The notes beneath the pieces were generated by a model that worked only from the letters and a program-made list of their open reading frames with translations, was not told the origin of the DNA and searched no databases. This document shows, piece by piece, positions 1 to 64,000 of a DNA stretch of 64,000 bases. The position numbers were made by a program, and so were the translations under genes. The stretch's first letter is position 1; the number at the start of each line of letters is the position of its first letter. The DNA is from an uncultured Roseicyclus sp. (GTDB lineage Bacteria > Pseudomonadota > Alphaproteobacteria > Rhodobacterales > Rhodobacteraceae), in the NCBI GenBank assembly GCA_947500415.1, contig CANMRT010000004.1, positions 310,001-374,000 of the forward strand, written 5' to 3'.

Positions 1-2
1 GA

Positions 3-1358
3 CTAATCGCCCCCGGCTACCACGAAGAACTGGATGAGGCCCGCACCCTCCGCGACGAGGGGCGCGGGGTGATCGCTAAGATGCAGGCCGAATATGTTGC
101 GGCTTCTGGCGTCCAGACCCTCAAAATCAAGCACAACAATGTTCTGGGCTACTTCATCGAAACCACGGCCACCCACGCCGAAAAAATGCTGAACCCGCCG
201 CTCAGCGAACGGTTCATCCACCGCCAGACCACCGCAAACGCGGTTCGGTTCACCACCGTCGAACTCTCGGAGCTCGAAACCAAGATCCTCAACGCCGGTA
301 ACCGCGCGCTTGAGATCGAGCGCACGCTCTTCGCGTCCCTTCGCGACGCCATCCTTGAACAACAGGACAAGATAGGTGACGCCGCCCGAGGTCTGGCCGA
401 GCTTGACCTCGCCAATGCGCTCGCCCGCCGCGCCCGAGAAGGCGATTGGGTCCAACCCGAAATGACCGAGGATCGCACGTTCGAAATCGAAGGCGGCCGC
501 CACCCCGTTGTGGAGGCGGCGCTGGCCAAAGATGGTGAGCCTTTCATCGCCAACAACTGTACACTCACCGCCGAAGACGGGGCCGCCATCAGCCTTCTGA
601 CCGGCCCTAACATGGCCGGTAAATCCACCTACCTCCGCCAAAACGCCCTGATTGCGATTCTGGCTCAAATCGGCAGTTTTGTCCCTGCCAGCCGCGCCAA
701 AATCGGCCTCGTCAGCCAGGTGTTCAGCCGGGTTGGCGCCTCCGACGATCTCGCCCGTGGCCGCTCCACCTTCATGGTCGAAATGGTCGAAACCGCGACG
801 ATCCTGAACCAGGCCGATGACCGCGCCCTGGTGATCCTCGATGAAATCGGCCGCGGCACCGCCACCTATGACGGCCTCTCCATCGCCTGGGCCACGCTCG
901 AACACCTGCACGAAACCAATCAATGCCGTGCCCTTTTCGCGACCCACTATCACGAAATGACATCCCTTTCGGCCAAGCTCGACGGCCTGACCAATGCGAC
1001 GATGGCGGTGAAGGAATGGGAGGGCGAGGTAATCTTCCTCCACGAGGTCCGCGAAGGGGCGGCGGATCGGTCCTACGGTGTGCAGGTCGCCAAACTCGCG
1101 GGTCTACCGGACAGCGTCATCACCCGCGCGCAAACCGTTCTCGATGCGCTCGAAAAAGGCGAACGCGAAGGCGGCGACCGCAAAGCCGTGATCGATGACC
1201 TGCCACTCTTCAGCGCGACACCAGCCCCCGCACCGCGCGCATCAAAGCCATCCGAGGTCGAAGAAAAACTACGCGCCGTGCATCCTGACGAGATGACGGC
1301 GCGTGAAGCTTTGAACTTGCTCTATGAGCTGAAGGCTAAACTCAGCCCGCCGGATTAG
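3..1358 (+). CDS. mutS: DNA mismatch repair protein MutS (3' part)
   Basis: The gene is open at the left edge, so only about the last 450 residues are present; family members are about 850-900 residues. MutS binds mismatches as a dimer and uses ATP to recruit MutL. The visible part covers the end of the core/clamp region (GYHEEL near the left edge) and the full ATPase domain. The P-loop GPNMAGKST is near base 600-630, STFMVEM follows, and the Walker B segment [11 protein letters not shown] is near base 830-860. The first in-frame ATG/GTG codons near base 69-84 are internal to the family alignment, so the true start is outside the window. The 3' end overlaps the 3' end of grpE by 17 bp on the opposite strand, leaving no room for separate terminators. 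Confidence 0.95.
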
Positions 1359-1947
1359 ACGACACACCGACCTGCGCCGGGCGCAGCAAACGGTCGTGCA
1401 ACATGAACCCCGTCGCCGAGACCTGAATGATGTCGCCCGCCTTCGTCTCAGGCAGCGGCGCCTCGAACATCGCCTGATGTAGCTGCGGGTCGAACCGATC
1501 ACCCACTTCCGGCTCGATCGGCGTGATCCCGTGCTTGCCGAACACGCTGATGAGTTCCTTCAGCGTCAGCTCCACGCCTTCGATCAACGCACCCGCTGTT
1601 TCTTTCGACGCCTCATCCGACGCTTCCAGTGCGCGCCTCAGATTGTCGAACACGGGAAGCAAATCGCGCGACAGTTTTGATCCGCCGTATTGCTCGGCTT
1701 CGCGGCGATCCCGATCTGCCCGTTTGCGCATATTCTCGGCCTCAGCCAAGGCACGCAGCATCCGGTCGCGCGTTTCATCACGTTCCGCTTCAAGCGCCGC
1801 AATCACAGCTTCAGCGCCCGCACCGAATCCCTCTTCCATTTCGGGCATATCGCCCAGACCATCTTCTGCCAGGCTCACCTTTGGCTCAGCCTGATCATCT
1901 TCGTAAAACTGGTCGTCTTTCGGTTCGCCCATAGTCACTTGCCCCAT
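1342..1947 (-). CDS. grpE: Nucleotide exchange factor GrpE
   Basis: GrpE is the cytoplasmic cochaperone that exchanges ADP for ATP on DnaK. The 201-residue protein has an acidic, low-complexity N-terminus (residues 1-45), a long helix (about 50-110, with [15 protein letters not shown]) and the C-terminal beta domain with the family pattern [14 protein letters not shown]. It lies 7 bp after hrcA, so the two form an hrcA-grpE heat-shock operon, common in bacteria. A second ATG five codons in (MGEPKDD) is also a usable start, and the choice hardly changes the protein. Confidence 0.95.
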
Positions 1948-1954
1948 TGGCCTC

Positions 1955-3019
1955 TCACGCGCGGTCGGAAATCAACTTACCAACCAGCTGCGCCGTATAA
2001 TCAACGATCGGAACGATACGTCCGTAATTCAGGCGCGTCGGTCCGATCACTCCGACAGCACCCACAATCTTACGATCAGCGTTCATATAGGGAGAGACCA
2101 CCAGAGAGGAACCCGAAAGTGAGAACAACTTGTTCTCTGAGCCGATGAAAATGCGCACACCATCGCCCTCTTCCGTCAATTCAAGGAATTCCGCGATGTC
2201 ACGTTTGCGTTCGAGGTCGTCAAACAGCGTTCTGATCCGTTCCAGATCCTCTGATTCCTGCGTATCCGACAGGAGATTCGACCGCCCACGCACGATAAGC
2301 CGCGCCGATTGTTGGTCGTTGTCGTCCCAAACGGCCAATCCAGAATCAATCAGGCCGGACGCGAGATCATCAATCTCCCGCCGCCGCGTCTCCATATCCG
2401 CCACAAGTTGACTGCGGATGGAGGTCACAGTCTGCCCTCCAATCCGCGCATTCAGGAAATTCGCCGCCTCCCGCATCGCGCTTGGCGTCGTCCCTAAGGG
2501 CGGTGTGAACAAACGGTTTTCGACATGCCCATCCGAGAAGACCAGCACCACCAGGGCCTGCTCGGCCGAAAGGGGCACAAACTCGATATGCTGGATCGGC
2601 GCCTCATGCTTAGGCGTCAGAACCAAACTCGCCCCATGGGTTGCGGCAGACAGCGCAGATCCGACCCGATCCAGCAGCGCAGGCACATCTGACGCATTCG
2701 CCCCCAACGTCTCATCCAACGCATGTTTGTCATCCCGCGACAGATCACCTGTCTCCAGGAACCCATCGACAAACATCCGCAGCCCCATCTGCGTGGGCAC
2801 CCGCCCCGCCGAAATGTGCGGGCTGTCCAGCAAACCAAGGTATTCCAGATCCTGCATCACATTGCGGATCGTCGCCGCCGAGACCTTCTCCGACATCTCA
2901 CGCGTCAAGGAGCGGGAGCCCACCGGCGCGCCGCTATCGAGGTAGCCCTCAACGATCCGCCGGAACACTTCACGCGAGCGGTCGTTCAATTCATCCAGGA
3001 TTTTACCTTGTTCCGTCAT
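1955..3019 (-). CDS. hrcA: Heat-inducible transcription repressor HrcA
   Basis: HrcA represses groESL-type operons by binding CIRCE elements and is kept active by GroEL. The 354-residue protein has the expected N-terminal winged helix (residues about 5-80, with GSRSLTREM and ATIRNVMQDLE), a central GAF-like domain (LVVLVFSDGHVENRLF) and the C-terminal FIGSENKLF and VGVIGPTRLNY segments. It is the first gene of the hrcA-grpE unit and diverges from rph. I saw no CIRCE inverted repeat in the 96-bp gap upstream, so its targets are probably elsewhere. Confidence 0.95.
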   Translation of the reverse strand: MTEQGKILDELNDRSREVFRRIVEGYLDSGAPVGSRSLTREMSEKVSAATIRNVMQDLEYLGLLDSPHISAGRVPTQMGLRMFVDGFLETGDLSRDDKHALDETLGANASDVPALLDRVGSALSAATHGASLVLTPKHEAPIQHIEFVPLSAEQALVVLVFSDGHVENRLFTPPLGTTPSAMREAANFLNARIGGQTVTSIRSQLVADMETRRREIDDLASGLIDSGLAVWDDNDQQSARLIVRGRSNLLSDTQESEDLERIRTLFDDLERKRDIAEFLELTEEGDGVRIFIGSENKLFSLSGSSLVVSPYMNADRKIVGAVGVIGPTRLNYGRIVPIVDYTAQLVGKLISDRA

Positions 3020-3052
3020 CGTCTCGTTCGTTGAACTCGTCCATTCGGGGTT

Positions 3053-3069
3053 GCAGGCCGCAAGCCTGC
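3053..3069. other. Hairpin in the hrcA/rph divergent gap
   Basis: GCAGGC and GCCTGC form a 6-bp stem with a 5-nt loop in the 96-bp gap between hrcA and rph. It has no U-tract on either side and does not match CIRCE. It would lie in the 5' leader of one of the two transcripts. Function unknown. Confidence 0.3.
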
Positions 3070-3115
3070 CGGATTATCCCCGCAGGGCACAGCCTAAAAA
3101 TATCAGGAGATATTT

Positions 3116-3829
3116 ATGCGTCCTTCCGGTCGAAACCTAGACGAAATACGCCCAATTTCCATTGAGACCGGCGTGACGCGCCATGCTGAGGGATCCTGCC
3201 TGATCCGGTGCGGCGAAACCCATGTGCTATGCACCGCCTCTCTCGAGGAACGCGTGCCGCCGTTTCTGCGGAATTCCGGTCAGGGCTGGGTGACGGCGGA
3301 ATACGGTATGTTGCCCCGCGCCACCCACACGCGCGGTCGCCGCGAAGCCGCGGCTGGAAAGCAATCGGGCCGGACGCAGGAAATCCAACGCCTCATCGGT
3401 CGCAGCTTGCGCGCCTGCATTGACCGCAATGCGCTTGGTGAGCGGCAAATCACCGTGGACTGTGACGTGATCCAGGCCGACGGCGGCACCCGCTGCGCCT
3501 CCATCACCGGTGGCTGGGTCGCGCTGCGCCTTGCAGTCAATAAGCTCCTGAAAGCGGGGGACATCATCACTGACCCTATCACCGACAACATCGCCGCCGT
3601 ATCTTGCGGCATCTATGCCGGTCAGCCCGTGCTCGACCTCGACTACCCCGAGGATTCGGAGGCCGGGACCGACGGCAACTTCGTGATGACCGGCGCTGGA
3701 CAGGTTGTTGAACTTCAGGCCAGCGCAGAGGGTGCCACATTCTCCCGCGATCAATTCAACGAGCTCTACGGCCTCGCCGAAAAGGGCATCGCGGAACTCG
3801 TCGCAGCCCAGAACGCGGCCACCAGCTGA
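3116..3829 (+). CDS. rph: Ribonuclease PH
   Basis: RNase PH is a phosphorolytic 3'-5' exonuclease that trims tRNA 3' ends. The 237 residues match the family length. Hallmarks are [18 protein letters not shown] at the N-terminus, the arginine-rich [15 protein letters not shown] segment for phosphate and RNA contact, and the [12 protein letters not shown] active-site region. A Shine-Dalgarno-like AGGAG lies just before the ATG. The stop codon overlaps the rdgB start (TGATG), so the two are probably translationally coupled. Confidence 0.96.
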
Positions 3830-4440
3830 TGCGTCGCTTCATGGGGTCCGAGCTTCTGGTGGCCACGCATAACCAGGGCAAACTGGATGAAATGCGCCAC
3901 CTGCTCGACCCCTTCGGCATCAAAGTCACCGGCGCTAAGGACCACAACCTGCCCGAACCGCCCGAAGACGGCACCACCTTCGTCGAAAACGCCCGCACCA
4001 AGGCCCATGCAGCAGCGCAAGCCACCGGCCTCCCCGCCCTCTCCGACGACAGCGGCATTGAAATCGACGCCCTCGACGGTGCGCCCGGTGTCTACACCGC
4101 CGATTGGGCTGAAACCCCAAATGGCCGCGATTTCGAAATGGCCATGCGTGTCACCCACGACAAGCTGGAAGCCGCCAACGCGACTTTCCCCCGTACCGCC
4201 CGCTTCTGCTGCACCCTCGTCCTCGCCTGGCCCGACGGCCATGACGAAGTCTTTCCCGGCGTGATGGCGGGTCAAGTCGTTTGGCCCATGCGCGGTGATC
4301 AGGGCCACGGGTATGACCCCATTTTTCAGCCCGATGGTTACGACATCACATTCGGTGAGATGGACCGCTGGGAAAAGAACAAGATCAGCCACCGCGCCCG
4401 CGCTGTCGAACAGCTTGTGAAGATCTTTGGCGATGCCTGA
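3829..4440 (+). CDS. rdgB: XTP/dITP diphosphatase (Ham1/RdgB)
   Basis: This enzyme hydrolyses non-canonical purine nucleoside triphosphates (dITP, XTP) to monophosphates, cleaning the nucleotide pool. The N-terminal LLVATHNQGKLDEM (about residues 8-21) is the Ham1 substrate-binding signature. SDDSGIEIDALDGAPGV, GYDPIFQP and SHRARA are the remaining family motifs. It is 203 residues, the usual size. It starts one base inside the rph stop codon and its own end overlaps hemW by 8 bp, so rph-rdgB-hemW reads as one operon. Confidence 0.96.
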   Translation: MRRFMGSELLVATHNQGKLDEMRHLLDPFGIKVTGAKDHNLPEPPEDGTTFVENARTKAHAAAQATGLPALSDDSGIEIDALDGAPGVYTADWAETPNGRDFEMAMRVTHDKLEAANATFPRTARFCCTLVLAWPDGHDEVFPGVMAGQVVWPMRGDQGHGYDPIFQPDGYDITFGEMDRWEKNKISHRARAVEQLVKIFGDA

Positions 4441-5587
4441 TTGGGAGGCCGGCGGTTTCGGCCTCTATATCCATTGGCCGTTTTGTGAGGCGAAATGCCC
4501 CTACTGCGACTTCAACAGCCACGTCGCGGCCAAGATCGATCATTCCGCCTGGCTCACGGCCTACCTCTCAGAACTCCGCCGCACTGCCTCTGAAACCGAA
4601 GGCCGCACCTTGCAAAGCGTGTTCTTCGGCGGCGGAACGCCCTCCCTCATGCAGCCCAATACGGTCGCGAGGATCTTGGAAACGGTGCACGACTGCTGGC
4701 CCTCTGCCAACGACATCGAAATCACGCTAGAGGCGAACCCGTCCTCAGTCGAAGCCTCCCGCTTCGAAGGCTTCCGCCAAGCGGGTATTTCGCGGGTCTC
4801 CATGGGGATTCAGGCGCTCAACGACGAGGACCTCCGCCGCCTCGGTCGTCTGCACACTGTGGCAGAGGCGCACTCCGCCTTCGACTTCGCCCGATCCTGC
4901 TTTGAGCGGGTCAGTTTTGACCTGATCTACGCCCGCCAAGACCAAAGCCTCGCGGATTGGCAGGCGGAGCTGAAACAGGCTCTAACTTGGGGAATCGACC
5001 ACCTTTCCCTCTATCAGCTCACCATTGAGCCCGACACCGCCTTCGGCGCGCGCCACGACAAAGGCGGCCTCAAAGGCCTACCCACCGAAGACCTCGCCGC
5101 CGACCTCTACGACGCCACGCAGGAGATCTGTGACAACGCCGGTCTGCCCGCGTACGAGATCTCCAACCACGCCGCCGACATGGCCCAATCCCGGCACAAC
5201 CTGATTTATTGGCGTTGTGGGGATTTCGTCGGAATCGGCCCGGGTGCGCACGGTCGGTTGACGCTGAATGGACTGCGCTGTGCCACCGAAACCGAACTCC
5301 AGCCTCAGAAATGGCTCAACGCGGTTTCGCAACGTGGCACCGGAGAAACGCTTCGCACGTCGATCACACCGCAGGAACAAGCCGAAGAATACCTGATGAT
5401 GTCGCTGCGCCTTGCCGAAGGCTCCGACCTTATGCGGTTTGCGCAACTTAATGGCGCTCCCCTTGAAGCCATTCGAATTCAAAACCTGCAAGATCTTGGA
5501 TTAATTGAACAATCTGGCGACCACATCGCCGCAACAAAGGCGGGTCGTCCGGTCCTGAACGGTATCCTACGCGATCTTCTCGCCTGA
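4433..5587 (+). CDS. hemW: Radical SAM heme chaperone HemW
   Basis: A radical SAM protein often mislabelled as coproporphyrinogen III oxidase HemN. The cluster motif near the N-terminus is CEAKCPYCDF: three cysteines in CxxxCxxC followed by phenylalanine. HemN enzymes have a fourth cysteine there (CxxxCxxCxC), so this is the HemW heme-carrier type. FFGGGTPS and the HemN-type C-terminal domain (EEYLMMSLRL) are present. I chose the ATG at 4433; an in-frame TTG two codons earlier (4427) is less likely. It overlaps the end of rdgB. Confidence 0.93.
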   Translation: MPDWEAGGFGLYIHWPFCEAKCPYCDFNSHVAAKIDHSAWLTAYLSELRRTASETEGRTLQSVFFGGGTPSLMQPNTVARILETVHDCWPSANDIEITLEANPSSVEASRFEGFRQAGISRVSMGIQALNDEDLRRLGRLHTVAEAHSAFDFARSCFERVSFDLIYARQDQSLADWQAELKQALTWGIDHLSLYQLTIEPDTAFGARHDKGGLKGLPTEDLAADLYDATQEICDNAGLPAYEISNHAADMAQSRHNLIYWRCGDFVGIGPGAHGRLTLNGLRCATETELQPQKWLNAVSQRGTGETLRTSITPQEQAEEYLMMSLRLAEGSDLMRFAQLNGAPLEAIRIQNLQDLGLIEQSGDHIAATKAGRPVLNGILRDLLA

Positions 5588-5591
5588 ACCC

Positions 5592-6491
5592 TCAGGACGC
5601 GCTCAGTTTACGCATCAGGTCATCAAGTTGTTCTAAGTCTTTGTATTTAATGGACATCGTCCCACCGCCGGACCCTGCGTCGTGGCCAATTTCCACCTTC
5701 ATCGACAAAGCCGCTGAAAGATCCGCTTCCAACGCCCGTGTGTCCGCATCCTTCTCCGGTGCCGATGCCTCACGCGACGTCCCGCTCGTGGATGGCGCTT
5801 TCGCCGCTTTCTCCACCTCACGCACCGACATGCCCTCAGAAATCGCGCGCACGGCCAGCGCCAGCGGGTTCTCCGCCGTCAACAACGCCCGCGCGTGGCC
5901 CGACGTCAGTTCACCGTCCCGCACCATCGCCTGAATCTCATCGGGCAACTGAAGCAGCCGCATGACATTTGCCAAATGGCTCCGGCTCTTACCCATCGCC
6001 GTCGACAACGCCAACTGCGTGTGCCCAAACCGCTCCATCAACTGCTTGTAACCTTGCGCCTCTTCAATCGGGTTCAGGTCCGCGCGCTGAACGTTCTCAA
6101 TAATCGCAACTTGCAGCACCTCATCGTCGTCAAACTCGCGTACCAATGCGGGCACTTCGTGAAGTTGAGACATCTGCGCCGCACGCCAACGCCGCTCACC
6201 TGCAACGATCTGATACTTTCCCTGTGCCGCAGGATCGGGTCGCACAATTAGTGGCTGAATGATCCCATGCGCCCGGATCGACGCCGATAATTCGCGCAAG
6301 GCCTGCTCATCGAAGGTGCGGCGCGGCTGATCTGGGTTCGGCCCAATATCCTCAATCGGAATCGTCCGATCCGGCCGTGGCGCAGCACTTGGCTGATCCC
6401 CCGCCGCCTCTTCGCTTCGGCCCGGCTCAATATCCGCCATCAGGGCCGAAAGCCCGCGCCCCAAACCCCGTTTCTCGGTCGACCGTGCCAT
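5592..6491 (-). CDS. parB: Chromosome partitioning protein ParB
   Basis: ParB is the CTP-dependent clamp that loads at parS and spreads along DNA to drive origin segregation with ParA. The 299-residue protein has the N-terminal GLGRGLSALM ParA-activating peptide, the NPDQPRRTF entry, the CTP-binding signature GERRWRAA (residues 98-105), a helix-turn-helix region (about 145-185, GKSRSHLANVMRLL) and a C-terminal dimer domain. The start overlaps the parA stop by one base. Its likely targets, two perfect parS sites, are 1.4 and 3.3 kb away in rsmG and mnmG. Confidence 0.96.
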   Translation of the reverse strand: MARSTEKRGLGRGLSALMADIEPGRSEEAAGDQPSAAPRPDRTIPIEDIGPNPDQPRRTFDEQALRELSASIRAHGIIQPLIVRPDPAAQGKYQIVAGERRWRAAQMSQLHEVPALVREFDDDEVLQVAIIENVQRADLNPIEEAQGYKQLMERFGHTQLALSTAMGKSRSHLANVMRLLQLPDEIQAMVRDGELTSGHARALLTAENPLALAVRAISEGMSVREVEKAAKAPSTSGTSREASAPEKDADTRALEADLSAALSMKVEIGHDAGSGGGTMSIKYKDLEQLDDLMRKLSAS

Positions 6492-7279
6492 TATGCGCTC
6501 TCCTGCGTTTGCGGTTCGCGATCCAACAATTCATTGGCCAGATCGATGTAGGCCTGGCTGCCCTTCGACGCCGGATCGTAGGCAATCACCGGAAGCGCAA
6601 AAGACGGCGCCTCGCTCAACCGAACGTTTCTGGGAACAATCGTATCAAACACCAGATCGCCCAAAGTGGCCCGCGCATCCTCTTCCACCTGCTTGCTCAG
6701 GTTCATCCGCGAGTCGTGCATCGTCAAAACCACGCCCTCGATCCGTAGCGCCGGGTTCGCGGTTTCCCGCACCTCACGCACCGTCAGCATTAATTGTGAC
6801 AGGCCTTCCAAAGCAAAGAATTCTGCCTGCAAGGGCACTAACAATGAATGCGCCGCGGTCAATGCGTTCAATGTCAGCAGGCTTAGGGATGGCGGGCAAT
6901 CGATCAGAACGTAGTCGTAAGGCGCGGGAGCCGCAAAAGCCTCCTTTAACAGAAACACGCGATTATCCCGCTGCCCGAGCTCGACATCAGTCGAGCTCAA
7001 ATCCGTAGTCGCGGGCGCTATCCAAAGATTTTCAACCTCCGTCTCCATCGCCACATCCGCCAACGCCGCCCCATCCAGCAGCAAGTCGTAGGTCGTTTTC
7101 ACCCGCTCCGAAGGCTCAATCCCAAGGCCGGTGGAAGCATTACCCTGCGGATCCAGATCAACGATCAAAACCTTGTATTCCATGGACGCTAGCGTCGCCC
7201 CAAGGTTGATCGCCGTTGTCGTCTTCCCGACGCCGCCCTTCTGATTGGTGATCGCTAGAATGCGCATCTCAGGCTTCAT
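6491..7279 (-). CDS. parA: Chromosome partitioning ATPase ParA
   Basis: ParA is the Walker-type ATPase that moves ParB-parS complexes on the nucleoid. The deviant Walker A box KGGVGKTTTAINLG is near residues 14-27, followed by VDLDPQGNAS and DYVLIDCPPSL. It is 262 residues, typical for chromosomal ParA/Soj rather than larger plasmid types. It overlaps the end of rsmG by 11 bp if the first ATG is used; a second ATG four codons in (MRILAITNQ) would remove that overlap. It belongs to the mnmG-rsmG-parA-parB group. Confidence 0.96.
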   Translation of the reverse strand: MKPEMRILAITNQKGGVGKTTTAINLGATLASMEYKVLIVDLDPQGNASTGLGIEPSERVKTTYDLLLDGAALADVAMETEVENLWIAPATTDLSSTDVELGQRDNRVFLLKEAFAAPAPYDYVLIDCPPSLSLLTLNALTAAHSLLVPLQAEFFALEGLSQLMLTVREVRETANPALRIEGVVLTMHDSRMNLSKQVEEDARATLGDLVFDTIVPRNVRLSEAPSFALPVIAYDPASKGSQAYIDLANELLDREPQTQESA

Positions 7280-7904
7280 CCTTCAGTTGGCTGACGTCGA
7301 ATTTCAGAATGACCGCGTCCGGATGGGTCACACTGGGCACGGGGTCACATATCATCTGCCAGTGTGCTGGAAGGGTTTCAACCTCTTCCCGCCACGCGCC
7401 GCCTTTCGGAAAGAGCAGACGTGTGTTGGTCGTCAAATGCGGCTTTGCGTGTTCGATCAGAGCAGACAGACCACTCAACGCGCGGGCTGAGATAACATCG
7501 GCCGATTGCTGCGGAATGTCCCCAATCCGTCGCGACAAAATGTGAACGCGCACGCCCATTGCACGGGCCACCTCTCGCAAGAACCCACATTTTCGAATGT
7601 CGCTTTCAACCAGTGTAACCTCGATATTCGGTTCGTTTTCTGCACCCATTGCAACGATCACGAGTCCGGGAAAACCACCGCCCGACCCAAGATCAAGCCA
7701 GCGGGTGGCGCCTTCCGGAAGCATCGAAAACAACTGCGCGGAATCGACAAAATGCCGCTCCCACGCATAATCGAGCGACGCTGGCGCTACGAGATTAACC
7801 GTGCGCTGCCATTTTAGAAGTAAGCCGTGGTATATCTTCAACCGCTCCAGTGTTTCACGTGAAACACGCGCAGCGAGCCAATCCTTGGCGTCCTCTTCTG
7901 TCAC
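7269..7904 (-). CDS. rsmG: 16S rRNA (guanine-N7) methyltransferase RsmG
   Basis: RsmG methylates G527 of 16S rRNA. The SAM site [13 protein letters not shown] lies in the N-terminal half, after the family segment [22 protein letters not shown]. It is 211 residues, the usual size. Residues 13-19 (RVSRETL) are encoded by a perfect parS palindrome, so this stretch of the protein is probably constrained by DNA function. The first codons overlap the end of mnmG by 4 bp. Confidence 0.95.
7851..7866. other. parS site 1 (inside rsmG)
   Basis: The 16-bp palindrome TGTTTCACGTGAAACA matches the consensus chromosomal parS exactly. It lies in the rsmG coding sequence, about 1.4 kb upstream of parB. A second identical copy is 1.9 kb away. 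The site is the expected ParB loading centre for origin segregation. Confidence 0.96.
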
Positions 7905-9775
7905 GCGGATTTCCGATCCATCTGGCGCAGCTTTGTCAGGATCAGAGCCAACGCGGCTGGCGTCATCCCATCAATGCGCCCGGCTTGTCCAAGCGTCGAC
8001 GGCTGCACGCGGGACAGCTTTGAGCGCAGCTCGTTCGACAAGCCAATGACCTCGCCATATGGAAAATCGCGAGGAATCTGCTTCGCCTCATCCCGCCCAA
8101 GCGCCTCGGCATCTTTCTTCTGGCGCGCCACATAGGTTGCGTACGTCGCCTCAATCTTGAGCTGGCGCGCTGTTGCATCATCCAGATCGGCAAGCTCTGG
8201 CGCTATGCCGATCAGGTCCGACGCGTCGAGGTCGGGGAACGCAAGATAGTCCATCCCGGTCCGCCGCTTCCCGTCTGCATTGACGGTAATACCAACGGCT
8301 GTGGCCTCCTTCGGTGTTGCGGTCATCGAGTTCAGAAGGTCGCGACCCTGCTGCAAACGCTCCATCTTCTCTGTGAACACACGCTTCCGCGCTTCGCCAA
8401 TCAAACCGAGACTCAGCGCCAATGGCGTCAAACGCTCATCGGCATTGTCAGCGCGTAGGGACAGTCGGTATTCAGCGCGCGACGTGAACATCCGATAGGG
8501 CTCCGCCACGCCACGGGTGATAAGATCATCGATCATCACTCCGATGTAGCTTTCGCGGCGGCTGAAGGTGATCGGATCGCGGCCTTGGACCTGCAAAGCG
8601 GCTGAAAGACCAGCTACCAGCCCCTGCGCCGCCGCCTCTTCATATCCAGTGGTGCCGTTGATTTGCCCCGCGAGATAAAGGCCTTTCCGCGCACGCAGCT
8701 CCAGCTGAGCGGTCAAACACGTCGGATCAACGTAGTCATATTCGATAGCGTATCCGGGCTGCTGAATTTCAGCCGCCTCGAGGCCAACAATGGAATACAC
8801 GTACTCGTGCTGCACATCTTCAGGCAGCGAAGTCGAGATCCCGTTGGGGTAAACCAGATCAGAGGTTAACCCCTCAGGTTCAAGGAAAATCTGGTGCGAG
8901 TCTTTGTCGCTGAATCGGACCACTTTGTCCTCAATCGACGGGCAATAGCGCGGTCCAACGCCCTCGATCATGCCGCCATACATGGCTGAGCGGCTCAGAT
9001 TTTGCTGAATGATCTCGTGCGTTTTGGTGTTCGTATGGGTGATGCCACATGCGACCTGACGCGCCTGCACCTCAGTCGTCAGGAAGGAAAAGAAGGTCGG
9101 ATCTTCGTCCGCCTGCTGCTCTTCCAGGATATCCCAGTTGATCGACGCACTCTTGATGCGCGGTGGCGTGCCTGTTTTGAGGCGACCAAGGGGCAGATCC
9201 ATCCCCATCATGCGTTCCGCCAACCGGACCGCAGGTTTGTCACCCATGCGGCCGCCTTCGATCTTGCGATCGCCGATATGGATGATGCCGCGCAGGAAGG
9301 TGCCGGTTGTCAGCACAACAGCGCCTGCGTTGATTTCACTGCCGTCAGCAAGGACAACCCCGCAGATACGCTCACCATGTTCGACGAGGTCCGCAACTTC
9401 ACCTTCAATCAGGGTGAGGCCTGCCGAAGCCGCAACATGGGAACGGATAGCCTCGGCGTAGAGCGCGCGGTCGGATTGGGTTCTGGGGCCTTGCACTGCG
9501 GCGCCTTTGCGGCGGTTGAGCAGGCGGTACTGGATACCGGATGCGTCAGCCGCGCGGCCCATGATTCCGCCGAGGGCATCAATCTCGCGCACAAGATGGC
9601 CTTTTCCCAGGCCGCCGATAGCCGGGTTGCAGGACATGACGCCGAGATCCGCGGCGCGCAGCGTTACCAATGCTGTGTGCGCACCAGCCCGATGGGCAGC
9701 ATCCGCCGCCTCTACGCCAGCGTGTCCGCCGCCAACCACAACAACATCGAAGTCCGGATGTTTCACGTGAAACAC
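7901..9775 (-). CDS. mnmG: tRNA uridine-5-carboxymethylaminomethyl modification enzyme MnmG (GidA)
   Basis: MnmG is the FAD-dependent partner of MnmE in making cmnm5U34 in tRNA. The dinucleotide-binding motif [19 protein letters not shown] is at residues about 12-30, [11 protein letters not shown] and the [16 protein letters not shown] motif are present, and the length of 624 fits the family. The first six residues, MFHVKH, are encoded by a perfect parS site that includes the start region. It lies 2 bp after mnmE, consistent with one operon for the complex. Confidence 0.96.
9759..9774. other. parS site 2 (at the mnmG start)
   Basis: A second perfect TGTTTCACGTGAAACA lies over the first codons of mnmG, where it is translated as FHVKH. 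It is identical to site 1. Paired parS sites here mark the ParB-bound segregation centre about 2.6-5 kb from the candidate origin. Confidence 0.96.
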
Positions 9776-9777
9776 TC

Positions 9778-11055
9778 CTATTTCCCGATACAGAACCGGG
9801 AGAAAATTTCGCCGAGAATGTTCTCTACATCCACACGGCCAATGACCGAGTCAAGCGCATGGAGGCCGTCTTGCACGTGTTGGGCGGCAATCTCCACCTC
9901 ACCTGAACCGTACAACGTGGTTAACGCCTGCTCAAATTCGCTCACCGCGCGCTGCATACCACCGCGTTGCCGTGCGGAAATCGCGGTTTTTACCTGAGCC
10001 ACACGTTGAGACAGGATGTCGGAGATATCCTTGATGAGCACATCCAACCCTTGCCCCGTAAGGCCCGACAAACCTTCGCCAGTCAAATCGCCTTTGGCAC
10101 CGTATTCCAGGTCGATCTTTCCTTGCAGCGCTGAGGGAACAGCAAAGTCGTCCGTCTTCAGCAAGACCCGTAGATCCGCGGCGGCGGCACGATCAATCGC
10201 GCGGGAGATGCCGATCTTTTCAACCGTATCCCCGGAGTCCCGCAGGCCAGCTGTGTCCAGGAAGGTTACAGCCAAGCCGCCGATGTCCAAGCGCGCCTCG
10301 ATCACGTCGCGTGTAGTTCCGGCGATATCAGACGTGATCGCAATCTCACGGCCCGCCAGCGCGTTCAGGAGGGTGGATTTCCCTGCATTGGGGGCACCTA
10401 GAATCGCAACTTCGAGCCCATCGCGCACCCGTTCCGCCACACGGGAGCCTTCGATTTCGGCAGTGAGGTCTGCGATTAGCCCATTCAGAAGTTCCCGAAC
10501 CTCTGGCGAGACATCCACCGGAACCTCTTCATCAGCGAAATCAATCGTTGCGGTCAGAAGCGCTGCCGCGCGGATACCCATGTCTCTCAGAGCGCCCATT
10601 TTCTTGGACAAAGCGCCAGAGAACACGCGCTGCGCTTGCTGTCGCTGAGCCTCTGTCTCAGCCTCAACCAAATCGCCCAAGCCTTCGACTTGCGCAAGGT
10701 CGAGGCGGTCGTTCAGAAGCGCGCGCTTGGTGAATTCGCCAGCCTCCGCTTCCCGCGCCAAACCGGTGGCGGAAATGGCGGCTTCGACAGCACGGATAAC
10801 GGCGATACTGCCGTGGAGATGCAATTCCAGAACATCTTCGCCCGTAAAGCTATTCGGATCTCGGAAAAATAGCACAAGTGCTTGATCTAGAACGTTATTC
10901 TTCGCATCTCGCACAACACGAAGCGCATGATGCCCCGGCTCGGGCAGCGAACCACACAAGGCCACGCCAATCGGCGCAGCCTCGGGGCCGGATACTCGGA
11001 TAATGGCGACGCCCGCTTTCCCCCGGGCGGTGGCCAGGGCGAAAACGGTGTGCAT
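9778..11055 (-). CDS. mnmE: tRNA modification GTPase MnmE
   Basis: MnmE is the GTPase partner of MnmG in wobble-uridine modification. It has the N-terminal tetrahydrofolate-binding domain, the inserted G domain (P-loop [24 protein letters not shown]) and the C-terminal CIGK tail whose cysteine is conserved. Length 425 is slightly short. The usual NKxD guanine-specificity motif appears as LKTD in the segment [11 protein letters not shown], so the asparagine is not conserved. It sits 12 bp after rho and 2 bp before mnmG. Confidence 0.95.
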
Positions 11056-11067
11056 TGCGCGGCGCCC

Positions 11068-12339
11068 TTAGGTGTTCATTGAGTCGAAGAACTCAGAATT
11101 GGACTTCGTCTGTTTGAGCTTTGAGATCAGGAACTCGATGGCATCGGTCGTGCCCATCGGGTTCAAGATGCGGCGAAGAACGAAGGTCTTGGCCAGGTCG
11201 CTTTTGTCGACCAGCAGATCCTCTTTCCTTGTGCCGGACTTAAGGATGTCCATCGCGGGGTAAACGCGCTTGTCGGCGATCTTGCGATCCAGAACGATTT
11301 CGCTGTTACCCGTGCCTTTGAATTCTTCGAAGATCACCTCGTCCATCCGACTGCCGGTGTCGATCAGCGCGGTGGCGATGATCGTGAGCGAGCCGCCTTC
11401 CTCGATATTCCGCGCAGCACCAAAGAAACGCTTGGGGCGTTGCAGGGCGTTCGCATCCACACCACCGGTCAGAACCTTGCCTGACGACGGAACAACGGTG
11501 TTGAACGCACGACCCAGACGGGTGATCGAGTCGAGCAGGATTACAACATCGCGCTTGTGTTCAACCAGACGCTTCGCCTTTTCGATGACCATCTCGGACA
11601 CAGCCACGTGGCGCGTCGCGGGTTCGTCAAAGGTAGAGGACACAACCTCCCCCTTCACCGAGCGCTGCATGTCGGTGACTTCTTCGGGGCGTTCGTCGAT
11701 CAGAAGAACGATCAGGTAGCACTCGGGATGATTGGTCTCGATCGAATGCGCGATGTTCTGCATCAGAACCGTCTTACCGGTGCGCGGCGGCGCGGTGATC
11801 AACGCACGCTGGCCTTTGCCGATGGGCGCGACGAGGTCAATGATACGAGCAGAACGGTCTTTGATGGTGGGATCTTCGATCTCCATCTTCAGACGCTCAT
11901 CAGGGTATAGTGGCGTCAGGTTGTCGAAGGCGACCTTATGACGGGCCTTCTCAGGTGCCTCGAAATTGATAAGCGTGCAGGTGACCAGGCAGAAATACCG
12001 CTCACTCTCCTTGGGTGCGGTGATGACACCTTCGACGGTGTCTCCGGTGCGCAGGGAATGCAGGCGGATCATCTCGGGCGAGACATAGATGTCATCGGGA
12101 CCGGGAAGGTAGTTGGCCTCAGGGCTGCGTAGGAAACCGAAGCCGTCTTGCAGAACCTCAAGCACACCGTCACCGGAGATTTCCCAGCCTTCCTCCGCCC
12201 GCTCGCGCAGGATCTCGAACATCATGTCGCCTTTGCGCATGGTCGAGGCGTTCTCGATCTCAAGCTCTTCCGCCATGGCCAAAAGGTCTTTGGGCGATTT
12301 GGCTTTCAGATCAGCAAGGCTGAGGGATTCGGTTGTCAT
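11068..12339 (-). CDS. rho: Transcription termination factor Rho
   Basis: Rho is the hexameric RNA helicase that ends factor-dependent transcription. The 423-residue protein has the N-terminal helical bundle, the primary RNA site ([22 protein letters not shown] region split by residues 80-105), the P-loop APPRTGKT, the Walker [15 protein letters not shown] and the secondary RNA-binding loop. It is the gene nearest the candidate origin on this side and is transcribed away from it, leading the rho-mnmE-mnmG-rsmG-parA-parB unit. Confidence 0.97.
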
Positions 12340-12363
12340 GGGAATTCTTCCATAGATCGACTG

Positions 12364-12379
12364 CCTGACATTGGTCAGG
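12364..12379 (-). other. Hairpin in the rho leader
   Basis: CCTGAC-ATTG-GTCAGG forms a perfect 6-bp stem with a 4-nt loop 25 bp upstream of the rho start. A second short hairpin (CTCCG-GA-CGGAG) is at 12411-12422. Both would be in the 5' leader of rho mRNA, where autoregulation is known in other bacteria. The role here is not shown. Confidence 0.35.
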
Positions 12380-12487
12380 GCGGCGAAGGTCTGTCATAGT
12401 GAGGCTGCGTCTCCGGACGGAGTGCAAGAATGGGAGGTAAGGACTTCCCTTTTCTATGTCAACGCGCAGGTGTTTGCGGCGCCCACC

Positions 12488-12531
12488 AATAAATAAGAAA
12501 AAGAAAAGAAGAAGATTGTTGTTTGTTGTTG
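12488..12531. other. AT-rich tract, candidate DNA unwinding element
   Basis: A run of A/G-rich then T/G-rich sequence (starting AATAAATAAG) stands out in a high-GC genome and lies just beside the best DnaA-box-like site. This is the usual layout of an origin unwinding element. The call rests on composition and position only. Confidence 0.45.
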
Positions 12532-12568
12532 TGCCGTGGATTTCCGAGAAAACTCAGAATTGAGGGAG

Positions 12569-12577
12569 TTATCCACG
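12569..12577 (+). other. DnaA-box-like site
   Basis: TTATCCACG differs from the consensus TTATCCACA only at the last base. It lies in the non-coding stretch between rho and maf, about 38 bp from the AT-rich tract. Confidence 0.6.
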
Positions 12578-12684
12578 GGGTTATTGGAGTTTGATTCATT
12601 GGTTGAAGATAGCCTTTGAGTATGTTGAAAGTGATTTTAGGTATTTAGTACAGTAACTTACGAGATATGCGCGCCGGAAAAACC

Positions 12685-12693
12685 TGTGGACAA
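12685..12693 (-). other. DnaA-box-like site
   Basis: Read on the minus strand this is TTGTCCACA, one mismatch from TTATCCACA. A weaker third candidate, ATTTCCACA (two mismatches), is at 12854-12862 just before maf. Confidence 0.5.
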
Positions 12694-12876
12694 GGCATTC
12701 ATTGCAGATGCAAACATCTGTCGTCTAAGTTTCCCAGAGAAGATTCCACACCCGGGCAAAACGCCTTGATCGTTCTTCGAAAAACCGGCGAACTTGGGCG
12801 CAAGACGCGGAACTTGCTGAACGGTTCACATTCCGCCCATAGTGATCCGCGAGATTTCCACAGAGTTCCCCAGAAG

Positions 12877-13476
12877 ATGGTTAGCCTTATCCTTGCCTCC
12901 TCCTCCCCCATCCGGTGGGAGATGCTGGAAAACGCCGGCCTGACGGTCGAATCGCGGCCCGCGCGTGTGGACGAAGCGGCGATCCGCGAATCGTTGCAGG
13001 CCGAAGGGGCTGGGCCACGCGACGTGGCGGATACATTGGCCGAATTCAAAGCGCGTAAGGTGGCGGAAGGTGTGGGTCCTGAGACGTTGGTGCTGGGCTG
13101 CGATCAGTTGTTGGCGTTGAAGGGTGAAATCTTCGGGAAGGCGCGTGATGTGGCGGAAGCAGGCGAGCATTTGAAGCGCTTGCAAGGGAAGACGCATCAT
13201 CTGATGTCCGCCGCTGTGCTTTATGAAGACAACAAGCCGGTCTGGCGGCACGTCGGCGTCGTTCGCATGACGATGCATTCGCTGTCTGACGCGCAGATCG
13301 AAGATTATCTGGCGCAGGCCTGGCCAGAAGTCTCCTATTGCGTCGGGGCCTATCAAGCCGAGAAGTTTGGTGCGCGGCTTTTTTCGCGGATTGAAGGCGA
13401 TTGGTTCTCGGTCCTTGGGTTGCCGTTGCTTGAGATCCTTTCCCATCTGCGATTGCGCGATATGTTGGGCACATGA
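12877..13476 (+). CDS. maf: Maf-family nucleotide pyrophosphatase
   Basis: Maf proteins hydrolyse non-canonical nucleoside triphosphates. The 199-residue protein begins with LILASSSPIRWEMLENAGL, the family substrate loop. The active-site block reads LGCDQLLAL, closer to the SDQ form of the YceF (7-methyl-GTP) subgroup than to the ADT form of dTTP/UTP enzymes, so a YceF-like specificity is inferred. I use the ATG at 12877; the frame stays open upstream to 12667 but that part would run through the candidate origin and has no family similarity I recognise. It overlaps aroE by 4 bp. Confidence 0.92.
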   Translation: MVSLILASSSPIRWEMLENAGLTVESRPARVDEAAIRESLQAEGAGPRDVADTLAEFKARKVAEGVGPETLVLGCDQLLALKGEIFGKARDVAEAGEHLKRLQGKTHHLMSAAVLYEDNKPVWRHVGVVRMTMHSLSDAQIEDYLAQAWPEVSYCVGAYQAEKFGARLFSRIEGDWFSVLGLPLLEILSHLRLRDMLGT

Positions 13477-14309
13477 GCAAAGACATGATCCCCCTGGCTG
13501 GCGTGATTGGCGATCCCATCGCCCATTCCCTATCGCCGCGCCTGCACGGCCATTGGCTGAAGCGCTATGGGCTGAAGGGGCATTACGTGCCGCTGCACAT
13601 CAACCACACAGATTTGCCCGAGGCGCTGGGCGTTCTGCCGCGTATGGGATTTGTCGGTGCCAATGTGACGCTTCCCCATAAAGAGCTGGTGCTGTCGCTG
13701 TCCGATAGCGTGACTGACCGTGCGGCGTTGATCGGGGCCGCGAATACCCTGACCTTCACGGCGGATGGGCGCATTCAGGCGGATAATACGGATGGGATGG
13801 GGTTCCTTTCGAATATTCGACAAAGCTTGCCGGGGTGGACGGCGTCGGCTGGTCCCGCGCTGGTCTTGGGTTCGGGCGGGGCCGCGAAGGCGATTGTGTC
13901 CGGCCTGATCTCAGACGGCGCGCCGATTGTGCACGTCGCCAACCGTACAAGGGCACGGGCCGATGGTTTGCGCGAACAATTCGGGGCACGCGTTTCGCCG
14001 ATAGATTGGACGCAGATTGCCGACCTGGTGGGCGATTGCGCGTTGATTGTGAACACGACCGCTCTGGGGATGGAAGGGCAAGCGCCCTTGTCCATCGACC
14101 TGTCGCGGCTTTCGCCCCCGACCGTGGTGACGGACATCGTCTACACGCCGCTTGAAACCGATCTGTTGCGAGAGGCGGCGGAACGAGGCTGCGAAACCGT
14201 AGATGGGTTGGGCATGTTGCTACATCAAGCCGTGCCGGGATTTGAGCGGTGGTTCAGCTACACGCCAATGGTCGATGACGACCTGCGCGCGGCGGTTCTT
14301 GGCGGATGA
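13473..14309 (+). CDS. aroE: Shikimate dehydrogenase
   Basis: AroE reduces 3-dehydroshikimate to shikimate with NADPH in aromatic amino acid synthesis. N-terminal substrate motifs are GDPIAHSLSPRLHG and the catalytic-lysine block NVTLPHKE (lysine near residue 70). The Rossmann glycine motif GSGGAAKAI is near residue 130. It is 278 residues, typical. Start and stop overlap maf and coaE by 4 bp each, so translation is probably coupled through the set. Confidence 0.95.
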   Translation: MSKDMIPLAGVIGDPIAHSLSPRLHGHWLKRYGLKGHYVPLHINHTDLPEALGVLPRMGFVGANVTLPHKELVLSLSDSVTDRAALIGAANTLTFTADGRIQADNTDGMGFLSNIRQSLPGWTASAGPALVLGSGGAAKAIVSGLISDGAPIVHVANRTRARADGLREQFGARVSPIDWTQIADLVGDCALIVNTTALGMEGQAPLSIDLSRLSPPTVVTDIVYTPLETDLLREAAERGCETVDGLGMLLHQAVPGFERWFSYTPMVDDDLRAAVLGG

Positions 14310-14878
14310 TTGTCCTTGGCCTGACCGGGTCTATCGGGATGGGAAAAAGCACAACAGCGCAGATGTTTCGGGAGCGGGGCGTACCGGTCTGGGATGCCGA
14401 CGCGACGGTTCACGAACTTTATGCACCGGGCGGGCCGGCGCCGGATCTGTTGAACGCTGCATTTCCGGGTTCGGTTGGGGCGTACGGTCATGTGGATCGC
14501 GGACATTTGCGGGAACTGATCGCGGAAGATCCAAGCGTTCTCGACCGTATCAATGCCATCGTTCATCCGCTGGTCGCGCAAAGCCGGGCCGAGTTTCTTG
14601 CGAGCCGTGACGGATTGGTCGTTCTGGACGTGCCGCTCTTGTTCGAAACCGGCCTCGATGCCGCTTGCGACAAGGTTGCCGTTGTGTCGGTTGATGCCGA
14701 AACCCAACGCGCGCGGGTGTTGGAGAGGGGCACGATGACGGAAGAGGATTTCGCAAATATTCTGTCACGCCAGACCCCAGATGCCGAGAAATGCGACCGC
14801 GCCGACTACATCATAGACACTTCCACGATAGATATGGCACAAGATGCGGTGTCCAAAATCGTAGCAGAGCTGACCTGA
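14306..14878 (+). CDS. coaE: Dephospho-CoA kinase
   Basis: CoaE phosphorylates dephospho-CoA, the last step of coenzyme A synthesis. The P-loop [13 protein letters not shown] is at residues 4-16, [10 protein letters not shown] follows, and [12 protein letters not shown] is the conserved CoA-binding region. Length 190 is normal for the family. It lies between aroE (4-bp overlap) and dnaQ (1 bp gap). Confidence 0.95.
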
Positions 14879-14879
14879 G

Positions 14880-15578
14880 ATGAGAGAAATCGTCCTCGAT
14901 ACCGAAACCACGGGCCTCAACCCTTTCGACACTCCGCGTCATCGGATCGTTGAGATCGGGGCGGTGGAATTGGTTAATCAAGTGCCGACGGGCAAGACCT
15001 ATCATCAATACATCAACCCCGAACGCGGAATGCCGAACGAGGCATTTGAGGTGCATGGCATCGGCGATGATTTTCTCGCAGACAAACCTCTGTTCGCCGC
15101 CGTCGCGCAGGAGTTTCTCGATTTCGTGGGTGACGCCAAGATGGTGATCCACAACGCTGAATTCGATATGCGATTTTTGAATGCGGAGCTTGAGTGGGCG
15201 AACAAACCGCTGCTTCCCAACGATCAGGCCCTCGATACGTTAAAAATCGCGCGCAGCCGGTTTCCCGGCTCCCCCGCGTCACTGGATGCCCTCTGCCGCC
15301 GGTTCGGCATCGACAATTCCAACCGCACGTTGCACGGCGCATTACTCGACTCGGAGATCTTGGCCGAGGTCTATCTGGAACTGACAGGTGGAAAGCAGCC
15401 AGATTTCGCTCTGTCGCAAACGCAGTCCCGCCAGAATACGGCCGATCAGGGTGAGGATTGGCGGCCGAAACCGCGCCCCGCCGCACTGGCAAACCGTGTC
15501 ACGGAAAACGAAAGGGCCGCACATGCGGCCTTTGTCGAAGGTCTTGGGGAAAGCGCGCTCTGGACGCGCTTCCAGTAA
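14880..15578 (+). CDS. dnaQ: DNA polymerase III epsilon subunit (proofreading exonuclease)
   Basis: DnaQ is the 3'-5' exonuclease subunit of the replicative polymerase. The DEDDh exonuclease motifs are clear: DTETTG (residues 7-12), [11 protein letters not shown] and [14 protein letters not shown]. The C-terminal tail after about residue 185 is less conserved and would hold the polymerase alpha contact. It closes the maf-aroE-coaE-dnaQ unit and converges on secB with one base between the stop codons. Confidence 0.95.
15502..15533 (-). terminator. Candidate secB terminator inside dnaQ
   Basis: GGCCGC-ACAT-GCGGCC forms a 6-bp GC stem (15515-15530), extended by AAA/TTT around a bulged G. On the minus strand it is followed by CTTTCGTTTT, and it starts about 47 bp after the secB stop. 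That places a possible intrinsic terminator of secB within the end of the dnaQ coding sequence. Confidence 0.4.
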
Positions 15579-15579
15579 A

Positions 15580-16095
15580 TCAGGCGGTGCCAGCGGGCGG
15601 TTGTTGCGCCTGACGGGCCTGAAGCTGCTGACGATAAAGCGCCACGAAATCCATCTGATCGAGGTTCAGCGGCGGATAGCCACCGTCACGCGTTACGTCC
15701 GAGATGATGCGGCGCACAAACGGGAACAGCATCCGGGGGCATTCGATCATCAGAAATGGATGCAACTGCTGCTCGGCAATATTCTCGATGGAGAAGACGC
15801 CGCCATACTCAAGCTCAATCAGGAAAACCGACTTCGGCTCATCTTCCTTGGTTTTCGATTCGACCTTCAGTTTCATGATGACGTCGTATTGGTTTTCGGT
15901 CGTGCGTTTGCGGGCGTCGAGGGCCACCTGAACCTGAATGTCCGGCTGACCCTGCGCTACGACAGCGTTTTGCACGGCGGCATTTTCAAACGACAGGTCG
16001 CGGATGAACTGGCCAAGGATCTGCATCTTGGGAAGTTGGGCGGCCGGCTGGGCCGCGCCGTTTTCGGTATCGCCATTGGCCGAAGCGTCGGACAT
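15580..16095 (-). CDS. secB: Protein-export chaperone SecB
   Basis: SecB is the tetrameric cytoplasmic chaperone that holds preproteins unfolded for SecA. The 171-residue protein has PKMQILGQFIRDLSFENAA at residues about 24-42, IELEYGGVFSIEN and the C-terminal block LFPFVRRIISDVTRDGGYPPLNLDQMDFVALY, all diagnostic. The N-terminal 20 and C-terminal 15 residues are low-complexity, as in other alphaproteobacteria. It converges on dnaQ and is followed upstream by fxsA on the same strand. Confidence 0.96.
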   Translation of the reverse strand: MSDASANGDTENGAAQPAAQLPKMQILGQFIRDLSFENAAVQNAVVAQGQPDIQVQVALDARKRTTENQYDVIMKLKVESKTKEDEPKSVFLIELEYGGVFSIENIAEQQLHPFLMIECPRMLFPFVRRIISDVTRDGGYPPLNLDQMDFVALYRQQLQARQAQQPPAGTA

Positions 16096-16151
16096 GCGTC
16101 ATTCTCCTGAAACTAAAGTCGCAGGCGACATAACAGGCCCGCGACCGGGCC

Positions 16152-16619
16152 TCAATGGCGTGTCCAACCGGAAGGACCTGCGGGGCGATCTTCATCGGCG
16201 TCACTGTAGGTGCCTTCAATGATCGTCTCATCCTGCTGCGGCTGCCATCCGCGATCCGTGTTCACCGTGTGAACGGTCACGCGCTTCTTGGCCTCGCGCA
16301 GAACGAAGTTGCGCACGCCCGGCACCAGCAGGGCAAAGCCCACGATGTCGGTGAAAAACCCCGGCGTCAGCAAAAGCGCGCCGGAAAACAGGATCATCGC
16401 GCCATGGGCCAGCGGCTCTGTCGGGTCGCGGAGATCATCAAAAGACGTCCGCAATTGCGCCATCGCCTGCGCCCCCTGGCTCTTCACCAGCATGGTTCCG
16501 GCAATCGCCGTCAGCACCACAATCGCCAATGTGGGCCACAATCCAAGCCATCCGCCGACTTGAATAAATAAAGCTATCTCGATCAACGGGACCGCAATGA
16601 ACAACAAAAGCAGGCGCAT
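16152..16619 (-). CDS. fxsA: FxsA family membrane protein
   Basis: A small membrane protein (155 residues) of the FxsA family; overproduction of the E. coli member affects exclusion of phage T7 by F, but the native role is not known. Hydrophobic segments are at about residues 3-20, 25-45 and 75-100 ([24 protein letters not shown]), the last being the family signature. The C-terminal 55 residues are polar and variable. It is divergent from the Tim44-like gene and upstream of secB. Confidence 0.9.
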   Translation of the reverse strand: MRLLLLFIAVPLIEIALFIQVGGWLGLWPTLAIVVLTAIAGTMLVKSQGAQAMAQLRTSFDDLRDPTEPLAHGAMILFSGALLLTPGFFTDIVGFALLVPGVRNFVLREAKKRVTVHTVNTDRGWQPQQDETIIEGTYSDADEDRPAGPSGWTRH

Positions 16620-16742
16620 GGGCGCGTTTCCTCTGACAAATGGCCTTATGCCGCAGATGGGCCGTCATGGACTTGACCCCACCCCTGCCTTACATATGTG
16701 GCTGCTACACCGGTTTTGAACCCATTCCCCCGCCGAGGTGCC

Positions 16743-17402
16743 ATGAACTCGTCTCTTTTGTCCTTGCTGGTCCTGGCCGGCGTCGCGATTTTTCTTATCC
16801 TGCGCCTGCGCTCAGTCCTTGGGTCCCGCGAGGGGTATGAACGCCCGCCCGCCCGCCCCGGAGCATCCGGAAGTGGAGCCCGCCGTGAGTTTGAAGTGAT
16901 CGACGGCGGCCCGGACGAAGATATCACCGACCATGTCGAAGATGGTTCCGACGGCGCCAAAGCGCTCGCTGCCATGAAGATGGCCGAGCCGGGCTTTAAC
17001 GTCGGTGAATTCTTGGGCGGCGCGCGTCAGGCCTATGAGATGATCCTGATGTCCTTCGAAAGCGGCGATGTTGACGGTCTGAAGCCATTCCTCGCCGATG
17101 ATGTGATGGAGACCTTCGAGACGGTCATAAACCAGCGCAACGAACAGGGCCTGAGCATTGAGGCCGAATTTGTCGGCGTACGTGACATCGCCCTGCAATC
17201 GGCGACTTTCGACCGCGACACGAACTTGGCCGAGATCACCGTGCGGTTCGTGGGGGAGCTGACCAGCGTCGTCCGCAATTCCGACCGGGAGATCATCGAA
17301 GGCGATCCATCTGAGATTAAGCGCCAACGCGATGTCTGGACCTTCGCGCGCACGATGGGTGCCGATGATCCGAACTGGGCCCTGGTGGCAACTGACGGAT
17401 GA
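16743..17402 (+). CDS. Tim44-like domain protein
   Basis: A 219-residue protein with one N-terminal membrane segment (LLSLLVLAGVAIFLILRL), a polar linker and a C-terminal Tim44/TimA-like domain (ADDVMETFETVINQRNEQG to RDVWTFAR). Alphaproteobacterial homologues are inner-membrane anchored and proposed ancestors of mitochondrial Tim44; the bacterial role is uncertain. I use the ATG at 16743, right before the membrane segment; the frame extends to 16698 without a better start. It leads a Tim44-mltA-smr set. Confidence 0.88.
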   Translation: MNSSLLSLLVLAGVAIFLILRLRSVLGSREGYERPPARPGASGSGARREFEVIDGGPDEDITDHVEDGSDGAKALAAMKMAEPGFNVGEFLGGARQAYEMILMSFESGDVDGLKPFLADDVMETFETVINQRNEQGLSIEAEFVGVRDIALQSATFDRDTNLAEITVRFVGELTSVVRNSDREIIEGDPSEIKRQRDVWTFARTMGADDPNWALVATDG

Positions 17403-17405
17403 ACG

Positions 17406-18422
17406 ATGGGACTGCGCGCGGTTGCGATTGCTCTGGCGCTTACCGCCACGGCTGCCACGGCAGATGAACCCGTGCAGCTTCTGACGTTCGACGATCTGGA
17501 TGGATGGGCCGAGGATGATCATTCCGCGGCCCTTTCCGTTTTTCGCAACACTTGCATGGATCTTGAGGGCTCGGATTGGGAGGCCTTATGCGCGGTCGCC
17601 GAAACAGCCCCCGACGCGCGTACTTTCTTTGAGCTATTCTTTCGGCCTGTGCTGATCGGCGGCGAAGACCCGGCGCTGTTCACCGGTTACTACGAGCCGG
17701 AGTTAAGCGGGTCCCGCAATCGCACCAGCCGCTATCGCTATCCCGTCTACCGCTTACCGCCTGAAGTGAACGGTCAATGGCTGTCACGGCGGGAGATTGA
17801 AGAAACCCGTGTGCTGGAAGGCCGTGGGCTTGAGATTGCTTGGGTCGATGACCCGGTGGAGCTGTTCTTTCTGCAAATTCAGGGCTCAGGTCGTATCCGG
17901 CTGGCCGAGGGCGGTTTCCTGCGCGTCGGATATGGCGGGCGGAACGGGCATGAATACCGCTCCGTCGGGCAAGAGCTTGTCCGGCGCGGTGTCTATCAAC
18001 CTCATCAGGTTTCGGCCCAGGTGATCCAGGCATGGGTCCGGCGCAACCCGGTCGCCGGGCAAACGTTGCTGCACCATAACCCCAGCTATGTGTTTTTCCG
18101 CGAGGTTGATATCGCCGACCCGAACCTTGGCCCACTGGGTGCGATGAACCGGAACATCACACCCCACAGGACGATTGCTGTGGACCCCGATTACACGCCG
18201 CTTGGTGCTCCGGTCTGGATTGAGAAAGATGGCGACGGCCCCATCCGTCGCTTGATGATCGCGCAGGATACCGGCGGCGCGATCCAGGGGCCGCAACGGG
18301 CGGACATTTTCTTTGGTTTCGGGGATGAGGCCGGGGATGCGGCGGGCGTAATCCGTGATCCTGGTCGCATGGTCGTTTTGCTGCCCATCGAGCGCGCGCA
18401 TCAGCTGATCCCGGACGCGTGA
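17406..18422 (+). CDS. mltA: Membrane-bound/periplasmic lytic murein transglycosylase A
   Basis: MltA cleaves the MurNAc-GlcNAc bond of peptidoglycan to leave 1,6-anhydro ends. A cleavable signal peptide is visible (MGLRAVAIALALTATAATA), with no lipobox cysteine, so this copy is likely soluble in the periplasm rather than a lipoprotein. The MltA domain starts at FTGYYEPELSGS, and the C-terminal 3D domain has IAQDTGGAIQGPQRADIFFG with the expected aspartates. Length is 338. It is 3 bp from the Tim44-like gene and 3 bp before smr. Confidence 0.93.
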   Translation: MGLRAVAIALALTATAATADEPVQLLTFDDLDGWAEDDHSAALSVFRNTCMDLEGSDWEALCAVAETAPDARTFFELFFRPVLIGGEDPALFTGYYEPELSGSRNRTSRYRYPVYRLPPEVNGQWLSRREIEETRVLEGRGLEIAWVDDPVELFFLQIQGSGRIRLAEGGFLRVGYGGRNGHEYRSVGQELVRRGVYQPHQVSAQVIQAWVRRNPVAGQTLLHHNPSYVFFREVDIADPNLGPLGAMNRNITPHRTIAVDPDYTPLGAPVWIEKDGDGPIRRLMIAQDTGGAIQGPQRADIFFGFGDEAGDAAGVIRDPGRMVVLLPIERAHQLIPDA

Positions 18423-18425
18423 GAC

Positions 18426-19034
18426 ATGGCGCGTCGCGGAAAGCGCGGCCTGTCCGAAGAGGATAAGGCCCTTTGGAATAAAGTGGCCTCCACCGCGACA
18501 CCCATGGACCGAAGCGGCGCGCCAAAAATCGCGCCCGAGGCCGCCACTCCGAAACCCCCAATACGGCGCGAGACGATGACAACGGCGGAACGTCTGCCCG
18601 CCTTTCGGATCGGAGAAAAAGCCTCCTTCTCCGCCAACCCGATCAACCACGCGCCGACACTTTCCAGCCGGCTTGCCCATGCGCCCGTGCGGATGGATCA
18701 CGGCACCCACAAGCGGATGATGCGGGGCAAGCTGAAGCCCGAAGATCGGATCGACCTGCACGGGATGGTTTTGGCCGAAGCACATCCCGCCCTGATCTCT
18801 TTCATCAGCAGCGCCTATGAGCGGAACCTGCGGCTCGTTCTGATTATCACCGGCAAGGGCAAGGATCGTGACGGCGGTGGACCAATCCCGATCCGACGCG
18901 GCGTGCTAAAGCATCAGGTGCCAAGTTGGCTGCAATCGCCGCCGCTTGGGTTGATGATCCTCAATATCCGCGAGGCGCACCAAAAGCATGGCGGCGGGGG
19001 CGCGTATTACGTCTACCTGAAGCGGCGAAACTAG
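18426..19034 (+). CDS. Smr domain protein
   Basis: A 202-residue protein whose C-terminal half is an Smr (small MutS-related) domain: IDLHGMVLAEAHPAL and then LIITGKGKDR. The second motif is normally THGKG or TGKG, so this is a standard variant. Smr domains cleave or bind nucleic acids; the target of this stand-alone type is not known. The first 100 residues are polar and basic and likely disordered. Its end overlaps the convergent hydrolase gene by 4 bp. Confidence 0.9.
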   Translation: MARRGKRGLSEEDKALWNKVASTATPMDRSGAPKIAPEAATPKPPIRRETMTTAERLPAFRIGEKASFSANPINHAPTLSSRLAHAPVRMDHGTHKRMMRGKLKPEDRIDLHGMVLAEAHPALISFISSAYERNLRLVLIITGKGKDRDGGGPIPIRRGVLKHQVPSWLQSPPLGLMILNIREAHQKHGGGGAYYVYLKRRN

Positions 19035-20152
19035 TTCGCAGAGATTGGGCTCAGCAAAATCTGCGTGGCATTCTGAATCGTCAGGATGGTTCCGGGAAGA
19101 ATGCCTGGCCGTTGATCGTTGCTCTGCTCGAACGAATTGTTCACACCGGCCGCATCGTTGAGGATTTGCACCACAGCCGGCGAGCTCGCGCCCGAGAAGT
19201 GATTGAACGTATCCCGCACACCACCCCGGAACGCGGAGACGTCGATGATCGTGATTTCATAGTCACCAAGCGCATCGGGAATGGCGAGGTTGCCGACCCG
19301 TTCCGGCTGCCCGGTGATCCGCGCCGAAAGCCGCAAGGCCTGATCGCGTTGCGATGTGAAAATGACGAAGGGCTGTGGAAGCTCTCCAATCCGATCCGCT
19401 TGGCTACGGAAAACATCCACATCAACGTCAGGCGAGAACAGGATGACGCCATTGATCCGCGCCAGTACATTCGCGCGCCCGCCGATCCGAAGTTGGCGCA
19501 GAACTTCCATCACCACGGTCGACCCAAGCGAATGCGCAGTCAGCACAACGTTTAGGCCAGCCGCTAGAATATCATCGATCAATTGCTCCAGCCCATCACG
19601 TGCAAACAGGCTCGAATCCCGGTCGTAGGCATAGCCCAACGGACTTCCGGCGCTGGGCCAGGCGTAGTGCACCGCAACGCCCGGAATCTGGAAATCGTAA
19701 CGAATCTGAGCTGTGCGGTAGAGGCCGGTGCCGATGGTGCTGGCGAAACCATGGATGAAAATCATCGCCTCCTGCACACCTTTGCTGCGCGCTTCCTCAC
19801 GCAGCGCGGCGCGGAATGCTGCACGACCGTTCAGGTGATCGCCACTGCTGGCCACAAATTCGGTTTGCAGGTCCGGCCCGCGCCTGCCACCACGCGCGGG
19901 CTGCACCGCGCCGGTTTCACGATTGGGTGGAATTTCCACCGTGAAGCGCGTGAACGACAGAGCCTCCTGCCGCGCGGTCTGGAATTGCCCGTCCTCAAAA
20001 ACGCGGTTTGTGGCCACAAACACGGTTTCCGCCGTTCCAACCTCCGCCGCTTCCGGCACGATCATCAGGTCAGGAATGCCGCCGCAGGCCGCCAAAGGCA
20101 GAACAGCTGCTCCGCAAAGAAGAGAACGTCGGGTGATTTGGCGGCGTGTCAT
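19031..20152 (-). CDS. Alpha/beta hydrolase (DUF900 type), Tat-like lipoprotein
   Basis: The 373-residue protein starts with MTRRQITRRSLLCGAAVLPLAACGG: a twin-arginine RRSLL stretch, a hydrophobic run and an LAAC lipobox, so it is probably an exported lipoprotein, perhaps by the Tat route. The hydrolase core shows MIFIHGFAST (oxyanion region) and the nucleophile elbow TAHSLGS, matching DUF900 proteins. The substrate is unknown. It is separate from photosynthesis and sits 22 bp downstream of hslU on the same strand. Confidence 0.85.
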   Translation of the reverse strand: MTRRQITRRSLLCGAAVLPLAACGGIPDLMIVPEAAEVGTAETVFVATNRVFEDGQFQTARQEALSFTRFTVEIPPNRETGAVQPARGGRRGPDLQTEFVASSGDHLNGRAAFRAALREEARSKGVQEAMIFIHGFASTIGTGLYRTAQIRYDFQIPGVAVHYAWPSAGSPLGYAYDRDSSLFARDGLEQLIDDILAAGLNVVLTAHSLGSTVVMEVLRQLRIGGRANVLARINGVILFSPDVDVDVFRSQADRIGELPQPFVIFTSQRDQALRLSARITGQPERVGNLAIPDALGDYEITIIDVSAFRGGVRDTFNHFSGASSPAVVQILNDAAGVNNSFEQSNDQRPGILPGTILTIQNATQILLSPISAN

Positions 20153-20174
20153 GCCCCGTTCTAACAGCGAACAC

Positions 20175-21491
20175 TTACAAAACGTAACGGCTGAGATCCG
20201 TACTACGCGTCAATTCGCCGTGGTTTTCTTCCACGAAAGCCGCATCAACCGTCACCGCCTGCCCCGACTTATCCGGTGCCGTAAAGCTAAGCTCTTCAAA
20301 GACCCGCTCCAACACGGTGTAAAGCCGCCGCGCACCGATGTTTTCGACACTTTCATTGACCTCCGCCGCGATCTTGGCCAGCGCCGCGATGCCTTCTTCG
20401 GTGAATGTGACTTCAACCTCTTCGGTTGCCATCAGCGCGGTATATTGCCGGGTCAGCGCATTGTCTGTTTCGGTCAGGATGCGCACAAAATCCTCTTCCG
20501 TCAGCGCCCGCAGGTTCACGCGGATTGGCAGGCGGCCTTGGAGTTCCGGCAACAGGTCGCTGGGCTTGGCGATATGAAACGCGCCCGAAGCGATGAACAG
20601 GATATGGTCGGTCTTCACCGGCCCATGCTTCGTTGAAACGGTCGTCCCTTCGATCAACGGCAGCAAATCGCGCTGCACGCCTTCGCGGGACACATCGGCA
20701 CCGCGTGCGTCGGCCCGCGCGCAGACCTTGTCGATCTCATCAATGAAGACGATGCCGCTCTGCTCCACCGAGCGCATTGCCTCCTTCGTGACCATCTCGG
20801 GGTCGAGCAGTTTGTCCGCTTCCTCATCAATTAGGATGTTGTAACTCGCGGCAACGGAAAGCCGCCGCTTCACCTTACGCCCGCCCATACCTTTGAACAG
20901 GTCGCCCAGGTTCATCATGCCGCCGCCCATGCCACCCAATCCACCGGGTTGGCCGGGTATCTCGAAACCGCCAAGAGGGTTGGAATTGTCGGTCACTTCC
21001 AGCTCGATGATCGTGTCATCCAGCTCACCCGAGCGCAGCTTCTTGCGGAACATCTCCCGCGTCTGGTCCCGCGCATCGGTTCCGGCCAGCGCCTCGATCA
21101 CCCGTTCTTCGGCGGCGTCATGGGCCTTGGCCTTCACCTCTTCGCGCATGTTCTCGCGGATCATCACCTGTGCCGCATCCACCAGATCGCGCACGATCTG
21201 CTCCACATCCCGGCCGACGTATCCGACCTCGGTAAACTTCGTGGCTTCGACCTTGATGAACGGCGCGCGCGCCAGCTTGGCCAGACGCCGCGAAATCTCG
21301 GTCTTGCCGACGCCTGTGGGTCCGATCATCAGGATGTTCTTGGGATACACCTCATCGCGCAGATCATCGCCCAACTGCTTGCGCCGCCAACGGTTACGCA
21401 GGGCCACGGCGACGGCGCGCTTGGCGTCCTTCTGGCCGATGATGAAGCGATCCAATTCGCTGACAATCTCACGGGGGGTCAGGTCACTCAT
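20175..21491 (-). CDS. hslU: ATP-dependent protease ATPase subunit HslU
   Basis: HslU (ClpY) is the AAA+ unfoldase of the HslUV protease. The N-terminal block is [34 protein letters not shown] (split over residues 3-36), followed by Walker A GPTGVGKT, the I domain (about 110-245) and Walker [11 protein letters not shown], with the C-terminal sensor region [19 protein letters not shown] start at the ATG at 21491 (438 residues); the frame is open 31 codons further but that part has no family similarity. The start overlaps the preceding membrane protein gene by 4 bp. Confidence 0.95.
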
Positions 21492-22564
21492 GCAGAGGCC
21501 TCCTTCTGCGCCCATGGGGGCAATCTGTTTTTTCCGGGAAAGGCGGGCAGGCCACGCATAATCGCGCCGCGCATCGCTTCCCATTGTGCGCCAAGCAGGA
21601 CAAGGCCCGCGCCGAGGAGCAGGATCACAAGAAATGCGCCCTCACCCTCAACGACTGAAATCGAGAGCGCCACGACATAGCCCACGCCGGAAACGAGAAA
21701 CGAGCGGCGGTCAATCACCACGGCGAACAGCGCCATCACTGCGACAAAAACCACCAAGGCAATCTTCGCACCCGCGTCCGGGTTCTGGAAAAGCGTCAGG
21801 GCGACCGTGTTCACGATGGCAGGTGCGGCGATCACGTGGAGCCAAAAGCCCGACGCCGCGCGCCGGGTGACGCGATGTGGGTCGGACATGTCGAACACCA
21901 TCGCGATGCACAGACCGACGAGGCCTAGAAGAATGGTGAGGATCGCGAAGGGGCCGTCAGCGGATAGAAGGAAGACGTCCTCAATCGAGTCCGGCACAGC
22001 ACCGTTCAGGGTCGCCACGCCAAATGTCACGGCCACTGCGCTGACCGCAATAAGCGCAACCGTGAAGGGGACGCGGAAGAAAAAGTAATATCCGATAAGC
22101 GCCAGTCCCGCCAAACCCGCCGATACGATCAATGAGCCTTGGAGGGACAGGTCCAGCATGGCCGCAAATGATCCGCTGAATTGCACGGCCGACAGACCGA
22201 ACATGATCGCAAGCGCGATGGACGGTGCCACCATGCGACGTGTCAGCGTGAAATAGCGGGCAAGCAACGCCACGCCCGCCATGGCGAAAACGCCGAACCC
22301 CATGCCGAGGATCCAGCCATTTGTCGTGGCCAGAAGCGAGAAGCCCGTCACGCCGGACCACCCGAGGTACAGGATCGTCAGGCCAACAACGATGAAGATC
22401 TCGTTGAACCCTTTGAACAGTTCGAACGGCTCATCCAGACCCGAGCGCCGTGTGCGGATACCTTCACGCTCTTCGGCCAGGTTGATGACGGACGCCGCCT
22501 GCGCCTCGGTCATCAGGCCCGCGCCCACGGCGGCCCGCAGATCGTCGCGGGTGATCTGGCTCAT
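21488..22564 (-). CDS. Polytopic membrane protein between hslV and hslU, unknown function
   Basis: I do not recognise a characterised family. The 358-residue protein has a polar N-terminal helical segment (about residues 1-45, [25 protein letters not shown]), similar in style to DUF2157-type membrane proteins, and then about ten hydrophobic segments. There are no catalytic motifs. Both ends overlap its neighbours by 4 bp (hslV before, hslU after), so it is co-translated with the protease genes. That tight placement suggests either a role linked to HslUV or simple operon capture. Confidence 0.8.
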
Positions 22565-23118
22565 GCGTCAATGACCTCAACGGTCAGGTTGCCGTTGGTG
22601 TAGACGCAGATGTCGGCGGCAATCTGCATGGCTTCACGCGCGATGGTCTCGGCGTCCTTGTCGGTGTCGAGCATTCCTCGCGCGGCGGCCAGCGCGTAGT
22701 TTCCGCCCGATCCGATGGCGGCGATCCCATGCTCGGGCTCCAACACGTCACCCGCACCGGTGATGATGTAGAGCTCGGACCCATCGGTCACGATCAACAT
22801 CGCTTCCAGCTTTTGCAGGTATTTGTCCGTGCGCCAATCTTTGGCCAATTCCACAGACGCCCGCTGAAGTTGCCCGGGTGTGGCCTCAAGTTTGGTTTCC
22901 AGCCGTTCCAGCAGAGTGAACGCATCTGCCGTGGAGCCTGCAAACCCGCAGACAACCTCATACCCGCCGGGTTTCAGCCGCCGCACCTTGCGCGCACTGC
23001 CCTTGATGACGGTCTGACCCAGGCTGACCTGCCCGTCACCGGCCACCACAACCTTGCCACCCTTGCGCACGCCAATGATCGTCGTGCCGTGCCAACCGGG
23101 GAAGTCTTCTTTCGCCAT
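22561..23118 (-). CDS. hslV: ATP-dependent protease peptidase subunit HslV
   Basis: HslV (ClpQ) is the threonine peptidase of HslUV. Residues 9-20 read [12 protein letters not shown]; cleavage after the glycine exposes the catalytic N-terminal threonine. [25 protein letters not shown] and [17 protein letters not shown] are family signatures. I use the ATG at 23118 (185 residues); a second possible start four codons upstream at 23130 does not change the mature enzyme. It lies 81 bp downstream of crtC, the left end of the photosynthesis cluster. Confidence 0.95.
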
Positions 23119-23199
23119 AAGGGCCTCCATTCGTGTCAGGCCTATATGGAGGGCGGTTCAGGCGGTCGCAAGCACGGCGCGGCGATGAGCGTTCTGGCG

Positions 23200-24165
23200 C
23201 TATCCCTTCCACCGCCGCCGTCGCGGCACCCGCACAGCCAGCATCGGCATCAGCCACGGCCCCCGGAAGCGATCCAGGTCCAGCGCCTCATAGACGCCGA
23301 CCGTCTCTTCCCCGTTGATCTTCGTCTTGATCGCCGAGCGGTTGTAAAACGGCGCATCCAGCATCGCTTTCACCTGATGCGGTTGGAAATCGGCATCGGA
23401 GCGCGTCTCTCGCCGAACCATCCATAGCGGGCGCTTTAGGCTCTGTTTTGGCGGCAGTTGGATCGCGTGGGGCGTGCCATCTGCAGCGAAGCCAACGCCA
23501 GTCGCAAGGGTTGTCCCGTCCCGCCGCTCAAGGTCGTAAAAACACGCCGACCCGTCGCGCAACGGAAACCGCCCCCAAGTCCAGTAGCTGAAATCCTCTT
23601 CCAACGCCCGCGTCCCGAAATTTGCGTCGAAGTAGCCGTGTCCTGACCAAGTCCACCCAGGCCGGTTCAGATCGACTTCAATCCGCGCGGTCGGAGCAAA
23701 GGGTCGCCAGACATGCGCGCCGTCTTCGCTCAACAACATTTCCTGATCGGTCAGCGCGGAGGGGTGGATCGTCACAGTCCCCGTCACCTTCTGCGCATGA
23801 GGCGTGCTTACCTCGTCGATCTGCACCTCAAGACGGTCGCCCTTCCAGACCATTGCGCTCGGCCCGATCTGCAAGCGGTCGCGCGACAGGCCAAGCGCCT
23901 CTTCGCCCCGATCCGTCATCGTCCACCGCCCGCCGCGCCCGTAGGTCACAACGTTCAGGCAGCAATGGTTCGCAGGCTTCTTGCGCCCAGACCAACGATA
24001 CCAAGGCGAGAAAACCGACCCTATGAAGCCGATGATCGAGATTGCGCGCGTGCCGCAATCGCTGATCCCGTCGACATACCACCAGGCGTAGCCATCGCTG
24101 GGGACCTCGATATCAAAGCAAGGTCGCTCAGTATCGCCCCGGCCGCGTGCTTGCCGGAGAGGCAA
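23200..24165 (-). CDS. crtC: Hydroxyneurosporene synthase CrtC (carotenoid 1,2-hydratase)
   Basis: CrtC hydrates the psi end group of neurosporene or lycopene, an early step toward spheroidene-type carotenoids. Family blocks present are GYAWWYVDGISD near the N-terminus, FIGSVFSPWYRWSG, NHCCLNVVTYG, FSYWTWGRF and MLDAPFYNRSAI near the end. No ATG or GTG exists in frame between the conserved N-terminus and the crtD overlap; the only plausible start is TTG at 24165, giving about 321 residues. The gene then overlaps the 3' end of crtD by about 145 bp. The open frame continues further upstream, but that reads crtD in another frame. Confidence 0.85.
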   Translation of the reverse strand: MPLRQARGRGDTERPCFDIEVPSDGYAWWYVDGISDCGTRAISIIGFIGSVFSPWYRWSGRKKPANHCCLNVVTYGRGGRWTMTDRGEEALGLSRDRLQIGPSAMVWKGDRLEVQIDEVSTPHAQKVTGTVTIHPSALTDQEMLLSEDGAHVWRPFAPTARIEVDLNRPGWTWSGHGYFDANFGTRALEEDFSYWTWGRFPLRDGSACFYDLERRDGTTLATGVGFAADGTPHAIQLPPKQSLKRPLWMVRRETRSDADFQPHQVKAMLDAPFYNRSAIKTKINGEETVGVYEALDLDRFRGPWLMPMLAVRVPRRRRWKG

Positions 24166-25580
24166 GCCATCGGAATCCCAGCCCCCGGATGTGCCCCGCC
24201 CCCCGCGAGGTAAAGGCCCCGGATCGCCGTCCGCGCCGTTGGTCGCTGGAAGGTCGCTAACATCCCATGCGGGCTCCTCCCGTAGAGGGAACCGCCCGAC
24301 GCGGGAAAGGCCCGATTGAAGTCCATCGGAGTCGTCAGCGCGGCAGTCTCGGGCGGAGGAGAGAAGATCAGACCCATGGTCGATAACGTCTCGAACGTGC
24401 GTGTTCGGCATGTTTCTCTCTCCTCATCCGTCGTCTTGTGGCCCGCTGGCCCGTTCATGATAATCTCGAACCGTTGCGGCCCGCTTTGACCGTGATCCTG
24501 CGCGCAGACGTAAAGCGTCGCGTCCCTTGGCATTCGGCCCTCAGCCAGGTCACCGAATTCAACCTTCGGGTCTTCGCAGAAGAAGACGTTGTGATGGGCC
24601 AGCTCCACGCCCTGCGGCTCGGCGGCAAAGCCCCAGACAAAGGCGGACAGGCTACGCGGCTCGGTGCCCTGCTTTGGAACCGATTGCTGTACGTCACGTC
24701 CTAGATGCCCCTGCCGCAGAGCGCGGGGATCGCCGTTGAAGACGACCACATCGGCGGGTAGAACAGTGCCATCGGCCAGATGCACGGCGCGCACGGTGCC
24801 ACCGGCGTCATCAATTCGATCAACGGCAGTGCCAAACTGAAACACCGCACCTTTTGCCTCGGCCACACGCTGCATTGCATGCGCCAGCTGATGCATCCCG
24901 CCATCGACCGACCAAACGCCTTGCGCCTCGGAATGCCAGATCAAGCCAAGAACGGCGGGGCTTTGGTATGGGGAGCCGCCAACGTAAGTCGCGTAACGCC
25001 CGAAGAGTTGTTGCAAGCGCGGATCGCTGAACCGCATGGCCAACTTCCGGGCGAGGCTTAGGCCTGGCGCCATTGCGGGGATCAAACGAGGGTTTCGCAT
25101 GACATGGGCGGCCAAAGGCCCGAACGCTGGGGCCTCGGCCTGCATCACGGGCGCATCGAACGCCTCATAAAGCCGCGTCGCCTCATCCGAGAACTGCCGG
25201 AACTCCTGCGCAGCATTGGTGCCTGCAAATGCCGCCACAGCCTCAGCACTCCGGTCGGGATCATCGAACAAATCCAACGAAGACCCGTCCCGCCACCAAT
25301 GTCGTGCCAGCAGGGAGTCGCGGTGCAGACTAATGTGATCTTCCAAGCGTTCACCCACATCGGCAAACAATGCCTCAAACACCGGACGCATCGTCAGAAC
25401 GGTTGGCCCGATATCCACGGGACCGGCCATGGACGGCGCAGTGCGCATTTTACCGCCGGGCCCGTCCGCCATCTCCACGACATGCACATCCAGTCCCTGC
25501 GCTGCCAGTCGCATCGCAGCGGAAAGCCCGCCAATTCCGGCGCCTATGACAACGGCCTGGGTCAGTCGTTCACCTTTCAA
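24021..25580 (-). CDS. crtD: Methoxyneurosporene dehydrogenase CrtD
   Basis: CrtD is the FAD-dependent C-3,4 desaturase of 1-hydroxy/methoxy carotenoids. The N-terminal FAD motif VVIGAGIGGLSAAMRLAAQGLDV is split over residues 10-32, and the C-terminal GGAHPGAGIPMACLSG is the family signature. At 519 residues it has a tail about 25 longer than usual, lying in the crtC overlap. The start is unclear: the reading frame is closed just upstream, the first codon is TTG at 25580, and a better Shine-Dalgarno-like AAAGGTGA lies after it, upstream of a CTG. A PpsR box ends 1 bp before the TTG. Confidence 0.9.
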   Translation of the reverse strand: MKGERLTQAVVIGAGIGGLSAAMRLAAQGLDVHVVEMADGPGGKMRTAPSMAGPVDIGPTVLTMRPVFEALFADVGERLEDHISLHRDSLLARHWWRDGSSLDLFDDPDRSAEAVAAFAGTNAAQEFRQFSDEATRLYEAFDAPVMQAEAPAFGPLAAHVMRNPRLIPAMAPGLSLARKLAMRFSDPRLQQLFGRYATYVGGSPYQSPAVLGLIWHSEAQGVWSVDGGMHQLAHAMQRVAEAKGAVFQFGTAVDRIDDAGGTVRAVHLADGTVLPADVVVFNGDPRALRQGHLGRDVQQSVPKQGTEPRSLSAFVWGFAAEPQGVELAHHNVFFCEDPKVEFGDLAEGRMPRDATLYVCAQDHGQSGPQRFEIIMNGPAGHKTTDEERETCRTRTFETLSTMGLIFSPPPETAALTTPMDFNRAFPASGGSLYGRSPHGMLATFQRPTARTAIRGLYLAGGGAHPGAGIPMACLSGKHAAGAILSDLALISRSPAMATPGGMSTGSAIAARAQSRSSAS

Positions 25581-25581
25581 G

Positions 25582-25599
25582 TGTCAGCTTATGTTGACA
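25582..25599. promoter_or_regulatory. PpsR/CrtJ box, crtD/crtE divergent promoter
   Basis: TGTCAGCTTATGTTGACA fits TGT-N12-ACA exactly. It ends at the crtD start codon region and overlaps TTGACA (25594-25599), a likely -35 element for crtE. Binding would block both directions. Confidence 0.85.
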
Positions 25600-25612
25600 C
25601 GTCGCTTTGATA

Positions 25613-25630
25613 TGTCCAGTCTGATTTACA
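25613..25630. promoter_or_regulatory. Second PpsR/CrtJ box, crtD/crtE promoter
   Basis: TGTCCAGTCTGATTTACA also fits TGT-N12-ACA. It lies 31 bp (about three helical turns) from the first box, centre to centre, which suits cooperative binding of two PpsR units. Confidence 0.75.
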
Positions 25631-25679
25631 ACTTGGGTGCCAAAGCGGCACCTCGAATCCCTTGGTGGAGGGCGCTGTC

Positions 25680-26552
25680 ATGCCTTTGAAATCCCGGATC
25701 GAAAGCGCCATAGCGGCGGCCATTGCCGAAGGGCAGGGCGCGGTTGCTCCGCCCAAACTGGCCTCGGCCTTGGACTATGCGGTGAACCCCGGCGGCGCGC
25801 GCATTCGACCAACGATTTGCCTCTCCGTGGCGTTGGCCTGCGGCGACGATCAATCCAAGCTTTCTAACGCCGCCGCCACAGCGATTGAGCTGATCCATTG
25901 CGCAAGCCTCGTGCATGACGACATGCCCTGCTTCGACGACGCCGACATCCGGCGCGGCAAACCGTCAGTCCACAAGGCCTACGGCGAGGCGCTCGCGCTG
26001 CTCACGGGTGACTCGCTCATCATCGCGTCCTTCGAAACGCTCACACGCGTGGCCGAAGCCGACCCCATGCGCGCCATCACACTGCTGCGCATCCTCGGCG
26101 AATCGACCGGAATGCCCGGCGGGATCTGCGCGGGGCAGGGGTGGGAGAGTGAGAAGAAGATCAACCTCTCCGCCTATCACCGCGCTAAAACAGGCGCGCT
26201 CTTCACCGCTGCGACCCGTATGGGCGCCGCCGCCGCCGGTGAAGATCCGGAGCCTTGGACAGAACTTGGCGCCCGCATCGGCGAGGCGTTCCAAGTGGCC
26301 GACGATCTACGCGACGCGCTTTATGATGAGGCCACGCTGGGCAAACCCGCCCATCAAGACGAAATCCACGACCGCCCCAACGCCGTGACCGAATACGGCG
26401 TGCGCGGCGCGATCACGCACTTGGAAGACATCCTGTCCGGCGCAATCTCGTCGATTCCGTCTTGTCCGGGGGAGGCGATGCTGGCCGACATGGTCCGTAA
26501 AACCGCCGAGCGGCTCACCCCCGTCATGCCTCCGGTCACGGCAGCCGAGTAA
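25680..26552 (+). CDS. crtE: Geranylgeranyl diphosphate synthase CrtE
   Basis: CrtE is a short-chain prenyltransferase that supplies C20 diphosphate for carotenoids and the bacteriochlorophyll tail. The two aspartate-rich motifs are present: DDMPCFDDAD near residue 80 and DDLRD near residue 205. I use the ATG at 25680 (290 residues, normal); a TTG at 25662 is less likely. It is the first gene of crtEF, divergent from crtDC, with two PpsR boxes between them. Confidence 0.93.
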   Translation: MPLKSRIESAIAAAIAEGQGAVAPPKLASALDYAVNPGGARIRPTICLSVALACGDDQSKLSNAAATAIELIHCASLVHDDMPCFDDADIRRGKPSVHKAYGEALALLTGDSLIIASFETLTRVAEADPMRAITLLRILGESTGMPGGICAGQGWESEKKINLSAYHRAKTGALFTAATRMGAAAAGEDPEPWTELGARIGEAFQVADDLRDALYDEATLGKPAHQDEIHDRPNAVTEYGVRGAITHLEDILSGAISSIPSCPGEAMLADMVRKTAERLTPVMPPVTAAE

Positions 26553-27689
26553 ATGTCGCTCGCCGATCCCGATACCCCGCGCCCGTCCCTGAAGGACCGT
26601 TTCTACGCTTGGCGCACCGCGCTGATCGGGTCGCGCAGCTTCCAGAAACGTGCCGCCCGCTTGCCAATTGCCAAGACCATCGCGCGGCAAGATGGAGAGG
26701 CCTTGTTCGACCTCGTCGCGGGCTTTGTGCATTCCCAGGTCCTGATGGCCTTCGTGCAATTCGACCTGCCCCATCACCTGTCTGGCCAACCGCGCACTCT
26801 GTCTGATCTCGCCACCCGCACTGGCCTGCCAGAACCACGTCTGCAACGCCTCGCCCAAGCGGCTTCTGCCCTTGGCCTGATGTCGCGCCAAAGCGATGGC
26901 CGCTACGCCCTTGGGCGCCTCGGCGCGGCGCTTCCCGGCATTCCCGGCCTGCAACAGATGGTCCGGCATCACGACGTGCTCTACCGCGACCTCTCGGACT
27001 CCGTCGCGTTCTTCCGCGATGGCACCGACACCGAGCTTGCGCAATTCTGGCCCTATGTCTTCGGCGCCACTGGCGAGGCTGACCCAGAGGTCGCCGCCAC
27101 CTATTCCGAGTTGATGGCTGACAGCCAAACCCTTGTGGCGGAGGAAGCGCTCGCCCACCTCGACCTCACCAAAACGCAAACCCTGCTCGACGTGGGCGGT
27201 GGCACCGGCGTGTTCCTGACCGCCGCGGGCAACGCCAATCCGCACCTCAACCTGCAACTTTTCGATCTGCCTGAGGTCGTGGATCCCGCCACCGCACGGT
27301 TCCAACGCGAAGGCCTGGCCTCCCGCGCCACGATCACCGGCGGCTCCTTCCGGTCCGATCCTTTGCCCACAGGCGCAGACACCATCAGCCTCGTGCGCGT
27401 TCTCTACGACCACGCAGATGAAACCGTCGCGGCGCTTCTGCAAAAGGTCTACGACACGCTGCCCCCAAACGGGCGCATCATCGTGGCCGAGCCGATGTCG
27501 GGTGGCACAAGCCCAACCCGTGCGGGTGACGCCTATTTCGGCATCTACTGCATGGCCATGCAAACGGGCCGCGCGCGCTCTGCCAATGAAATCGCCACCC
27601 ACCTTGAGGCCGCTGGATTTGCCAGCATTCGCAAGGTCAAAACAAGCCGCCCCTTCGTGACGGGCCTTGTCCACGCCCGCAAAGTGTAA
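26553..27689 (+). CDS. crtF: Demethylspheroidene O-methyltransferase CrtF
   Basis: CrtF methylates the 1-hydroxyl of the carotenoid to give the methoxy group of spheroidene. The 378-residue protein has an N-terminal dimer/winged-helix region (about 40-130) and a C-terminal SAM domain with LLDVGGGTGVFL near residue 210, plus the conserved EPMSGG and AYFGIYCMAMQTGRARSANEI. The ATG directly follows the crtE stop (TAAATG). With crtC and crtD it sets the end-group chemistry of the pathway. Confidence 0.94.
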   Translation: MSLADPDTPRPSLKDRFYAWRTALIGSRSFQKRAARLPIAKTIARQDGEALFDLVAGFVHSQVLMAFVQFDLPHHLSGQPRTLSDLATRTGLPEPRLQRLAQAASALGLMSRQSDGRYALGRLGAALPGIPGLQQMVRHHDVLYRDLSDSVAFFRDGTDTELAQFWPYVFGATGEADPEVAATYSELMADSQTLVAEEALAHLDLTKTQTLLDVGGGTGVFLTAAGNANPHLNLQLFDLPEVVDPATARFQREGLASRATITGGSFRSDPLPTGADTISLVRVLYDHADETVAALLQKVYDTLPPNGRIIVAEPMSGGTSPTRAGDAYFGIYCMAMQTGRARSANEIATHLEAAGFASIRKVKTSRPFVTGLVHARKV

Positions 27690-27715
27690 ACCCAGCAGAA
27701 CACTTGCAACGGCAA

Positions 27716-27733
27716 TGTCTATTCCAATTGACA
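27716..27733. promoter_or_regulatory. PpsR/CrtJ box 1 of the bchC promoter
   Basis: TGTCTATTCCAATTGACA fits TGT-N12-ACA. It contains TTGACA at its right end (27728-27733), a likely -35 element for the bchCXYZ-puf transcript. Confidence 0.85.
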
Positions 27734-27741
27734 TACCATAG

Positions 27742-27759
27742 TGTCAGGTTAGACTGACA
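27742..27759. promoter_or_regulatory. PpsR/CrtJ box 2 of the bchC promoter
   Basis: TGTCAGGTTAGACTGACA fits TGT-N12-ACA. Eight bases separate it from box 1, the classic tandem arrangement known at PpsR/CrtJ-controlled bchC promoters. Confidence 0.88.
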
Positions 27760-27833
27760 CTCAACGAATTGCGTCCGAAGATTCTGTCTTCATGTTTGCA
27801 TGCATCAAAAGACCACCGAGGGAGAAGCTGAGC

Positions 27834-28775
27834 TTGCAAAGCACAGCCGTCATATTGGAAGGCCCCAAGGCACTTGCCCTTGGCCAAGTCGAGGTGACGG
27901 CACCCGGTGCCGGCGATCTCGTCGTGGATGTCCGCCATTCTGGTATCTCCACGGGCACCGAGAAACTCTTCTGGTCCGGCGATATGCCTCCGTTCCCCGG
28001 CATGGGCTATCCCCTTGTCCCCGGCTACGAGGCTGCGGGCGAAGTTGTAGAAGCAGGCCCCGGCACAGCGTTCAAGCCCGGCGACCGCGTCTTCGTTCCC
28101 GGTGCCAATTGCTACGGCGATGTGAAGGGTCTCTTTGGCGGCGCATCCAGCCGTCTTGTGACCGCAGCAGATCGCGTGGTCCGCATTGACCCAGCGCTGA
28201 AAGCGGAAGGCGCACTGCTCGCACTGGCCGCCACCGCTCGCCACGCGATGGCGGGCCTCGACAAAGCACTGCCCGAACTGATCGTCGGTCACGGCGTCTT
28301 TGGCCGCCTTCTTGCACGGCTGACCATCGCCGCTGGTGGCAAGGCTCCTACCGTTTGGGAAATCGACGCTGACCGTATGGCGGGTGCGACCGGCTACAAT
28401 GTCGTCCATCCCGACAATGACGAACGCCGTGACTATGCCTGCATCTATGATGCCAGCGGACAGTCCGAGCTTCTGAACACTCTGATCTCCCGTCTCACCA
28501 AAGGCGGCGAAATCGTGCTGGCAGGGTTCTACCCTGAACCTTTGTCCTTCGCCTTCCCGCCCGCCTTCATGCGCGAGGCGCGGTTGCGCATTGCCGCCGA
28601 ATGGACGCGCGACGACCTCGTCGCCACCCGCGACCTGATCGACCACGGCGCGCTGAGCCTTGATGGCCTCATCACGCACACCCGGCCCGCAAGCGACGCG
28701 GCGAATGCTTACCAGACGGCGTTCGAGGATTCGTCCTGCCTCAAAATGATCTTGGATTGGGAGGGCGCGGCGTGA
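27834..28775 (+). CDS. bchC: 3-hydroxyethyl bacteriochlorophyllide a dehydrogenase BchC
   Basis: BchC oxidises the 3-hydroxyethyl side chain to the acetyl group of bacteriochlorophyll a. It belongs to the zinc alcohol dehydrogenase family and shows [24 protein letters not shown] and [12 protein letters not shown] near the N-terminus. I place the start at the TTG at 27834 (313 residues), 7 bases after the purine-rich AGGGAGAAG; an in-frame ATG at 27792 would add 14 residues that do not look like the family. It leads bchCXYZ-puf and ends in a GTGA overlap with bchX. Confidence 0.88.
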
Positions 28776-29770
28776 AAGACATTCCAAACCTCAAAGACTA
28801 CGACCAGAACCTGCGGGACGAGGCGGCGGAGCCTACCCTTGAAGTCCCCCAAGGTGAGCCGACCAAGAAGACGCAGATCATCGCGATCTACGGCAAAGGC
28901 GGCATCGGTAAGTCGTTCACCCTCGCCAACCTCAGCCACATGATGGCCGAGCAAGGCAAGCGCGTGCTGCTCATCGGTTGCGATCCGAAATCCGACACAA
29001 CCTCGCTGCTCTTTGGTGGCAAGGCCTGCCCGACGATCATCGAAACCTCGACGCAAAAGAAACTCGCCGGGGAAGAGGTCGCTATCGGCGATGTCTGCTT
29101 CAAGCGCGGCGGCGTCTTCGCGATGGAGCTTGGTGGCCCCGAAGTGGGTCGCGGCTGTGGCGGGCGCGGCATCATCCACGGCTTCGAGCTGCTGGAAAAG
29201 CTGGGCTTCCATGATTGGGATTTCGACTATGTGCTGCTCGACTTCCTGGGCGACGTGGTCTGCGGCGGTTTCGGTCTGCCGATTGCCCGCGACATGGCGC
29301 AGAAGGTGATCCTGGTCGCATCCAACGACCTGCAGTCCCTCTATGTGGCCAACAACGTCTGCTCTGCCGTCGAATATTTCCGCAAGCTTGGCGGCAATGT
29401 CGGTGTTGCAGGGCTGGTGGTGAACAAGGACGACGGCTCGGGTGAGGCGCAGGCCTTTGCCGAAGCTGTCGATATCCCGATCCTCGCCTCGATCCCGCAA
29501 AACGATGATCTGCGGAAGAAATCGGCGAACTACCAGATCGTCGGCACAGCCGAGAGTGAATGGGGCGCGCTGTTTGCCTCGCTGGGCGATAGCGTGGCCG
29601 TGGCCCCGCCGATGCGCCCCACCGCCCTCAACCAGGATCAATTGCTGGAATTGTTCGACGGCTCCGAAACCGGGGCAGGGATCGAACTCGTTCCGGCCAG
29701 CGACATGGACATGCGCGGCAAGAACGCGAAGCCGCTCGAGTCCCTCGAAGTTGTCTACGACGACGCATGA
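28772..29770 (+). CDS. bchX: Chlorophyllide a reductase iron protein BchX
   Basis: BchX is the nitrogenase-Fe-protein-like ATPase that feeds electrons to BchYZ, which reduces ring B of chlorophyllide a. The P-loop [15 protein letters not shown] is near residue 35. The two cysteines that ligate the shared 4Fe-4S cluster lie in GRGCGGRG and DVVCGGFG. It starts with GTG at 28772, overlapping the bchC stop, and is 333 residues. Its stop overlaps bchY by 4 bp. Confidence 0.95.
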
Positions 29771-31341
29771 TGGATCGCGAAGTCTCATATGACACCACCG
29801 CTGAGGTTGAAGTGATCGAAGGCGAAACGGTTGCGGCTGGCACGCCTTCCGGCGGCGATGGCATGGGCTGCCACGCCGGTGCCGATCAGATGGAAGCCGC
29901 CGCGCGTGCTGCTGGCAAATCCGAAATCCTCGATCAATTCGCCAAAGACTACCCGCAAGGCCCGCACGACAAACCGCAATCGATGTGCCCGGCCTTCGGA
30001 AGCTTGCGCGTAGGTCTGCGTATGCGCCGTGTGGCGACCGTTCTGTCCGGCTCCGCCTGCTGCGTCTATGGCCTGACCTTCGTGTCCCACTTCTACGGCG
30101 CCCGCCGGTCTGTGGGTTACGTCCCGTTCAATTCCGAGACCCTGGTCACAGGGAAACTCTTCGAAGATATCCGAGACTCCGTCCACGAGATGGCGGATCC
30201 GGAAAGATATGATGCCATCGTGGTCACGAACCTTTGTGTTCCCACGGCATCTGGTGTTCCGTTGCGGCTTCTGCCCGACGAAATCAATGGGGTTCGGATC
30301 GTCGGCATCGACGTTCCGGGCTTCGGAGTGCCGACCCATGCGGAGGCCAAAGATGTCCTCGCAGGGGCGATGCTCAATTATGCCCGACAGGAGGTGGAGG
30401 CCGGTCCAGTTATGGCTCCAGTTGCGGGTGTTTCAGACCGTCCAACAGTGACCCTGTTGGGCGAAATGTTCCCTGCGGACCCCTTGGGGATTGCAGGGAT
30501 GCTCGCGCCACTCGGTCTGGCGGCAGGTCCGGTCGTTCCCTGCCGTGAGTGGCGTGAGCTCTATTCCGCGTTGGACAGTCAGGTGGTGGCCGCGATCCAC
30601 CCCTTCTACACCAGCGCCGTGCGCGAGTTTCAGGCTGCGGGACGTACCGTGGTTGGCTCCGCGCCCGTGGGCCACGATGGCACCGCAGCATGGCTCGCCG
30701 CGATTGGCGACGCTTACAACGTTCCCGCCGAAAAGGTGGCCGAGGCGCAGAATGCATTCTTGCCCGCGATCAAGGGCGCGCTGGCTTCCGTTCCGATCAA
30801 CGGGACGATCACGCTTTCGGGCTATGAGGGGTCTGAACTTCTCGTCGCCCGTCTGCTCATCGAATCCGGTGCTGATGTGCCTTACGTTGGCACGGCATGC
30901 GCCAAGACACCTTGGTCCGCGCCCGATCTCGAATGGCTCGAAGCGCGCGGCGTGAAGGTCAAATTCCGTGCCTCGCTCGAAGATGATTGCGCCGCGATGG
31001 AAGCCATCAAGCCCGACCTCGCCATTGGCACCACCCCCGTGGTTCAGAAGGGGAAGGAACTTGGCATCCCCTCGCTCTACTTCACCAACCTCATATCCGC
31101 GCGTCCACTGATGGGCCCCGCCGGTGCCGGTTCACTGGGCCAGGTCGTTAACGCCGCCATGGCCAACAAGGACCGGATGTCCCACATGCGCGAATTCTTC
31201 GAAGGCGTGGGCAGTGGCGACACTGCCGGTGTCTGGGAGGGCGCGCCAAACCTGCGCCCCGAATTCCGCGCTCAGAACCAAAAGAAGCTTGAGCGCGCTG
31301 AGAAGGCTCGCATGGCCGCGAATGGCGGTGTGAAATGCTAA
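29767..31341 (+). CDS. bchY: Chlorophyllide a reductase subunit BchY
   Basis: BchY is one half of the catalytic component of chlorophyllide reductase (NifD/NifK-like). Conserved cysteine segments are [12 protein letters not shown] and [19 protein letters not shown], which hold the cluster ligands. At 524 residues it carries about 70 acidic and alanine-rich N-terminal residues before the conserved core. Two adjacent ATG codons (29767, 29770) are possible starts. It overlaps bchX by 4 bp and bchZ by 7 bp. Confidence 0.94.
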
Positions 31342-32816
31342 TCCAGGATCACGATAGGGCCGGCGGCTACTGGGGAAGCGTTTACGCCTTCACCGCAGTC
31401 AAAGGCCTTCAGTGTATTATCGACGGTCCGGTGGGTTGCGAAAATCTGCCCGTCACCTCCGTCCTGCACTACACCGATGGCCTGCCGCCCCATGAACTGC
31501 CCATCGTTGTCACGGGCCTGGGCGAGGAAGAACTTGGCCGCGACGGAACCGAAGGTGCGATGAAACGCGCCTGGGGCACGCTTGATCCCGCACTTCCCGC
31601 TGTGGTTGTCACCGGCTCCATAGCCGAAATGATCGGCGGCGGCGTCACGCCCATGGGCACCAACATCCAACGCTTCCTGCCACGCACCATCGACGAAGAC
31701 CAATGGGAAAGCGCCGACCGCGCCATGACCTGGATCTTCACCGAATTCGGCATGACCAAGGGCCGTATGCCCAAGGAAAAGAAGCGCGAAGAGGGGGCCG
31801 CCCCCCGCGTCAACATCCTCGGGCCCATGTATGGCACCTTCAACATGCCCTCCGACCTTGCTGAAATCCGCCGCCTCGTCGAAGGCATCGGGTGTAAGGT
31901 CAACATGGTCATGCCGCTCGGCGCCCACGTTGCGGAAATGCGCGATCTGGTGAACGCCGACGTCAACATCTGCATGTATCGTGAGTTCGGTCGTGGCCTG
32001 TGTGAAGTGCTGGCCAAGCCCTACCTGCAAGCGCCCATCGGCATCGACTCGACCACCAAGTTTCTCCGCAAACTCGGCGAGCTTACCGGCCTCGATCCTG
32101 AGCCGTTCATCGAGCAGGAAAAGCATTCCACCATCAAACCTGTCTGGGATCTCTGGCGCTCGGTCACGCAGGACTTCTTCGCCACCGCCTCCTTCGGGAT
32201 CGTCGCGAATGAGACCTACGCGCGCGGCATCCGCAAGTTCCTTGAAGATGACCTGGGTTTCCCCTGCGCCTTCGCCGTCGCCCGTGTGGCCGGCAAGAAG
32301 ACAGACAATGAACAGGTCCGCGCGATGGTGTCCGAAAAGCGCCCCCTCGTCCTGATGGGGTCTATCAACGAAAAGATGTACCTGGCTGAGATGGCCGCAG
32401 GCCACGGCCCCAAGCCAGCCTTCATCCCCGCCAGCTTCCCCGGCGCCGCGATCCGCCGCCACACCGGCACGCCGATGATGGGCTACGCGGGCGCAACCTA
32501 CCTGGTGCAGGAGGTCTGCAACGGCCTCTTCGATGCGCTGTTCCACATTCTGCCGCTGGCCTCCGACATGGACAGCGCCGCCGCCACACCTGCCACACTC
32601 CGCCGCGATTTCCCATGGGATCCTGAAGCTCAGGCGCTTTTGGACCGGATCGTGGCAGAACACCCGATTTTGACCCGTATCTCAGCTGCAAAGACCCTAC
32701 GCGATGCTGCCGAGAAAGCCGCCCTGGAGGAGGGTGCGGAACGGGTTGTGGAAGACACCGTCAAGCGCCTTGCGCCCGCCGGTTTTGATTTCGAAAGGGA
32801 GACCACTCATGAGTGA
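31335..32816 (+). CDS. bchZ: Chlorophyllide a reductase subunit BchZ
   Basis: BchZ pairs with BchY to reduce the C7=C8 bond. The 493-residue protein starts [14 protein letters not shown] and has the cluster-binding [28 protein letters not shown] region and the [15 protein letters not shown] block of the family. It carries a C-terminal helical tail after about residue 430. Its final codons overlap pufQ by 8 bp, tying bacteriochlorophyll synthesis to the puf genes in one transcript. Confidence 0.94.
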
Positions 32817-33030
32817 CATGACCTCCAACAGCCCCGTCACGACGCGGACCAAACCGCCGAAGACGGAGTTCATGATCTACTTTGCCATCATCTTCGCCGC
32901 GACCTTGCCGCTGGCCACACTCACGTGGGCCATCGCTGCAATTCGGTCCGGCAGTTTGACGGAAAAGGGTCCGATCAAACGCGCATGGCGGCAAGCCAGT
33001 ATCATCACACCGATGATCTTCGCCGCCTGA
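32809..33030 (+). CDS. pufQ: PufQ
   Basis: PufQ is a small membrane protein needed for normal bacteriochlorophyll formation and antenna assembly. The 73 residues have a polar N-terminus ([14 protein letters not shown]), one membrane helix (about 22-46) and a basic C-terminal end, as in other PufQ proteins. I use the ATG at 32809, which overlaps the end of bchZ; the frame is open further upstream but that is bchZ in another frame. It leads pufQBALMC. Confidence 0.88.
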
Positions 33031-33139
33031 AGAACACGCCCTGCTTCGCACGTTAAAGCCTGTCTAGACCCAGGTGTGCAGATCAGAGCCACACGAAAAT
33101 CTCGGCGTGACGACCGGAGCCGGGGACTGAGCTTTCACA

Positions 33140-33156
33140 GCGCCATGAACGGGCGC
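33140..33156 (+). other. Hairpin upstream of pufB
   Basis: GCGCC and GGCGC form a stem with a 7-nt loop in the pufQ-pufB gap. With the hairpin at 33198-33214 it would lie at the 5' side of pufBA mRNA, where stem-loops are known to stabilise the antenna message. Confidence 0.4.
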
Positions 33157-33197
33157 GGTGGAATGCCGGCAGGGCAATGAGGCCTTGTCGGGGCCCG

Positions 33198-33214
33198 GCC
33201 GCAGGGTTTGCGGC
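33198..33214 (+). other. Hairpin 26 bp before pufB
   Basis: GCCGCA-GGGTT-TGCGGC forms a perfect 6-bp stem close to the strong pufB ribosome site CGGAGGAAAAT. It is a likely 5' mRNA stabiliser of pufBA. The 210-bp pufQ-pufB gap holds only such structures and no gene. Confidence 0.5.
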
Positions 33215-33240
33215 ATCAGTCTGACGTTCCGGAGGAAAAT

Positions 33241-33390
33241 ATGGCTGATAATTCCGACCTGTCCTTTACAGGTCTCACCGACGAACAGGCGCAAGAGCTG
33301 CACGCGGTGTATATGAGCGGGCTCTGGCTTTTCGCAGCCGTCGCCCTCGCTGCTCATATCGCCACGTACATCTGGGCGCCCTGGTTCTGA
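33241..33390 (+). CDS. pufB: Light-harvesting 1 beta polypeptide PufB
   Basis: PufB is the LH1 antenna beta subunit, an inner-membrane peptide that binds bacteriochlorophyll with PufA. It is 49 residues: polar N-terminus with TDEQAQELH, one membrane helix, histidine 39 as the bacteriochlorophyll ligand (AAHIATYIW) and the aromatic end WAPWF. A strong Shine-Dalgarno GGAGGAAAAT precedes the ATG at 33241. Earlier in-frame starts are excluded because this matches the family N-terminus. Confidence 0.95.
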
Positions 33391-33404
33391 GGAGGATTTG
33401 AGAC

Positions 33405-33572
33405 ATGGCTAAGTTTTACAAAGTCTGGCTCATCTTCGACCCGCGCCGCGTTTTCGTGGCCCAGGGCGTATTCCTCTTCCTGCTCGCAGCGATGATCCAC
33501 CTCGTGGTTCTGAGCTCCGGCATGAACTGGTTCGAGTCGGCCGCCATGAACATGGGTTTCGGCGGCGAGTAA
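33405..33572 (+). CDS. pufA: Light-harvesting 1 alpha polypeptide PufA
   Basis: PufA is the LH1 alpha subunit, partner of PufB around the reaction centre. The 55-residue protein begins [21 protein letters not shown], the typical alpha N-terminus (split here at residue 20), and has one membrane helix with histidine 32 as the pigment ligand, then [19 protein letters not shown] precedes the start. It is 14 bp after pufB and too short for most gene callers. A hairpin lies after it. Confidence 0.95.
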
Positions 33573-33612
33573 GCCCCCGACCCCGTGCTTTACGGCATTC
33601 ACAACGACAGCT

Positions 33613-33640
33613 GCGGGCGGGGCCTCACCGTCTCGCCCGC
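33613..33640 (+). other. Intercistronic hairpin between pufA and pufL
   Basis: GCGGGCG and CGCCCGC form a 7-bp GC stem with a 14-nt loop in the 152-bp pufA-pufL gap. Stem-loops here in other purple bacteria protect pufBA mRNA from 3' decay and set the LH1 to reaction-centre ratio. No U-tract follows, so it is more likely a decay barrier than a terminator. Confidence 0.6.
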
Positions 33641-33724
33641 GGCAAACCAAAAAACGCAAGATGACGGACGGCTGACACAAGACCCAGCTTTGGGGACATC
33701 GCCGCCAAGCACCGGAGAGAGCGC

Positions 33725-34639
33725 ATGGCTTTGCTGAGCTTCGAAAAGAAATATCGCGTCCGCGGAGGGACGCTGGTAGGTGGCGATCTGTTCGACTTCT
33801 GGGTGGGTCCATTCTACGTGGGCTTCTTCGGGGTCACGACAGCCTTTTTCGCCTTGTTAGGGACTGTTCTGATCTTCTGGGGCGCGGCCATGCAAGGCAC
33901 GTTCAACCCCTGGACGATCAACATCGCTCCACCGGATCTAAGCTACGGGCTTGGCTTCGCACCGCTGATGGAAGGCGGGCTTTGGCAAATCATCACCTTC
34001 TGCGCGATCGGTGCTTTCGTCAGTTGGGCGCTTCGCGAGGTCGAAATCGCACGCAAGCTCGGCATGGGCTATCATGTACCCTTCGCCTTCAGCTTCGCGA
34101 TCCTCGCATACGTCACTCTGGTGGTGTTTCGTCCGCTTCTGATGGGCGCATGGGGCCACGGCTTTCCCTACGGGATTTTCAGCCACCTCGATTGGGTGTC
34201 GAACGTCGGGTATTCCTACCTGCATTTCCACTACAACCCGGCACATATGCTGGCGGTGACGCTGTTCTTTACCACAACCTTCGCGCTCGCATTGCACGGC
34301 GGTCTGATCCTGTCTGCGGCGAACCCGCAAAAGGGCACGATCATGAAGACGCCGGACCACGAAGACACATTCTTCCGTGATTTCATCGGCTATTCCGTCG
34401 GCACCCTCGGCATCCACCGCGTTGGCATGTTGCTGGCGCTCGCCGCCGTGTTCTGGAGCGCGGTTTGCATCATTATCTCCGGCCCGGTCTGGACCTCTGG
34501 CTGGCCCGAATGGTGGAACTGGTGGCTCGATCTGCCGATCTGGCCGGATCAAGGCGTGGCTTATGACACGACCGGCATGGCCACCTACGGAACGGAAGCG
34601 GGTTACGCCGATGTCGCAACCCAGGGGGAGGCGGAATAA
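33725..34639 (+). CDS. pufL: Photosynthetic reaction centre L subunit
   Basis: PufL is one of the two core reaction-centre subunits that bind the special pair, bacteriopheophytin and quinones. [54 protein letters not shown] and the DHEDTFFRD loop are diagnostic, with five membrane helices. At 304 residues it is about 22 longer than Rhodobacter sphaeroides PufL. The extra C-terminal tail (from about residue 280) is acidic and rich in Gly, Thr and Tyr. It overlaps pufM by one base. Confidence 0.96.
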
Positions 34640-35640
34640 TGGCCTACTTCGAGTATCAGAACATCTTCACGCAGGTGCAGGTTCAGGGCGATCCCGAAGT
34701 CGGGATGGACGATCAGGGCACGCTCGCCCGCGAACGGACGTCCGGCGCGACTTTCTCGGTCCTGGCTGGCTGGTTGGGCAATGCGCAGCTTGGCCCGATT
34801 TACCTCGGCTACGCTGGCCTTGTCAGCCTTGCCACAGGGGCCGCCTGGTTCATGATCGTGGGCTTCAACATGCTGTCCCACGTCGATTGGTCGATCCCGG
34901 AATTCATCCGGCAACTGTTCTGGCTGTCGCTTGAGCCGCCCGGCCCGGAACACGGCTTGTCCATGCCGCCTCTCAACGACGGCGGTTGGTACATCATCGC
35001 CAGCTTCTTCCTGCTGATCTCGGTGATGTCATGGTGGCTCAGAACCTTCATGCTCGCGGTCGAACACCAGATGGGCAAACACATCGCCTGGGCGTTCCTC
35101 GCCGCGATCTGGCTGTTCCTTGTGTTGGGCCTGTTCCGTCCGATCCTGATGGGAAGCTGGTCTGAGGCTGTGCCATACGGCATCTTCCCGCACCTCGATT
35201 GGACGACGGCGTTCTCCATCCGGTACGGCAACCTCTACTACAACCCGTTCCATTGCCTTTCGGTCGTGTTCCTCTACGGCTCGGTCCTGCTCTTTGCGAT
35301 GCACGGCGCGACGATCCTTGCCGTCACCCGCTACGGCGGCGACCGCGAGTTGGAGCAGATCATCGACCGCGGCACCGCCTCGGAACGCGCAGGTCTCTTC
35401 TGGCGCTGGACCATGGGCTTCAACGCCACGATGGAAGGCATCCACAGATGGGCTTGGTGGTTCGCTGTGCTGACCCCGATCACAGGCGGTATCGGTATCC
35501 TTCTGACCGGAACGGTCGTGGATAACTGGTTCATCTGGGCCCAGGAACACAACTTCGCACCCGACTACCTCGAACCCTATGGCTATGAAGCCTACGGATC
35601 TTACGAGGACTTCGGTGGCGTGACCCGCGGGGAGGAGTAA
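34639..35640 (+). CDS. pufM: Photosynthetic reaction centre M subunit
   Basis: PufM pairs with PufL in the reaction centre. The N-terminus [14 protein letters not shown], the [10 protein letters not shown]-like segment [36 protein letters not shown] and [19 protein letters not shown] are family hallmarks, and five membrane helices are present. At 333 residues it is about 25 longer than the Rhodobacter protein. The extension is a Tyr-, Gly- and acid-rich C-terminal tail ([12 protein letters not shown]). It is followed 4 bp later by pufC. Confidence 0.96.
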
Positions 35641-35644
35641 GACG

Positions 35645-36793
35645 ATGTTTCCCAAGTGGTTTGATAAATGGAACGATGACAATCCCACCAACATCTTCGG
35701 CCCCGCCATCGCGGTTGGGGCTGTCGGTGGGGCTGTCTTCGTCGCGGCCCTGATCGTGGCCTTCGGGCAACCCTACGCCACGGCAGGTATGCAAACCGGC
35801 CCACGCGGTACGGGGATGCATGTGCAGGAATTCGAAAGCGACCTTGCCGCTGGCGACCCCACGGTCATCGACTTCTACACCGATGAGCCTTTCGTGCCGG
35901 AAGAGGGTGAAGAACTCGCCGGTGACATCTACGAAAACGTCCAGGTTCTGGGCGATTTGACCGATGCCAACTTCAACCGGCTCATGGGGGCGATCACACA
36001 ATGGGTCGCGCCTGAAGAAGGCTGCACCTACTGCCACGCCAACGCGGCGGATGGCGAATATGCGGATGATGACCTCTACACCAAGGTTGTAGCCCGCAAC
36101 ATGTTGCTGATGACCCGCAACATCAACGTGAACTGGGATGCCCATGTGAACGCCAACTACGAAGTCGGCGTCACCTGCTACACCTGTCACCGCGGTCAGC
36201 CGGTCCCCAACAACGTCTGGTTCCGCATCAGCCCGGTGAACGAAAACGCCGAAGGGTGGAGCGCCAATCAAAACCGCGCCACCATGGCATCAAACTTCAC
36301 CTCGCTGCCGTCCGATTATCTGGAGCACTACCTGCTTGAAGCGGAAGAGGGCGGCTACAACATGATCGCCGTCCACGACCTCGACAGCCGTGTGCAACAG
36401 ATGCCCGGTGATCCGCTGATCCAGCAGACTGAGCGGACATATGGCTTTATGAACTACATCGCGAACTCGCTCGGTGTGAACTGTGTCTTCTGCCACAACT
36501 CCCGCGCGTTCTACGATGGCGGTCAGAATACGCCGCAATGGGGCACCGCATCGCTTGGCATCATCATGGTGCAAGAGATGATCGCGGAATACCTCCTCCC
36601 ACTTGAGGAAGTGTATCCCGAAAACCGCCTCGGCCCGGTCTATGGCGACGCGCCTCTGGCCGCTTGCCGCACCTGTCACCAGGGCTATCAGCAACCGCTA
36701 AACGGTCTGAACGTGATCGCGAATTGGCCCGAGCTAAACGTCATCGACGGCCCGCCGGACTACTCCGCATGGGAAGAGGCGGACGCCAACTGA
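35645..36793 (+). CDS. pufC: Reaction-centre-bound tetraheme cytochrome PufC
   Basis: PufC re-reduces the special pair on the periplasmic side. Four CxxCH heme sites are present: CTYCH (residue 127), CYTCH (178), CVFCH and CRTCH. The 382-residue protein has an N-terminal hydrophobic segment (about 18-40) with no lipobox cysteine, so it is probably held by an uncleaved helix rather than a lipid. Its presence in place of pufX puts this puf operon in the pufBALMC class. A strong terminator-like hairpin follows. Confidence 0.95.
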   Translation: MFPKWFDKWNDDNPTNIFGPAIAVGAVGGAVFVAALIVAFGQPYATAGMQTGPRGTGMHVQEFESDLAAGDPTVIDFYTDEPFVPEEGEELAGDIYENVQVLGDLTDANFNRLMGAITQWVAPEEGCTYCHANAADGEYADDDLYTKVVARNMLLMTRNINVNWDAHVNANYEVGVTCYTCHRGQPVPNNVWFRISPVNENAEGWSANQNRATMASNFTSLPSDYLEHYLLEAEEGGYNMIAVHDLDSRVQQMPGDPLIQQTERTYGFMNYIANSLGVNCVFCHNSRAFYDGGQNTPQWGTASLGIIMVQEMIAEYLLPLEEVYPENRLGPVYGDAPLAACRTCHQGYQQPLNGLNVIANWPELNVIDGPPDYSAWEEADAN

Positions 36794-36799
36794 TACGAG

Positions 36800-36834
36800 A
36801 CGGCGGCGGGGTCCATCCTCGCCGCCGTTGTTCT
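36800..36834 (+). terminator. Terminator-like hairpin after pufC
   Basis: ACGGCGGCG pairs with CGCCGCCGT as a 9-bp perfect stem; inner G-T, G-C and G-C pairs extend it to 12 bp around a TCCAT loop. TTGTTCT follows. It lies 7 bp after the pufC stop and about 70 bp before dxs, so it probably ends or attenuates puf transcription. Confidence 0.75.
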
Positions 36835-36900
36835 ACCTGATGGACGTCAGACCCCATCAGTTTCGGGCCTAAACAGCCCAACAGAGACGGAGAATGACCC

Positions 36901-38817
36901 ATGGATCGCCCCGAAACCCCTGTGCTCGACCGCGTCGTCTATCCTTCCGATCTGCGACGCCTCACGGATGCTGAACTTGCCCAATGCGCCGATGAACTCC
37001 GCGCTGAAGTGATTTCCGCGGTGTCAGAAACTGGTGGCCATCTCGGCTCATCCCTCGGCGTTGTCGAACTCTCCGTTGCCATCCACTCCGTTTTCAACAC
37101 GCCCTACGACAAACTCGTCTGGGACGTGGGCCATCAATGCTATCCCCACAAGATCCTGACCGGCCGCCGCGACCGCATCCGCACGCTTCGCCAGAAGGGC
37201 GGCCTTTCCGGTTTCACCAAACGCGCCGAGTCCGAATACGACCCCTTTGGTGCAGCGCATTCATCGACCAGCATCTCCGCCGCCCTCGGTTTCGCCATGG
37301 CCTCCGATCTGGGCGAAGCAACCGGGGATGCCATCGCGGTCATCGGCGACGGCTCCATCTCTGCCGGCATGGCTTACGAGGCGCTGAACAACGCCGGTGA
37401 CCTCGGCAAACGCCTCTTCGTAATCCTCAACGACAACGAGATGTCCATCGCGCCCCCCGTCGGCGCCATGTCGCGCTACCTGACCGACCTGCAAAGCCCG
37501 CTCGCCACCCTCAAAGACATTGCCGATGGCGTCGCAGCGCATCTGCCCGAACCGATCCGCCAGGGTGCCGAACGCGCCCGCGAACTCGTCACTGGGCATC
37601 AGCCCTCCGCAACGCTGTTTGAACACCTCGGATTCACCTATGTTGGCCCCATCGACGGCCATAACATGGATGAACTCCTCACCACGCTGCGCGCCGCCAA
37701 AGCCCGCGCCGACGGCCCCGTCCTGATCCACGCCGTTACCGTGAAAGGCAAAGGCTACAGTCCCGCCGAGCTCTCCGATGATTGCTACCACGGCGTCGCC
37801 AAATTCGACGTCGCCACCGGTCAGCAAAAGAAAAGCGCGCCCAACGCCCCCAGCTATACCGGCGTCTTTGGAAAGACCCTGTTGCGCATGGCAGAAACGG
37901 ATAATCGCATCGTCGGCGTCACCGCCGCCATGCCCGGCGGCACTGGCATTGCCACGATGCAAAAGGCCATGCCGCGCCGCGTCTTCGATGTGGGTATTGC
38001 CGAACAGCACGCCGTCACCTTCAGCGCGGGCATGGCCGCCGGTGGCCTCAAACCCTTCTGCGCGATCTACTCCAGCTTCCTACAACGCGGCTACGATCAG
38101 ATCGTCCATGACGTCGCCCTGCAAAACCTACCGGTCCGCTTCATGATCGATCGCGCGGGCCTTGTCGGCGCTGATGGCCCGACCCATGCCGGTGCATTTG
38201 ACATCGGCTACCTCGCGGCGCTTCCCAACATGACCGTGATGGCATGTGCCGATGAGGCCGAGCTTGTGCACATGCTCGCCACCGCCGCCGCGCACGATGA
38301 CGGCCCCATCGCCCTGCGCTACCCGCGCGGCGAAGGCACCGGCGTTGAAATGCCGGAAACCGGAGACGTCCTCCCCATCGGCAAAGGCCGCGTCATCCAG
38401 GAAGGCAGCGACATCGCACTCCTCTCCCTCGGCGCCCATCTCGAAGAAGCGAAAGACGCCGCCCGCGCGTTGGAGGCTCGCGGCCTAACCGTAACCATCG
38501 CCGACGCCCGCTTCGCCAAGCCGCTCGATACCGATCTCGTCGACGGCCTCATGGCAAACCACAACGCGCTCATTACCGTCGAGCAGGGCGCAACCCTCGG
38601 CTTCGGCGGCTTCGTTCTCCACCATCTCGCCGCAACCGGCCAACTCGACGGCCGCTGCGCCGTCCGCACAATGCATCTGCCCGACCGTTTCATCGATCAG
38701 GCAAGCCCCGCCGACATGTACGCCGACGCACGCCTGACCGCCGACGACATCGCCACTCAGGCGCTCGATGCACTGGGCGTCACAGTCGGACAATTCGAAG
38801 AGAAATCTCGCGCCTGA
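36901..38817 (+). CDS. dxs: 1-deoxy-D-xylulose-5-phosphate synthase
   Basis: DXS makes DXP from pyruvate and glyceraldehyde 3-phosphate, the entry step of the MEP isoprenoid pathway. The 638-residue protein has the thiamine-diphosphate region ([31 protein letters not shown]) and the transketolase central and C-terminal domains ([17 protein letters not shown]). A copy inside the photosynthesis cluster would raise precursor supply for carotenoids and the phytyl tail. It is separated from pufC by a strong hairpin, so it may be expressed by readthrough or its own promoter. Confidence 0.95.
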
Positions 38818-38832
38818 ACCGGGTCAAAACCC

Positions 38833-38844
38833 GTTCACCTGAAC
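38833..38844. repeat. GTTCA-N2-TGAAC palindrome, first of three
   Basis: GTTCACCTGAAC is a perfect palindrome 15 bp after the dxs stop. Related palindromes at 38911-38926 and 38931-38946 share the GTTCA-N2-TGAAC core (the last with one mismatch). A half site, CTCAGATGAACGC, lies at 38881-38893. Function unknown. Confidence 0.5.
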
Positions 38845-38904
38845 AGATCTTGCATCACCTGACCGCGCGGCAGAAACTCTGCTCAGATGAACGCACTTCT
38901 CGCG

Positions 38905-38926
38905 AAAAAAGCGTTCACTTGAACGC
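38905..38926 (-). terminator. Intrinsic terminator of idi
   Basis: On the minus strand GCGTTC-AAGT-GAACGC (38926-38911) is followed directly by TTTTTT (38910-38905). It starts 9 bp after the idi stop. Stem plus U-tract fit an intrinsic terminator for the bchG-bchP-idi transcript. Confidence 0.75.
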
Positions 38927-38930
38927 ATAT

Positions 38931-38946
38931 GCGTTCAGCTGGACGC
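38931..38946. repeat. Third GTTCA-type palindrome, overlapping the end of idi
   Basis: GCGTTCAGCTGGACGC is an imperfect palindrome (one mismatch) next to the terminator stem. It overlaps the last codons of idi. It may be a decayed copy of the same element or an operator-like repeat. Confidence 0.4.
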
Positions 38947-39462
38947 AGTTTCAAAGATCACGCCCGCATGTTCGCGCAGGTAAATCTGCAGCCAAGGCGT
39001 GAATGTATCCGGCGCGCGCAGAACTTCTTCGGCAAGCCCGTCTAGCGGCGTCCAGATCGTGTCCATCACCTCATCGGGGTTCATCACAGGCTCCACACCG
39101 ACAGGCATTTCGCCCACGAAAATGTCGACAACCTCGTGCTCGATCAACCCGCCACCGACATCCGCGCGGTATTCAACCGTATCACGGAAATCGAGGGAAA
39201 TTCCTTTGATTCCAAGCTCTTCGTCCAACCGCCGCGTAGCACAGGTCAGCGCGTCTTCTTCCCAATAGGGATGTGTGCAGCAGGCGTTCGCCCAAAGCCC
39301 GGGCGTATGGTATTTGTGCAATGCCCGCCGTTGCAGCAGCACCTTGCCATCGCGCAGGATGAACACCGAAATCGCTTTGTGCCGCAGCCCGCGCTGATGC
39401 GCCTCCAGCTTCTCAACCGGCTGAAGCGTGCCGTCCACCCATGTCGGAATATGAATAGTCAT
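38935..39462 (-). CDS. idi: Isopentenyl-diphosphate delta-isomerase (type 1)
   Basis: Idi interconverts IPP and DMAPP. The type 1 Nudix fold is shown by NACCTHPYWEE (catalytic cysteine) and RRLDEELGIKG (Nudix box). At 175 residues it is a normal bacterial size. Its start overlaps the end of bchP by 4 bp, making it the last gene of the bchG-transporter-bchP-idi unit. With dxs facing it across 117 bp, the cluster carries two isoprenoid supply genes. Confidence 0.95.
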   Translation of the reverse strand: MTIHIPTWVDGTLQPVEKLEAHQRGLRHKAISVFILRDGKVLLQRRALHKYHTPGLWANACCTHPYWEEDALTCATRRLDEELGIKGISLDFRDTVEYRADVGGGLIEHEVVDIFVGEMPVGVEPVMNPDEVMDTIWTPLDGLAEEVLRAPDTFTPWLQIYLREHAGVIFETASS

Positions 39463-40640
39463 GCCCGTGTTGCGCTCACAATTCCGGTCAAATGTGCCAG
39501 ATTTTTGATACCAATCTTGATATGCGCCAAGGGCCGCGCTTTGACCAGCTTCTTGTTCATATAGGCCTCAAACGTCAGGCGCTGCACGTCGATGTCATGG
39601 CAAAGCGTCACAAAGCGCTCGCGCCGTTCGTCCGATTTGTAATAGGCGTTCTGCATCGCGCCGAGCACTTTGAAGACCTGCTTATGTTCCCGCATGAACA
39701 GCTTCCGCGCCAGTTGCAGATCCTTCACCCGACCGCTCTGCAAACAAGCCGCAGCCGCAGTCGCGGCCACGCGCCCACCGACCATCGCATAGTAAATGCC
39801 TTCACCAGACGACGGCGCAACAACGCCCGCAGCATCCCCCGCCAGCACTACGTCCTTACCATTATCCCAACGATCCAAAGGCTTTAGCGGAATAGGCGCG
39901 CCCTCTTTGCGGATCGTTTTGCAATCATCAAGGCCCGCCGAGACACGCAAAGCAGCTGTCGCCTGCTTCAGATCCACATCCTTGACCAGCGAGCCCATTC
40001 CGACACTCGCCGAATTGCCATGCGGGAAAACCCAGCCGTAGAAGTCGGGCGAAATCGCCCCGTCATAGATCACGTCACAGCGGTCCGGATGGTACTCGCC
40101 CCTTGGTCCAGGGCTTTCGATAATCTCATGGTAAGCAATGACATAAGGGATCTTGTCGCCACCTTCGACCTCGGCGCGCGCCACGTTAGACCGCGCTCCA
40201 TCGGCCCCGATCACAATCTTGCCGGTCAGGACCTTCTCGTCCCCGCTCTCCTTGTCGCGGTAATGCACATGGGTGCCGCTTTCATCGCGGGTGATCTTGG
40301 TAAACGTACCCGTCCGCCGATCAGCACCGGCCAGCGCCGCACGGTCGCGCAGGAACTCGTCAAAATGCTCACGATCGACCATACCGACGAAGCCGTTTTC
40401 AATCGGAATATCGACTTTGCGCTTGGTGGGAGAGATCATGCGCGCTGTGGTGATTTTTGCCACAAGCTGTTCATCTGGAATGAAAAAATCCTGGATCAGG
40501 CGCGGCGGGATCGCTCCACCACAGGGCTTGATCCGCCCCGCCCGGTCAATCATCGCAACCGTGTGGCCCGAGCGTGCCAGATCTTCGGCTGCGGTGGCGC
40601 CCGATGGCCCGCCGCCCACGACAATGGCGTCATAGATCAT
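39459..40640 (-). CDS. bchP: Geranylgeranyl reductase BchP
   Basis: BchP reduces the geranylgeranyl tail of bacteriochlorophyll to phytyl in three steps. The N-terminal FAD motif is VVGGGPSGATAAEDLARSG, followed by GRIKPCGGAIPPRLI, and the Rossmann GADGARSNVAR and GDAAGVVAPSSGEGIYYAM blocks. I use the ATG at 40640 (MIYDAIVVGGG, 393 residues), 2 bp after the transporter stop; upstream in-frame starts lie within that gene. Its 3' end overlaps idi. Confidence 0.95.
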   Translation of the reverse strand: MIYDAIVVGGGPSGATAAEDLARSGHTVAMIDRAGRIKPCGGAIPPRLIQDFFIPDEQLVAKITTARMISPTKRKVDIPIENGFVGMVDREHFDEFLRDRAALAGADRRTGTFTKITRDESGTHVHYRDKESGDEKVLTGKIVIGADGARSNVARAEVEGGDKIPYVIAYHEIIESPGPRGEYHPDRCDVIYDGAISPDFYGWVFPHGNSASVGMGSLVKDVDLKQATAALRVSAGLDDCKTIRKEGAPIPLKPLDRWDNGKDVVLAGDAAGVVAPSSGEGIYYAMVGGRVAATAAAACLQSGRVKDLQLARKLFMREHKQVFKVLGAMQNAYYKSDERRERFVTLCHDIDVQRLTFEAYMNKKLVKARPLAHIKIGIKNLAHLTGIVSATRA

Positions 40641-40642
40641 GG

Positions 40643-41893
40643 TTACTCTCCCGGTTGTAGCTGAGGCCCTGATGGCCATGCATGAAGTAGCCGCCCGGCG
40701 ACAAGCGCGGCGGCAAGAAACAGGATCGCCTCAAGTCCGAAGACTGTGGCGTAGGCGGCTTCGGTTGGCATGGTCAGGCGCGCAACATCAAGGATGCCAG
40801 TCGCGATCAAACCCGCGAGGCCGGCGGCCACGGCCTGCGCCGCACCGAAAACGCCCATACGCGTGCCAGCAGCGCCCGCGCGTTCCGACGCCAGCCGCAT
40901 CATCGACCCGATGGCGCCAACGACGAACAACCCGTTGCCGAGGCCGAGGACGACCGTGAAGGCCAGCAAATGGAAACCCATCCCAAGCCCAATCAGGCCC
41001 ACGGCGGAGATGATGCAGCCGACCATCGCCCAGATGCGGAGCGACCCAATACGGAACTGACTGAGAGCGCCTGCGGCAAGCATTCCAAGCAGGGCCGCAC
41101 CGTCCTTGCCGCCGCTCAGCTTCGTGGAATCCTCTGGCGGCAACCCATGGACATGGCCGGCAAAGGGCTCCAGCACCAACTCAGACAGGTAGAAGGCAAG
41201 GATCGAGAGGAAAACAAAACCGGTAAAGGCCCGCGCCGCCGGATCAGCCCAAGTGGCGCGCAGGGCAGGGCCAAGCTCAGGCTCATCGGGTGCGGGCACA
41301 GTGCCGAGGCGACGCTCAACACCGAAGGTGCCGAGCCACGCTAGGCCCAGACAGATCAGTGCAACAACCGGCACAACAGCCATCAATCGATCACCGGAGT
41401 AAGGCTCCAAAGCGATACCAGTCCCGATGGAGGCGATGATCGCTCCGAAGATCAGCGTGAGCCACGCGAAGGTGGCGGCGGCAGGTTTACGGTCATCCGG
41501 CGCGGCGGTCGCCAGCAGCGCAAGAAACGATGTGCCGGCCGCGCCAATGCCAAGACCGATCAGCGCATAGGCGATAATCCAGACGATCAGGGCAGTGGTC
41601 CCAGCCAGATGTGCGATGCCATAGGCCGTCATCACCAGACCAACGCCCACGGCTGCGATACCGCAAAGAATGAACGGTGTGCGTCCACCCTTCGCGTCGG
41701 ATCGATGCCCCCAATAAGGTCGCGTCAGTTGCACGCCATAATGCAGAGCCACAAGCAGACCGGGCAGGAGGGCGGGCCAGGACAGCTCCACCGTCATCAA
41801 TCGGTTGAACAGGTTCACAGGCAAAGCGGCGAGGCCACCAATGGCCATGTTGCACAAGCAAAGCCGCGCGATGCCGCCCCAGCCCAAGGTCAT
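40643..41893 (-). CDS. PucC-family MFS protein (bch2/ORF428-type)
   Basis: A 416-residue MFS-fold membrane protein with about 12 hydrophobic segments. It begins MTLGWGGIARLCLCNMAIGGL and has the BCH2 signature VALHYGVQLTRPYWGHRSDAKGGRTPFILCG (split, residues about 45-75). Proteins of this type between bchG and bchP are thought to move or place bacteriochlorophyll during antenna assembly; this is distinct from lhaA at 54 kb. I chose the ATG at 41893, which overlaps the bchG stop by 4 bp. Confidence 0.9.
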   Translation of the reverse strand: MTLGWGGIARLCLCNMAIGGLAALPVNLFNRLMTVELSWPALLPGLLVALHYGVQLTRPYWGHRSDAKGGRTPFILCGIAAVGVGLVMTAYGIAHLAGTTALIVWIIAYALIGLGIGAAGTSFLALLATAAPDDRKPAAATFAWLTLIFGAIIASIGTGIALEPYSGDRLMAVVPVVALICLGLAWLGTFGVERRLGTVPAPDEPELGPALRATWADPAARAFTGFVFLSILAFYLSELVLEPFAGHVHGLPPEDSTKLSGGKDGAALLGMLAAGALSQFRIGSLRIWAMVGCIISAVGLIGLGMGFHLLAFTVVLGLGNGLFVVGAIGSMMRLASERAGAAGTRMGVFGAAQAVAAGLAGLIATGILDVARLTMPTEAAYATVFGLEAILFLAAALVAGRLLHAWPSGPQLQPGE

Positions 41894-42801
41894 GTCAGCC
41901 CCCGGATGGCAACAGCGGTGATCATCATGCCAAGCACGTAAAGCGTAACGCCCGTGCCATTGTACCAAGGCGCTTTGCCTTTCGGGTCACGCAACAGCAC
42001 TCGCATCGCGGCGAGTTGCAGGACAACCGAAACCGCAATCGCCAGCGCATACCATTCTACGCCCCAATAGATCAGCAAACCGATAACAATCAGCTGCGGA
42101 ACCGCCATCACAACGCAGGCCAGCTTCGCAGCGCGCTCTGGCCCCATCGTCACGGGAAGGGAGTTCACGCCCATCTGGCGATCTCCCTCCAGCGCTTTGA
42201 AATCGTTGAGTGTCATGATGCCATGGGCGCCGATGCCATAAAGCAGGGCCACGATGACGACGGGCCAAGACGGCGCACCAGCGGCCAGAACGGCAGCGCC
42301 GGTGAACCAAGGCAGGCTCTCGTAGGACAAGCCAACCAAGCCAGGCCCCCACCAGCCCGACCGCTTCATGCGGATCGGTTCGGCGGAATAGGCCCATGCA
42401 GCGGCGATGGCGACAAGTGTCGCGTCAAACCCCCAAGGGCCAAGCGCCAAACCAAGGAACGCAGCGAAGACCGACATGATGAGAGCGATCCACAGGCCCC
42501 AACGGCCCGGAATGCGGCCCGACGGGATAGGGCGGTTCGGCTCGTTGATCGCGTCGACATGGCGGTCGCACCAATCGTTGGCCGCCTGGCTCATCCCGCA
42601 AACAACCGGACCTGCCAAAACTACACCCAACCCCAGTATCAACCAATGCCCGGACGGGGCCACGCCAGCGGAGACTGCGCCGCACAAATACGCCCACATG
42701 GGCGGGAACCATGTGATGGGTTTGAGAAGCGTCAGAACGGCCCGTGGTTCGGGCAACGTGCGGGGCGCTTCCGATGTGCTGAGGTCGGTCTTTACACTCA
42801 T
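41890..42801 (-). CDS. bchG: Bacteriochlorophyll synthase BchG
   Basis: BchG attaches geranylgeranyl diphosphate to bacteriochlorophyllide a. The UbiA-type active site NDWCDRHVDAINEPNRPIPSG is in the first cytoplasmic loop (near residue 80) with the second aspartate motif around LNDFKALEGDRQMG. About eight membrane helices are visible; length is 303. The ATG at 42801 has a PpsR box ending 2 bp upstream, so either the operator contains the ribosome site or translation starts differently. It leads bchG-transporter-bchP-idi. Confidence 0.94.
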   Translation of the reverse strand: MSVKTDLSTSEAPRTLPEPRAVLTLLKPITWFPPMWAYLCGAVSAGVAPSGHWLILGLGVVLAGPVVCGMSQAANDWCDRHVDAINEPNRPIPSGRIPGRWGLWIALIMSVFAAFLGLALGPWGFDATLVAIAAAWAYSAEPIRMKRSGWWGPGLVGLSYESLPWFTGAAVLAAGAPSWPVVIVALLYGIGAHGIMTLNDFKALEGDRQMGVNSLPVTMGPERAAKLACVVMAVPQLIVIGLLIYWGVEWYALAIAVSVVLQLAAMRVLLRDPKGKAPWYNGTGVTLYVLGMMITAVAIRGLT

Positions 42802-42803
42802 AG

Positions 42804-42821
42804 TGTCAGCTTAAGCTGACA
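42804..42821. promoter_or_regulatory. PpsR/CrtJ box at the bchG start
   Basis: TGTCAGCTTAAGCTGACA is an 18-bp perfect palindrome that fits TGT-N12-ACA. It lies 2 bp upstream of the bchG ATG and 30 bp from the end of ppsR. A weaker TGT-N12-ACG is at 42839-42856. Confidence 0.85.
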
Positions 42822-42851
42822 CCTTGCGAGTCGGCAAGTGTAAAGGCAGGT

Positions 42852-44306
42852 TTACGCCTTGTCGGGGGACGGCTTGTCGTTCTTCGCCAGCAGCCCGTAT
42901 TTGCGCAGCTTCACGTAAAGCGATTGCCGCGACAGGCCCAACATCTCAGCCGCTGCGACACGGTTGTTGTCGGTCAGCTCAACCGCCGTTTCGATGCACA
43001 TCTTTTCGACCACATCGGTGGTGGCGGAAACGATGTCTTTCAACGGGGCAGATCCAACCAGATCCATGACATTTCGCATGGCATCGTCGGACATTGGGGC
43101 CGGGCCGGGCAGGGCGCCAATAGGCTCCCGCACCACTTCCATCCGGCTGGTGTCCCGAATGATGAAGGCAAACCCAGCGGTCCCACCGGCGGTCAGATGC
43201 GTCGCCGACATCTCAACCGAAAGTTGCGAGCCAAATGCCCCTTCAAGACGCGTGGAATAGAGACGCATCTTCTTGTTGCGGGCCGCATTGTCGATCAGAA
43301 CCTTCAGGTCGACCGAGCCACGCACCAGGAAGTCGCCAAGGGATTTGCCGCGAACATCAGCAAGCTGACCCGCATCGCAAAGTCCAAGAAAGGCGTCATT
43401 TGCGGACCGGATCGTGCCATGGTTGTCCGTCAGCACAACCGCATCAGCACCATCGCGATAAAGCGATGACAGATCACGGCTCAACTCAGCCGCGACAGTC
43501 TCAGAGTCGCCAGCCGTCTCGATCCGACACAGCAGCGTCTTGTCGCCGGCCGCACGGAAGACCATCGGATGCAGGACAACTTCCGTCTCGGACCGTCGAG
43601 TCTGAACCGAAATCGCGCCAGCCGTTTCATCACCGGCGGCCATAACCAGACCTTCGATGAATTCGCCCCGACGCTTACCGTCGAATTCCTGCGTGAACGC
43701 CGAGCCGCTGAGCGTTTCTGGATCGGCCCCAAGGACCTGTGCTGCGGAAGAGTTCAGATCTACGATCCGACCAGTGCCAACGTCTACCAACACTAGCGCG
43801 TCGCGGGCGGCTTCCATGATGACGCGGTAGCGCGTCTCGTAATCGCGGTGGGTTTCGTAATCCTTTTCAAGCGCCAGTTGCGCTTTCACAAGGCGATGCT
43901 GAAGCTCAGCAATCGGACGCAGGTCGCGGCCAAGCATCAGGATGATGTTTTCGCGCCCCGTTTTGTGGAGCGTGTAGCGGATCGGGAATTCCCAATTCGC
44001 GTTGTCGAAATGGTTGACCTCGATCGCGTCTACGTTGGCCTTGTTGCCATCGCGATAGGCCTTCAGCTGTGTTTCCAGCTTGGACAAACTGTCCTCGGCC
44101 ATGAACTCGCGAATATCGCGGTCTTTCCAATGGTCTAGCCGCCCCAACGTCGGGTTGAGCGGGTTGGTAATTACCGAATGAACCTTGCCCTCTGTATCAA
44201 GCACAATCGCAAGATCAGCCGCCGTGGTGACGATCTCGTTAAACTGCTCGGGCCCTATTGGGGGCGTCGAGGGTTGATCCCAAAAATCTGATCCGCGCGT
44301 GTTCAT
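42852..44306 (-). CDS. ppsR: Transcriptional repressor PpsR/CrtJ
   Basis: PpsR is the redox- and light-controlled repressor of photosynthesis genes in purple bacteria. The 484-residue protein has an N-terminal region, three PAS-type domains (about 25-130, 155-265, 280-385) separated by a coiled-coil linker, and a Fis-type helix-turn-helix (about 440-472, NNRVAAAEMLGLSRQSLYVKLRKYG). Cysteines are at 260, 310 and 437. C260 and C437 are placed like Cys251 and Cys424 of Rhodobacter sphaeroides PpsR. Its presumed boxes flank crtE, bchC, bchG and bchF. ppaA is next, 39 bp upstream. Confidence 0.95.
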   Translation of the reverse strand: MNTRGSDFWDQPSTPPIGPEQFNEIVTTAADLAIVLDTEGKVHSVITNPLNPTLGRLDHWKDRDIREFMAEDSLSKLETQLKAYRDGNKANVDAIEVNHFDNANWEFPIRYTLHKTGRENIILMLGRDLRPIAELQHRLVKAQLALEKDYETHRDYETRYRVIMEAARDALVLVDVGTGRIVDLNSSAAQVLGADPETLSGSAFTQEFDGKRRGEFIEGLVMAAGDETAGAISVQTRRSETEVVLHPMVFRAAGDKTLLCRIETAGDSETVAAELSRDLSSLYRDGADAVVLTDNHGTIRSANDAFLGLCDAGQLADVRGKSLGDFLVRGSVDLKVLIDNAARNKKMRLYSTRLEGAFGSQLSVEMSATHLTAGGTAGFAFIIRDTSRMEVVREPIGALPGPAPMSDDAMRNVMDLVGSAPLKDIVSATTDVVEKMCIETAVELTDNNRVAAAEMLGLSRQSLYVKLRKYGLLAKNDKPSPDKA

Positions 44307-44345
44307 AAGAACCTACTTTCCGTCACAGATCGTTCCTCATCAATC

Positions 44346-45170
44346 TTAGTAGTTTGCCATCGTTTCTTGCGAGAGGTCTGCTCTCACGATATTCAACCCA
44401 CACTTATCTAACGCGTCCCTTGCCGACGAAACGACATGATCCACGCCCGTTGCTTTCTTCAAATTCGTGTCAGTGCCCACAAATGAGCCACCCAACACGA
44501 CGGGCACAAATCGCGTCGAAGTCTTACGAATTATGTCCACCAATTCTCTTGTCGATGCAAGGGTTCTACGCCCTCCAATCGTCAGTCCCGCCATCACATA
44601 TCGTTGTTGTTTCAAACGCAAAGCGACCTGGCGGGGGTGTTCGTCCACGGCAATGTCCACGGCGAACCCCAAGCGGCGGAATTGATCGGCAACCACAAAG
44701 GTTCCCAACGTGTGATCTTCCGGCTTGGGAATGATTAACAGGATGCGCGGCGCAGTATGGTGATGCGCATTTACGCCCCCTGTCGCACGTGCAGCCAACG
44801 AAACGTCCCGCGCCACAAGCGCACGAACAGTTTCTTGAAGGCGCGCGCTTCCAATGCTGACCTCGGCAAAACTAAGCGTGTCGTCGGCCCATCCCTGGCC
44901 GTAAATTCGCGCCACCTCGGGGATGACATGATCGATGATCTCGGCGCCCGTGACCCCATCCGCGCGCAAAGCTTGGATGGCGGCATGGCGTTCTTCATCC
45001 TCATCGGCCAGGAACGCTTCACACAATTGATCCAATCGCTTCCGAAGACGGTCGGGGCGCGGCTCAGTCGTGTTTGCCAGAATCCGGATCGCTTCACGGG
45101 CAAGATCGCGCACATCGACACCCGCCAGACCGGCGGGTGGGGTCGGTGTTGATCTGCGATCGTCGGCCAT
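44346..45170 (-). CDS. ppaA: Cobalamin-binding regulator PpaA/AerR
   Basis: PpaA (AerR) is a B12-binding partner that modulates PpsR/CrtJ. The 274-residue protein has an N-terminal helical part and a C-terminal cobalamin domain. The base-off motif DxHxxG reads E151-D-H153-TLG156, an acidic substitution at the first position, followed by SARDAL and the GGRRTLAS region. It lies 39 bp from ppsR on the same strand and divergent from bchF, with two PpsR boxes between. That layout is the common ppaA-ppsR / bchF arrangement. Confidence 0.9.
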   Translation of the reverse strand: MADDRRSTPTPPAGLAGVDVRDLAREAIRILANTTEPRPDRLRKRLDQLCEAFLADEDEERHAAIQALRADGVTGAEIIDHVIPEVARIYGQGWADDTLSFAEVSIGSARLQETVRALVARDVSLAARATGGVNAHHHTAPRILLIIPKPEDHTLGTFVVADQFRRLGFAVDIAVDEHPRQVALRLKQQRYVMAGLTIGGRRTLASTRELVDIIRKTSTRFVPVVLGGSFVGTDTNLKKATGVDHVVSSARDALDKCGLNIVRADLSQETMANY

Positions 45171-45272
45171 CGTGATGCCAGCCTTTGCTCACGAAGCACG
45201 GTTCCCCGTGCAGGATGTGCTCTTACGGGAGCCAGCCGTCGTTGCAAGAGTGTCGCTGAGTCGACCCGCAAA

Positions 45273-45290
45273 TGTCAAAGGAAATTGACA
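45273..45290. promoter_or_regulatory. PpsR/CrtJ box nearest ppaA
   Basis: TGTCAAAGGAAATTGACA fits TGT-N12-ACA. It lies about 103 bp upstream of the ppaA start and 143 bp from the second box near bchF. Confidence 0.8.
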
Positions 45291-45415
45291 GTGCAACGAA
45301 TTTGGAACCCTGATTGCGCCTGACTCGGATCATTTGCAAGCAAAAAAGTAATAAAACTTGGGGTATCTGCATCAGGTTTACAGCGCACTGACAGGTGTTC
45401 AACGGGGTCCAAAAG

Positions 45416-45433
45416 TGTAAGTTTAGATTGACA
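45416..45433. promoter_or_regulatory. PpsR/CrtJ box of the bchF promoter
   Basis: TGTAAGTTTAGATTGACA fits TGT-N12-ACA. Its right end is TTGACA (45428-45433), a perfect -35 element. Confidence 0.88.
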
Positions 45434-45457
45434 CTCTCCAGTTTACAGCCCTACCTT
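45428..45457 (+). promoter_or_regulatory. Sigma-70-type promoter of bchF
   Basis: TTGACA (45428-45433) and TACCTT (45452-45457) are 18 bp apart, 30 bp before the bchF ATG. The -35 lies inside the PpsR box, so repressor binding would block polymerase directly. Confidence 0.5.
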
Positions 45458-45487
45458 TTGAGCAGGGCCTGGAGGAATCGAATTCAC

Positions 45488-53282
<7,795 letters not shown>

Positions 53283-53972
53283 GTGGTCAACACGCCCACA
53301 TATGACGCCACCCGCAACCGGGTAGAGGCCTATTTCGACCGCACCGCGACCAAAACGTGGGAGCGGTTGACCTCTGATGCGCCCGTCTCTCGCGTGCGCG
53401 CCACCGTGCGCGCGGGCCGGGATCGGATGCGCGAGACGATGCTGTCCGCTTTGCCCGACGATCTGACCGGGCGTCGCGTGCTCGACGCAGGCTGCGGTAC
53501 CGGTGCGATGACCGAGGAATTGGCGAGTCGCGGGGCTGAAGTCGTCGCCATCGACATCTCGCCGCAACTCATCGACATCGCGGAAAAGCGGATGCCTAAC
53601 GCGTTGAAGCCCCGCATCACCTTTGCCTCCGGCGACATGCTCTCCCCCGATCTGGGCGACTTCGATCACGTCATGGCGATGGATTCGATGATCTACTATA
53701 CCGCCCCCGACCTTGGCCGCGCACTCGCGGGTCTGGCGGAACGCTGCCCCCACATCGTCTTCACCGTCGCGCCTCGCACGCCCTTCCTGATGGCCTTCTT
53801 TGGCCTCGGAAAACTCTTCCCGCGCAGCGACCGCTCGCCCGTGATGATCCCGCATTCCGAAAAAGAAATCCGGCGAGAATTGTTGAAAAACAACTGCTTA
53901 ACCCCTGGTTGCAACCTTGCAACCGTCTCATCCGGCTTCTACATCTCCAAATGCATGGAGATCCGCGCATGA
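53283..53972 (+). CDS. bchM: Magnesium protoporphyrin O-methyltransferase BchM
   Basis: BchM methylates the 13-propionate of Mg-protoporphyrin IX, just before ring closure by AcsF. The SAM motif VLDAGCGTGAMTEELASRGAEV is split over residues about 64-85. It is 229 residues and begins with GTG right after the bchL stop. Its end overlaps lhaA by 4 bp. Confidence 0.94.
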   Translation: MVNTPTYDATRNRVEAYFDRTATKTWERLTSDAPVSRVRATVRAGRDRMRETMLSALPDDLTGRRVLDAGCGTGAMTEELASRGAEVVAIDISPQLIDIAEKRMPNALKPRITFASGDMLSPDLGDFDHVMAMDSMIYYTAPDLGRALAGLAERCPHIVFTVAPRTPFLMAFFGLGKLFPRSDRSPVMIPHSEKEIRRELLKNNCLTPGCNLATVSSGFYISKCMEIRA

Positions 53973-55399
53973 GTATGCTCAAGCGCATATCCATCCGCTA
54001 TCTGCCCTTCGCAGATGCCGCGTCCGAGGACCTCCCTCTCGGTCAGCTCCTGCGCCTATCTCTCTTCCAGATCTCCGTCGGCATGGCCGCCGTCCTCCTG
54101 CTCGGAACGCTGAACCGCGTGATGATCGTGGAGCTTCAGGTCCCCGCCTTCCTCGTCGCCTGCATGGTGGCACTGCCCGTCCTGATCGCCCCCTTCCGTG
54201 CGCTTCTGGGCTTCAAATCCGACACCTACAAATCCGCCATCGGCTGGAAGCGCATTCCTTACCTCTGGTTCGGCACCCTCTGGCAATTCGGCGGCCTCGC
54301 CATCATGCCCGCCTCGCTTCTGGTGCTGGGTGGAGAGGTCACGCAGGTCACCTACGACATCCCCTTCGCCGGAGAAATCCTCGCAGGCCTCGCCTTCCTG
54401 ATGACTGGCGTCGGTATGCACATGACACAGACCGCAGGCCTCGCTCTCGCCGCCGACCGCGCCACCGAAGAAACGCGCCCCCGCGTTGTGGCGCTCCTCT
54501 ACGTGATGTTCCTGATCGGCATGGGCGTCAGCGCCGTCGTGATCGGTTGGCTTTTGTATGAATTCACACCGCTTGAACTGATCCAGGTCATTCAGGGCGC
54601 CGCCGTTCTGACGCTCGTGCTGAACGTCATCGCGCTCTGGAAGCAGGAAACCGTGCGCCCCATGTCCAAGGCAGAACGTTCGGCAGACAGTCCAACCTTC
54701 CGCGACGCTTGGGCGGACTACGCCAATGGCGGATCTGCGGGCCGTTTGCTGGTTGTCGTGTTCCTTGGCACCATGGCCTTCAACATGCAGGACGTATTGC
54801 TGGAGCCCTACGGTGGCGAAATCCTGGGCCTCTCCGTTTCCTCCACAACGCTCCTGACCGCCACTTGGGCCGGTGGTGCGCTCGCTGGGTTTGCCCTCGC
54901 CGCCCGCTGGTTGGCGCAAGGCATTAACCCGTTCCGCATGGCCGGTCGCGGATTGCTGGCGGGCCTATTGGCGTTCTCCGCCGTGATCTTCTCCAACCCC
55001 TGGGGATCATCGGAACTCTTCTTCATCGGCGCTTGCGCCATCGGCTTCGGCGGTGGCCTTTTTGCTGTCGCCACACTGACTGCTGCCATGACCATGCCCA
55101 CCAGCGACCGCGCCGGTCGCGGCCTAGCCCTTGGCGCATGGGGGGCTGCGCAAGCCACAGCGGCTGGCATCTCAATCGCTATCGGCGGCGCGATCCGCGA
55201 TGGCGTCAATTCTCTCGCCTTGTCTGGACAACTTGGCGAAGCCCTCGGGAATGCGGCGACGGGATATTCCGTCGTCTACCACCTCGAGATCTTCCTGCTC
55301 TTCGCGACATTGGTGGCCCTTGGGCCGTTGGTGCGCACACGAACGACCAAAACCGCAGATGGGGGGGCAAAAATCGGCCTCGCCGACCTCCCCACTTGA
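53969..55399 (+). CDS. lhaA: Light-harvesting 1 assembly protein LhaA (PucC family)
   Basis: LhaA is the MFS-fold membrane protein needed for LH1 assembly. The 476-residue protein begins MSMLKRISIRYLPFADAASEDLPLGQ (split, family N-terminus) and has RALLGFKSDTYKSAIGWKRIPYLWFGTLWQ, the BCH2/PucC motif, with about 12 hydrophobic segments. I use the ATG at 53969, overlapping the bchM stop; earlier in-frame starts lie within bchM. It precedes puhA by 13 bp, the usual lhaA-puhABC order. Confidence 0.94.
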   Translation: MSMLKRISIRYLPFADAASEDLPLGQLLRLSLFQISVGMAAVLLLGTLNRVMIVELQVPAFLVACMVALPVLIAPFRALLGFKSDTYKSAIGWKRIPYLWFGTLWQFGGLAIMPASLLVLGGEVTQVTYDIPFAGEILAGLAFLMTGVGMHMTQTAGLALAADRATEETRPRVVALLYVMFLIGMGVSAVVIGWLLYEFTPLELIQVIQGAAVLTLVLNVIALWKQETVRPMSKAERSADSPTFRDAWADYANGGSAGRLLVVVFLGTMAFNMQDVLLEPYGGEILGLSVSSTTLLTATWAGGALAGFALAARWLAQGINPFRMAGRGLLAGLLAFSAVIFSNPWGSSELFFIGACAIGFGGGLFAVATLTAAMTMPTSDRAGRGLALGAWGAAQATAAGISIAIGGAIRDGVNSLALSGQLGEALGNAATGYSVVYHLEIFLLFATLVALGPLVRTRTTKTADGGAKIGLADLPT

Positions 55400-55412
55400 A
55401 AGGACCCACGTC

Positions 55413-56195
55413 ATGGAAAATGCATTCTTTGGCAACTTTGACCTCGCAAGCCTCTCGATCTGGTTGTTCTGGATCTTCTTCGCGCTGCTGATCTACTACC
55501 TGCAGACCGAGAACATGCGCGAAGGCTATCCGCTGGAAAACGAGGATGGCTCGCCCGCCCCCAATCAGGGCCCGTTCCCGGTGCCGGACGCCAAGACATT
55601 TGAACTGCCCCATGGCCGCGGCAAGGTTGTAGTTCCGTCGCCCGAGAATGAGGAAGAGCATCGCCGCCACGATCTGGACGACGTGATGGAAGCGACCGCT
55701 GTTCCCAACGGCTATCCCTACGATCCGGTGGGCGATCCGATGAAAGCCGGAATCGGTTCGGGTGCATGGACGCCGCGCCGGGATGAGCCGGAACTGGACG
55801 GCCATGGCCACGCCAAGATCGTGCCGATGTCCGCGACTGAAAGTTACCGCGTCAGCGCCGGTAAGAACCCAATGGGTCTGGTTGTGCGCGGCGGTGACGG
55901 CGAAGAGGTTGGCACCATCTCCGACATGTGGATCGACGCGCCGGAACAGCTGGTGCGCTATCTGGAGATCGAGCTTGATGCCGATCACGGCGGTGGCAAG
56001 CGGCTGGTGCCGATCCACTTCTGCCAGATCTGGCGTCGTGTCACGATCAACTCGATACACGGCAAGCACTTTGCCGGTGTGCCGATCACCAAATCGTCCA
56101 CCCAAATCACGAAACTCGAGGAAGAGAAGATCTCCGCCTACTACGGCGCGGGCATTCTTTACGCCGATGAGGATCGTGCTGAACCGCTGCTTTGA
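55413..56195 (+). CDS. puhA: Photosynthetic reaction centre H subunit
   Basis: PuhA caps the cytoplasmic face of the reaction centre and guides protons to QB. It has a single N-terminal membrane helix (about residues 10-30, LASLSIWLFWIFFALLIYY) and a cytoplasmic beta domain with YRVSAGKNPMGLVVRGGDGEEVG and ITKSSTQITKLEEEKISAYYGAG. The 260-residue length from the ATG at 55413 is typical. Upstream in-frame codons lie in lhaA. It leads the puhABC group. Confidence 0.95.
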   Translation: MENAFFGNFDLASLSIWLFWIFFALLIYYLQTENMREGYPLENEDGSPAPNQGPFPVPDAKTFELPHGRGKVVVPSPENEEEHRRHDLDDVMEATAVPNGYPYDPVGDPMKAGIGSGAWTPRRDEPELDGHGHAKIVPMSATESYRVSAGKNPMGLVVRGGDGEEVGTISDMWIDAPEQLVRYLEIELDADHGGGKRLVPIHFCQIWRRVTINSIHGKHFAGVPITKSSTQITKLEEEKISAYYGAGILYADEDRAEPLL

Positions 56196-56232
56196 CCGAA
56201 GCGGCTGACCTGTAACCAAGGAGCAATGTTAG

Positions 56233-56883
56233 ATGCCCCATGACCACGACGACTTTCAGACCGAGCCGGTCCGTGGATTGCCTGAGATGCTGCCGGACGG
56301 GGAGCGTATCCTCTGGCAGGGTCAGCCCAATTGGTGGGCGCTCGCAAAAGAAGCCCTTAGCCTGTGGTGGGTCGCAGGTTACTTCGCTTTTCTTTTCGCG
56401 TGGCGCACAATCGGTGGCGCGGCAACGGAATCCTGGGTGCAAAGCGCCACGGCGGCGTCCTTCTTTTTGGTTCTGGGGGCGATCGTCTGCGGCCTGCTGA
56501 TGCTTGTGGCCCTGATCCAGGCAAAGGCGAGCCTCTACACCATCACAAATAAGCGCGTCGCAATGCGCATTGGGGCGGCGCTGACGATGACCTTGAACTT
56601 GCCGTTCAAACAGCTCGACAATGCGACGCTTGGCCTGCGGAAATCTGGCCACGGGACCATCGCGCTTGAGATGAACCCCGAAGGCGGCATGGGCTTTTCC
56701 TATCTGATGACGTGGCCCCACGTGCGCCCGTGGAAAATGAAGCACACCCAGCCTGCCTTGCGCTGCATCAACGACGCCAAGTCGGTCGCCGCCATACTGT
56801 CGGAGGCAGCGCAGACCGCTGTGGCCGAGCCTGCGATCGAAATCACCCGCGTGCCTGAAATGGCCGCTCAACCCGCGGAATGA
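56233..56883 (+). CDS. puhB: Reaction-centre assembly protein PuhB
   Basis: PuhB helps assemble the reaction centre. The 216-residue protein starts with a polar segment (LPEMLPDGERILWQGQPNW), has hydrophobic segments around residues 38-56 and 75-102, then a PH-like domain with ITNKRVAMRIGAALTMTLNLPFKQL, as in other PuhB proteins. It lies 37 bp after puhA and 16 bp before puhC. Confidence 0.92.
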   Translation: MPHDHDDFQTEPVRGLPEMLPDGERILWQGQPNWWALAKEALSLWWVAGYFAFLFAWRTIGGAATESWVQSATAASFFLVLGAIVCGLLMLVALIQAKASLYTITNKRVAMRIGAALTMTLNLPFKQLDNATLGLRKSGHGTIALEMNPEGGMGFSYLMTWPHVRPWKMKHTQPALRCINDAKSVAAILSEAAQTAVAEPAIEITRVPEMAAQPAE

Positions 56884-56899
56884 AGGAGGAGAACGACCA

Positions 56900-57409
56900 A
56901 TGACCCTCGATTCCACTACCGCCCAAGACCAGATGATCCGGACCAGACCGGAGCAGAAGCTGGTTGAACGCGACAAGGAGATGATCCCAACGGTTCTGAT
57001 CCGCGCGATGTTCATCCTGTGCCTCTGCATATTGATCATCGTCAGCTACGCGCGCCTGACGGACCGACCGCTCAGCGCTATGCCCCCAAGTGAGGCCGAA
57101 GTGCCCATCGTCACCGAACGTACCGTGCGCATCTTTGGGGAGCTTGACGGTTCCGCTCGCGTAATGGGCGTGGACGGCAGCGTCATCGCCACTTTCGCGT
57201 CGGATGAAGGCGGGTTCATCGCCGGTGTCTACCGCGTGCTCGAACGCGAACGCGGGGCCGTTGGCCTGGAGGCTTCGGAGCCGATCCGCGTCGTTCGCTT
57301 TGCCGATGGCCGCATCGGCCTGCGCGATGAATTCACTGATTTCCGGGCAGAGCTTGTGGGCTTTGGCGCGGACAACGAGGCCGCCTTTGCGCGCCTGTTG
57401 GAGGAATAG
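56900..57409 (+). CDS. puhC: Photosynthetic complex assembly protein PuhC
   Basis: PuhC is a membrane-anchored protein needed for optimal LH1-reaction-centre formation. The 169-residue protein has one hydrophobic segment (about 33-52, VLIRAMFILCLCILIIVSYA) and a periplasmic-type beta-rich domain with VTERTVRIFGELDGSARV and GFIAGVYRVLERERG. A GGAGG ribosome site precedes the ATG. It is 3 bp before the small gene at 57413. Confidence 0.9.
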   Translation: MTLDSTTAQDQMIRTRPEQKLVERDKEMIPTVLIRAMFILCLCILIIVSYARLTDRPLSAMPPSEAEVPIVTERTVRIFGELDGSARVMGVDGSVIATFASDEGGFIAGVYRVLERERGAVGLEASEPIRVVRFADGRIGLRDEFTDFRAELVGFGADNEAAFARLLEE

Positions 57410-57412
57410 ATC

Positions 57413-57739
57413 ATGGGTCTACTGACAAGAGAATTTGAAACCGCGCCGTGTGAAGTTGAAGTGAGCCACTGCTTCGACAGCCTGCACGCGCATGTGAAGT
57501 TCCTGAACGGAGCCACCATCAACCCCGGTGACGAAGTGCAGGTCCAAGGTCCGCCCGTCATGGCGCCTTACGGTGAGGTCGTGCGCGAACAACGCACCGC
57601 CCGCATCACCCGCGCCTCGAAGCTTGAACAACTCTGGACCCGGATGACCGGCGATTTTGAGTTCATGGAGCTTTGTGAATTTTCCTTCTCGGACGAGGTC
57701 GAGATCACGGAAGAAACAGCATTGGGAGCGGTCGCATGA
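57413..57739 (+). CDS. Small conserved photosynthesis-cluster protein between puhC and acsF
   Basis: A 108-residue soluble protein with no membrane segment and no motif I can link to an activity. It starts GLLTREFETAPCEVEVSHCFDS and has an aromatic, acidic C-terminal part (FEFMELCEFSFSDEVEITEE). Short genes at this place occur in other photosynthesis clusters and are listed as hypothetical. It overlaps acsF by 4 bp (ATGA), so it is likely coupled to the cyclase; a role in cyclase or reaction-centre assembly is a guess. Cysteines at 13, 20 and near 87 could bind a metal. Confidence 0.75.
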   Translation: MGLLTREFETAPCEVEVSHCFDSLHAHVKFLNGATINPGDEVQVQGPPVMAPYGEVVREQRTARITRASKLEQLWTRMTGDFEFMELCEFSFSDEVEITEETALGAVA

Positions 57740-58857
57740 AGGATACGGCATACACCCACTCCGCTGACGCATCGACCGTGGAAGAAGCACTCGCTGCCGA
57801 CAACCATCAGGGCATCGTCGACAGCGAAGGCGCCACCGCGCTGGCCATGCAGAACACCCTGCTCACCCCGCGTTTCTACACCACCGATTTTGATGAGATG
57901 GACAGCCTTGATGTGTCGTCCGTCCGTGAAGATTGGGACAAACTGATCGCCCAGATGAAGTCTGATCCCAACAAGGGTCACTTCAAGAAAAATGAAGACT
58001 GGGACCATGTCGATTGGGATGGGATGGAGCCCAAGTTGAAGGCGGAGTTCATCGACTTCCTCGTTTCGTCCTGCACGGCAGAGTTCTCGGGTTGCGTCCT
58101 TTACAAGGAAATGAAGCGGCGCGGGAACAACGACGACATCGTCACTCTGTTCCAGCTGATGGCCCGCGACGAGGCGCGCCATGCCGGGTTCATCAACGAT
58201 GCGCTGCGCGAGGCTGGCATTGCGGTGAACCTTGGTTTCCTGACGCAGAAGAAGAAATACACCTACTTCCGGCCCAAGTTCATCTACTACGCGACGTACC
58301 TGTCCGAGAAGATCGGCTACGCCCGCTACATCACGATTTACCGCCATCTTGAGGCGAACCCTGAGCATCGGTTCCACCCGATCTTCAAATGGTTCCGTGA
58401 GTGGTGCAATGACGAGTTCTCGCACGGTGAGGCATTCGCCCTTCTGATGAAGAGCGATCCGAAGTTCACCGAGACTTGGGTCAACAAGCTCTGGATCAAG
58501 TTCTTCTTAACTGCGGTCTATTCCACGATGTACGTGCGCGACCACCAACGGCCTGTGTTCCACGCAGCTCTTGGCGTCGATCCGGATTGGTACGCCCATG
58601 AGGTTTTCACCAAGACGTCTGAGATCACCAAGCAAATCTTCCCGATCACGTTGGATATCGAGAACCCACGTTGGCAGCGCGGGCTTGAGGCGATGCAGCG
58701 GGCCAATGTTGATCTGGCGGATGCGAAGGCGAACGGGAAGTTCTTCAAGCGCATCGGGGCTTCTATCCGTGCGGGCGCGGCCTTCATTGGCCTCTTCACG
58801 ACTCCGGCCAACAAGCACACGGCCCCTGCCTCTGTCCGATTGGAGCCTGCCTACTGA
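57736..58857 (+). CDS. acsF: Mg-protoporphyrin IX monomethyl ester (oxidative) cyclase AcsF
   Basis: AcsF forms ring E in an oxygen-dependent step using a diiron site. Ligand motifs are EFSGCVLYKEM, DEARHAGFIND and NDEFSHGEAFA, giving the ExxH-type pairs of ferritin-like enzymes. The 373-residue length is typical. No oxygen-independent bchE is in the window, which fits an aerobic phototroph. It is flanked by the small gene and puhE with 4- and 1-base overlaps. Confidence 0.95.
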   Translation: MKDTAYTHSADASTVEEALAADNHQGIVDSEGATALAMQNTLLTPRFYTTDFDEMDSLDVSSVREDWDKLIAQMKSDPNKGHFKKNEDWDHVDWDGMEPKLKAEFIDFLVSSCTAEFSGCVLYKEMKRRGNNDDIVTLFQLMARDEARHAGFINDALREAGIAVNLGFLTQKKKYTYFRPKFIYYATYLSEKIGYARYITIYRHLEANPEHRFHPIFKWFREWCNDEFSHGEAFALLMKSDPKFTETWVNKLWIKFFLTAVYSTMYVRDHQRPVFHAALGVDPDWYAHEVFTKTSEITKQIFPITLDIENPRWQRGLEAMQRANVDLADAKANGKFFKRIGASIRAGAAFIGLFTTPANKHTAPASVRLEPAY

Positions 58858-59669
58858 TGCTCAGCTCGCCCTGGATCGCGGCCCTTGCGGCCCTCTTTCT
58901 CTGGTGGTTCTCCACCGGGGCGATCCTGTTTGCCGTGCGTAAGGCAGACAAGGGCGGGCCGCATTCGCGGCTTTGGGCATGTCTGATGACCCTGCCGATT
59001 GTTGTTTTGGGCATCGCCGGATTTCTTGACACCCTCTCCGACAGCTCCGTTGTTGCCGTCTATGTGGCGTTCCTGGCTACGCTCGCGGTTTGGGGCTGGA
59101 TCGAGCTGACGTTCCTGACCGGCACGATCACAGGCCCCATCACGTCCCACTCCGTTCCCAATGTGTCGGAGGGAGAGCGTTTCATCCGCGCCTGGGGCAC
59201 GATCGCCTATCACGAGATGCTGCTGGCTGCCGTCATGGTCGCCATGATCATCCTGTCCTGGGGCGCGGAAAACCAGTTCGGCATGTGGACCTTCGCCGTC
59301 CTGTTCGTTGCCCGGATCAGCGCCAAGCTGAACCTCTACCTCGGTGTGCGGAAGGTGAATGTTGAGTTCATCCCCGAGCCGCTTGAACACCTTCCCAGCC
59401 ACTTTCGCACGGCGCGGATGAACTGGCTGTTCCCGATGTCCATTACCGCCCTGTCGTTCACAGTCGCCTGTTGGCTGGAACGTCTGTGGGTGTCCGAAAG
59501 CCAGGCCGACATTGTCGGCTTCGCCCTGTTGAGCGCGCTTACCGCGCTCGCCCTGCTGGAGCACTGGTTCATGGTGCTTCCGCTGCCCGACGAAAAACTA
59601 TGGCGATGGATGCTGCCCGAACGGCCCCAGCCTGCCCAAGCGACAAGACTAAGCGAGGAAGTCCAATGA
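58857..59669 (+). CDS. puhE: Putative photosynthetic complex assembly protein PuhE
   Basis: PuhE (ORF274-type) is a polytopic membrane protein in puh operons with a proposed role in bacteriochlorophyll or complex assembly. The 270 residues have about seven hydrophobic segments and the conserved [15 protein letters not shown] and [17 protein letters not shown] segments. It begins one base into the acsF stop codon and overlaps hemA by 4 bp. Confidence 0.9.
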
Positions 59670-60880
59670 ACTTTGACCAGCTGTTTGAATCCCAGCTCGA
59701 CCAACTCAAGGAAGAGGGAAACTATCGTGTTTTCGCCGAGTTGGAGCGTGAGACGGGCGATTTCCCGCGCGTGAAGAATCACGGCAATGGGGAACAGGAT
59801 CGCGTAACGGTTTGGTGTTCGAACGACTACCTCGGGATGGGGCAGAACCCCAAGGTCATGCAGAAGATGATGGACACGGTCGCAAGCTGCGGCACCGGCG
59901 CGGGCGGCACGCGGAATATCTCAGGCAATGCGTATCACCATAAGCTTTTGGAGGCCGAACTCGCCGACCTCCACGGCAAGGAAGCGGCTTTGCTGTTCAC
60001 CTCCGGCTACGTGTCCAATTGGGCCTCGCTTTCCACGTTGGGCTCTCGCTTGCCCAACGCGGTGATCCTGTCCGACGCGCTGAACCACGCCTCCATGATC
60101 GAAGGAATCCGCCACGCCAAATGCGATAAGGTGATCTGGAAACATAACGATCCGGCTGATCTCGACCGCAAACTGGCCGCGCTGCCCGCCAATGCGACGC
60201 CAATCGTGGCCTTCGAGTCGGTTTACTCGATGGACGGCGACATCGCCCCCATCGCCGAAATCCTGGACGTTTGCGAAAAGCACGGCGCGATGAGCTACAT
60301 TGATGAGGTGCACGCGGTTGGCATGTACGGCCCGCGTGGCGGTGGTGTGGCCGAACGCGAAGGTCTGATGGATCGTATCACCCTGATCGAAGGCACGCTC
60401 GGCAAGGCCTATGGCTGCGTCGGTGGCTACATCACCGGTTCAGCCGCGCTGGTCGATTTCATCCGTTCCTTCGCTTCAGGGTTCATCTTCACCACCGCGC
60501 TGCCGCCCGCCGTGGCAGCTGCCGCCACCGAGTCCATCCGGCACCTGAAGGAAAGCGGCTGGGAACGCGCCATGCAGAAGCGCCAGGTCGAACGCCTGCG
60601 CGCGCGTCTGGACGCCGAAGGCATTCCCCACGAACACAACCCGTCCCACATCATTCCAGTGATGGTGAAGGACCCGGTGAAATGCAAAATGCTAGCTGAT
60701 ATCCTGATGGACCAATTTGGCATCTACGTGCAGCCGATCAACTACCCGACCGTGCCAAAAGGGACCGAACGTCTGCGCTTCACGCCGGGGCCACTGCATA
60801 GTGATGAGGATATCGAATACCTCGTCATGGCGCTGAAAACCCTTTGGAAGCAGTGCGCAATTGCGCATGCAGTTGCCTAA
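59666..60880 (+). CDS. hemA: 5-aminolevulinate synthase
   Basis: HemA condenses glycine and succinyl-CoA, the Shemin-pathway entry to all tetrapyrroles. The PLP lysine is in [15 protein letters not shown], and [28 protein letters not shown] and [13 protein letters not shown] are family blocks. Length is 404 from the ATG at 59666, which overlaps puhE by 4 bp. A copy inside the photosynthesis transcript ties precursor supply to pigment demand. Confidence 0.95.
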
Positions 60881-60965
60881 CTTGCGAAAACCTCACAAAA
60901 AGGTGTGGACGCGAACGCCTGACGACTAGGTATACAGCTGTGAGCACACTCGAAGGGAGCAACCC

Positions 60966-61412
60966 ATGAAAAGACTATCCGTCCTAACCGCGGCAGCCGC
61001 ACTACTGACGACCCCGGTTCTGGCTGACGGCCATGCAACCGGTGACGCCGAGGCAGGTGAGGCCGCATTCCGCCAGTGCATCTCCTGCCACGTCGTGGTC
61101 GATGCCGAAGGTGAAACGCTTGCAGGCCGCAATGCCCGGACAGGCCCCAACCTCTGGGGCATCGATGGCCGCCTGATCGGCTCCGTCGAAGACTTCCGGT
61201 ATTCCAACGGTTTGATGGCGCTGATGGAAGCGGGCACCGAATGGGACGAAGCAGCATTCGTCGGCTACGTACAGGACCCAACCGGCTGGATCCGTGAGAC
61301 CACCGGTGATGACAGCCTGCGTGGCGCTATGAGCTTCCGCGTCCGCTCCGAAGAAGACGCCCTGAACCTCTATGCCTACATCGTGTCCCTTGGTGGACCC
61401 GAAGCAGAATAG
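60966..61412 (+). CDS. cycA: Periplasmic c-type cytochrome (cytochrome c2 type)
   Basis: A 148-residue exported monoheme cytochrome. The signal peptide is MKRLSVLTAAAALLTTPVLADG; the heme site is CISCH (about residue 38) and a likely axial methionine lies in GAMSFRV. TGPNLWGIDGR fits the class I c2/c551 fold. Between hemA and bchO in the cluster, it is the likely electron carrier to PufC from the cytochrome bc1 complex. The cycA name is by analogy. A terminator-like hairpin follows. Confidence 0.85.
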   Translation: MKRLSVLTAAAALLTTPVLADGHATGDAEAGEAAFRQCISCHVVVDAEGETLAGRNARTGPNLWGIDGRLIGSVEDFRYSNGLMALMEAGTEWDEAAFVGYVQDPTGWIRETTGDDSLRGAMSFRVRSEEDALNLYAYIVSLGGPEAE

Positions 61413-61435
61413 GCTTCTTTGATGACTTCGATGCG

Positions 61436-61467
61436 ACGGGCGGCCTTTGGGTCGCCCGTTTCAGTTT
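61436..61467 (+). terminator. Terminator after the cytochrome c gene
   Basis: ACGGGCG and CGCCCGT form a 7-bp stem with a 10-nt loop, followed by TTCAGTTT. It begins 23 bp after the stop and runs into the last codons of the convergent bchO. Confidence 0.65.
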
Positions 61468-62327
61468 GAAGGAGCCATGGCGCAGAACTGACGCACCTCC
61501 TGCGCGACCCGTTCCGGCGCTTCCTCATGGGCAAGGTGCCCGACGGCATCTAAAACCGAGACATCCGCATTCGGCATGGCCTTGGCGGCGCGTTTCGCAA
61601 CATCGACGCCGACGGCTTCGTCGTTTGCCCCATGGATAAACAGCGTCGGTGTGGTGATTTGGGGCAGGGCCCGGTTCAACTCCGCCAACGACCACTGCGC
61701 CATCATGGCCAGCGTTCCGTCTACATGGGAGCGCCTGCTGATAAGCTGCGCATAGGGTTCGATCAGGCGGTCAGGCAACTCCGTCCCGGTCGACGCAATG
61801 ACGGATCGTGCCTGTTTCATCGCTTGCGCGCCGGACGGCAGGAAAAACCCGGTCAGCGGGTTCAGCGCCAGAACCTTTGCCATGACGGGAAACAGTACAC
61901 CCGCCATGCCCCGGAAATCCTCCAACGCGCCGTTCAGAATGATGAGCCTGCGCGGTGCGATCAGGTTGCGACGGATCATCTCCAATGCCACTGCGCCGCC
62001 TGCAGAATGGGCGATCACGAACTCTGGCATGGCCGCTTGCTCAGCCAATAGCGCTGCGACATCGGTTGCCACATCCGGCAACCGCGCGCGCCCTTTTGGG
62101 CTTTGCGTGAATCCGTGCCCAGGCAGGTCCGGTGCGATGAAGTCCCAATCCCCGATACCGGCATCCAACAAAGGCGCCCAGGTGTGCGTCGAGGCCCCAG
62201 CGCCATGCAGCAGCAAGGCGGACGGCCCGGTTCCCATGCGTTGAAAATGCCACCGATGCGGTGCGATACGCGCGCTTTGGCTGGTAGAACGGTTCGGCCA
62301 CCCGGGCGGCGGCAAATGCGCACTCAC
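61461..62327 (-). CDS. bchO: BchO, alpha/beta hydrolase of magnesium chelatase region
   Basis: BchO is linked to magnesium chelatase genes but its reaction is not known. The 288-residue alpha/beta hydrolase has ALLLHGAGASTHTW (oxyanion), DLPGHGFTQ and the nucleophile elbow IAHSAGGAV, plus the C-terminal LFIHGANDEAVG and VGHLAHEEAPERV with the acid and histidine. It overlaps bchD by 4 bp and is the last gene of the bchID-type unit, converging on the cytochrome gene. Confidence 0.92.
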   Translation of the reverse strand: MSAHLPPPGWPNRSTSQSARIAPHRWHFQRMGTGPSALLLHGAGASTHTWAPLLDAGIGDWDFIAPDLPGHGFTQSPKGRARLPDVATDVAALLAEQAAMPEFVIAHSAGGAVALEMIRRNLIAPRRLIILNGALEDFRGMAGVLFPVMAKVLALNPLTGFFLPSGAQAMKQARSVIASTGTELPDRLIEPYAQLISRRSHVDGTLAMMAQWSLAELNRALPQITTPTLFIHGANDEAVGVDVAKRAAKAMPNADVSVLDAVGHLAHEEAPERVAQEVRQFCAMAPSN

Positions 62328-64000
62328 GGTGTCAGCGCCGCGTCCACGGCGCGTGAAAGGCTACGTCCGTCGGCACGGGGCAAGGGCAGATAGGGTGCGC
62401 CCATCTCCTGCGCCAAGCCGTCGAGGCCCTTGGTCGGTCGCAACCCGGTGTCGATGACAAGGCCAGGCACACCTTCTGACCGTAGGAAGCGCGCCATTGT
62501 AGTCGCGTCTTCCGCGGCCTGCGCCCGGTTCGCGGCACCGCTCAGGTCCACATTTGCGCGCCCATCAGTCAGCAGGGCGATCGAAGGCGTCATGCCTTTC
62601 CCACGCGCTAGTCCCGCCAGCTCAAGCGCAGCCTTCAAACCTGATGCCAGTGGTGTGCCGCCCCCTCCCGGAAGGCTCGACAACCGGCGTTTGGTCTGCA
62701 CCAGCGACCGCGTCGGCGGCAGCAACACGTCCGATCCTTCGCCACGGAATGCCACCAGCGCCACGTGATCGCGCCGCGCATACGCTTCGGCCAGCAACAA
62801 CTCCACCGCGCCCTTCGCCTCTGCCAAGCGCGCCATCGCGGAGGAGCCTGAGGCATCCACCACGAAGATAATCGCGCGGTCCGAGGCCTCTTGATAGCGC
62901 CGAATACGCAGGTCCGACGCGCGCACATGGATACGTGTCGCATCGCCGGTCAGCTTACGCCGGATCGTCTGCCAAGGGGCCGCCGTGCGCAGCGTTGCCA
63001 CAAGGTCCAGCCGCGCACCGCCACCGAGTTTTCCGGCGCGTGGCGGCAAGGGACGACCGCGTCTGTTGCCGGTGCGCTTTGCGCCAGACCCAAGACCAGA
63101 CGGCGTGCGATTAACCTTGCCAGCGGCCAGCCGCGCCAACAGATCGACGGGAATCATGGCGCGCGCAGCCTCAAGCAAGATGTCAGTTGGGAATTCGTCC
63201 ACGGAAGGTTCGGTATCCGGCTGATCTTCAGGCGTGCTTTCCGAGGGCGGGGGTGGTGGTGTGTCATCCGCGTGATCTTCTGCCTGCTCCGGCATCTGCG
63301 TGGCCCGTGGCGCAAGCACCAACTCGACGGCAAGCAACAGATCCGGCTCCTCCACCTGCTCCGCGCCAGACAAGGCAGCGGAAGCCCGTGCAACGGCCAG
63401 TGCAAGAAGCGGCGCCCTAAGCGAATCGACTCCCAACCGTGCTGCAACGGTTACGATCTCAGCGACCGCCTCAGGCGCCACTTTTACCTTGGACAAACCC
63501 GCGCGCGCTTCCGCCAATGCAGCGGCGTTAATCTCCAGATCGGGCGCGTCGGACAAGCCATGCTCCGTCAGATCGATATGCAAGGCCAGGCGATCCAGCA
63601 GGGCCGAAGGTGTCCGCTCTCCGGGCTCGGCACCTTCATCAAACGCCACTAAGGACAAGTCCTCGTGCTGGTCCAATGCCGTCGCCAGTCGAGCTGCCAG
63701 CCCGGGTTCGACACGCTCTGCCATTGGCATCAACAATGTTCCGGGAAGGTCCAACAGCCCGTGGGTGCGGTGCAAAGCGCCGGTTTCCAAAGTCGCAGTA
63801 AGGTCCAAACCGCCATAGAGCGCCTCATCGGACATCGAAGGGGCCATGCGTCGAAGGGGCAAGCCATCCAAAGCGGCCTTCAGACCCGCCTCAAACCGAT
63901 CCCTTACCGGGCCAACTCTGGCGCGCACCGAAATGCCGCCAAAAGAAGCGGGATCAAGCGCAAAGCACGCGACGGCCAGATTGACCGAATGCCAGCGTGC
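62324..64000 (-). CDS. bchD: Magnesium chelatase subunit D (5' end beyond the window)
   Basis: BchD couples the AAA+ motor BchI to BchH in magnesium chelatase. The frame stays open to the right edge and the extra part reads ALDPASFGGISVRARVGPVRD, which matches the family N-terminus. So the GTG at 63928 is internal and the true start lies past 64000. The visible protein has part of the AAA-like domain, an acidic proline-rich linker (about 212-245 from the visible start: TPPPPPSESTPEDQPD) and a C-terminal VWA domain with MIDAS FVVDASGSSAMARL. bchI is expected next, outside the window. Confidence 0.93.
   Translation of the reverse strand, partial: ARWHSVNLAVACFALDPASFGGISVRARVGPVRDRFEAGLKAALDGLPLRRMAPSMSDEALYGGLDLTATLETGALHRTHGLLDLPGTLLMPMAERVEPGLAARLATALDQHEDLSLVAFDEGAEPGERTPSALLDRLALHIDLTEHGLSDAPDLEINAAALAEARAGLSKVKVAPEAVAEIVTVAARLGVDSLRAPLLALAVARASAALSGAEQVEEPDLLLAVELVLAPRATQMPEQAEDHADDTPPPPPSESTPEDQPDTEPSVDEFPTDILLEAARAMIPVDLLARLAAGKVNRTPSGLGSGAKRTGNRRGRPLPPRAGKLGGGARLDLVATLRTAAPWQTIRRKLTGDATRIHVRASDLRIRRYQEASDRAIIFVVDASGSSAMARLAEAKGAVELLLAEAYARRDHVALVAFRGEGSDVLLPPTRSLVQTKRRLSSLPGGGGTPLASGLKAALELAGLARGKGMTPSIALLTDGRANVDLSGAANRAQAAEDATTMARFLRSEGVPGLVIDTGLRPTKGLDGLAQEMGAPYLPLPRADGRSLSRAVDAALTP

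Follow-up and report, generated by a model that had tools for sequence, protein, structure and literature searches.

Where does chromosome replication begin in this uncultured marine Roseicyclus? In the window, the whole stretch of 64,000 nucleotides analysed here, a sequence-only reading had proposed the gap between rho and maf as the origin. This proposal was examined from the gap itself, from the corresponding gaps of relatives, and from the surrounding genes and the rest of the genome.

The rho-maf gap and its DnaA boxes

The gap, its boundary genes and the features discussed below are as follows.

11068 to 12339, minus strand: rho, the left boundary gene, with its start at 12339 (Pfam Rho_N, Rho_RNA_bind)
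12340 to 12876, no strand: gap between rho and maf, 537 bp, gene-free; candidate oriC together with the rho and maf leaders
12405 to 12462, minus strand: likely promoter and leader of rho, with TTGACA at 12457 to 12462 and conserved CTCCGTCCGGAG
12484 to 12543, minus strand: AAATCCACG followed by a ACAACAAC/CTTCTTCTT tract (family and genus alignments, stability), with a conserved block at 12515 to 12543
12569 to 12577, plus strand: DnaA box TTATCCACG, one mismatch; box-like 9-mer in 14 of 18 aligned rows
12619 to 12668, no strand: least stable 50 bp (nearest-neighbour stability), candidate DNA-unwinding element, flanked by the 12569 and 12685 boxes
12685 to 12693, minus strand: DnaA box TTGTCCACA, one mismatch; box-like 9-mer in 14 of 18 aligned rows
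12745 to 12768, minus strand: conserved block CAAGGCGTTTTGCCCGGGTGTGGA (18-row alignment)
12854 to 12862, plus strand: weak DnaA box ATTTCCACA, two mismatches; box-like 9-mer in 13 of 18 aligned rows
12877 to 13476, plus strand: maf, the right boundary gene, with its start at 12877 (Pfam Maf)

The G+C content of the gap was 47.7%, and 11 of 3,707 sampled 537-bp windows of the same genome were equally low. An Rfam search of the gap gave no match. When the gap was used as the query in a DNA similarity search of 295 genomes of the family (its own included), it matched itself only. Thus, synteny was used instead to find relatives, and a single scan with the Maf protein yielded 28 loci, the nearest of which came from uncultured Roseicyclus and Rhodobacterales HKCCE4037. 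The gap measured 534 to 563 bp in the ten nearest loci (L062-L071) and in twelve other genomes of the genus, two sets that partly overlap. An 18-row alignment of the gap was built from the window, the ten Maf-scan loci and seven further genus loci; five of the twelve genus loci (L092, L093, L095, L098, and L100) were omitted as duplicates, and the more distant locus L089 was excluded from both this alignment and that of the family.

The two main DnaA boxes of the sequence-only reading and its weak one were all recovered exactly where it had placed them, and none of the three is a perfect TTATCCACA. Of 2,000 dinucleotide-shuffled versions of the gap, 0.75% contained at least two boxes with one mismatch or none. 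Among 755,503 sampled bases of the same genome (about 19% of it, with 6 kb counted twice), such pairs were found in 14 of 4,099 overlapping 537-bp windows, which represent five distinct clusters including this one; L034, one of the four other clusters in the sampled 19%, looks coding by eye. The DnaA boxes alone are unusual, but they are not unique and would not prove an origin.

Their conservation was assessed by looking, at every position of the gap, for a 9-mer with no more than two mismatches to the box within 8 columns. At least 9 of the 18 rows had such a box-like 9-mer at the three boxes and nowhere else; the median over positions was 1 row. The column identity of the three boxes lay between the 92nd and 94th percentiles among all 9-mers of the gap. 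Judged from the alignment, we take the conserved box positions across relatives to be a stronger fact than the number of boxes.

A GANTC site is expected once per 256 positions, or about twice in 537 bp. The gap contains two, at 12593 and 12742, and the third site counted earlier is absent from it. GANTC was rejected as an origin signal because two sites correspond to the chance level.

The conserved blocks of the 18-row alignment were located at 12515 to 12543, 12745 to 12768, 12856 to 12874, and 12405 to 12429. Many rows of the group have a CCAAAGGGTTTTGCCCGGGGA-like sequence in the block at 12745 to 12768, and other Rhodobacterales have a conserved TGTGGA at about the same place. The TTGAC of the likely rho promoter was conserved in the alignment by eye and was absent from the promoter-scan output.

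Candidate unwinding tracts

An AT-rich tract had been claimed for the gap, and the low G+C content together with the instability of 12619 to 12668 bears this out. Only 1 of 27,252 sampled 50-bp windows of the same genome was equally unstable. The second stability minimum of the gap lies at 12484 to 12533, in the block on the rho side of the boxes.

By eye, the position of this block corresponds to that of the box-CCTAC-CATCATCTTTT element in other Rhodobacterales. On the minus strand of the 17 other Rhodobacterales, immediately upstream of hemJ, a box is followed by CCTAC (in a few, CCAAC or CACTAC) and then, in the consensus, by CATCATCTTTT and an AT tract. When searched by regular expression, a box followed by a CCTAC-type motif was present in all 17 and tandem boxes were present in 12. 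The corresponding module of the window consists of AAATCCACG, a box with three mismatches, followed by GCACAACAACAAACAACAATCTTCTTCTT, and a box with at most two mismatches was found there in 1 of the 18 rows. The tandem-box pattern likewise occurred in a single row of the group (L064), where the pair maps near the 12685 box rather than to the module. A mild oddity of this group is the erosion of the tandem DnaA boxes next to the unwinding tract.

The basal unwinding system (BUS) is described, in the available part of the source, as a DnaA box, a spacer and DnaA-trios (PMC8287927). Here, the pattern (a box with at most two mismatches, a spacer of 0 to 16 bp and at least three NAN trios; first step as coded here) found nothing in the gap of the window. 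It matched 13 of the 18 group rows (the window counted, as a miss), all 17 outside gaps and 104 of 1,260 windows of the own genome. Loss of the module is a lead and not a proof, since the rule is permissive, the outside gaps have roughly double the length, and several top matches in them fall away from the conserved element. It is possible, although we consider it unlikely, that the classical module next to hemJ (two tandem DnaA boxes beside DnaA-trios) decayed after the loss of hemJ and that unwinding moved by about 100 bp to the tract at 12619 to 12668, with the frame otherwise fixed.

Gene order, parS sites and GC skew

The partitioning genes and parS sites lie to the left of the gap.

5592 to 6491, minus strand: parB (Pfam ParB_N, HTH_ParB, ParB_C)
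6491 to 7279, minus strand: parA (Pfam AAA_31/CbiA)
7851 to 7866, no strand: parS, exact TGTTTCACGTGAAACA, within rsmG, close to its start
9759 to 9774, no strand: parS, exact TGTTTCACGTGAAACA, at the start of mnmG

When the whole genome was searched for parS with at most one mismatch, only the sites at 7851 and 9759 were found, 2.6 to 4.5 kb from the gap and beside parAB; parAB and both sites lie within 6.8 kb of it. Exact parS was present in all eight relatives searched, with two sites in seven and one site in the other, all inside the fetched rho-maf loci.

The earlier gene names rho, mnmE, mnmG, rsmG, parA, parB, maf, aroE, coaE, and DnaQ-type exonuclease were confirmed by Pfam, and 15580 to 16095 was taken from its sequence to be secB. 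The genes had been described as running away from the gap on both sides. This is correct for rho to parB leftwards and for maf to dnaQ rightwards, but secB lies on the minus strand and points towards the gap.

The distance between rho and maf was at most 1.1 kb in 27 of the 28 loci. In seventeen other Rhodobacterales (L072-L088), the gap measured 953 to 1,096 bp, and the extra length was hemJ (by eye), adjoining rho. The 28th locus, L089 from a Rhodospirillales MAG, contains hemE and COG1806 between the two genes, and its order is rho, dcd-like, hemJ, hemH, hemE, gap, COG1806 (PPSR), maf, aroE, coaE, dnaQ, with names that we presume from the sequences. The simplest reading of these orders would be a stepwise stripping of the interval, in which hemE, hemH and COG1806 went first, followed by hemJ in this group. 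Through this gene order, the gap corresponds to the hemE/COG1806 interval in which the Caulobacter origin lies, and its position is thereby explained. In the own genome, hemE is located on another contig (C1:435150) beside hemC, and COG1806 (PF03618) was not found in a search in which the Caulobacter control was positive. The sole UPF0093/HemJ match of this genome also lies on another contig (G000:C3:480135-480542). Relocation of hemJ is unsupported, as the UPF0093 proteins found elsewhere in four relatives were 22 to 26% identical to an origin-linked HemJ; this comparison covered those four relatives, and the own-genome copy and the second copies in some relatives fall outside it. The origin-linked hemJ copy may have been lost in this genome.

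The GC skew of the own genome was sampled in 54 stretches and the window, over several contigs; the sample excluded the final 440 kb of C2 and 166 kb of C3. The sampled skew switched sign many times and was negative to the left of the locus. Because the skew is scrambled and the genome is split into several contigs, no minimum can be placed in it. The sign switches occurred on C1, C2, and C4, and the six stretches of C3 were all negative, which suggests rearrangements. To the right of the gap (18000 to 64000 of the window and C4:374001-398000), the skew was mostly negative, opposite to expectation.

This right flank includes a photosynthesis gene cluster at 25662 to 63928 of the window, which begins about 13 kb from the origin candidate. 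Pfam matches of 10 proteins, with gene names that are our assumption, indicate a polyprenyl synthetase, bch nitrogenase-like reductase subunits, dxs, magnesium chelatase BchH, and PucC, as well as a rubrerythrin-type AcsF-like protein and a VWA/AAA-lid protein like BchD. Positions 36000 to 55900 of the window are collinear in G304, the closest relative by Maf. At the sampled places, the window contig was collinear with G304 from C4:2,898 to C4:404,001, with the exception of two matches of 72 to 77% to another part of G304; a further 19.9 kb was collinear. A simple recent inversion of the right flank was rejected at the tested places because of this collinearity.

In relatives, the best antipodal split of the sampled skew was determined, using 40 stretches for G304 and 20 each for G299, G310, and G311. 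With raw skew, the best split lay 0.1% (G304), 0.5% (G299), 2.4% (G310), and 3.1% (G311) of the chromosome from the locus, with permutation P values at the locus of 0.002 to 0.004. With strand-corrected fourfold sites, the distances were 0.1%, 5.8%, 2.4%, and 3.1%, respectively, with P values of 0.002 to 0.048. A fifth relative, G303, had its best split at a distance of 7.9% with raw and 25% with corrected skew, and the test at the locus was not significant (P values of 0.084 and 0.178, respectively). The five genomes are complete or nearly so. Because they are related to one another, their tests cannot be treated as independent. In the GC-skew check suggested alongside the origin proposal, the best raw split fell within about 3% of the locus in four of the five relatives, but G303 disagreed and the own skew was too scrambled to decide.

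A skew minimum next to dnaA or hemE had been named as the result that would speak against the gap. In the own genome, boxes with at most one mismatch numbered 0 in the 3.5 kb around dnaA and 1 in the 4.0 kb around hemE. By the skew of the relatives, the locus was preferred over hemE in four of five, with a tie in G299 (one of two hemE-type matches was tried), and over dnaA in three of five, again with a tie in G299, but G303 favoured dnaA. In all five, dnaA lies 91 to 190 kb from the locus, and of the stretches between the two, 9 of 16 (raw) or 10 of 16 (corrected) had the sign expected for a rho-maf origin. The fine discrimination between the locus and dnaA by skew is weak.

Probable origin function, rival readings and known origins

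The position, the conserved boxes, the unstable tract, the parS pair and, in four of five relatives, the skew all point the same way, and we conclude that the rho-maf gap is very probably the chromosomal replication origin (oriC). The origin proposal of the sequence-only reading is supported by several independent lines, namely the conserved boxes, the unstable tract between two of them, the sole parS pair nearby and the skew of four of five relatives, and also by the gene order. The gap would be an ordinary origin in the expected place, but lacking the flanking genes usual among related bacteria.

The gap could instead serve only to control rho and maf jointly, with DnaA regulating both genes through the box-like sites and replication starting at another nearby place such as dnaA. 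The conserved stretch resembling a rho promoter and leader fits this explanation, and dnaA is so near in the five relatives that skew barely separates the two places, with G303 on the side of dnaA and G299 tied. It is nevertheless very improbable: no box with at most one mismatch was present in the 3.5 kb around the own dnaA, the parS pair is located at rho-maf, skew favours rho-maf in three of the five relatives, and the three box positions have been kept despite the absence of hemJ, the neighbour of the gap in other Rhodobacterales. Still harder to credit is an ancestral origin that has since moved in this organism and left the gap as a decaying relic. The scrambled skew of the own sample, the erosion of the tandem boxes (1 of 18 rows vs 12 of 17 outside) and the missing BUS pattern would agree with such decay. 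Against it, the box positions are still conserved within the group, the parS pair is intact, and G304, which is collinear with the window contig where sampled, has its skew split at the locus.

For the rho-maf gap as oriC, we infer DnaA binding, melting and firing as follows. DnaA would bind the three conserved boxes. Melting would follow in the AT-rich DNA that separates the 12569 and 12685 boxes, in the tract at 12484 to 12533, or in both. The helicase would then be loaded, and two forks would depart, one towards rho and one towards maf. ParB on the two parS sites would segregate the new origins. A probable origin position is hereby supplied where the skew of the genome itself fails to reveal one. 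In addition, the relatives form a series in which the neighbours of the origin were lost stepwise while the origin stayed in place, and this series could show which parts of an origin are truly needed.

No description of this origin was contained in the available portions of the literature on the Roseicyclus replication origin and on Rhodobacterales oriC/DnaA box. The Caulobacter crescentus origin, Cori, was mapped experimentally between hemE and COG1806, according to the available text (PMC1914354). The gap shares with it DnaA boxes and an AT-rich tract, and the neighbourhood is of a similar type, as in L089 hemE, the gap and COG1806 stand between rho and maf. Unlike Cori, the gap is flanked without hemE, hemH or COG1806, and the CtrA site TTAA-N7-TTAA expected of the Cori type was not found in the gap, nor was any TTAA. 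In the 17 other Rhodobacterales loci, hemJ (by eye) stands between rho and the gap, whereas the gap of the window is without it. Compared with the BUS as outlined in the accessible part of PMC8287927, the gap has a conserved box-like site followed by CAAC and a CTTCTT tract in BUS orientation, but the box of the window has three mismatches and the coded pattern finds nothing in the gap. For Rhodobacteraceae, origins of 101 strains were predicted by Ori-Finder, with closeness to parAB among the criteria, as stated in the available part of that study (PMC6699656). The rho-maf gap combines low G+C content, DnaA boxes and parAB nearby, and these belong to the criteria of that study (PMC6699656).
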